From positions 1 to 32,850 of the forward strand of contig JALZUI010000025.1 in NCBI GenBank assembly GCA_023301545.1: a stretch of DNA of 32,850 bases, given 5' to 3'. Positions 1 through 32,850 of this stretch are shown in pieces. Every line of letters starts with the position of its first letter. The first letter of the stretch is position 1. This DNA comes from Akkermansiaceae bacterium. Lineage in GTDB: Bacteria; Verrucomicrobiota; Verrucomicrobiia; Verrucomicrobiales; Akkermansiaceae. The notes beneath the pieces are model-generated. The model searched no databases, was not told the origin of the DNA, and saw only the letters and a list, made by a program, of their open reading frames with translations. Position numbers and translations under genes: made by a program.

Positions 1-557
1 ACAAGAACCAGAATAAGGAGCGCAAAGCCCGTGTAGTTCACCAGGCGTACAGGCACCCCTAGCGTCTGTGCCACATCAGGCTCAAACGAAGTTAAGAGAA
101 TAGGACGCTGGAAAAGGGTTAAAATAAACACCGCAAGAAGCCCAATAATAAAGCTCATATTGAGGTCCGAATTGGTAAGCCCTAGGATATTACCCAGAAG
201 CCATTGCTCCAGCTCTTGCGTCTGACCGAGGTAATTCAGGGTGATGATGCCCAAAGCAAAGGCACCCGTATACAGGATCGATAGGGTCGTATCCTGTGAA
301 AGTCGGCTCATACGAGAAATCAAAATCGAGAACATCCCGATAGAAATCGCCATAATAACCGCCCCTACAAAGGCGCTAACAACGCTAAGCCCAACTAACA
401 AAGTAGCGAGAGCAATCCCAGGAAGCAGCGAGTGAGAGAGTGCCGTGAGCTTAAGCGGGCTTCGGTTGATCAACACGTAGGCACTGGCATATCCATTCGT
501 AAACCCAATGATGAGGCAGGCCAGGAAGGCGCGTTGGAAGAGAGTGAGTTCTAACAT
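1..557 (-). CDS. znuB: Zinc/manganese ABC transporter permease, ZnuB-like (partial, 3' end outside window)
   Basis: Inner-membrane permease of an ABC-3 family metal importer, which would carry Zn2+ (or Mn2+) delivered by ZnuA. Reading the minus strand from the ATG at 557 gives an open frame that runs off the window, with 185 codons visible. The protein begins MLELTLFQRAFLACLIIGFTN and has several hydrophobic helices; the segment SPLKLTALSHSLLPGIAL matches the family's early conserved region (usually ALxSHSxLPG). The start lies 5 bases after the znuC stop, so it is the last visible gene of the operon. Family assignment is firm. Zn versus Mn specificity is inferred from ZnuA and the His-rich neighbours. 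Confidence 0.9.
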   Translation of the reverse strand, partial: MLELTLFQRAFLACLIIGFTNGYASAYVLINRSPLKLTALSHSLLPGIALATLLVGLSVVSAFVGAVIMAISIGMFSILISRMSRLSQDTTLSILYTGAFALGIITLNYLGQTQELEQWLLGNILGLTNSDLNMSFIIGLLAVFILTLFQRPILLTSFEPDVAQTLGVPVRLVNYTGFALLILVL

Positions 558-562
558 AGTGC

Positions 563-1324
563 TTAGTAATGCTTACAGTGAAAGAGTTCAATAACCGCCT
601 CGCTACTCATTACCTCCTCACTGGGACCAAAGGCGACTTGCCCATGGTTCACTGCCAAGGCGCGGTCAAAAAGCTCCGTTACGGTATCTAAGTTGTGGTG
701 AGAGGCGATAATCAGGTGCCCATCATCGGAGAGATTTTTTAGGGTATGAGCGAGGTGCGTACGAGATTCCGCATCAAGACCATTGAAAGGCTCATCGAGG
801 AGGATCACGTGCGCCTCCTGCGCCAAACAACGTGCGATGAAGGCACGCTGCTGTTGCCCACCAGAGAGATCATCGATCTGACGGTCAGCTAAGCTTGAGA
901 TTTCCATGACCGCCATGGCCTCTTCTACTTTTTCCTTATCTTTAGCCGTGAATTTTCGCCAAAAGCTAACTTGAGGGTAACGCCCCATCGCGACGACTTC
1001 GCGCACAGTAATGGGGAAATCTAGCTGATGCGAATCGATCTGTGGTAGGTAGGCAATTTCCTTCGCCCAGTTTTCAAGGGGCTCATTTTTCCAGAGAATC
1101 TCGCCAGACGATTGTTTTTTAATCCCCGCCAAGATACGGAGAAGAGTCGATTTCCCTGCTCCGTTAGGACCGATGACGGCCATCCTGTTCCCACAAGACA
1201 CCGAGAAATTAATGTCGCGGAGCACCGAGGTCTTTCCATAGGTAGCAGCGACGTAGCGAAACTCTAAATCATGCTCGTGAGCACAAGAATCTTCGCAAGA
1301 GGGATGACAGGAGGCTTCGCTCAT
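563..1324 (-). CDS. znuC: Zinc ABC transporter ATP-binding protein, ZnuC-like
   Basis: Cytoplasmic ATPase that powers metal import through the adjacent permease. The 253-residue protein has Walker A GPNGAGKST (about residues 52-60), signature LSGGQQQR, Walker B VILLDEP and an H-loop IASHHN, in normal order and size for ZnuC/MntB-type ATPases. Its start overlaps the stop of the upstream small gene as TAATG, pointing to translational coupling. The first 20 residues are odd: MSEASCHPSCEDSCAHEHD holds three Cys and three His ahead of the ABC domain, and the C-terminus ends HCKHY. These could bind or sense Zn, but that is inference. Zn rather than Mn is likely from context. Confidence 0.92.
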   Translation of the reverse strand: MSEASCHPSCEDSCAHEHDLEFRYVAATYGKTSVLRDINFSVSCGNRMAVIGPNGAGKSTLLRILAGIKKQSSGEILWKNEPLENWAKEIAYLPQIDSHQLDFPITVREVVAMGRYPQVSFWRKFTAKDKEKVEEAMAVMEISSLADRQIDDLSGGQQQRAFIARCLAQEAHVILLDEPFNGLDAESRTHLAHTLKNLSDDGHLIIASHHNLDTVTELFDRALAVNHGQVAFGPSEEVMSSEAVIELFHCKHY

Positions 1325-1746
1325 TAGAGGAAAAAGGTTAATTCTTCGGTTAGGGTTCCTTCCGCCCAGATTGTACGCTCCAGAGTAGCCTTTCCATCGG
1401 GCATCACTTGGATAATAACAGCGGTCTCAGGGGTATTCTCCGGCCAATCAATCTTCAGCGTAAACTCTAGCGTACTATTGCTCTGAAGCTCCGCTTCGAC
1501 TTCATTGGAGGAGAGTGTGTCGAGCTCGATTTCTTTACCTCCAAGCAAGCATGAAATCGATTGGAAAGAATGCGCTCCACGAATGGTTAAGGAGCTAGAA
1601 ACTAATTCTGCAGTGTTGCCCGTGGCTTCACTTTCCTCCGCCACCGGCTTAGTCGACCTCTTACCAATGAGAGAAAACCCTAATAGCCCACCACAAAGAA
1701 ACAGAAGTCCAATGATGATGGTGGTGCGTATAGGAGAGCCGAACAT
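1324..1746 (-). CDS. Small membrane-anchored protein of the zinc operon, function unknown
   Basis: I do not recognise this 140-residue protein. Residues about 8-27 (TIIIGLLFLCGGLLGFSLIG) form one N-terminal membrane helix or uncleaved signal anchor. The remaining ~110 residues are polar and look like a small beta-rich periplasmic domain (SSLTIRGAHSFQSISCLLGG, then TLEFTLKIDWPENTP). It is certainly a gene rather than a shadow: it is locked between znuA and znuC by one-base TAATG overlaps on both sides, so it is co-translated with the transporter. An accessory role in periplasmic metal delivery or in complex assembly is a guess from position. No His-rich metal site is visible in it. Confidence 0.75.
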   Translation of the reverse strand: MFGSPIRTTIIIGLLFLCGGLLGFSLIGKRSTKPVAEESEATGNTAELVSSSLTIRGAHSFQSISCLLGGKEIELDTLSSNEVEAELQSNSTLEFTLKIDWPENTPETAVIIQVMPDGKATLERTIWAEGTLTEELTFFL

Positions 1747-2615
1747 TACTGCAGAGCATTAACGATTGAAGTTACGTTGTGTTCAATCATTTTTTTATAC
1801 GAAGTAGTAATCGCGTCTGCATAAAGAGCATCTCCCACCTTCGCGTTCGTTTCGAGCGCGATTTGTTTGAGCATCTTAGGGTTGGCTAATTTTTCTGGGA
1901 AAACGGCACGGACTTTTTTGTCCTTGAGTGTTTTTACGGTGTCAGCGAACTGCTTGGCCGAAATTTCTGATTCACGGCTAAGTCCTTCTACATAAGCCGC
2001 CTCAAATTTATACTCCTTACAGAAGTAAGCGAAGGCCGCGTGAGCGGTAACGAGGGTGCGTTGCTTTTTAGGAATTTTGGAGACCTCGCTTTTGACCCAG
2101 TTATGGAGATTGCGGTACTCCTTACGTAGAGCGGTAGCGTTCTCCTGGTAATATCCCTTATTGGTGCTGTCGGCTTCTTCTAGTGCTGCGGCGATTACTT
2201 TGACCGCGCGCTCTGCGTTTTCAACATTATGCCACCAGTGAGGATCAATTGCTCCTTTACTATGAGCTGGGCAGCAGGAATAAATAGGATCGGCATCGAC
2301 TTTTTGGGATGGAATCGAGCGCCCCACTTCAATGATCTGCTGATCACCCTGAAGCGTCTGCTGCAGACCGCCAAGATACTGTTCTATATTTTTCCCCATC
2401 GCGAAGATGAGAGCGCTTTCTTGCATTTTGGCGACTTGCGCGGCCTTAGGCTGAAAGCTGTGTACATCAGCCCCGAGAGGCATAACTTGAATTACTTCGA
2501 CCTTGTCTCCACCCACTCGTTCGATAAAATCGGTAAGAATCGGGTTTAAAGATGAGACGGTCAATTTAGCGCTAGAAAGCGTAATCGTGAGGAGCCAAAG
2601 GGCGAAGAATTTCAT
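1746..2615 (-). CDS. znuA: Zinc ABC transporter substrate-binding protein, ZnuA-like
   Basis: Periplasmic cluster 9 (A-I type) metal-binding protein that hands metal to the ZnuB permease. The 289-residue protein starts with a signal peptide (about residues 1-16, ending TLSSA). Family ligand positions are visible: H52 in GADVHSFQP, H126/H129 in IDPHWWHN, H192 in TAHAAFAYF, and a late acidic position in GDALYADAIT. The three or four His favour Zn. The His-rich loop of many ZnuA proteins is short here (YSCCPAHSKG, about 112-121) but carries two Cys and a His. Its stop overlaps the next gene by one base. It lies 21 bases after the outer-membrane barrel gene. Confidence 0.93.
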   Translation of the reverse strand: MKFFALWLLTITLSSAKLTVSSLNPILTDFIERVGGDKVEVIQVMPLGADVHSFQPKAAQVAKMQESALIFAMGKNIEQYLGGLQQTLQGDQQIIEVGRSIPSQKVDADPIYSCCPAHSKGAIDPHWWHNVENAERAVKVIAAALEEADSTNKGYYQENATALRKEYRNLHNWVKSEVSKIPKKQRTLVTAHAAFAYFCKEYKFEAAYVEGLSRESEISAKQFADTVKTLKDKKVRAVFPEKLANPKMLKQIALETNAKVGDALYADAITTSYKKMIEHNVTSIVNALQ

Positions 2616-2636
2616 GTGATTTAGTTGGTTTAAAGC

Positions 2637-3704
2637 TTAGCGAATTTCTCTGCCTCCGTAGGAGAGCTCAAGTCCGACCCAGCCTTCGTGGAAGGTGTCG
2701 CTTTCGAATTGATTGTTGTTGTATTGAACACGAGCTTCACCGCGCCAATCTTCATTAATTTGGCGTTCGTAGGTGACGGCAGTAGTGTAGCGTTCACGCC
2801 CACTAGTTTCGCCTTCGTAATCGAGTTCAATCCACTCGAAACGACCGTGGAGGCCGATTCCGTTGCTGAAGCGGTAGTGGGCGGATAATAAGAGACTACT
2901 AAATGTATCCTCTGGAGTGTCTAAGACGTTATATTCTGCACGAGCAGTAAAAGACTCGCCTCCACCCTCTAGGCCATTAGCATTCCAGGTGTAGCGGTAG
3001 TCGATTCCGTAGAGCTTACGATCTGAGTCTCTATCGGAGTCAAGGTAGTTGATTCCTAACTCTTGCTGGTGAAAGTCGGTCGTATTGTAGCGCAAGAAGG
3101 CACGAACAGTGAGAACATTTCCTTCGAACTCCTCTTCTTCTTCATGTTCCTCGCCCTCTTCTTCCTCTTCCTCCTCTTCTTCGTGGTGTCCAAGAATTTC
3201 GCCGTAGGCTAGTGAAATACCAAAGATCCCAGCGTCGAGCTCCTTGAACCAGCTGATCTCTCCACTGTCTGTACCGAGTCCTTCTTCCCCGAGAAAGTGG
3301 CTCGTAGTAAAGTTTGCGTCAGCAAAGTCCCACCCATGAAGGTGAACTGCATTCTGAGTTCCGATTCGGTTTAAAAAACGTCCTCCACGAACCTCAAAGC
3401 CGTATGGAAGAGCGGCTTTTAAGAACGCTTCTTCTAACTCAGTATCTAGATCGCGGTCTTCGTTTTGGAACGTGTTCGTATTCGCAAAACCAGAAAGCCA
3501 TCCAAAAGCTTCAAAGTTAAATCCTAAGTCAAGACCTTGGAGGTATTGTTCGTCATCTGTAGGGTCGTGTTCGTGACGTGGAAGGCCTGAGTCTTCGGAG
3601 CTACCGGCTGCAAAGTTAAGTCTCGCACTCACCCATGCTTTTGGCTCGCTGGCGACAGCCTGTGCTAAGGAACAGACTACAAGTGTTGTTGTTAGTAATT
3701 TCAT
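2637..3704 (-). CDS. Outer-membrane beta-barrel protein with Glu/His-rich loop, first gene of zinc operon
   Basis: A 355-residue protein with a signal peptide (about residues 1-19, ending AQAVAS) and alternating aromatic/polar strands through to a C-terminal GWVGLELSYGG, which suggests an outer-membrane barrel (porin-like). Residues about 173-194 are an unusual acidic tract, with two His, nine Glu, then a Gly and further Glu around another His. A second short patch, RHEHDPTDDE, lies near residues 43-52. Such loops could concentrate Zn2+ at the cell surface. As first gene of the znu operon it probably lets metal across the outer membrane, which is inference from context. The start ATG is chosen because a strong promoter lies just upstream and the signal peptide begins here. 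Confidence 0.8.
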   Translation of the reverse strand: MKLLTTTLVVCSLAQAVASEPKAWVSARLNFAAGSSEDSGLPRHEHDPTDDEQYLQGLDLGFNFEAFGWLSGFANTNTFQNEDRDLDTELEEAFLKAALPYGFEVRGGRFLNRIGTQNAVHLHGWDFADANFTTSHFLGEEGLGTDSGEISWFKELDAGIFGISLAYGEILGHHEEEEEEEEEGEEHEEEEEFEGNVLTVRAFLRYNTTDFHQQELGINYLDSDRDSDRKLYGIDYRYTWNANGLEGGGESFTARAEYNVLDTPEDTFSSLLLSAHYRFSNGIGLHGRFEWIELDYEGETSGRERYTTAVTYERQINEDWRGEARVQYNNNQFESDTFHEGWVGLELSYGGREIR

Positions 3705-3724
3705 TATATGCTATAGTGTTGCGT

Positions 3725-3754
3725 TAATAAGACTAAGGATCTTACTACTGTCAA
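3725..3754 (-). promoter_or_regulatory. Probable sigma70-type promoter with internal inverted repeat for the zinc operon
   Basis: On the minus strand a perfect -35 box TTGACA (3754-3749) is followed after 17-18 bases by CTTATT/TTATTA (about 3731-3725), about 20 bases before the start at 3704. The spacer contains AGTAAGATCCTTAGT (3746-3732), a 15-base inverted repeat with a single mismatched pair, placed where a repressor such as a Zur-family regulator could block polymerase. The promoter is seen directly. The operator role and its regulator are inferred. Confidence 0.55.
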
Positions 3755-3821
3755 GCCCCCAATTGCACAAAAGTTGCATTTAATAGGTGATTACTAAGTT
3801 TTGGAAGGAAAGCGGGCGATT

Positions 3822-3863
3822 AAAAGAACGAACTAACATCGGATTACTCGACACTAGTTCGTT
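3822..3863 (-). terminator. Probable terminator after topB
   Basis: Nine-base perfect arms AACGAACTA (3827-3835) and TAGTTCGTT (3855-3863) enclose a 19-base loop that can pair further at its base. Read on the minus strand the stem is followed by CTTTTA. It lies 25 bases past the topB stop, separating it from the zinc operon promoter. Confidence 0.6.
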
Positions 3864-3887
3864 TAAATTACTTTAACAAAGCGCTCT

Positions 3888-6506
3888 TTACTTCTTTTTG
3901 GTAGCTTTCTTGGCTGCTTTTTTAGCGGTCTTTTTAGTCGCTTTCTTGGCTGCTTTTTTCGCTGTTTTCTTAGAGGCCTTTTTCGCTCCTTTTTTAGCTG
4001 GACGGTCAGGGAAATGGAAGCTGACGTTGTGCTTTTCGATCTCTAGTTTGAGTTGAGCAGAGAATGGGCGCTTGGTTCGCTTGGAGATAAAGCCATTCAA
4101 TAACTCAGTCTCGCCAGTTTCCAGCATCTTAAGCACCTGCTCTTCTGGGAGGTTAAGCTGTAGAATGGTTTTAGAGATTCGCAGTCCGTTCTTGTGATCG
4201 TCATCCTTTAGGGCGGGGACAAAGAACGCCTTTTCAGTCTGGTAGACATCCGCATTGGCGCCGTTGGTCAACTTCACGTTGCCAACTTTCATGTCATCGG
4301 TAAACTCCTCGGCGCTTTCAGGCTCATCTTGGTCAAAGACGAAACTAACTTTCCCCTTAGCATCAATTTCTAGAGCCGCGTCAAAAGGTTTATTAAAGCG
4401 AGATTTAAAGCCTGAGAGTGGACCAAGGAATTTCTTAGCAAACAGCTCCTTAGCTTCCTCTGGATGCAGAACTCGGCCTGCAATATGCTTCCCAGAGCGG
4501 AATTTACACTCCAGCCCCTTACATTCAAAGTGAGAATCAGTTTGGCGCATAGGGCTCTCATTACACATTGGGCAAGCCGCTTCTAAATCCGGGTAGTCCA
4601 AGTTTTTAAGCATCTCAGCATGACTTTTAGCCTTAGTAACGATATCAGTCGTGAAGTCTAAGACCTCATGCATGAACTTATCACGCGCTAGAGTTCCGTC
4701 CTCGATCTGGTGTAACTTATGCTCCCAGTCTCCTGTCATCGACGGGGAGGCCAGGGACTCAATGCCGATTTCGGTAATTACTGAGATCAGGTTTAAGCCT
4801 GAGGGCGTCACGTGGATGTCGCGCCCATCACGAGCGAGGTATTTCTGACGGAGAAGGCCTTCAATAATAGCGGCACGGGTAGCGGGTGTTCCTAATCCAC
4901 GTCCAGCCATTACATCTTTCAACTCTTCATCATCCAGAAGTTTACCGGCTCCTTCCATCGCAGAGAGGAGGGTTGCTTCATTATAATACGCTGGTGGTTT
5001 CGTTTCTTTAGAAAGCGATTCGATCGACTTAGTCGCAGCAGATTCACCTTCGGTCGCAGCGACGAGCTCTTCCTTACCAGAAGCGGCGATTTCGCCTACT
5101 CTACGGCCATAGACCGCGAGCCATCCAGCGTCGGTAAGCACCTTCCCATTAGTGCGGAAAACATCAGCATTAGAGCCGTGGTCAATTGTGGTAGTACGCT
5201 CAGTAACCTCAAATACAGCTTGAGGGTAAAAGATAGCGATAAAGCGCTTCGTAACGAGGTCAAAAATCTTCTGCGCGGCATCATCGAGCTTCACAAAGCG
5301 ACCCGTCGGAATAATAGCGTGGTGATCGCTGATTTTCTTATTATCAAAGACCTTCTTGGTATTCACAATCAGCTTCTCCTTGTTGACGTGCTTGGCGTAC
5401 TGGCTAAGCCCTGGGTAGTCTGAGGCGATTGATTCCATAGTTCCGTGAACATTCCCGATGTAGTCCTCCGGGAGACACTTAGAATCGGTCCTAGGATAGG
5501 TGAGCATTTTATGACGCTCATAGAGCGCTTGCGCAATTTGGAGCGTTTGTTTAGCAGAGAAACCAAAGCGCGAGGAGGCCTCACGTTGGAGCGAGGTTAG
5601 GTCATACAGGAGTGGACAGGCTTGCTTCGTCGGTTTCTTTTTCTCAGAAACAACGCCGGACTTCCCTTTACAGCGTTCTAGGATTTCTTGTGCCACAGAC
5701 TCGTCCCAAATACGCTCAGCGCGCTTGTGAGCATCCGTTTCGTCTTTCTTAAAGTTCGGGTCGATCCATTTACCGATATATTCGCCCTTCTCGATACTGA
5801 ACCCGCCTTCAACTTCCCAATAAGGACGGGAAATAAAGTCCATAATTTCGTGTTCACGCTTTGCTAGAATCGCGAGCGTTGGGGTCTGTACTCGACCTGC
5901 AGCGGTAATATTGAAACCACCATGACGAGAACGGAAACAGGTCAAGGCACGGGTAGAGTTCAAGCCCACGAGCCAGTCAGCCTCCGATCGGCACTTAGCA
6001 GCGTCGCTCAGGTTTGACATTTCAGCGCCGTCGCGCAGATTACTCCAGGCTTCATTGATCGCGCCAGCAGTCATGGACTGCATCCAGAGGCGCTTAACAG
6101 GCTTCTCGATTTTGCCTAGGTCGATAATGTATTGGAAGATAAGCTCACCTTCCCGGCCGGCATCACAAGCATTAACGATCAGGTCAATATCCTTGCGCTT
6201 AGACAGCTTGAGGACTTGCTTCAAGCGTGCCTCACTTTGTTCGATCGGTTGGAGCTCAAATTTCTTAGGGATCGCGGGTAAAACATCGAACTTCCAGGGG
6301 AGACCCTTTCCGTTTGGACCAGTAGGCATCTTAAGCTCTACGAGGTGACCGACAGCAGAGGTAATCACCGCCTGGTCGTTTTCAAAATAGGTATTCCGGT
6401 CCTTACCTTTTTTCTCAAATGCCCCGAGTGCATCTTCCTTGCCGAGCACTCTCGACAGGTCAGTTGCCACGGACGGTTTTTCCGCAATGATTAGTGTTTT
6501 ACCCAT
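3888..6506 (-). CDS. topB: DNA topoisomerase III (type IA) with Lys/Ala-rich C-terminal tail
   Basis: Type IA topoisomerase of the TopB group, 872 residues, which relaxes and decatenates DNA through a single-strand break. The N-terminal TOPRIM domain shows IIAEKPSVA at residues 6-14 and the acidic motif DAGREGE at 115-121. The catalytic tyrosine is about Y337 in LTYPRTDS. Further conserved pieces are [10 protein letters not shown] (204-213) and the [11 protein letters not shown] block. A zinc-finger-like Cys cluster (CPMC ... FECKGLEC) follows. The last ~36 residues repeat [10 protein letters not shown]-type units and resemble histone H1-like tails, probably binding DNA non-specifically. It is monocistronic by appearance, divergent from the next gene. 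Confidence 0.95.
3904..3959. repeat. 36-base direct repeat coding the topB basic tail
   Basis: The 20-base string GCTTTCTTGGCTGCTTTTTT occurs at 3904-3923 and again at 3940-3959, a 36-base (12-codon) period. It encodes the repeated Lys/Ala unit at the TopB C-terminus. Such in-frame repeats can expand or contract by slippage, so tail length may vary between strains. Confidence 0.85.
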
Positions 6507-6651
6507 TTTATCTATTCAACCCCCTACCATGAGAATCCACTTTATAAAGTATTATTTTACTCCTTAGCCTAAAAATAATTTTTCAGAGACCCTTCCCGCA
6601 TCCTCCTCATTCCCTAGTTTACATCACTAAATTTGACGCTAGGCTACAGAT

Positions 6652-8016
6652 ATGAAACGCCTTGCCATGATCGACGTAGTCGGATTGACCTCCGGATTGA
6701 TCGCTGAACACGGAACATTCCTGAAGGAGTGGAGCAAGTCTAAGACCGTCTCGACTTTTGAACCCGCTTTCCCTGCGGTCACCACCACCGCCCAGTCAAC
6801 TTACCTCACGGGCGAACTTCCCTCATCCCATGGAATCGTTGGCAATGGATGGTACGACCGTACTGATGCGGAGCATAAGTTTTGGAAGCAGAGCAATCAC
6901 CTCGTACACGGAGAAAAGGTCTGGGAAACGCTCAAGCGAGAAAACCCTGACTTCACCTGTGCCAAACTCTTTTGGTGGTATAATATGTACAGTAGCGCAG
7001 ACTACACCATCACGCCGCGCCCAATGTACCCTGCGGATGGGCGCAAGGTCTTTGATGTCTACACGCAACCCATGGCCATGCGTGAGGAGATTAAGGCCGA
7101 TCTCGGCGACTTCCCCTTTTTCACCTTTTGGGGGCCTAAGGCTGGCCTTCCCTCCTCGCAATGGATCGCTAACTCCGCAAAATGGGTGGAGAAAAAGCAC
7201 TCCCCCAACCTCAACTTAGTCTACCTCCCTCACCTGGATTACATCCTTCAACAAGAAGGTCCGAATGGAGAGAATGTCGGCACCGAGTTTCAGAAAATCG
7301 AGGAAGTCCTCGCGGAACTCATCACCTTCTTTGAACAACGCGGAGTGGAAGTCATGCTGGTCTCTGAATACGGAATCTCTGAAGTTGATCAACCCATTCA
7401 CCTCAACCGCCTCTTCCGTGAGCAAGGCTGGATCACGATCAAGGATGAGCTCGGGCGTGAGCAAATCGACCTCGGAGCCAGTAAGGCCTTCGCCATCGCC
7501 GATCACCAAGTCGCCCACATCTACCTCCAAGACCAAGACCTCAAAGGGGAGGTGCGCCAACTCCTAGAACACACCCCCGGCATCGAAAAGGTCTATGATG
7601 GAGATGACGAGTTCGGAGAAGGCTTAGGAGGTGAACGAGCGGGAGATTTAATTGTCGAGGCTGAGGCAGGAGCCTGGTTCACGTACTACTATTGGTTTGA
7701 TGATGCCCTCGCCCCAGACTTTGCCCGTTGTATCGACATCCACCGTAAATGTGGCTACGACCCCGCCGAGCTCTTCCTCGACCCGTCGTTGAAATTCCCT
7801 CCTCTGAAAATCGCCAGCTTCCTGCTCAAGAAGACGCTCGGTTTCCGCGCGTTAATGGACGTCATTCCGCTAGATGCCAACCTCGTCAAAGGGTCGCACG
7901 GCCGCAGAAACGTCCCCACAGAAGAGCAGCCCCTATTCATCGGGAGCCAAAAGGCTCGTTCGGCAACAGACGTTCACCGAATCATCCTAGAGCACTTTAA
8001 GCCCAGCTCGCAGTGA
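6652..8016 (+). CDS. Alkaline phosphatase superfamily protein (nucleotide pyrophosphatase/phosphodiesterase-like)
   Basis: A 454-residue cytoplasmic-looking member of the alkaline phosphatase/NPP fold; no signal peptide is visible. D8 in MIDVVGLT and the probable nucleophile T44 in FPAVTTTAQSTYLTG match the start of the family active site, and NGWYDR follows as in related proteins. Near the second metal site, D196 in HLDYILQQEGP is kept, but the expected His four residues later is Q200. The usual Asp-His pair is E239-Y240 in VSEYGISEV. A late His is present in KGSHGRR. The substituted ligands may be normal for this subfamily, so the true substrate and even hydrolytic activity are uncertain. 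It is divergent from topB and not in an obvious operon. Confidence 0.8.
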   Translation: MKRLAMIDVVGLTSGLIAEHGTFLKEWSKSKTVSTFEPAFPAVTTTAQSTYLTGELPSSHGIVGNGWYDRTDAEHKFWKQSNHLVHGEKVWETLKRENPDFTCAKLFWWYNMYSSADYTITPRPMYPADGRKVFDVYTQPMAMREEIKADLGDFPFFTFWGPKAGLPSSQWIANSAKWVEKKHSPNLNLVYLPHLDYILQQEGPNGENVGTEFQKIEEVLAELITFFEQRGVEVMLVSEYGISEVDQPIHLNRLFREQGWITIKDELGREQIDLGASKAFAIADHQVAHIYLQDQDLKGEVRQLLEHTPGIEKVYDGDDEFGEGLGGERAGDLIVEAEAGAWFTYYYWFDDALAPDFARCIDIHRKCGYDPAELFLDPSLKFPPLKIASFLLKKTLGFRALMDVIPLDANLVKGSHGRRNVPTEEQPLFIGSQKARSATDVHRIILEHFKPSSQ

Positions 8017-8017
8017 G

Positions 8018-8140
8018 CTACTTGATTCCCTCTGGACGCCAAGGGTCTTTCTTCTTCCCTGGCTGGAGAAACTGAGCGTCGTGTTTCGCATAAAAGGCAT
8101 GAAGCTTGCTACGCATCTCCGCTGCTAACTCTGGCTTCTC
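8018..8140 (-). pseudogene. Remnant of a gene 3' end, probably a sulfatase C-terminus
   Basis: The minus strand reads 40 codons ending with TAG at 8018-8020, translated as EKPELAAEMRSKLHAFYAKH then DAQFLQPGKKKDPWRPEGIK. Helical wording of the type LAAEMRSKLHAFY followed by a Pro-rich tail resembles the C-terminus of verrucomicrobial/planctomycete arylsulfatases. The frame is blocked by TAG immediately upstream and no body of the gene is present, so this is a leftover 3' fragment. It starts 2 bases after the neighbouring stop and ends just before the DUF481 gene, implying a deletion junction near 8140. The identification is from memory of family endings, so it is moderate. Confidence 0.5.
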
Positions 8141-8187
8141 CTATCTGATTGAAAGATTTCCCTCTTACCATTTGTAAGTTATCCCAC

Positions 8188-8925
8188 GTGTTAAATTACA
8201 AAAACAACTCTATTGATACTCTACTCAAGTCCTTCCTACATATCCTACTTATTACTTCCTGCTATGCGGCGCCCCCTTTAGACGAGTGGGATAAAGTCCT
8301 CGATTTCGGCTTAACTTTTACGGCCGGAAACCGTGAATCCACCCTCGTCACTTCTGAGCTCGACTTACACAAGAAGACCGAAGCCCACGACTTACGGATA
8401 AAACTGCGCTACACCCTTCATGAAGTCACCGACAATACCGTACGCGATGAGATAAACGCCCGATTCACCTGGAATTGGATTTTGACCAATGACCTCTACG
8501 CCGGCTTCCGCTCTGTCGCACGGAGAGATGACGCTGCCGGCATTGATTACCGTTCACAGAACTCCGCAACCATCGGTAAGTATTTCGCCAAAGGGAAAGA
8601 CCTCACCTTCGCCCTAGAAGCCGGCTTGGGATACAACCTCTCATCCATCGCTCGGGAAGACATGAATAGCACCCAGTTTTATCTGGGGCAAAATTTCGCG
8701 ATACCCATTACTAAGCTAGCCTCCATCCAACAAGACTTCGCCACCTACACTGATATCGACGGTGGAGGAGACTACAACTTTGTCTTCAATCTCTCTCTAA
8801 AGACTAAAATTAGTGACTCCACAGATGTGAAAATCTCCTTCCAAAACAAGTTCGAATCAAACCCCGCAACCAACGCCAAGCGTAATGATGTTCGCGTTGT
8901 CTCTGGATTGTCTTACCGCTTTTGA
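8188..8925 (+). CDS. DUF481 family outer-membrane beta-barrel protein
   Basis: About 245 residues from a GTG start, chosen because it puts a signal peptide (LLKSFLHILLITSCYAA) near the N-terminus; an upstream TTG at 8149 is also in frame. The mature part (WDKVLDFGLTFTAGNRESTL, LDLHKKTEAHDLRIKLRYTL, ending VVSGLSYRF) shows the long amphipathic strands and terminal aromatic residue of DUF481/YdiY-type outer-membrane proteins, whose role is poorly known. No ATG is available in frame before the signal peptide, and the upstream sequence abuts a gene remnant. The native start may therefore have been lost in the same rearrangement. Its stop is 3 bases from the convergent nrtD stop. Confidence 0.7.
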   Translation: MLNYKNNSIDTLLKSFLHILLITSCYAAPPLDEWDKVLDFGLTFTAGNRESTLVTSELDLHKKTEAHDLRIKLRYTLHEVTDNTVRDEINARFTWNWILTNDLYAGFRSVARRDDAAGIDYRSQNSATIGKYFAKGKDLTFALEAGLGYNLSSIAREDMNSTQFYLGQNFAIPITKLASIQQDFATYTDIDGGGDYNFVFNLSLKTKISDSTDVKISFQNKFESNPATNAKRNDVRVVSGLSYRF

Positions 8926-8928
8926 AGC

Positions 8929-9786
8929 TCAGAATGAGAATTTCAGTAAGTTCTCATTCGTAAACTGCCTGTTATCTTCTACATCATGCAGATGTGATTT
9001 CAAGTGGGCGCGTTGTTCTAAGAACGATAATAAATGCTCGCGGTATTCAAAGAATAGCGGGTCAGTTAGAATCTCGGCACGATTCCTTGGGCGCTCCCAA
9101 TGCAGCGACATGACTTCGCCAATTCGAGCCAATGGGCCATTGGTCATCATAATAACGCGATCTGACATAAAGACAGCTTCATCCACATCGTGCGTCACGA
9201 TCATAGAAGTTAATTTTTCTTGAGCGACAATATCCAAGATAACATCCTGTAGCTCCATTCGGGTGAGAGAATCTAATCGTCCAAATGGTTCATCTAAGAG
9301 GAGAACCTTAGGCTTGAGAGCAATCGCTCTGGCAATTCCAACCCGTTGTTGCATTCCTCCTGATAACTCCTTCGGGAATTTCTTCATCGAATCCGCAAGC
9401 CCTACTCGAGCGAGCGAGTATTCAACGATTTCATGGCGCTCTTGTTTCGTTGCGTGTGGGTACACATTTTCAACGCCCAGCATCACATTCTCGTACGCAT
9501 TAAACCAAGGCATCAGGCATGGAGCCTGAAAGACCACGGCACGGTCGGGACCCGCACCATCGATTTCTTTATTATCGACGATGATACCGCCTTCAGAAAT
9601 TTCATTCAGTCCAGCAAGCATGGTCAGAACAGTGGACTTTCCACATCCTGAGTGACCAATCAGTGAGATAAACTCTCCCTGAAACATGTTGATATTAAGG
9701 TTCTCTACTACTCGAAAGTCGTCTCCAAAAGGGTTTGGGTAAGACTTCACTAAGTTAGAGATTTCTACATAGCGTTTGGAGATCAT
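8929..9786 (-). CDS. nrtD: Nitrate ABC transporter ATP-binding protein, NrtD-like
   Basis: Second ATPase of the nitrate importer, 285 residues. Walker A is GHSGCGKST (44-52), signature LSGGMQQR (141-148), Walker B VLLLDEP (161-167), H-loop His H199 in VTHDVDEAV. Together with [10 protein letters not shown] these identify the nitrate/taurine/cyanate-type (NrtCD/SsuB) family. The C-terminal ~30 residues are polar and His-containing. It starts one base after the nrtC stop, and is the last gene of the nitrate/Moco cluster, ending tail-to-tail with the DUF481 gene. NrtD versus NrtC naming follows gene order and the canonical H-loop. Confidence 0.88.
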
Positions 9787-10671
9787 TTAGTGAGGTTGGG
9801 TAAATTTGTTGCGGAGGGTTGGGCGACCTGAAATAGGAGTGAAGTTCTTGGGCATCACATCAGGCATGGAGTAGGAATCCATAGAAGACCCTTTTTTGTC
9901 CTCCTGATTGAGATTGATAAGATATGTCGTAATTTCAGTCTTCAGACGCTTATATTCAGGATGATCATTGAGCGTGTGTCTGTTACGAGGGTATTCGATA
10001 TCTACGGCAAAGGGTGTATCCAATGTTGCGCTAGGCCCCATCGTCAGAGGGACAATTCTATTGGACATCAGGACCGCTTCATCTACATCGTTTGTTACCA
10101 TCACAACAGTCTTACGCTCGGCTTCCCAAATATTGAGAATTTCCTCCTGCAGATCCCCTCGTGTTAAGGCGTCTAGCGCCGATAGGGGTTCGTCTAGAAT
10201 GAGAATCTCTGGCTGGAGCGAGAGCGTTCTGGCAAGCGATGCGCGTTGCCTCATGCCACCTGAGAGCTCATGTGGCTTACGGTCTCTAGCAGGTGTTAGG
10301 CTCACCATTTCAATATACCGATCGACATGCTCTGTAAGCTCTTTCTTACTCAGATCCTTAAAGACCTGAGCCGCAGCGAGCTCAATATTTTCATACGTTG
10401 TGAGCCATGGGAGGAGCGAATAGTTCTGAAACATGATCCCCAGCTTAGGTCCAGCCGCCTTAACCTTCTCACCTTTGAAGGTGACCTCCCCTTTATCTGG
10501 GAATACGAGTCCTGCGAGCAGGTTCATTAAGGTAGATTTCCCCGAACCTGAAAATCCGATAATGGAAACAAATTCGTTTTCTTCCACCTTAAGATTCACA
10601 TCTTTTAAGACCTCGTAACGATTTGACGGAGTGCCGAAGCCAACCGAGACATCCTTTAATTCTACTGACAT
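9787..10671 (-). CDS. nrtC: Nitrate ABC transporter ATP-binding protein, NrtC-like, with Asn in the H-loop
   Basis: First ATPase of the importer, 294 residues. Walker A is GFSGSGKST (39-47), signature LSGGMRQR (136-143), Walker B ILILDEP (156-162). The H-loop reads VTNDVDEAV, so the switch His is replaced by Asn at about N194, while NrtD keeps it. The C-terminal ~35 residues form a short tail ([17 protein letters not shown]). The large NrtA-like regulatory domain of cyanobacterial NrtC is absent. It follows nrtB by 20 bases and abuts nrtD. It is likely to pair with NrtD as a heterodimer on the cytoplasmic face. Confidence 0.88.
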
Positions 10672-10691
10672 AATAATAAGAGAGTTAGAGT

Positions 10692-12320
10692 TTAAAGAGA
10701 AGCTGATTCATCAAAGGAGACCAAGCGTTGGAGAACAATCATGACTCGATCGAGGAAGAACCCAATGATTCCCACTACAAAACAGGCCACGATAATATTG
10801 GCAAAGGATTGAGAAGATCCGTTCTGATATTCGTCCCAAACAAACTTCCCTAAACCATCAGAGGAAGAAAGGGCTTCAGCCGCAATCAATACCATCCAGC
10901 CTACTCCTAAAGAGATTCGCAATCCTGCAAACACAAGAGGAAGAGAAGAAGGGATAATGATTTTAAAGAGACGCGACCAGAAACCAAGACGGAGAACCTT
11001 TGCGACATTGAGATGATCTGGGTCGATGGACGAGACACCTAAGGCAGTATTCACCAAGGCAGGCCAGAGGGCACAAACCGCCACCGTACAAGCAGAGAAG
11101 ATCATCGCTGGGTTTGTCTGGAAATAACTTAAGGGGTTCGCTTGGTCATTTAAGAACAGGAAAAGTGGGTGCTTCTCTGGATCAGGGAAGAAGGCTCCAA
11201 TAATGATTTGGAAAATCAGGAGCCAAACCACAGGAGAGACCGGACGGAAGATCGAAATGATTGGGGTTAAACAAGCCATTACAATCCTATTCAATCCACA
11301 CATGATCCCCAGCGGAATTGCAACCAGACAAGCGAGGCTGAAGCCGATAATCACGGTAATAAGCGAACGATACGTTTGCCACACGATAGAAGCGGATCGA
11401 GGGTACTGCTGTCCTTTCGTTTTTTCCGCTTTCTCGGTATTCGACACCAGTGACTTAGCTTGCTTATAGGCTTCGCCTCCGTCTGTGGTAGTATTGAGTT
11501 GAGTCGACGCATCCGCAGCCTTCGCAAGAAGCGTATCCCCTTTCACCTCGCGGTTTCCGGAGGTAAGGTAATCGATTCTTTTTTTGGAGTGTTGGATTTC
11601 ATCAGCCAGCTTATTTGCCGCCAACTGAGCAGCTTTCACTTCTTTGGGAGGATTAGATCGAATGAGATCTATCTTTGTTTTGATTAATTTGAGCTCTTCT
11701 TTTTCGCTCTCACTCTTTATCCCATTTTCTTTAATGAGAGTGACCAGCTGTTGTGGCTCAGCCGTCTTGTTGGCCACCTTTTGAGCTAGAGCTTCCTCAG
11801 CACTTTTTCGCTCTTTTTTCTGTGAAAAGGAGAGTGCTTTCAGTTCGTCATATTCTGCTTTAATAGGCGCGATTTCAGACTCCATCTTCTCTTTCGCTTG
11901 TGCGGCAATCGACTGTGAATCGGCCTCTAATGCGGCATATTCACCTTCTTGCTTCTGTATCAAGGCTTCGATCTTCTCAACCTCTGCACCACGGTCTTCG
12001 CCTGTAGTCATGAAGGCTTGTTCCTTCTCACTTTCCTTTTCATGGAAGCGGTAACTATCCTTCCACGCATCCCATACTCTAGTCGGGGTTGGCACCTCTC
12101 CTGATTTGGTCTTATGATTCGGCCCTAAAACAGTCCAAGCGGCAAGGCAAGCGAAGACAAAGACGATCGGGAGCAGCATATAGCGGCTGATATCTCGAAT
12201 CTGTTTTTGTGGCTCTTCTTTGAAAAGGAGTCGGACGGGAGGATCCAGTACTTTAAAGCCACTGACATCAATGACCTTTAGTATACTATATTTGATTTTA
12301 TCTTTTGTAGGATTAGCCAT
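10692..12320 (-). CDS. nrtB: Nitrate ABC transporter permease, NrtB-like, with large periplasmic coiled-coil insertion
   Basis: Inner-membrane permease, 542 residues, nearly twice the usual ~280-300. Residues about 47-65 form the first membrane helix and are followed by the normal [10 protein letters not shown]. Residues ~95-303 are then a charged, Glu/Lys/Ala-rich stretch predicted to be coiled coil. The permease domain resumes with [15 protein letters not shown] and contains the family EAA-type loop ([16 protein letters not shown]). By topology the insertion should be periplasmic. I chose the ATG at 12320 ([11 protein letters not shown]); the in-frame TTG at 12368 lies inside the -24 promoter element. 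nrtC follows by 20 bases. Confidence 0.85.
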
Positions 12321-12351
12321 AGAGCAAAACGTTGTATCTGAAACCCGATAC

Positions 12352-12368
12352 AGCTCACCCCATGCCAA
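12352..12368 (-). promoter_or_regulatory. Sigma54-like -24/-12 element upstream of nrtB
   Basis: The minus strand reads TTGGCATGGGGTGAGCT, with GG and GC separated by exactly 10 bases. The predicted transcript start is near 12341, giving a 21-base leader before nrtB. It would give nrtBCD a second promoter inside the cluster. The 9-mer GGGGTGAGC overlapping this element also occurs 20 bases upstream (12373-12381). No test of function is possible here. Confidence 0.5.
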
Positions 12369-12388
12369 CCCCGCTCACCCCAAAAATT

Positions 12389-12877
12389 TTAATCGCATGT
12401 CGCAGATGAATAAAATTCATGCTCGCCAAGTGAAAGGGTTCCTCCGCTAGTAATTCGACATCGCAACCCCCCTTTTCCTTTAAGATATTCATGCACGCCA
12501 GGGGCACACGCTTCATCCATCCAATAGCATGGAGCGGCCTCCTCTGATCCGGTAAACTTCAGATTCCCCACAGAAAATTCCTTCCCAATCAACGCATTCA
12601 AATCAAGCCCTTCGGTAATAACGTTTCTGCGAAAGGCCGAACTACATAAATCGGGTAAGGAGAAGTGCTCTTTGACCTCATTGTAAACCTGTAGGTCAAA
12701 GAATGTAATTTGCCCCTTAAAATCTTCCTTAAAGTCATAATACCGATCACCGAGAATTCCTCTTCCAGCGACCAATTCAGCAGACTCCGCAGATTCTATA
12801 TGATAATTGGCCGCGCCTTTTCCATGCCTCCCTTTGTAGCTATGGCCCTTTGATAAATATAATTTTTTTACTATCAT
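12389..12877 (-). CDS. MOSC domain protein
   Basis: A 162-residue protein of the MOSC (molybdenum cofactor sulfurase C-terminal) family. Visible family features are GRGILGDRYYDF near residue 40, CSSAFRRNVITEGLDLNALI (family R-N-x-x-x-x-G pattern), a conserved Cys in the segment AAPCYWMDEA, and GLRCRITSGGTLSLG near the end. Stand-alone MOSC proteins are linked to cofactor carrying, sulfur transfer or maturation of Mo enzymes. Here it is the last Moco gene, with its ATG overlapping the moaA stop as ATGA, so it is probably needed for or with nitrate reductase maturation. The exact reaction is unknown. Confidence 0.88.
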   Translation of the reverse strand: MIVKKLYLSKGHSYKGRHGKGAANYHIESAESAELVAGRGILGDRYYDFKEDFKGQITFFDLQVYNEVKEHFSLPDLCSSAFRRNVITEGLDLNALIGKEFSVGNLKFTGSEEAAPCYWMDEACAPGVHEYLKGKGGLRCRITSGGTLSLGEHEFYSSATCD

Positions 12878-13869
12878 CCTCCTATGTAACTCATTTCTAT
12901 TTTTTTCTGGCTCACGATTCCCCGTAATTCTGAATAACGATCCGTGCGATTACCCCAAAAACCTCTCAGCATAGCGCTCACCTCCGTAACTGAGCCACTT
13001 TCACGAAGTACGGACTTAAGATCCGTCCCGGTAGACGCAAACAGGCACCCATATATCTTCCCCTCAGCCGACAACCGGAGCCGTGAACAATCACTACAAA
13101 ATGGTTGGGTTACAGAGCGAATAATCCCTACCTTCCCCCCGCCATCACTATAGGAGAAATTCTCCGCCACCGCAGCGACTTGTCGCGGGTCTGGGTTGAC
13201 CCCATACTCTGCATCTAAGAGTTCTAAAATTTGATCGGCAGGAAACACCTCTTCGACACTCCACTGATTCGACTCTCCTACGTCCATGAATTCGATAAAG
13301 CGAAGGAGCAGATGGTGCTGTCTAGCGAATGCGGCTAGCGGAAGAATCTCAGCGCTGTTCATGCTCTTTTGAATGACCGCATTTACCTTCACAGGAAGCC
13401 CTGCTTGTTGTGCCGCAAAGATGCCCGAGAGCACTCGATCGACATCTGCTCCGACCCCATTCATTGCCGCAAAGGTTTCAGGATTTATGGCATCTAAACT
13501 GACAGTTACTCGGGACAATCCAGCGTTCTTTAACCGCTCCGCATAATGCCCTAGTAAGATTCCGTTTGAGGTCAGCGCAATATCTTCGATCCCAGGAATA
13601 GCAGAAAGCATCCGCACAAGCTCATCGATATTTTTTCGTAAAAGAGGTTCGCCACCAGTCAGGCGAATCTTAGTCACTCCTAAACCAGCAGCAGCTTTCG
13701 CAACCGTTGTGATCTCTTCAAAGGAGAGTAACTCCTTCCGATCCAAAAAAGGGTAATCTGCGCCAAACTTTTCCGCCGGCATACAATACCCGCATCTGAA
13801 ATTACAGCGATCTGTTACCGAAATACGGAGATCTCCTAAAGCTCTGCCTCGTTGGTCTGTAATAGCCAT
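12874..13869 (-). CDS. moaA: GTP 3',8-cyclase MoaA (molybdenum cofactor biosynthesis)
   Basis: Radical SAM enzyme that converts GTP to 3',8-cyclo-GTP, the first step of molybdopterin synthesis, in the cytoplasm. The N-terminal cluster motif is CNFRCGYC (C22, C26, C29), with RISVTDRC before it and LTGGEPLLR after it. The C-terminal cluster is C258, C261 and C275 (FCSDCSRLRL ... YGCLF). The protein ends YIGG, keeping the family's C-terminal double glycine needed for catalysis. Length 331 is normal. It starts one base after the moaE stop and overlaps the MOSC gene by four bases. Confidence 0.96.
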   Translation of the reverse strand: MAITDQRGRALGDLRISVTDRCNFRCGYCMPAEKFGADYPFLDRKELLSFEEITTVAKAAAGLGVTKIRLTGGEPLLRKNIDELVRMLSAIPGIEDIALTSNGILLGHYAERLKNAGLSRVTVSLDAINPETFAAMNGVGADVDRVLSGIFAAQQAGLPVKVNAVIQKSMNSAEILPLAAFARQHHLLLRFIEFMDVGESNQWSVEEVFPADQILELLDAEYGVNPDPRQVAAVAENFSYSDGGGKVGIIRSVTQPFCSDCSRLRLSAEGKIYGCLFASTGTDLKSVLRESGSVTEVSAMLRGFWGNRTDRYSELRGIVSQKKIEMSYIGG

Positions 13870-13870
13870 C

Positions 13871-14302
13871 TTATGATTTTATACAGTTCGGGCACGGGGC
13901 GGTATAAACAGACTCTCCATCAGCATAGGTTTCAAACTTCCAGATCGGCACCTCAGTTTTGATTTCGTCTATCAAAAACTGGCACGCTTGAAATGCTTCT
14001 GCACGATGCGAAGAGGCGATCGCTATAAAAACCGCGCACTCTCCCACCACGCACTCTCCTATACGGTGAACGGCATAGGCCGCGGTGATCGGAAACTTAT
14101 CTAGAGCCTTCTGCACGAGTTCGTCTCCTGTCGACTGCGCCAAAGCGGGATGGTGCTCGTATCGTAAAGAGGTAACAGACTTTCCGTTATGATGGTTTCT
14201 CACAATCCCTTCAAAGACAACATAGGCCCCACAAGTGTCATCAACCACTTGCTCTCTTATTTTCTCCGTCTGAATGACGGTGGAAGTAATGTGAAAACTC
14301 AT
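13871..14302 (-). CDS. moaE: Molybdopterin synthase catalytic subunit MoaE
   Basis: Large subunit of molybdopterin synthase, which converts cyclic pyranopterin monophosphate to molybdopterin using sulfur carried by MoaD. The 143-residue protein shows GAYVVFEGIVRNHHNGKSV near the start, IGECVVGECAVFIAIASSHR in the centre and EIKTEVPIWKFETYADG near the end, where the catalytic Lys residues lie. It is 4 bases after the MobA-MoaD fusion gene, so its partner sulfur carrier is made just before it. Family length is normal. Confidence 0.95.
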   Translation of the reverse strand: MSFHITSTVIQTEKIREQVVDDTCGAYVVFEGIVRNHHNGKSVTSLRYEHHPALAQSTGDELVQKALDKFPITAAYAVHRIGECVVGECAVFIAIASSHRAEAFQACQFLIDEIKTEVPIWKFETYADGESVYTAPCPNCIKS

Positions 14303-14306
14303 AAAA

Positions 14307-15122
14307 TTATCCGCCCATAAAGGGGGGCATGAAAGCGATTATATCATCTGGGCTAAAGACATGGTTCCAACTCGTAAAGGCATTATTCACAGCAGGCTTC
14401 ATCTCAGGTAATTTGGTCGATAGATGATGACGCATACGACATTCTTCCCACAGTCCAGCTAACGTCACCGCCGTCGAAGTCACGTGCTCTGAGGAACAAC
14501 CCGCCTCCTCTCTTAGCTTGGCATAATACTCCACTGTCACTTGCTTTTCTGAGACCTCATTTCCTTGCTGTGCCTTCCATTCGTTAAGGTCTTCAGGGTA
14601 GTTTAGGTTGGTCAATAGATTCATCCTGTCAGGAGCAAGCTCCACCCGCGAAAGATTCTCTAAGAAGGAGCGTAAGCAACGCGAATTGCTTTCAAACACC
14701 TTATCCAGAGCCACTTTGGCAGAGGGTGAATATAAGGAGCAATGACCTTCAGGTACTGCGTCATAAGGATTCAGATAACATACAATATCTTTATTCTGCT
14801 CACGGCTTTCTACTAAGCGTAACAAGTCCTCCTTACCTACATTCGGTAAGTCGCAAGCCAAGACGAGCCAATCACAGTCTGGAGAGTGAGCGAATGCAGT
14901 AGCCATCCCTCCGAGAGGCCCCTGACTAGGCGCTAGATCAGGTAAATCGTATGCATTAGACTTCTCTGCTCCATACGGGAGCGAAACATACACTTCATCG
15001 CACACTTCCGAAAGAAGCCTTAAAGAGCGGTCTTTAAAAGTCTCGCCTTCATGTGTCAGCAATTGCTTAGGCTGCCCCATCCGCTGACTGAGACCACCTG
15101 TAAGTAATAACCCCTTGATCAT
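14307..15122 (-). CDS. Fused molybdenum cofactor guanylyltransferase (MobA-like) and MoaD sulfur-carrier domain
   Basis: 271 residues in two parts. Residues 1 to ~188 are a MobA/MocA-type nucleotidyltransferase: LLLTGGLSQRMGQPKQLL (5-22), QGPLGGM (67-73), and metal-binding LACDLPN (88-94); it would attach GMP or CMP to the cofactor. Residues ~190-271 are a MoaD ubiquitin-like domain: VTVEYYAKLREEAG at the start and IIAFMPPFMGG at the end, with the C-terminal Gly-Gly that must be adenylated and thiocarboxylated to feed MoaE. The reading frame is continuous with no internal start needed. The fusion joins an early and a late step. Whether the substrate is GTP or CTP cannot be told. It lies between moaC and moaE. 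Confidence 0.88.
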   Translation of the reverse strand: MIKGLLLTGGLSQRMGQPKQLLTHEGETFKDRSLRLLSEVCDEVYVSLPYGAEKSNAYDLPDLAPSQGPLGGMATAFAHSPDCDWLVLACDLPNVGKEDLLRLVESREQNKDIVCYLNPYDAVPEGHCSLYSPSAKVALDKVFESNSRCLRSFLENLSRVELAPDRMNLLTNLNYPEDLNEWKAQQGNEVSEKQVTVEYYAKLREEAGCSSEHVTSTAVTLAGLWEECRMRHHLSTKLPEMKPAVNNAFTSWNHVFSPDDIIAFMPPFMGG

Positions 15123-15133
15123 TCGATTCCGGA

Positions 15134-15610
15134 TTAAGAGGTTTGAAAGTCGGATTTACCTCCTGTTTTCTTCTCTAACTTTAGGTCGGTAATAGTAATG
15201 CCAGGATTCTGTGATTTACACATATCATAGAGCGTCAACGCGGCGGTTGAAGCTCCTTGTATGGCTTCCATTTCCACTCCCGTCTTCCCTTCGATTTTAC
15301 AGGTGCACTCTATCTTAAGAGACTCCGCATCGTTAGGCAGCACTTTAATAGAAGCGTGGCTGAGAGAGAGAGGGTGGCACATTGGGATCAACTCCGAGGT
15401 CTTTTTAGTCCCCATAATTCCCGCAATAGTAGCGGTTTGAATCACGGACCCTTTTTTGGTAACCAAATCCCCATCAACCATTTGAGCAATCAGGTCAGAC
15501 CCTAGAATAACCTTACAGCTCGCCACTGCGACTCGTTCAGAAACACTTTTGCCGCCGATATCTACCATTCTCGGCCTTCCCGCTTCATCTATGTGTGTGA
15601 AATTAGACAT
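15134..15610 (-). CDS. moaC: Cyclic pyranopterin monophosphate synthase MoaC
   Basis: Second-step enzyme of molybdopterin synthesis, converting 3',8-cyclo-GTP to cPMP. The 158-residue protein has the family landmarks FTHIDEAGRPRMVDIGGK at the start, AGIMGTKKTSELIPMCHPL in the middle (active-site K and H region), and GVEMEAIQGASTAALTLYDM towards the end. Length and order are standard. It follows moeA by 33 bases and precedes the mobA-moaD fusion by 11. Confidence 0.96.
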   Translation of the reverse strand: MSNFTHIDEAGRPRMVDIGGKSVSERVAVASCKVILGSDLIAQMVDGDLVTKKGSVIQTATIAGIMGTKKTSELIPMCHPLSLSHASIKVLPNDAESLKIECTCKIEGKTGVEMEAIQGASTAALTLYDMCKSQNPGITITDLKLEKKTGGKSDFQTS

Positions 15611-15643
15611 TATCCCTTGTTGTATACGAATACCTTAGCATTT

Positions 15644-16816
15644 TTAAAGCCAAGATGCAAATTCGACGAGATTATTGCTTTTATGATCAGGAGGAATCGT
15701 CACATACCCTTGACTCCCAACCATTGAAACGAAATCCCCTGAATTACTTGTCGCTAAAAGCTGAACAGTTCCCCCATCTTCTAATCGAGCGGGAATATGT
15801 AATACAAAATGATGAGCAGGTATGTCTCCTAGGACTTGTACCATTCTCTTACTCAGGGAATGATCCCCCATCATTTTACGCAGGGCGGGCTGCACATAAT
15901 GGTGAAAACAGATCAAGGCTGAGAGAGCGTTCCCGGGGAGAGAAAAAATAGGAACGGGACTGTTCCAAAATGCGAATGGCTTCCCTGGGCGTTGCGTCAC
16001 TCCATGAAATACCGGGTCTCCCGCATAGGACGAAATCACTTCTCGCAAGTAATCCGTCGTCCCTCTTGAAATGGCTCCGCAGGTAATAATCACATCGACT
16101 TCGCTAAGGTGGGTGTCGAAAAAGCATTGAAAGCTCTCTCTACTGTCAGCGACGTGTTCATGAACTAAGGAGCTCACCCCCAGTTTGTCTAACGCTGTAG
16201 AAATCGCCGTCATATGTGATTGCCTGATTTGGTGCGGTAATGGGCGAGCTTCTGGAGCAACTACTTCCGCCCCTGTTGTCAACAAGGCCACCCTAGGAGC
16301 TCTATATACAGATGTCGATGCGACTCCCAATGACGCTAGCAGGAGCATAACGCTAGAGTCTACCAGAGTCCCGATTGGTAAAACCTCTTGTCCCGCCAGA
16401 GTATCGTCCCCCTTTCGGTGTATAAACTGTCCCCTCTTTATCTTTTCAGGAGCCTCCAAAATCACATATTCCCCACTAAAGGTTAACTCCTCTACGGGCA
16501 CGACTGTATCACAACCCACAGGTAGGACGCCTCCCGTATTGATGCGAAATGCGGTATCCACATCTTCAATTTGAACCTCTGGCTGACCCGCTTCTACCGT
16601 TTTACTGAGTCGATACTTACTTTGCCCTTCTCTGTAGGATAACGCCACTCCATCCATGGTTACCCGATCATACGGGGGGTAATCTCGATCAGCTAATATT
16701 GCAGCAGATAAAACACGACCACATAATGAAGCACGTGGAATCTCCTCGGTCGGCAAGACCGAGAGGCGATCATGTATTAGAGTACATGCATCAGTAGGTG
16801 AAATAAGGTCGTTCAT
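15644..16816 (-). CDS. moeA: Molybdopterin molybdenumtransferase MoeA
   Basis: Inserts molybdate into adenylylated molybdopterin. 390 residues, near the usual ~400. Family pieces are PPYDRVTMDGVALS (substrate loop with Asp), INTGGVLPVGCDTVV, LLTTGAEVV (conserved Glu), ITCGAISRGTTDYLREV (the family's GGxSxGxxD region with altered spacing residues) and FSLPGNALSALICF, where the usual LPGNP has Ala for the second Pro. These variations are modest and the enzyme is probably active. A weak Shine-Dalgarno AGGAG lies 11 bases before the ATG. A terminator-like hairpin separates it from nrtA upstream, so Moco genes may be expressed at a lower level than nrtA. Confidence 0.93.
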   Translation of the reverse strand: MNDLISPTDACTLIHDRLSVLPTEEIPRASLCGRVLSAAILADRDYPPYDRVTMDGVALSYREGQSKYRLSKTVEAGQPEVQIEDVDTAFRINTGGVLPVGCDTVVPVEELTFSGEYVILEAPEKIKRGQFIHRKGDDTLAGQEVLPIGTLVDSSVMLLLASLGVASTSVYRAPRVALLTTGAEVVAPEARPLPHQIRQSHMTAISTALDKLGVSSLVHEHVADSRESFQCFFDTHLSEVDVIITCGAISRGTTDYLREVISSYAGDPVFHGVTQRPGKPFAFWNSPVPIFSLPGNALSALICFHHYVQPALRKMMGDHSLSKRMVQVLGDIPAHHFVLHIPARLEDGGTVQLLATSNSGDFVSMVGSQGYVTIPPDHKSNNLVEFASWL

Positions 16817-16838
16817 AAAAATATGCTCTCCTGTAAAT

Positions 16839-16869
16839 AAAAAGTAGCTGAATTTCTCCAGCTACTTTT
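16839..16869 (-). terminator. Hairpin terminator between nrtA and moeA
   Basis: Perfect 11-base arms AAAAGTAGCTG (16840-16850) and CAGCTACTTTT (16859-16869) around an 8-base loop. On the minus strand the stem ends in a run of T (TTTTTATTTA), the form of a Rho-independent terminator. It begins about 30 bases after the nrtA stop and ends about 23 bases before moeA. Being nearly symmetric it could act on both strands. Confidence 0.75.
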
Positions 16870-16899
16870 ACTTTGCTATGGATTATTACAAATTTTTTC

Positions 16900-18249
16900 T
16901 TACTCTGCAGTATCTTTATTCCCTATTGCGTGGGCATTTAGGTAAGCAATTGGCTTCTTCCCATCATAGGTAACTCCATCAATGAAGTCTGAAGTAGGAG
17001 CCTTGTACCCATCATACTCAGGAGCTGGGAAGTCTGAAGCCTCAAGCACTCCTTCCTCAACAAGCATGTCCGCAGCCTTACGGTAGACGTCTGGTAAGTA
17101 AACACTCTTAGCCGTTTCGTGGTACCAAGACGCTGGTTTAGCCTCTGTGATTTGCCCCCAGCGACGCATTTGCGTCAAGAACCAGACTCCATCCGAAAAG
17201 TGTGGATACGTTGCATGGTACTTGAAGAAGACGTTAAAATCAAGCATCTCACGCTTGTCGGTCTGTTGGAAGTAGAAGTGCCCACTCATCGAGTTATTGA
17301 TAATGTCAAAGTCTGCTCCAACGTAGTTAGGTTGTGAGAGAATACGGCACGCTTCAGCTCTGTTTACTAACTTGCCATCTTCGGTCTCATCTAGCCATTT
17401 ACCAGCCTTGATCAGTGCTTTTGTCAGCGCGATGAGGGTATTTGGATTTTCATCAGCCCAGGCCTTTGTGATTCCAAAAACCTTTTCCGGATTATTTTTC
17501 CAGATATCATAGTTCGTGATCACAGGAACTCCGATCCCTTTAGATACTGCTTGTTGGTTCCATGGCTCTCCTACACAATACGCCACATTCTTTCCTGACT
17601 CCAATGTCGAAGGCATTTGAGGTGGAGGAGTAGTCGATAATTCAATATCTCCGTCAGTGAACCCCTTCAGGTCAGTTGAAGTATACATCCCTGGATTAAT
17701 TCCAGCAGCTGCCAGCCAGTATCTCATCTCGTAGTTATGAGTCGAGACCGGGAAGACCATTCCCATCGGAAGCTTTTTGCCGTCTTCTTTAGCCTCATCT
17801 ACAATCGGCTTCAGAGATGCTGCAGAAATTGGATGCGGTGGAGTATCAGACTGAAGTGACTCGTCATTCTCCTGCATTTGCTCCCAAATCGCGTTTGAAA
17901 CCGTAATCCCGTTACCATTCAAGTCTAAGGTATAAGGAGTCACAATGTGAGCTTTGGTACCAAAGCCGATCGTCGCCGCAATTGGCTGACCCGATAGCAT
18001 GTGCGCTCCATCTAACTCGCCATTGATGACGTTATCTAATAATTGCTTCCAGTTTGGTTGCGCAATCACTTTTACCTGAAGACCTTCCTCCTCGAAATAG
18101 CCTTTCTCTTTAGCAATAACAAGAGGAGCGCAGTCTGTTAGCTTAATAAAGCCTAGCTTTAGCTCATCTTTTTCGACTTCTAAGGTTTCTGCCTGTACTA
18201 GGCTAGTTGTGGCAAAAAGCGCCAACGTTGATTTTAATAGTAATTTCAT
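16900..18249 (-). CDS. nrtA: Nitrate ABC transporter substrate-binding protein, NrtA-like
   Basis: Periplasmic nitrate/nitrite-binding protein of the NrtA/CmpA family, 449 residues. A signal peptide spans about residues 1-20 ([17 protein letters not shown]). The mature domain starts [20 protein letters not shown], with [10 protein letters not shown], then [19 protein letters not shown], where the nitrate-contacting His lies, and CVGEPWN. The Tat motif and lipobox seen in some NrtA are not obvious, so it may be freely periplasmic. It follows the porin by 35 bases. The second NrtA-like protein at 25466-26467 lacks the signal peptide. Confidence 0.92.
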
Positions 18250-18284
18250 TTTTATATTTGGGGGGTAATTGAATTAAGAAAAAA

Positions 18285-19583
18285 TTAGAACTTATAGTCT
18301 AACTGAACAGAAGCCTGTGCGATATCAGCACTGGCTCTGCCAAAGCTACTGTCATTATCGTTGTTGCCAAAGTAGTAGGCAAACTTAGCTAAAACGGTGA
18401 GGTTCTCATTAATAGGCTTAATAAGCACTGCATCCGCTTCCCATCCGTAGGTTTCACTAAAGTCTTCATCCATGAAGTAGTGTAATGCACCTACCGCTTT
18501 GATTCCACCAGGGAGACCTGCTTTCACTGCAGATACATAGAAGTCTGCGATTCCATCCCAATCTACTAAACCTAATTGACTACCTAAGAAGGCATCAGCA
18601 AACCCATTGAATTTGTGGGCGGTTTGTAAAGGAGTTACGAAATCTGCCCCTTGAAAGACCAATCCCGCAGACCCTGCGATCCCGGCAACCTTCTGGGAGT
18701 ATTTAACGTGTCCATAATAGTCGGTGTAGCTATCTTTATCCCCGGCTTCAGTCTGCACCGCTCCTTCTAAGTAAAGAGATCCAGCCCCCGCTTTAAGAGT
18801 CGCGAAAGAACCATAGGTATTAGAACTAGCGAAGTCCCCTTGGTCTGAGAAATCGAACAGGTAAGCATAAGCACCTAGTTTATGTGAACCTAAATTGAAT
18901 TTGGCATTAATCAGATGCGCATCTCCTTCTAATTCACCTAGCTGACCGTTAGCATCACTACCAAAAATTCGATTAACCTGTGAAACGTAACCGTAGTAGA
19001 GATCTACAACGTCGTTTTTGTATCCAACGGTGACCCCATCATAGGTTTGTTCGTTATTACGCCATGCCACTCCACCTACGAATTGCTGGTCGTCTAAGTT
19101 AATGCGTTGGCGTCCGACCTTAGCGCTAAATCCGTAACCTTCATACGCAAGGTAAGCTTGGTTAAGCTCTTCCGTCTCCGGATCAGCAATGACTGTATGA
19201 CCCGGTTCGAATGGGTCAGCAACTGCAGTGCGAGTAGGAGTACTGCGGAAATCATCTACTAAGGCGTAGGAAAACTCCCCTTCTGCAAAAAGACTGAACC
19301 CACCGTACTTTTTCGTCTTCAACCCGGGTCTTAATCTGGTTGTTAAGGCATTAGAAGATTGAAGACCTTGCTGATCACGAAACTCGTAACGGAGCCTTGC
19401 GTCCAACGTAGGGCGTACCGCCCAGTCATTCACGCCATCAAGGAAATTGACCCCTTGTATAGCCGCTTGTGGGAATGGTAAAATAGATAGACTTGATTCA
19501 TCAGTAGGGATGAAACTTTCGCCGGCATGTGAACTTGCTGTAAATGCCGCGACCGCAGATAGAGTAATGATTTTATGTTGCAT
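18285..19583 (-). CDS. Outer-membrane porin (alginate-export/OprP-like barrel), probable nitrate porin
   Basis: A 432-residue outer-membrane barrel with signal peptide (about residues 1-20, ending ASSHA). Mature sequence shows RPTLDARLRYEFRDQQGL, FSLFAEGEFSYALVDDF, QAYLAYEGYGFSAKVGRQRI and a C-terminal strand ADIAQASVQLDYKF ending in Phe, as expected for a Bam-inserted barrel. VGRQRINLDDQQFVGGVAWR is typical of alginate-export-type porins in Verrucomicrobia and Planctomycetes. Position directly before nrtA under a sigma54-like element suggests a nitrate entry role; the substrate is not shown by the sequence itself. Confidence 0.85.
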   Translation of the reverse strand: MQHKIITLSAVAAFTASSHAGESFIPTDESSLSILPFPQAAIQGVNFLDGVNDWAVRPTLDARLRYEFRDQQGLQSSNALTTRLRPGLKTKKYGGFSLFAEGEFSYALVDDFRSTPTRTAVADPFEPGHTVIADPETEELNQAYLAYEGYGFSAKVGRQRINLDDQQFVGGVAWRNNEQTYDGVTVGYKNDVVDLYYGYVSQVNRIFGSDANGQLGELEGDAHLINAKFNLGSHKLGAYAYLFDFSDQGDFASSNTYGSFATLKAGAGSLYLEGAVQTEAGDKDSYTDYYGHVKYSQKVAGIAGSAGLVFQGADFVTPLQTAHKFNGFADAFLGSQLGLVDWDGIADFYVSAVKAGLPGGIKAVGALHYFMDEDFSETYGWEADAVLIKPINENLTVLAKFAYYFGNNDNDSSFGRASADIAQASVQLDYKF

Positions 19584-19598
19584 GACGTATCATCCTAC

Positions 19599-19615
19599 AG
19601 CTTAAGGCGTGCCAA
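19599..19615 (-). promoter_or_regulatory. Sigma54-like -24/-12 element for porin-nrtA
   Basis: The minus strand reads TTGGCACGCCTTAAGCT. The -24 part TTGGCACG is a full match to the sigma54 consensus and the GC of the -12 part follows after exactly 10 bases. The predicted transcript start is near 19588, only 5 bases before the ATG. This is the best of the five matches in the window. Confidence 0.6.
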
Positions 19616-19638
19616 TCTGGAATCTCTAATAAAATTAA

Positions 19639-19659
19639 AATTCATCAAAAACATGAATT
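19639..19659. promoter_or_regulatory. Inverted repeat upstream of the porin, candidate operator
   Basis: AATTCAT and ATGAATT arms around CAAAAAC, perfect over 7 bases each. Its core CATCAAAAACAT differs by one base from CATGAAAAACAT in the palindrome upstream of nirA. The centre lies about 61 bases upstream of the predicted porin transcript start. The binding protein is unknown; the nearby LysR regulator is a candidate. Confidence 0.4.
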
Positions 19660-19785
19660 AAATTTATTTAAACCATTCAAAGCCTAGTGAGATATGAGCG
19701 AAATCTCTTAATACGGCTACTCATTCAAATAGAGAGCCCCTTTCGAAAACCTCTTCCCTATAAGACCTAGATTTACTTAGGTGAC

Positions 19786-19820
19786 TGAAATTGCGCTCAA
19801 GTCAACTCCTTGAGATTTCA
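19786..19820. promoter_or_regulatory. Imperfect inverted repeat in the divergent region
   Basis: TGAAAT, four unpaired bases, then CTCAAG, a 7-base spacer, CTTGAG and ATTTCA, so 12 pairs with one bulge. It lies roughly 85-120 bases upstream of the predicted nirA transcript start, the distance where sigma54 enhancer proteins bind. Function is only a suggestion. Confidence 0.3.
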
Positions 19821-19842
19821 CCACCCCTTAACTATCACATCT

Positions 19843-19867
19843 AGTGCATGAAAAACATTCATGCACT
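19843..19867. promoter_or_regulatory. Perfect 25-base palindrome upstream of nirA, candidate operator
   Basis: Arms AGTGCATGAA (19843-19852) and TTCATGCACT (19858-19867) match perfectly over 10 bases around AAACA. Its centre is about 50 bases upstream of the predicted nirA transcript start and 11 bases from the -24 box. There is no T-run, so it is not a terminator. It is likely a binding site for a dimeric regulator, such as the LysR protein encoded at 26551. Confidence 0.6.
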
Positions 19868-19877
19868 CCGTCAGCCC

Positions 19878-19894
19878 TTGGCATTCGTCATGCT
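19878..19894 (+). promoter_or_regulatory. Sigma54-like -24/-12 element for nirA
   Basis: TTGGCATTCGTCATGCT keeps TTGGCA and places GC exactly 10 bases after GG. The predicted transcript start is about 19905, one base before the nirA ATG, so the message would be nearly leaderless. That short distance weakens the case, though the same spacing pattern recurs at four other starts of the module. Confidence 0.45.
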
Positions 19895-19905
19895 ATTTTG
19901 TATGT

Positions 19906-21630
19906 ATGGAAGATAGTTTCAACGACACACAGAAAGGTTACCTTCAAGGCTTACTTGATGGAATAAACTCTCCTGGTTTTCTGGGTAAAACGGAGGATGG
20001 GAAATTCACTGGCGACGCCGCTGCTGCAGGCCCAGAGACCGTCTACGGAACAGAGATCGAAGACCTTTGTAAGGAAGAGACCATCAAACATGAATTAAAT
20101 GGCCTAGATTGTTGGGATAGCATGCTACAAGCAGATGCTGACAAGGAATTTGCTAAAGGCGGCGATGTCTTCCGCTTCAAGTTTTATGGAATGTTTCATG
20201 TGAGCCCTGCACAGGATTCTTACATGTGCCGGATGCGCATTGCGGGCGGAGAACTAAATACGCTCCAATTAAGAGGGATTGCAGAAATGGCAGATGATTG
20301 GGGTGGTGGATATTGTGATGTCACTACGCGTAACAACTTCCAGATTCGCGAAATTATGCCTGGAAACGTCACGAATGTCTTCCAAAAGCTCACGGATATA
20401 GGCCTCACGTCGAAGGGAGCGGGGGCAGACAACATTCGTAATATCACAGCCACTCCGACCACTGGGTTCGATACTCACGAATTTATTGATGTCATGCCTT
20501 ACGCTCGTAGTATGCATCATCATATATTGAACAACCGGGACCTCTTCGGCTTACCTCGTAAGTTCAATATCTCCTTTGACTCCGGTGGCGCTGTCTCAGT
20601 TTGCACAGATACGAATGATATTGGTTTCTATGCATGTAAGGTTGGAGAAAATTTTGATGGCATTGAACCTGGCGTATATTTCCGCGTTCAACTCTGTGGT
20701 ATCACAGGGCATAAGCAGTTTGCGAGTGATTGCGGCGTCTTATTGAAGCCTTCGGAGATGATTCCGTTTGCGGCCGCCTTGATTCGAGTTTTCGTCGAAA
20801 ACGGTGACCGCACAAGCCGTAAGAAAGCCCGCCTTAAGTATTTAGTCGATAAGTGGGGTGTCGAAAAGATGCTTACTGAAACAGAGAAAAAGCTAAATAC
20901 ACCCCTCTTTTACTACCCTGTAGAAAGCTGTATCATCTCTCAGCCTAAGGTGAAACACGGACACATTGGAGTGCATAAGCAGAGCGATGGCGACAATTAC
21001 GTCGGGATTGTAGTGCCAGTCGGTAGAATAGTCACGAAAGACATGCACACGCTCTCCGATCTCGTGGACAAATATGCCAAGGGGAAAGTCCGCCTCACGG
21101 TTTGGCAAAACTTGATTGTTCCTCATGTTTCAGACGCACAACTTGCGCCCTTCTTAGCCGAACTTAAAAAGGCTGGATTTCAATACGAACAAACTGCTGT
21201 TTCTGGTGGCTTAATCGCTTGTACCGGAAGCACAGGTTGTAAGTTCGCGCAATCAAACACGAAGGGGCAAGCGATAGAATTAGGCCGTATTCTAGATAGA
21301 AAAATTTCCTTAGACCAACCAGTCAATATTCACCTCACAGGATGCCCTCACTCTTGTGCTCAGCACTACATCGGAGACATTGGGATGCAAGGGGTAAAAG
21401 TAAAAAATGAAGCGGGAGAATCAACCGACGGGTACAATATTGTCTTAGGTGGCGGAACAGATGACGACCAGTTCATGGCTCAAGAAGTATTTAAGCAAAT
21501 CCCGTTTACAGATGTTCCCCCCTTAGTCGAAAGACTCTTAAACGCATACAAAGAGAACAGAGATGCGGAGGAAAGCTTTGCCCACTTTACCCGTAGACAT
21601 ACTCCGGAACAACTAAAGGACATGGTTTAA
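19906..21630 (+). CDS. nirA: Ferredoxin-dependent assimilatory nitrite reductase, NirA-like
   Basis: Six-electron reduction of nitrite to ammonium in the cytoplasm. 574 residues with two nitrite/sulfite reductase half-domains. The siroheme/[4Fe-4S] cysteines are C439 and C445 (ACTGSTGCKFAQ) and C480 and C484 (GCPHSCAQHYIGDIG). DVTTRNNFQIREI marks the first ferrodoxin-like repeat. I start at 19906 (MEDSFNDTQKGYLQG); the earlier in-frame ATG at 19861 lies inside the palindrome and upstream of the promoter element. No NADPH-binding domain is present, so electrons should come from ferredoxin or a similar donor. The iron-sulfur/anchor gene follows after 40 bases. Confidence 0.93.
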   Translation: MEDSFNDTQKGYLQGLLDGINSPGFLGKTEDGKFTGDAAAAGPETVYGTEIEDLCKEETIKHELNGLDCWDSMLQADADKEFAKGGDVFRFKFYGMFHVSPAQDSYMCRMRIAGGELNTLQLRGIAEMADDWGGGYCDVTTRNNFQIREIMPGNVTNVFQKLTDIGLTSKGAGADNIRNITATPTTGFDTHEFIDVMPYARSMHHHILNNRDLFGLPRKFNISFDSGGAVSVCTDTNDIGFYACKVGENFDGIEPGVYFRVQLCGITGHKQFASDCGVLLKPSEMIPFAAALIRVFVENGDRTSRKKARLKYLVDKWGVEKMLTETEKKLNTPLFYYPVESCIISQPKVKHGHIGVHKQSDGDNYVGIVVPVGRIVTKDMHTLSDLVDKYAKGKVRLTVWQNLIVPHVSDAQLAPFLAELKKAGFQYEQTAVSGGLIACTGSTGCKFAQSNTKGQAIELGRILDRKISLDQPVNIHLTGCPHSCAQHYIGDIGMQGVKVKNEAGESTDGYNIVLGGGTDDDQFMAQEVFKQIPFTDVPPLVERLLNAYKENRDAEESFAHFTRRHTPEQLKDMV

Positions 21631-21670
21631 GCCCAGCGCCTCCTTTTCCTTCACCTACCCCTCCCCTCCG

Positions 21671-23173
21671 ATGCAAACAGAAACTCTAATCGACAGTTTA
21701 ATCAAAGATCAGAAGACTCTCTACAGCGCGGTGGACGAGATTGCAGACAAGATAGACTCAGGAACCCTGAGGACTGATCTCTATCAACACCTCATCCCCT
21801 TAGAAAAGCCTCTGAAGGGAGAGCAATATGCCTTCCAAGTAGAATTGGACAAATGCACATCTTGTAAGGCCTGTGTTGTTGCGTGTCACAGTCTGAATGG
21901 ACTAGAGGAAAAAGAAGCGTGGAGAGATGTCGGGTTAATCCTCGGAGGAGACGATGATCCAGGATGGCAACAAACAGTCACGAGCGCATGCCACCATTGT
22001 TTAGACCCTCAATGCATGCACGGATGCCCTGTAAAAGCCTATGAAAAGGATGAAACCACGGGCATTGTCCGACACTTAGATGATCAATGTATTGGTTGTG
22101 AATACTGCTCCCTAAAGTGCCCTTATGACGTCCCTAAATACTCTTCTCGATTAGGTATTGTAAGGAAGTGTGACATGTGTTCTCAGCGATTAGAAGTAGG
22201 AGAAGCTCCAGCATGCGTGCAAGCCTGCCCTAATGAAGCGATCAAAATAATCACCGTCAACACGTCTGAAATTCGTCCCGAATTAGAAAACAAGCGCGAG
22301 TTTATTAAAGGAGCACCCCTCCCTAACATTACTCTCCCCACTACTCAATACATCGGCAGAAAGGTTCCTGATACCGCAAAGCCTGTAGACCAAGAAAAAC
22401 TTTCCCTCGCCCCTGCGCACCTTCCGCTCGTCTTTATGCTGATGCTAACTCAAGCAGGGGGAGGAACCTTGCTCGCAGCGACTTTGACAAATCCTATTAC
22501 GCTAGGATTAATCGGAAGTTCCTTATTCTTTATCGGGCTCAGCTGCAGTATTTTACACTTAGGCCGTCCCTTAGGCGCTTGGAGATTTTTCCTCGGACTC
22601 AAGACCTCTTGGTTAAGTAGAGAGATTCTTGCCTTTTCACTCTTTGCTCCACTCGTGATGATCTTTGTGGGCATGCACCTCCTCCCTGACCAGTGGACGG
22701 CATTCATCCCCTCGGCAGTGGATTTCCCTCTCAGCGTAAGCCTCTGGGTCATTGGGCTGGCAGCGGTCTACACTAGCGTGATGATCTACCATGATACAAA
22801 ACGCGAAAACTGGCACTACAGATGGACCACCCCAGCCTTCTTTGGCACCGTATTCGCCTTTATCGGAATGGCTCTTGGTTCGTCCTTCCTGCTACTCTGT
22901 CTCATCCCATTGATCACAGACCTCCTCACTCTCCTTCCCGTGATGAGGAGTAAGAAATCATCTCCGTGGTCGCCGTCCTTACATCGAGCACGCCTCCTCT
23001 GGCACCCTCTCCGTAAAGTCACCCTATCCAGACTACTCTTAGGTCTAGGGGCGCCTCTTGTTGCCCTCTTATCTCCACCTCTCGCATTATGTCTTCTCAT
23101 TGGAGGAGAATTACTCTCACGCGCATTATACTTTAGGTCCGTTCACTCCCCTAAAATGACTGGAAATATTTAA
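21671..23173 (+). CDS. Fused four-cluster ferredoxin (DmsB-like) and DmsC-like membrane anchor
   Basis: 500 residues joining two subunits usually made separately. The N-terminal ~200 residues hold sixteen Cys in four sets: 62/65/68/72, 107/110/115/119, 140/143/146/150 and 167/170/182/186, enough for four [4Fe-4S] clusters as in DmsB. From ~245 onward there are about eight hydrophobic helices; SCSILHLGRPLGAWRFFLG (280s-300s) matches the DmsC anchor family, which oxidises quinol. No Tat signal is present, so the Fe-S domain should face the cytoplasm. Placed between nirA and nasA it is the likely electron donor to nitrate reductase, perhaps drawing from the quinone pool. The role is inferred; the fold assignment is strong. 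Confidence 0.85.
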   Translation: MQTETLIDSLIKDQKTLYSAVDEIADKIDSGTLRTDLYQHLIPLEKPLKGEQYAFQVELDKCTSCKACVVACHSLNGLEEKEAWRDVGLILGGDDDPGWQQTVTSACHHCLDPQCMHGCPVKAYEKDETTGIVRHLDDQCIGCEYCSLKCPYDVPKYSSRLGIVRKCDMCSQRLEVGEAPACVQACPNEAIKIITVNTSEIRPELENKREFIKGAPLPNITLPTTQYIGRKVPDTAKPVDQEKLSLAPAHLPLVFMLMLTQAGGGTLLAATLTNPITLGLIGSSLFFIGLSCSILHLGRPLGAWRFFLGLKTSWLSREILAFSLFAPLVMIFVGMHLLPDQWTAFIPSAVDFPLSVSLWVIGLAAVYTSVMIYHDTKRENWHYRWTTPAFFGTVFAFIGMALGSSFLLLCLIPLITDLLTLLPVMRSKKSSPWSPSLHRARLLWHPLRKVTLSRLLLGLGAPLVALLSPPLALCLLIGGELLSRALYFRSVHSPKMTGNI

Positions 23174-23184
23174 CTCCCTCCCCT

Positions 23185-25398
23185 ATGAGCCATCTCCCAA
23201 GAATCCCTAGCCTAAAAGACCCTCTAGCATTGGCCAAAGAAGAGGCCACTCTCTTCAAAAAAACAGGCCCTCTGACTGCAGAACTGGCACAACAAAGCGG
23301 TAGCTTAGGCAATCTCCCGGCCGCCCAAGGAGTGACCCAATCTACCACTCAATCGATCTGTGGTTTCTGTTCTACAGGATGTTCTCTTACCATGCATTTG
23401 GGAGAAGATGGGGCGCAAAACCTGACCCCAACCCCCCATTATCCTGTAAACTTAGGAATGGCCTGCCCTAAGGGATGGGAGGCGCTTGCCGTATTGGATG
23501 CTCCAAACCGAGCCAAAACCCCCCTTCTCCATGGAAAACCTATCGACTGGGCGACCGCCGCAGATACCTTTTGTGATCGGATCAAAGAAATCCAAAAGAA
23601 CCATGGGGATCATTCGGTCGCATTCCTTTCGACAGGGCAGATTCCATTCGAAGAAATGGCCTTCATCGGGAGCTTCTTTAAGTCCGGCATGGGAGGACTC
23701 CATTGTGACGGTAATACCAGACAATGTATGGCCACGTCAGTCGTAGCTTATAAACAATCATTTGGGTTTGATGCCCCTCCCTATACCTATGCAGACTTTG
23801 AGGAATCCGAACACCTTGTCTTCATTGGCGCAAACCCATGTATAGCCCACCCTATCATGTGGCAGCGGGTCTTACGGAATAAAAACTCCCCTCGTATATC
23901 CGTGATCGACCCACGTAATACGGAGACCGCACAGTGCGCTACTCACCATTACCCTCTGAAGCCTAAGTCAGACCAAGCCTTGTTTTATGGCATCGCTCAC
24001 TACCTCTTCACTAACAACTTATGCGATAATGAGTTTCTAAATAAGCATACCGAAAGGTGGGAAGAATACCGAACCTTTGTTTCAACATACGACTTGGAAA
24101 CAACTTCCGAGCTCTCAGGAATCTCTCCCGAGGACATCATCGATTTGGCAACTGCGATCGCTCAGAAAAAAACCTCTCTCTGGTGGACGATGGGCGTTAA
24201 TCAGTCCCACCAAGGAGTCCGCACTGCTCAAGCAATTATTAACCTCTCCTTGATGACTGGAAACATCGGAAAACCTGGAACAGGCGCAAACTCTATCACC
24301 GGTCAGTGTAATGCCATGGGGTCGAGACTCTTCTCCAATACAACCAATTTATTAGGTGGCCACGACTTCTCAAAGGGAGAACACCGAGAGAAAATTTCTC
24401 AGCACACAGGCATCCCTGCTGACCGCATTCCAACAGAATTAGGAAAGCCCTATCATGAAATCATCGAAGGTATTCTAAACGGTGAAATTAAAGCCCTCTG
24501 GGTCATCGCAACAAACCCCGCGCACAGCTGGATCAATCAAAACTGCTTTAAAGAAGTCAGGGAAAAGCTCGAGTTTTTGGTCGTCCAAGACATGTACGAG
24601 GATACCGAAACAGCCCAAGTCGCCGACTTAATTCTTCCCGCAGCTGGTTGGGGAGAAAAAACGGGGTGCTTCATTAACTCCGAACGTAGAATTTCAACTA
24701 TCCGCCCCGTAAAAACCGCGCCAGGGGTTGCGCTTGCTGACTTTAAAATCATTCAGCTCCTGAGCCATGCTTGGGGATGCGCAGACCTTTTTGCGAAATG
24801 GACTTCACCTGAAGCCGTCTTTCACATGCTCAGAGATTGCACCAAAGACACGCCCTGTGACATCACGGGGATTACTGGATACCAACACCTTGAAGATCAA
24901 GCCGGTATTCAATGGCCTTATCCAGAAGGCTCCACTAACGAAGAGCCAGAAAAAAGGCTCTTTACTGATTTCAAGTTTTTCACCCCTTCCCAAAAAGCGA
25001 TTTTTCATTTCTCGCCCCCGACGGAAGTAAAAGAGCTCCCTTGCTCGGAATTCCCATTCTACCTTAATACAGGAAGAGGCTCATCTAGCCAGTGGCATAC
25101 CCAAACCCGCACCCGTTCATCCAAGATCCTACAACAACTCTCCCCCTCTGATCCCTATATCGAAATAAACCCCCTCGATGCCAAAGAGCTAGAGATCGCT
25201 CATTTCCAGTGGGTCACCGTTTCCAGTAAAAGAGGCAAGATTAGAGTCCGTGCTTACCTTGCGCCATCCGTATCGCCAGGCCACCTCTTTCTACCAATGC
25301 ACGACCGTCTATCGAACCAGCTAACTCCTGCCGATTTCGATCCATTTTCGTTTCAACCCAGCTACAAAACAGGTGCGGTAGCCCTCAGTAAGGGGTGA
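23185..25398 (+). CDS. nasA: Assimilatory nitrate reductase catalytic subunit, NasA-type molybdoenzyme
   Basis: Bis-MGD molybdoenzyme reducing nitrate to nitrite in the cytoplasm. 737 residues. An N-terminal extension of ~50 residues precedes the [4Fe-4S] motif C59-x2-C62-x3-C66 ... C94 (ICGFCSTGC, ACPKG). The probable Mo-ligand cysteine is C181 in DGNTRQCMATSVVAYK, as in NasA/NarB. GVNQSHQGVRTAQAIINLSL and TGNIGKPGTGANSITGQCN are also typical, and the C-terminal molybdopterin-dinucleotide-binding domain ends near GAVALSKG. There is no Tat signal, in keeping with an assimilatory enzyme. It starts 11 bases after the Fe-S/anchor gene. No FAD or BFD domain is fused, so it needs an outside donor. 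Confidence 0.92.
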   Translation: MSHLPRIPSLKDPLALAKEEATLFKKTGPLTAELAQQSGSLGNLPAAQGVTQSTTQSICGFCSTGCSLTMHLGEDGAQNLTPTPHYPVNLGMACPKGWEALAVLDAPNRAKTPLLHGKPIDWATAADTFCDRIKEIQKNHGDHSVAFLSTGQIPFEEMAFIGSFFKSGMGGLHCDGNTRQCMATSVVAYKQSFGFDAPPYTYADFEESEHLVFIGANPCIAHPIMWQRVLRNKNSPRISVIDPRNTETAQCATHHYPLKPKSDQALFYGIAHYLFTNNLCDNEFLNKHTERWEEYRTFVSTYDLETTSELSGISPEDIIDLATAIAQKKTSLWWTMGVNQSHQGVRTAQAIINLSLMTGNIGKPGTGANSITGQCNAMGSRLFSNTTNLLGGHDFSKGEHREKISQHTGIPADRIPTELGKPYHEIIEGILNGEIKALWVIATNPAHSWINQNCFKEVREKLEFLVVQDMYEDTETAQVADLILPAAGWGEKTGCFINSERRISTIRPVKTAPGVALADFKIIQLLSHAWGCADLFAKWTSPEAVFHMLRDCTKDTPCDITGITGYQHLEDQAGIQWPYPEGSTNEEPEKRLFTDFKFFTPSQKAIFHFSPPTEVKELPCSEFPFYLNTGRGSSSQWHTQTRTRSSKILQQLSPSDPYIEINPLDAKELEIAHFQWVTVSSKRGKIRVRAYLAPSVSPGHLFLPMHDRLSNQLTPADFDPFSFQPSYKTGAVALSKG

Positions 25399-25465
25399 AG
25401 GAATAGAGGTTTTTCACCAAGCCTCGGGGATAGGGCTAATGCCTCAGTAGTTCTAAGAAGTGGTC

Positions 25466-26467
25466 TTATTTGAATAATAAATCAGGGTTCATGATTTGCC
25501 CTGTATCTATGATTTTCTTTCTGAACAGTCCGGCTTCTTTTAATCCCTGGAGCACCCATTTTTCTTTTTCTGCGCTCGGATTATTTATATCTTCTCCAGA
25601 AAACTTATGCAAAGGGTGCAACTTCCCGCAGGAGTTGGCATATCGCTTAGTGAGGCATTCTTTAATGTCATCCGGGGACGCCTTGAGTGCTGGTCTCTGA
25701 GATAAGATTTCTGCTAGTGTATCGATGTTTTCGGGAGCATTACAGAAAGCGCAGGCTTTCTGTATGGCATTCCCCATTGCCACTACGTTTCCTTCTTGGT
25801 GTTGGAGAGTTCTCTGAGGTACACTCAGTACTTTTTCTGGGTGACTGGCGCTACAATCATAGGATGTTGCCACGATGTGTCCAGCACCCGTCTTTTCTGA
25901 AAGTGAACCCCATGGCTCTCCCGTACAAAACCCGTCGATCATGCCTTGGGCTAGTAAATCAGGAGCTAATTGAGGGGGGATGAAGACGAGCTCGATTTCT
26001 GCGATATGGTTCTTCAGGTATTTATTCAGCCATTGGAAGAGGAGAATAAGATGCGCGGAGTAACGGCTCACCGTCGCAAAGGTCCATTTACGGTTGTATT
26101 TAGCAGCTCTCTCATTGAGAATTCTAGAGACTTCATCATCGTTATTGAGTTGCTCTTTAGAAATCTCTTTAGTCAGAGAGATCACATTACCATTGGCACT
26201 AATAATCAGAGGAATGGACATCTTAGTTTCATAACACCCCACCCCATTATGAAGAGCGTACGGTAACCCTATTAAGGTGGAGGCGGCATCTAGCTCCCCA
26301 TGGATGAGCTTATCTCGCACCGTTGCCCAACCTACTTCCTCACTAAGAGAGACTTCAACGCCAGCTTCTTCAAAATACCCAAGATGTTCTGCAACTAGTA
26401 TAGGAGCGCTATCTATGAGGGGAACATATCCAAGCTTTAAGGCGTTTTGGTTAGTTAGTGCAGGCAT
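25466..26467 (-). CDS. Cytoplasmic NrtA-like nitrate-binding protein (NasS-like sensor)
   Basis: 333 residues of the NrtA/CmpA/NasS family: LKLGYVPLIDSAPILVAEHL and GYFEEAGVEVSL align with NrtA ([20 protein letters not shown]), with the later RYSAHLILLFQWL and FCTGEPWGS blocks. It begins directly with the binding domain and has no signal peptide, so it should stay in the cytoplasm like NasS, which senses nitrate and normally holds the antiterminator NasT. No NasT/ANTAR gene is visible here. It is divergent from the LysR gene across a 41-base inverted repeat. A role as nitrate sensor for this module is likely; its protein partner is not known. Confidence 0.82.
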   Translation of the reverse strand: MPALTNQNALKLGYVPLIDSAPILVAEHLGYFEEAGVEVSLSEEVGWATVRDKLIHGELDAASTLIGLPYALHNGVGCYETKMSIPLIISANGNVISLTKEISKEQLNNDDEVSRILNERAAKYNRKWTFATVSRYSAHLILLFQWLNKYLKNHIAEIELVFIPPQLAPDLLAQGMIDGFCTGEPWGSLSEKTGAGHIVATSYDCSASHPEKVLSVPQRTLQHQEGNVVAMGNAIQKACAFCNAPENIDTLAEILSQRPALKASPDDIKECLTKRYANSCGKLHPLHKFSGEDINNPSAEKEKWVLQGLKEAGLFRKKIIDTGQIMNPDLLFK

Positions 26468-26488
26468 GGTCAGGAGTTACCCTAATAG

Positions 26489-26529
26489 AGCATGTCATGT
26501 GCCACATTAATATTGGCACATGACATGCT
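26489..26529. promoter_or_regulatory. 41-base inverted repeat made of two divergent sigma54-like elements
   Basis: Arms AGCATGTCATGTGCCA (26489-26504) and TGGCACATGACATGCT (26514-26529) are perfect over 16 bases around CATTAATAT. Each arm read outward is a -24/-12 element with GG and GC 10 bases apart. The predicted starts are 26478 (minus, to the NasS-like gene) and 26540 (plus, to lysR), each 11 bases before its ATG. The symmetry also covers bases sigma54 does not read, so the site may bind a regulator too. Confidence 0.6.
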
Positions 26530-26550
26530 TTAATTTCATTCATACCCATC

Positions 26551-27468
26551 ATGAGCCTTTACCCTAATATGCGACAGGTGCGCGCCTTCGTTTCTGTTGC
26601 TGAGACAAGCAGCTTTACTAAGGCCGCGCAACTGATGAACCTGACCCAATCTGCCATTTCACACTCTATTAAGAGCTTAGAAGAGCAGTTAGGAGTATGT
26701 CTTATCGAGCGTGCAGGAAAACGGCTTTCTATTACTCAAGACGGTAATATCTACCTCGCCCGTTGCCGAAAGGTGATCCACGAGTTGGATGTAGCTCAAC
26801 AAGAACTGACAAACCTCAAACAGTGGAGTCAGGGGCGGATTCGTATTGGCGCCACTCACTCGATGGTGAAATATCTATTACCTGCGATTTTAAGAGAGTT
26901 TCGGGAGTGCTTTCCTCGTTGTGAAGTCGTCGTGGAAACTGGGGATTCCGCCACCCTTATCGAAAAGCTGAATGCGGCCGAAATTGATTACGCATTCGGG
27001 ATGAAAACTAAGCATCCCAGCTGGTGTGAGTATGAACGATTATTTAGTGATGAAATGGGTCTCGTGATCTCCTCCGCCCATCCCTGGGCTAGTGCCACTA
27101 AGATCCCATCTGAAGGGCTTTCGCAGGATGACTTTTTGGTATACGGAAAGTCTAGTGAGACATACCGCTTGATTAGGGAGCAGGTAGAAAGGCTCGGGAT
27201 CAAGCTTCGTGTATCTATGAATTTAGATGATATGGAAGCCATAAAGGAAATGGCTAAAATAGGTTTGGGCGTGGGAATTGTCGCCCCATGGGTAGCCCGG
27301 CGCGAGCTAGAGTCTGGAGAGTTAAAATTCGTCAAATGTGATGGTATTGATATTAAACGCGACTGGGGCGTCTTTTATCATGACATCAAGAAGAAAAACT
27401 TGGCCGAAGCTACCTTCCTCGGCATAAGCCGCCTCGTGTGTGCTGGGGTGAGCACCTTACCGACCTAG
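26551..27468 (+). CDS. LysR-type transcriptional regulator
   Basis: 305 residues. The N-terminal winged helix-turn-helix spans about residues 7-65 (MRQVRAFVSVAETSSFTKAA, LTQSAISHSIKSLEEQLG, LSITQDG), followed by a linker helix and a periplasmic-binding-like effector domain (IRIGATHSMVKYLLPAILRE). The ATG at 26551 is used; M7 at 26569 is a possible alternative. Divergence from the NasS-like sensor and closeness to nirA/nasA suggest it controls nitrate assimilation, and it could bind the palindromes at 19843 and 26489. The effector is not known. It resembles CysB/Nac-type LysR proteins only in general family features. Confidence 0.9.
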   Translation: MSLYPNMRQVRAFVSVAETSSFTKAAQLMNLTQSAISHSIKSLEEQLGVCLIERAGKRLSITQDGNIYLARCRKVIHELDVAQQELTNLKQWSQGRIRIGATHSMVKYLLPAILREFRECFPRCEVVVETGDSATLIEKLNAAEIDYAFGMKTKHPSWCEYERLFSDEMGLVISSAHPWASATKIPSEGLSQDDFLVYGKSSETYRLIREQVERLGIKLRVSMNLDDMEAIKEMAKIGLGVGIVAPWVARRELESGELKFVKCDGIDIKRDWGVFYHDIKKKNLAEATFLGISRLVCAGVSTLPT

Positions 27469-27658
27469 TTTAATGATCTGTAGGCTTCTTTCTCTCCCTA
27501 TCCAGAGAATAAGCTTATAAAGCAAGCTGCAGGCTCCACAATTGCGGGCATAATATAATTAAACCGCGTAGTAAAAGTACTCATCAATATGTCGCAGTAA
27601 GCGGTGTAATGTCCCTTTTTATTTTGACGAGCGGTGGAAATCGTTTTACCAGTCCTTC

Positions 27659-28891
27659 ATGGCACGTATTAATGAAAATTTTCTTAAGCTAAAGGCAGGA
27701 TACCTCTTCCCAGAAATCGGACGACGCGTCCGTGAGTTCACCGAGAGTAACGCAGAGGCAGCGTCTAAAATCATCAAATGTGGAATCGGTGATGTCACCG
27801 AGCCGCTCCCTGATGCAGTGCGCGAGGCGATGCACAAGGCGGTTGACGAGCTCGGTAACCGCGACACCTTCCGTGGGTACGGACCTGAGCAAGGCTACGA
27901 CTTCCTCCGTGAAGCGGTGGTAAAAAATAGCTACCAAGGTCTAGGCATTGAGGCTGATGACATCTTCATCTCCGATGGTTCCAAGTGTGACACGGGCAAC
28001 GTGCTCGACATCTTTGGCCCAGGTAACAAGATCGCTATTACTGATCCTGTATATCCTGTCTATGTTGATACCAATGTCATGATCGGTAATACGGGCGATG
28101 GTGATGCCGATGGTCGTTACGAAGGTCTCGTGTACCTTCCTTGTACCGCCGAAAACGATTTTGTCCCAGCGATTCCGGACGAAAAAGTAGACATCATTTA
28201 CCTTTGTTACCCTAATAACCCTACGGGAGCTTCTGCGACTAGAGCACAGCTCGAAGCATGGGTTGCTTACGCTCGTAAAAATAAGGCGATCATCCTCTAT
28301 GATGCCGCCTACGAAGCCTTTATCCAAGAAGATGACGTCCCTCGCTCAATCTTCGAAATCGACGGCGCGCTTGAGTGCGCAATGGAATTCCGCTCGTTTT
28401 CTAAAAACGGTGGATTCACTGGCGTACGTTGTGGTTACATCGCGATTCCTTCCCAACTTAAAGGCTCAACTGCAGCGGGCGAAGAGATCAGCGTGAAGCA
28501 ACTCTGGTCACGACGTACCTCTACTAAGTTCAATGGCGCATCATACCCTGTCCAACGTGGCGCGGAAGCGATCTACTCCGACGCAGGTAAGGCGCAAGTC
28601 TCTGCCCTAGTAGAGCACTACATGAGTAATGCGACCCTCCTCCGTGAGACTTGCACCGAAATCGGCCTCCAGGTCTTTGGTGGTGTAAATGCTCCCTACG
28701 TATGGGTAGCTTGTCCAGAAGGGATCGATAGCTGGGGAATGTTTGATAAGATGCTCCAAGATGCACAAGTCGTAATCACTCCAGGCTCAGGCTTTGGCGC
28801 GGCGGGCGAAGGGTTCTTCCGTATCTCAGCCTTCAATTCCCGTGCGAATGTGGAAGAAGTTTGTACCCGCCTGAAGGCGATCTTTGGCTAA
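27659..28891 (+). CDS. dapL: LL-diaminopimelate aminotransferase
   Basis: PLP enzyme converting tetrahydrodipicolinate directly to LL-diaminopimelate for lysine and peptidoglycan. 410 residues: [20 protein letters not shown] at the start, [39 protein letters not shown], and the PLP lysine at about K249 in [16 protein letters not shown]. DapL is typical of Verrucomicrobiota, Chlamydiota, cyanobacteria and plants, which helps place the organism. The 190 bases upstream hold a possible -10 TATAAT at 27554-27559, with no clear -35 box. A strong terminator follows. Confidence 0.97.
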
Positions 28892-28914
28892 GAAAACCTA
28901 GTCTGTATCAAATC

Positions 28915-28943
28915 AAAAGGAGCTCCAAGGGAGCTCCTTTTTT
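28915..28943 (+). terminator. Rho-independent terminator after dapL
   Basis: Perfect 12-base arms AAAAGGAGCTCC (28915-28926) and GGAGCTCCTTTT (28930-28941) with a 3-base loop, followed by T to 28943. It lies 24 bases past the dapL stop. Confidence 0.9.
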
Positions 28944-28984
28944 GTGCCTACTCGGAATATTTTATAAAAGATACAGTTTTAGCT

Positions 28985-29010
28985 TGATAATGAGACGCTG
29001 TATCATTAAG
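28985..29010 (+). promoter_or_regulatory. Fur-like operator upstream of the TonB receptor
   Basis: TAATGA (28988-28993) and TCATTA (29003-29008) form a perfect 6-base inverted repeat; the left side reads TGATAATGA, close to a Fur half-site. GATAAT at 28986-28991 could also serve as a -10 box, so binding would block transcription. It is 15 bases before the ATG. A Fur role is inferred from the gene type. Confidence 0.4.
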
Positions 29011-29022
29011 GAATTTGCACCT

Positions 29023-31125
29023 ATGAAATTAACACGCACAAAAACAATGAGAAGGGCACTAATACCCCTTACTTTTTCTGTTTCATTAGCAATGGCTCAG
29101 GACGATGATGCCGTGATCGTCTTTGGATCCTATGAAGAGACTGCTAGCACAAAAAGCGTAAACGCTTTCCGTACAGACACTCCTGTTATCGATGTTCCTT
29201 CCAGCGTCTCGATCATCACCAAAGAAGAACTCAAGGCTCAGGGGATCGACAGCATTGGCGGCGTAGTAGACTACACTCCTGGTGTGATCAACACTCAAGG
29301 GGAAGGTCACCGTGATGCGGTTGTCTTCCGTGGTATTCGTTCTACCTCCGCATTTTTTGTTGATGGACTACGTGACGATGTTCAATACTTCCGTTCCCTT
29401 TACAACGTAGAACAGGTAGAGACTCTCACAGGTGCAAACGCCCTCACCTTCGGGCGAGGTGGTGCTGGTGGAGTCATTAATCGTACGAGCAAAAAGCCTT
29501 CTTTTGATGGCGATTTCTACAACTTCGACGCTAACATTGATACCTTTGGGGCCTATAATGGCTCGATCGATGTAAATCAGGTCATTGATGAAGATACGGC
29601 CCTCCGTATAAACGCGCATTACAACAATCTTAATAATCACCGTGATTTTTTTGATGGTGACGAGTTCGGCTTTAACCCAACGCTCACACACAAAATCAGC
29701 GACTTCACCTCCGTAACCTTCTCTTACGAGCATATTAACCACGAGCGTTTCATTGACAGAGGAATCCCCACTGCTAATGGCAGACCTGTGAGCTCACTGG
29801 ATGATGTCGTCTTCGGCGACTCTGAGCTGAATATTTCTGACATCGATGCCAATGTTGCGAAAGTAACCTTCGATCACGAATTTTCTAGTGAGTGGAAAGG
29901 TACCGCCACAGCCTCCTTCGGAAGCTACGACAAACTGTACCAGAACTTTTTCCCTTCAGATTTTGACGCAGCGAACGATACTGTAACGATCGACGGATAC
30001 CGTGATACAACCGAGCGTGACCGCCTGGAACTTTCTGGCGAGCTTATCGGCGAATTCGACACGGGAGCGATCTCGCACACCCTCGTTATTGGGTCAGACT
30101 TCACCTACACCTCCAACGACAATGATCGTTTCAATGCCAATTTCGCTCCTGATGGGGATCCGCCTGAGGACACCGAAGATTTTTCCGCCAGCAATTTCTC
30201 ACTGAGAAACGGAGTCGGAACAAATATTAACGGCGCCCAAGTCAGCAATAATTTCAATACGGACCTTAATGATGACACCGCCGCCACGATCACAACCTAC
30301 TCTTTCTTCCTCCAGGACGAAATTGCACTCACCGACCAACTCAATGTCATCCTCGGAGCGCGCTTTGATAGCTTCGATATTGATGTAGATGATAACCGCA
30401 GAGGAACAAGCTTTGACCAAACCGATACGGAAGTCTCTCCACGTTTAGGCATTGTCTACAAGCCGGTTGAGAACCTTTCGCTCTACGCTAGTTACAGTCA
30501 AACTTTCCTTCCTAATAGTGGAGAGCAGTTTGCTTCGATTAGCTCCAGCGAACTCGACTTTGACCCAGATGAGTTCACCAACATCGAAGTGGGAGTAAAA
30601 TGGGATATCACCTCTGATCTCTACCTCACCGTAGCCGCCTTTGACCTAGAGCAAAGCATCGTACAAGCCGATGATGATAATGTTGGCGAAAGCGAGCGTA
30701 ACGAATCCACCAACCAAGGCATCGAAGTAGCCCTAAAAGGATATATCACAGATAAGCTCTCAATCAACGCTGGCTACACATACCTTGACGCAGAAAACAC
30801 CAACGGAAGCCGACCAAGGGAAACGCCTGAGCACTCTGCCTCGATCTGGGGAACCTACCAGGTCAATGAAAAGCTCTCCTTCGGTCTCGGACTCGTATAC
30901 CAAGACGAATCCCTTGCACAAGACAGCGACAGTAGCGACGCCACACTCCCGGACTACGTCCGCGTAGATGCAGGAATCTCCTACCAACTAAATGATAACT
31001 ATAACATTGGGCTTCATATCGAAAACCTCTTCGATACAGACTACTTCCCAACCTCGCATACTGATGACCAAGTCACGGTAGGCGCACCAATCAACGCGAC
31101 TTTCTCAGTTCGCGGGACGTTCTAA
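29023..31125 (+). CDS. TonB-dependent outer-membrane receptor (siderophore/FhuA-FepA type)
   Basis: 700 residues from the ATG at 29023, which starts a signal peptide (RRALIPLTFSVSLAMAQ). The earlier in-frame TTG at 28861 overlaps dapL and its terminator and is rejected. The plug domain shows VIDVPSSVSIITKEELKAQG, VVFRGIRSTSAFFVDGLRDD and GRGGAGGVINRTSKKP, the pattern of TonB-dependent siderophore receptors. The rest is a long beta-barrel ending INATFSVRGTF with a terminal Phe. A TonB box may be the VIVFGSYEE stretch right after the signal peptide. Ligand is unknown; ferric siderophore is most likely. No partner transporter lies nearby. Confidence 0.9.
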   Translation: MKLTRTKTMRRALIPLTFSVSLAMAQDDDAVIVFGSYEETASTKSVNAFRTDTPVIDVPSSVSIITKEELKAQGIDSIGGVVDYTPGVINTQGEGHRDAVVFRGIRSTSAFFVDGLRDDVQYFRSLYNVEQVETLTGANALTFGRGGAGGVINRTSKKPSFDGDFYNFDANIDTFGAYNGSIDVNQVIDEDTALRINAHYNNLNNHRDFFDGDEFGFNPTLTHKISDFTSVTFSYEHINHERFIDRGIPTANGRPVSSLDDVVFGDSELNISDIDANVAKVTFDHEFSSEWKGTATASFGSYDKLYQNFFPSDFDAANDTVTIDGYRDTTERDRLELSGELIGEFDTGAISHTLVIGSDFTYTSNDNDRFNANFAPDGDPPEDTEDFSASNFSLRNGVGTNINGAQVSNNFNTDLNDDTAATITTYSFFLQDEIALTDQLNVILGARFDSFDIDVDDNRRGTSFDQTDTEVSPRLGIVYKPVENLSLYASYSQTFLPNSGEQFASISSSELDFDPDEFTNIEVGVKWDITSDLYLTVAAFDLEQSIVQADDDNVGESERNESTNQGIEVALKGYITDKLSINAGYTYLDAENTNGSRPRETPEHSASIWGTYQVNEKLSFGLGLVYQDESLAQDSDSSDATLPDYVRVDAGISYQLNDNYNIGLHIENLFDTDYFPTSHTDDQVTVGAPINATFSVRGTF

Positions 31126-31148
31126 GTAACCTCTAACCTCATAGCTAA

Positions 31149-31178
31149 AGCCATGTTTCCGTAATAGGAAGCATGGCT
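31149..31178 (+). terminator. Hairpin after the TonB receptor gene
   Basis: Arms AGCCATGTTTCC and GGAAGCATGGCT pair over 12 positions with one G-U pair and a 6-base loop (GTAATA). The following T-run is weak (CATTTACT), so termination strength is uncertain. Confidence 0.55.
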
Positions 31179-31247
31179 CATTTACTCCTTCCACTTAAAA
31201 AAATTCATTGACCTCTGCTCTAATTTGAACGAATACTATAAATACTT

Positions 31248-31430
31248 ATGAAATCATTACTATTACCTCTCATCGCTGTTGCTTCAATCTTTTCCGTTTC
31301 ATGCTCATGTTACAAAGGTGCTTCTTGTACTAAGTCTTGCACGAAATCTTGCTCAAGCGAGTGTAGCAAATCATGTTGTTCAGACGGTAAATGTGCAGTT
31401 AAACCAGCGCCATTCGTATTCGCTAAGTAA
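31248..31430 (+). CDS. Small Cys-rich lipoprotein-like protein with regular CxxxC spacing
   Basis: 60 residues. An export signal runs to about residue 18 (LLLPLIAVASIFSVS), followed by C19, a possible though imperfect lipobox. Nine Cys in total; C27, C31, C35, C39 and C43 fall exactly every fourth residue (SCTKSCTKSCSSECSKSCC), which would line one face of a helix. The tail is KPAPFVFAK. Such an arrangement could bind thiophilic metal at the cell surface or periplasm, but no family is recognised. A promoter TTGACC (31208-31213), 18 bases, AATACT (31232-31237) precedes it. A similar small gene follows 33 bases later. Confidence 0.7.
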   Translation: MKSLLLPLIAVASIFSVSCSCYKGASCTKSCTKSCSSECSKSCCSDGKCAVKPAPFVFAK

Positions 31431-31463
31431 TTAGCTGAATAGAACAACAATCATCACAATATT

Positions 31464-31625
31464 ATGAAAACATTCAGCTTCATCGCTATTGTAGTAAGCG
31501 CATTTGCCGCTTCTCTTCTATCATCGTGCAGCGGATGTTGCTCAGGTACGACTCCTGCACCTGGCCTCCGTCCAGCTCCAGTGTTTGCTCCTCTTGCTGA
31601 TTCACCTGTTCATTACCAGAAGTAA
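31464..31625 (+). CDS. Small lipoprotein related to the upstream Cys-rich protein
   Basis: 53 residues: a hydrophobic signal (FIAIVVSAFAASLLSS) with a good lipobox LLSSC at residues 18-22 or so, then SGCCSG, a Pro-rich stretch and the ending RPAPVFAPLADSPVHYQK. The PAP-x-VFA ending matches the upstream gene (PAPFVFA), and the two lie in tandem, so they probably arose by duplication and form one operon. It is followed by a strong terminator. Function unknown; the mature chain is too short for an enzyme. Short length keeps the confidence moderate. Confidence 0.65.
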   Translation: MKTFSFIAIVVSAFAASLLSSCSGCCSGTTPAPGLRPAPVFAPLADSPVHYQK

Positions 31626-31655
31626 GTTTCTTTCTTACATCTTTTAAGAACTACT

Positions 31656-31687
31656 ATGAGAGGCTTTGGCCTCTCATTTTTGTTTTT
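31656..31687 (+). terminator. Rho-independent terminator after the two small lipoprotein genes
   Basis: Perfect 9-base arms ATGAGAGGC (31656-31664) and GCCTCTCAT (31669-31677), loop TTTG, followed by a T-rich run (TTTTTGTTTTT). Confidence 0.9.
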
Positions 31688-31741
31688 AGCGTTTCGCTAT
31701 TCGACCGTTTTCTTCTCCAATTCCCATCGCTTCCCCGCCCA

Positions 31742-32850
31742 TTGGTTAAACTTCATCCAGCAACGGTACTACACCGCGCTCAGCTCGTGCTCCTCCGAGT
31801 TCCCCTGCTGAGCGTCTTATTAGCGATCGTTACTGGCCTGTTTTTTGCCAATCAGCAGTATTGGAGCGGAGCGTTTACGGGCGCTCTTTTTCTTCTACTC
31901 GGACTCTCCCGCCCCTGGCTCGCCTTCTTTTCTTTTTTCCTAGGGCTTAGCCTCTTCAACCTCCATTCGGCTAAACACTATAATCTCCTCCACGGACAAA
32001 GCACTATCGCCCAGTTTGCTCATTCCGGCATGGAAGTCACCTGCCAGAAAGCGCTCGTGCTTGGGGTAAAACAATCCACCAAAGGCGTAATCGCGGAGAT
32101 CCGCGCGCCCCTGGTTCGGATTCCTCATAGCTCCCAGACACTTCCCCGTAATTCGCGATACACTCTCTTCTCCCCCTCTCCTTTGTCAGAGGGGCAGCAT
32201 ATCCAGTTTCAAGGTCGTCTGAGCGCCACCCAGACATCTATGAACTTTGGAGCCTTAGACTGGAGCTCCTATAACACGAAAAAAGGACTCACGGGGGCGA
32301 TTGCCGCAGAGAGCGTCCACGTACTCAACTCCACCCATTGGAGCTATCACTACGCCCGCCTCCGTGACCAGCTACAAGAGGGTCTCTTAAGGCGCCTACT
32401 CTATAAGGTCCCTACAGATTCCGACGCCACTTGGGTCATCCCTGCCCTTGTTATGGGTATTGATCCACAGGGCGACGAGCTCCACTCCTTTCGTGATGCG
32501 GGCGCCATGCACCTTTTTGTCGTCAGCGGGCTGCATGTGGGCCTAGTCATCACCATCGTTTGGGGGCTTCTTTACTTCACTCCTCTCAGCTCTCTAGAAA
32601 TTCTTGGGACCTCTCTCATCATCGCCTGGCTCTATGTCTTACTCACAGGAGCAGAGCCCCCGGCCCTCCGTTCAGCGCTCATCATTACGATCTACAGTCT
32701 CGGAATCATTTGGCGACAGCGCGCTAGTGTCTGGAACTCTCTCACCGCCTCTCTTATCCTCATTCTTCTCCTTGATCAATATGCCCTCCGTAGCATCGGT
32801 GTTTTACTCAGCTTTGGTGTCGTTGGCACCTTAATTCTCCTCGTTCAATT
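31742..32850 (+). CDS. comEC: ComEC/Rec2 family DNA uptake channel (partial, 3' end outside window)
   Basis: Inner-membrane channel protein for single-stranded DNA uptake. 369 codons are visible from a TTG at 31742, with GTG at 31787 as an alternative and no ATG in frame before 32242. The N-terminus has membrane helices (LLSVLLAIVTGLFF, FTGALFLLLGL), then a soluble DUF4131/OB-like domain with NFGALDWSSYNTKKGLTGAI. The competence domain begins with DAGAMHLFVVSGLHVGL and LTGAEPPALRSALI, both hallmarks of ComEC. The frame runs off the window before the metallo-beta-lactamase domain would appear. No neighbouring competence gene is seen. Confidence 0.9.
   Translation, partial: MVKLHPATVLHRAQLVLLRVPLLSVLLAIVTGLFFANQQYWSGAFTGALFLLLGLSRPWLAFFSFFLGLSLFNLHSAKHYNLLHGQSTIAQFAHSGMEVTCQKALVLGVKQSTKGVIAEIRAPLVRIPHSSQTLPRNSRYTLFSPSPLSEGQHIQFQGRLSATQTSMNFGALDWSSYNTKKGLTGAIAAESVHVLNSTHWSYHYARLRDQLQEGLLRRLLYKVPTDSDATWVIPALVMGIDPQGDELHSFRDAGAMHLFVVSGLHVGLVITIVWGLLYFTPLSSLEILGTSLIIAWLYVLLTGAEPPALRSALIITIYSLGIIWRQRASVWNSLTASLILILLLDQYALRSIGVLLSFGVVGTLILLVQ

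Follow-up and report, generated by a model that had tools for sequence, protein, structure and literature searches.

Tiny lysine-ended lipoproteins encoded in tandem in the Akkermansiaceae: candidate tethers between outer membrane and wall

How members of the Verrucomicrobiota fix the outer membrane to the cell wall is largely an open question. Among described lipoproteins, Braun's lipoprotein (Lpp) is encoded by tandem lpp genes in Salmonella. Lpp is attached through its C-terminal lysine to meso-diaminopimelate, in a reaction carried out by L,D-transpeptidases, and the protein is restricted to a subset of Gammaproteobacteria (PMC8263019). HP0135 of Helicobacter pylori has a mature chain of 28 residues, a conserved C-terminal lysine and a role in outer-membrane stability; it was sought in sacculi, where linkage was not found, and H. 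pylori is without the transpeptidases that link Lpp (PMC11768039). Our literature search for proposed wall linkers of the Verrucomicrobiota itself returned one candidate, unrelated to the genes described here: WP_009060351 of Methylacidiphilum fumariolicum, an abundant lipoprotein in the peptidoglycan fraction that is proposed to link outer membrane and wall, and in which its authors highlight conserved C, Y and K (PMC10260701).

Here we describe two adjacent genes, A and B, from the window, by which we mean the whole stretch of 32,850 nucleotides of Akkermansiaceae DNA that was analyzed. Judging from sequence, A and B are best explained as members of an Akkermansiaceae-specific tandem array of tiny predicted outer-membrane lipoproteins, mostly with two or three genes per genome. 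The array family was previously unnamed and is held by neither Pfam nor NCBIfam. Comparison of A and B with databases gave no Pfam match, no NCBIfam match above cut-off, no PADLOC match and no credible PDB sequence match.

The locus and its distribution

The two open reading frames that the first-pass annotation had described, of 60 and 53 amino acids, were present where it had placed them (Table 1), both with predicted lipoprotein signals and Cys clusters. Gene A (31248-31430) translates as MKSLLLPLIAVASIFSVSCSCYKGASCTKSCTKSCSSECSKSCCSDGKCAVKPAPFVFAK and gene B (31464-31625) as MKTFSFIAIVVSAFAASLLSSCSGCCSGTTPAPGLRPAPVFAPLADSPVHYQK, with 33 nt between them. Each protein begins with a Lys-containing n-region, followed by a hydrophobic stretch and the Cys cluster, as is typical for Sec/SPII lipoproteins, and a strict filter for tiny lipobox-type ORFs across the whole window returned A and B and no others. 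The hairpin upstream of A is strong and terminator-like, yet it is without a good T-run. Downstream of B, the expected terminator was found, and a hairpin with a T-run follows 47 of 95 B genes, compared with 7 of 234 control positions. The promoter that had been proposed upstream of A was not supported: the single 9/12 match is no better than chance, as shuffled sequences yield 1.4 +/- 1.2 such matches. Matches of this 9/12 type were found upstream of 9 of 68 distinct A genes and at 15 of 340 random positions, and since this excess is modest, a conserved sigma-70 promoter was rejected. Shine-Dalgarno-like motifs were nearly missing (one of 68 A genes and none of the B genes).

Table 1. Positions of the features of the A-B locus in the window.
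Feature	Position	Strand	Basis
Hairpin of 12 bp between TonB receptor gene and A	31149..31178	+	Fold, -20.9 kcal/mol for 31140-31200
Sigma-70-like promoter match TTGACC-18-AATACT, weak	31208..31237	+	10 nt 5' of A start codon
Gene A, 60-aa predicted lipoprotein, Lys-ended	31248..31430	+	ORF list, family alignment
A Cys19 (SVS-C), most likely lipidated	31302..31304	+	Aligned with SCC of homologues; direct reading
A Cys ladder C27-C43 (CTKS CTKS CSSE CSKS C)	31326..31376	+	Variable linker position; in no homologue examined
A C-terminal Lys60 codon, proposed peptidoglycan attachment residue	31425..31427	+	65/68 distinct A Lys-ended
Gene B, 53-aa predicted lipoprotein, Lys-ended	31464..31625	+	ORF list, B profile
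B Cys22 (predicted lipidated, LSS-C) and conserved Cys25-Cys26	31527..31541	+	Family alignment
B conserved LRPxPxF motif, here LRPAPVF	31566..31586	+	Family alignment
B C-terminal Tyr-x-Lys (YQK)	31614..31622	+	94/95 distinct B Lys-ended; Tyr at -3 in 60/95
Intrinsic terminator of the A-B unit	31656..31677	+ (palindromic, scored on both strands)	9 bp and T-run

Homologues in related genomes, on which the first-pass annotation had made its case depend, were abundant. A profile built from 30 B sequences matched 244 of the 260 Akkermansiaceae genomes searched (166 of 172 good-quality ones), on contigs that include Akkermansiaceae, Roseibacillus, Rubritalea and Persicirhabdus. Outside the family, no match to B was listed at E<=1e-4 among 387 genomes of the order Verrucomicrobiales. 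The A profile matched in 227 of the 260 family genomes, some of these being cross-matches to B or to a third gene.

At most loci, B is preceded on its own strand by an A-type gene (or the third gene) a short distance upstream, and arrays mostly consist of two or three tiny lipoprotein genes. Where the gap between A and B exceeded 200 nt, a lipoprotein-like ORF was flagged between them in 28 of 29 distinct pairs. This intervening ORF was mostly a third tiny lipoprotein (MK.AKIIAVLAALAGL.LTSC...PAP.P..V..GK), with a few spurious cases (L177 and probably L085). Rubritalea-type genomes carry a 29-30-aa SASCGCGCG lipopeptide in place of the third gene. Cys-rich lipopeptides of 26-30 aa (CGCGCG, CCGCM), with a mature part of ~5-8 residues and no terminal Lys, were seen between A and B at the Rubritalea-type loci L101, L136, L145 and L178, with a similar one at L092. 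In the presumed Akkermansia genomes (g3), B stood alone in the loci read, and A is apparently missing from its usual place. The B-type protein of Akkermansia has the C-terminal sequence ...MKSKK.

The flanks of the array vary. Some loci have asd and a polyprenyl synthase on one side and both a membrane protein and ComEC on the opposite side, and others have dnaK-groEL or leuC. The array keeps its order while these flanks change between genera, and we therefore interpret it as its own unit; together with the hairpin upstream and the terminator downstream, this bears out the earlier description of A and B as a separate tandem of tiny lipoproteins. A functional link to the upstream TonB receptor or to the downstream ComEC was rejected, as neither is conserved beside the array across genera.

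Far from A and B, at positions 3-2615 of the window, the genes for a permease, an ATPase and a periplasmic binding protein look like those of a metal ABC transporter of znuABC type. They are interspersed with a small uncharacterized protein, and next to them, at 2637-3704, lies an outer-membrane protein whose long loop is acidic and His-rich. The stretch 8929-25398, by translations alone, reads as a nitrate/nitrite assimilation and molybdenum-cofactor block, with ABC transporters, moa genes, and ferredoxin-nitrite reductase-like and molybdopterin oxidoreductase-like ORFs.

Conserved and variable parts of the array proteins

Conservation outside the signal was low, with a mean column identity of 31% for A and 41% for B. 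Three features were retained: the last residue, the Cys cluster and, in B, the LRPLPxF motif. The conserved Cys groups comprise two to three close residues in B; A has one to three, with the lipid Cys as the sole Cys in 24 of 68 A proteins. Proline makes up 18-26% of the mature part. For B, AlphaFold2 predicted a helix in the signal peptide only and coil for the remainder, with an overall confidence of 75.0 that was best near the Pro-rich motif.

The last residue was almost always Lys. This held for 94 of the 95 distinct B proteins, the exception (L248) having a tail that looks frameshifted, and for 65 of the 68 distinct A proteins. Across the arrays, the distinct tiny ORFs of lipobox type numbered 205, and 193 of them ended in Lys, compared with 10 of 139 neighboring proteins and none of six lipobox-like ORFs elsewhere, outside arrays. 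Both AAA and AAG were used for the terminal Lys, followed by any of the three stop codons, which we interpret as selection on the residue rather than on the DNA. In genus g10 (L096, L098, L108, L124, L135 and L211), A ends in PKA, PVR, PHV, PQA, PKV and APQ while the neighboring B keeps its Lys, and by this comparison the g10 A genes have lost the terminal Lys.

The first-pass annotation had also suggested that A and B share a PAP-x-VFA tail. The letters are present in both genes, but their positions are not equivalent. In A they form the C-terminal end, PAPFVFAK, where the family consensus is PTYxAPxK, and in B they belong to the LRPLPxF motif in the middle of the protein. Alignments put the two motifs at different positions, and we rejected the shared ending as homology and regard it as a coincidence of letters. 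From the alignments, the ending that is truly conserved and common to A and B is the terminal Lys.

A also has a Cys ladder, which had been likened in spacing to copper-storage helices. A contains Cys at positions 19, 21, 27, 31, 35, 39, 43, 44 and 49, and its lipobox, SVSC, is weak at -3. The regularity itself stood: five Cys fall at exact i+4 spacing across 17 residues, and runs of five or more were found in only 0.23% of shuffles of A's own mature composition. The likeness to copper storage did not, as the ladder is not conserved and no family match was found. The four repeat units differ in codons (TGTACTAAGTCT, TGCACGAAATCT, TGCTCAAGCGAG and TGTAGCAAATCA) through silent and conservative changes, which argues against fresh duplication by slippage. 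No ladder was found in any of the A homologues examined, including that of the same genus (L081 3325-3474, MKTVIQSLVIVAAIFVASCSCHSGSSASEPSSYVAPSAPSAPAFVMPTK), where only SCSC is present; at the ladder's position, other A proteins have a short linker rich in Pro, Ala and Ser. Two genomes of the same genus were available for comparison, G001 and G002. In G001 no match was obtained; there, ComEC is located at the end of a contig, and the region may simply be absent from that assembly. We conclude that the ladder is a repeat inserted, at the level of the species, into a linker that is tolerant of change. At L215:881-1144 (-), the linker of a lipoprotein in the A position is replaced by a long GSV/GSL repeat, and the protein keeps its Lys end, which parallels the ladder in the window.

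AlphaFold2 gave no confident helix at the ladder, with a mean pLDDT of 54.8 for A and only short, low-confidence helices, and comparison of A with Pfam and PDB sequences gave no copper-storage match. The NCBIfam model nearest to the ladder, the Cys-Xaa-Xaa-Xaa repeat protein TIGR04117, a CxxxC radical-SAM target, was rejected because it scored 10 bits where the cut-off is 50, and no maturase of that type was seen beside the A and B genes. A class III lanthipeptide match in two of 30 B sequences (3.4e-5) was likewise rejected, at 24 bits against a cut-off of 27; it spans only the end of the signal and the Cys cluster.

Possible roles in the envelope

A conserved and probably structural role in the envelope, of whatever kind, is very likely for the array. 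The specific reading that we favor, to which we give about even weight, is that the array proteins are outer-membrane tethers like Braun's lipoprotein, joined to peptidoglycan through the terminal Lys. The first step, export by the Sec/SPII signal and lipidation at the first Cys of the cluster, is well supported by the predicted signals, and LspA is encoded in the window's genome. The mature chain, ~33 residues in B and ~20 in a typical A, would then run unfolded, Pro-rich and extended from the outer membrane towards the wall. There, in what is the core of the proposal, YkuD-type L,D-transpeptidases would join the invariant C-terminal Lys to meso-diaminopimelate of the peptidoglycan, as with Lpp, a protein that seems to be missing from this order. 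More speculatively, the one or two extra Cys beside the lipidated Cys might link neighboring chains by disulfides at the membrane, and in the window's species the ladder gained in the A linker would add disulfide zipping or metal or redox capacity.

The enzymes for such a bond appear to be available. The window's 1.78-Mb genome (G000) encodes eight YkuD domains and no Lpp, and YkuD was present in 58 of 58 relatives, in none of which the LPP family (PF04728) was found, although the E. coli positive control was detected. However, YkuD proteins were as frequent in related (sister) families without B, so YkuD does not track B. At one locus (L271:2565-3240, G003:C61), the gene for a 159-aa YkuD protein with SHGCVR separates asd from the array, and on the same strand it is followed directly by an A-type gene and a second Lys-ended lipoprotein. 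This YkuD protein and its Lys-ended neighbors are a candidate enzyme-substrate pair, and the window's genome has an apparent counterpart of the enzyme (L155). No L,D-transpeptidase gene was found beside the other array loci scanned (flanks mostly of 1-5 kb), and with a single enzyme-array case among several hundred genomes and several distinct neighborhoods, chance may explain the linkage.

An extended chain covers ~0.3 nm per residue. Mature B would thus span ~10 nm, comparable with Lpp, and a typical A ~6 nm, which is short for the distance from outer membrane to wall and counts against a tether. Against it, too, are the g10 A proteins without terminal Lys and the extra lipopeptides of Rubritalea type (SCGCGCG), also without one. 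Seven OmpA-like domains in the window's genome could give non-covalent tethers instead. The chief caution, by analogy, is HP0135 of H. pylori, a Lys-ended small lipoprotein that was found not to be linked to the wall.

That example also underlies the main alternative, which we consider possible though doubtful: that these are small structural outer-membrane lipoproteins which stabilize the envelope but are not covalently bound to the wall. Their positive Lys end would make electrostatic contacts, either with peptidoglycan or LPS or with a different protein of the envelope, as may be the case for HP0135. HP0135 is similar in size, has the conserved C-terminal Lys and affects outer-membrane stability without being linked to the sacculus, and the internal Lys in B and the Lys loss in some A proteins would suit a looser requirement for charge. 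Yet Arg would then do equally well, and almost all the proteins end in Lys, with Arg at the end of a single distinct A or B sequence (PVR, L098); moreover, H. pylori is without linking enzymes whereas the window's genome has its YkuD domains. Binding of copper or zinc by the Cys groups and the ladder seems unlikely to be the role of the array. The clustered Cys are indeed conserved in both genes, and the ladder exceeds what composition shuffles give, its Cys being kept through silent codon changes; but the first Cys is the lipid anchor, so that in most cases one or two thiols stay free, the ladder was found in one genome only, the lipid Cys stands alone in about a third of A proteins (24/68), and a metal gene was not found as a conserved neighbor of the array.

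Two further readings concern other kinds of small lipoprotein. An entericidin-like or toxin/antidote pair would resemble the array in size and in the tandem order of the ecnAB locus, but we regard it as very unlikely: 30 B and 21 A sequences had no Pfam match at E<=1, entericidin (PF08085) included, barring unrelated hits at chance level. Near-universal, vertical conservation in one family is also unlike a typical addiction pair, and the presumed Akkermansia genomes appear to have B without A at the usual place. Least probable of all is an assembly factor like LptM, a small lipoprotein that aids maturation of LptD or another barrel by means of its Cys. Six of 30 B sequences do match the NCBIfam LptM model (NF047847) weakly, with a best E of 0.0022, but the matched stretch is limited to the lipobox CG and the signal peptide before it (residues 1-24 against profile positions 1-21 of 31) and reaches at best 18.0 bits, under the curated cut-off of 27.7.

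Returning to the covalent tether, a broader picture can be offered, as a tentative one: the Akkermansiaceae might have replaced Braun's lipoprotein by two or three unlike, extended, Lys-ended lipoproteins from one array, covalently fixed to the wall, cross-linked by disulfides near the membrane and differing in length, with the short member lengthened by the ladder in the window's species. If true, tethering of the Braun type would have an independent origin here, built on a stalk that is unfolded and rich in Pro, and the finding would be relevant to how gut Akkermansia keeps its envelope stable and releases vesicles. A near-universal Akkermansiaceae lipoprotein with a conserved C-terminal Lys allows a simple test of wall attachment by mass spectrometry, and the proposal supplies a hypothesis of function for a family outside Pfam and NCBIfam.

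Comparison with known systems

Csp copper-storage proteins are four-helix bundles. They share with the window's A the CxxxC spacing of one stretch, but in A this stretch is short, rich in Ser, Thr and Lys, unconserved and without a confident predicted helix, and it has no Pfam or PDB sequence match to Csp. The Methylacidiphilum lipoprotein is from the same phylum and is likewise a proposed linker. It differs in its length of 139 aa, in an unrelated 53-aa C-terminal domain and in being encoded by a single gene with no array. We located lipoproteins of its type in five genomes, and the two that were read (L261 and L265) end in ...YTGKIFVVP, where Lys is not terminal; homology to A and B was rejected, as by inspection both are without the 53-aa domain.

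HP0135 is closer in form, with a very small mature chain and a conserved C-terminal Lys as in A and B, although its species is without linking enzymes and the Akkermansiaceae have many YkuD proteins. Lpp (PF04728, Gammaproteobacteria) is also a tiny lipoprotein with a C-terminal Lys, which stands as Tyr-x-Lys in most B proteins, in a genome with YkuD L,D-transpeptidases. The two are not related in sequence, as A and B have no LPP match. The mature parts of A and B are Pro-rich and predicted to be extended, whereas Lpp is an alanine-zipper coiled coil, and the array proteins carry a Cys cluster after the lipid Cys and are encoded in tandem as two or three unlike members. By this comparison, the array proteins are not members of the Lpp family, but they may work like Lpp.
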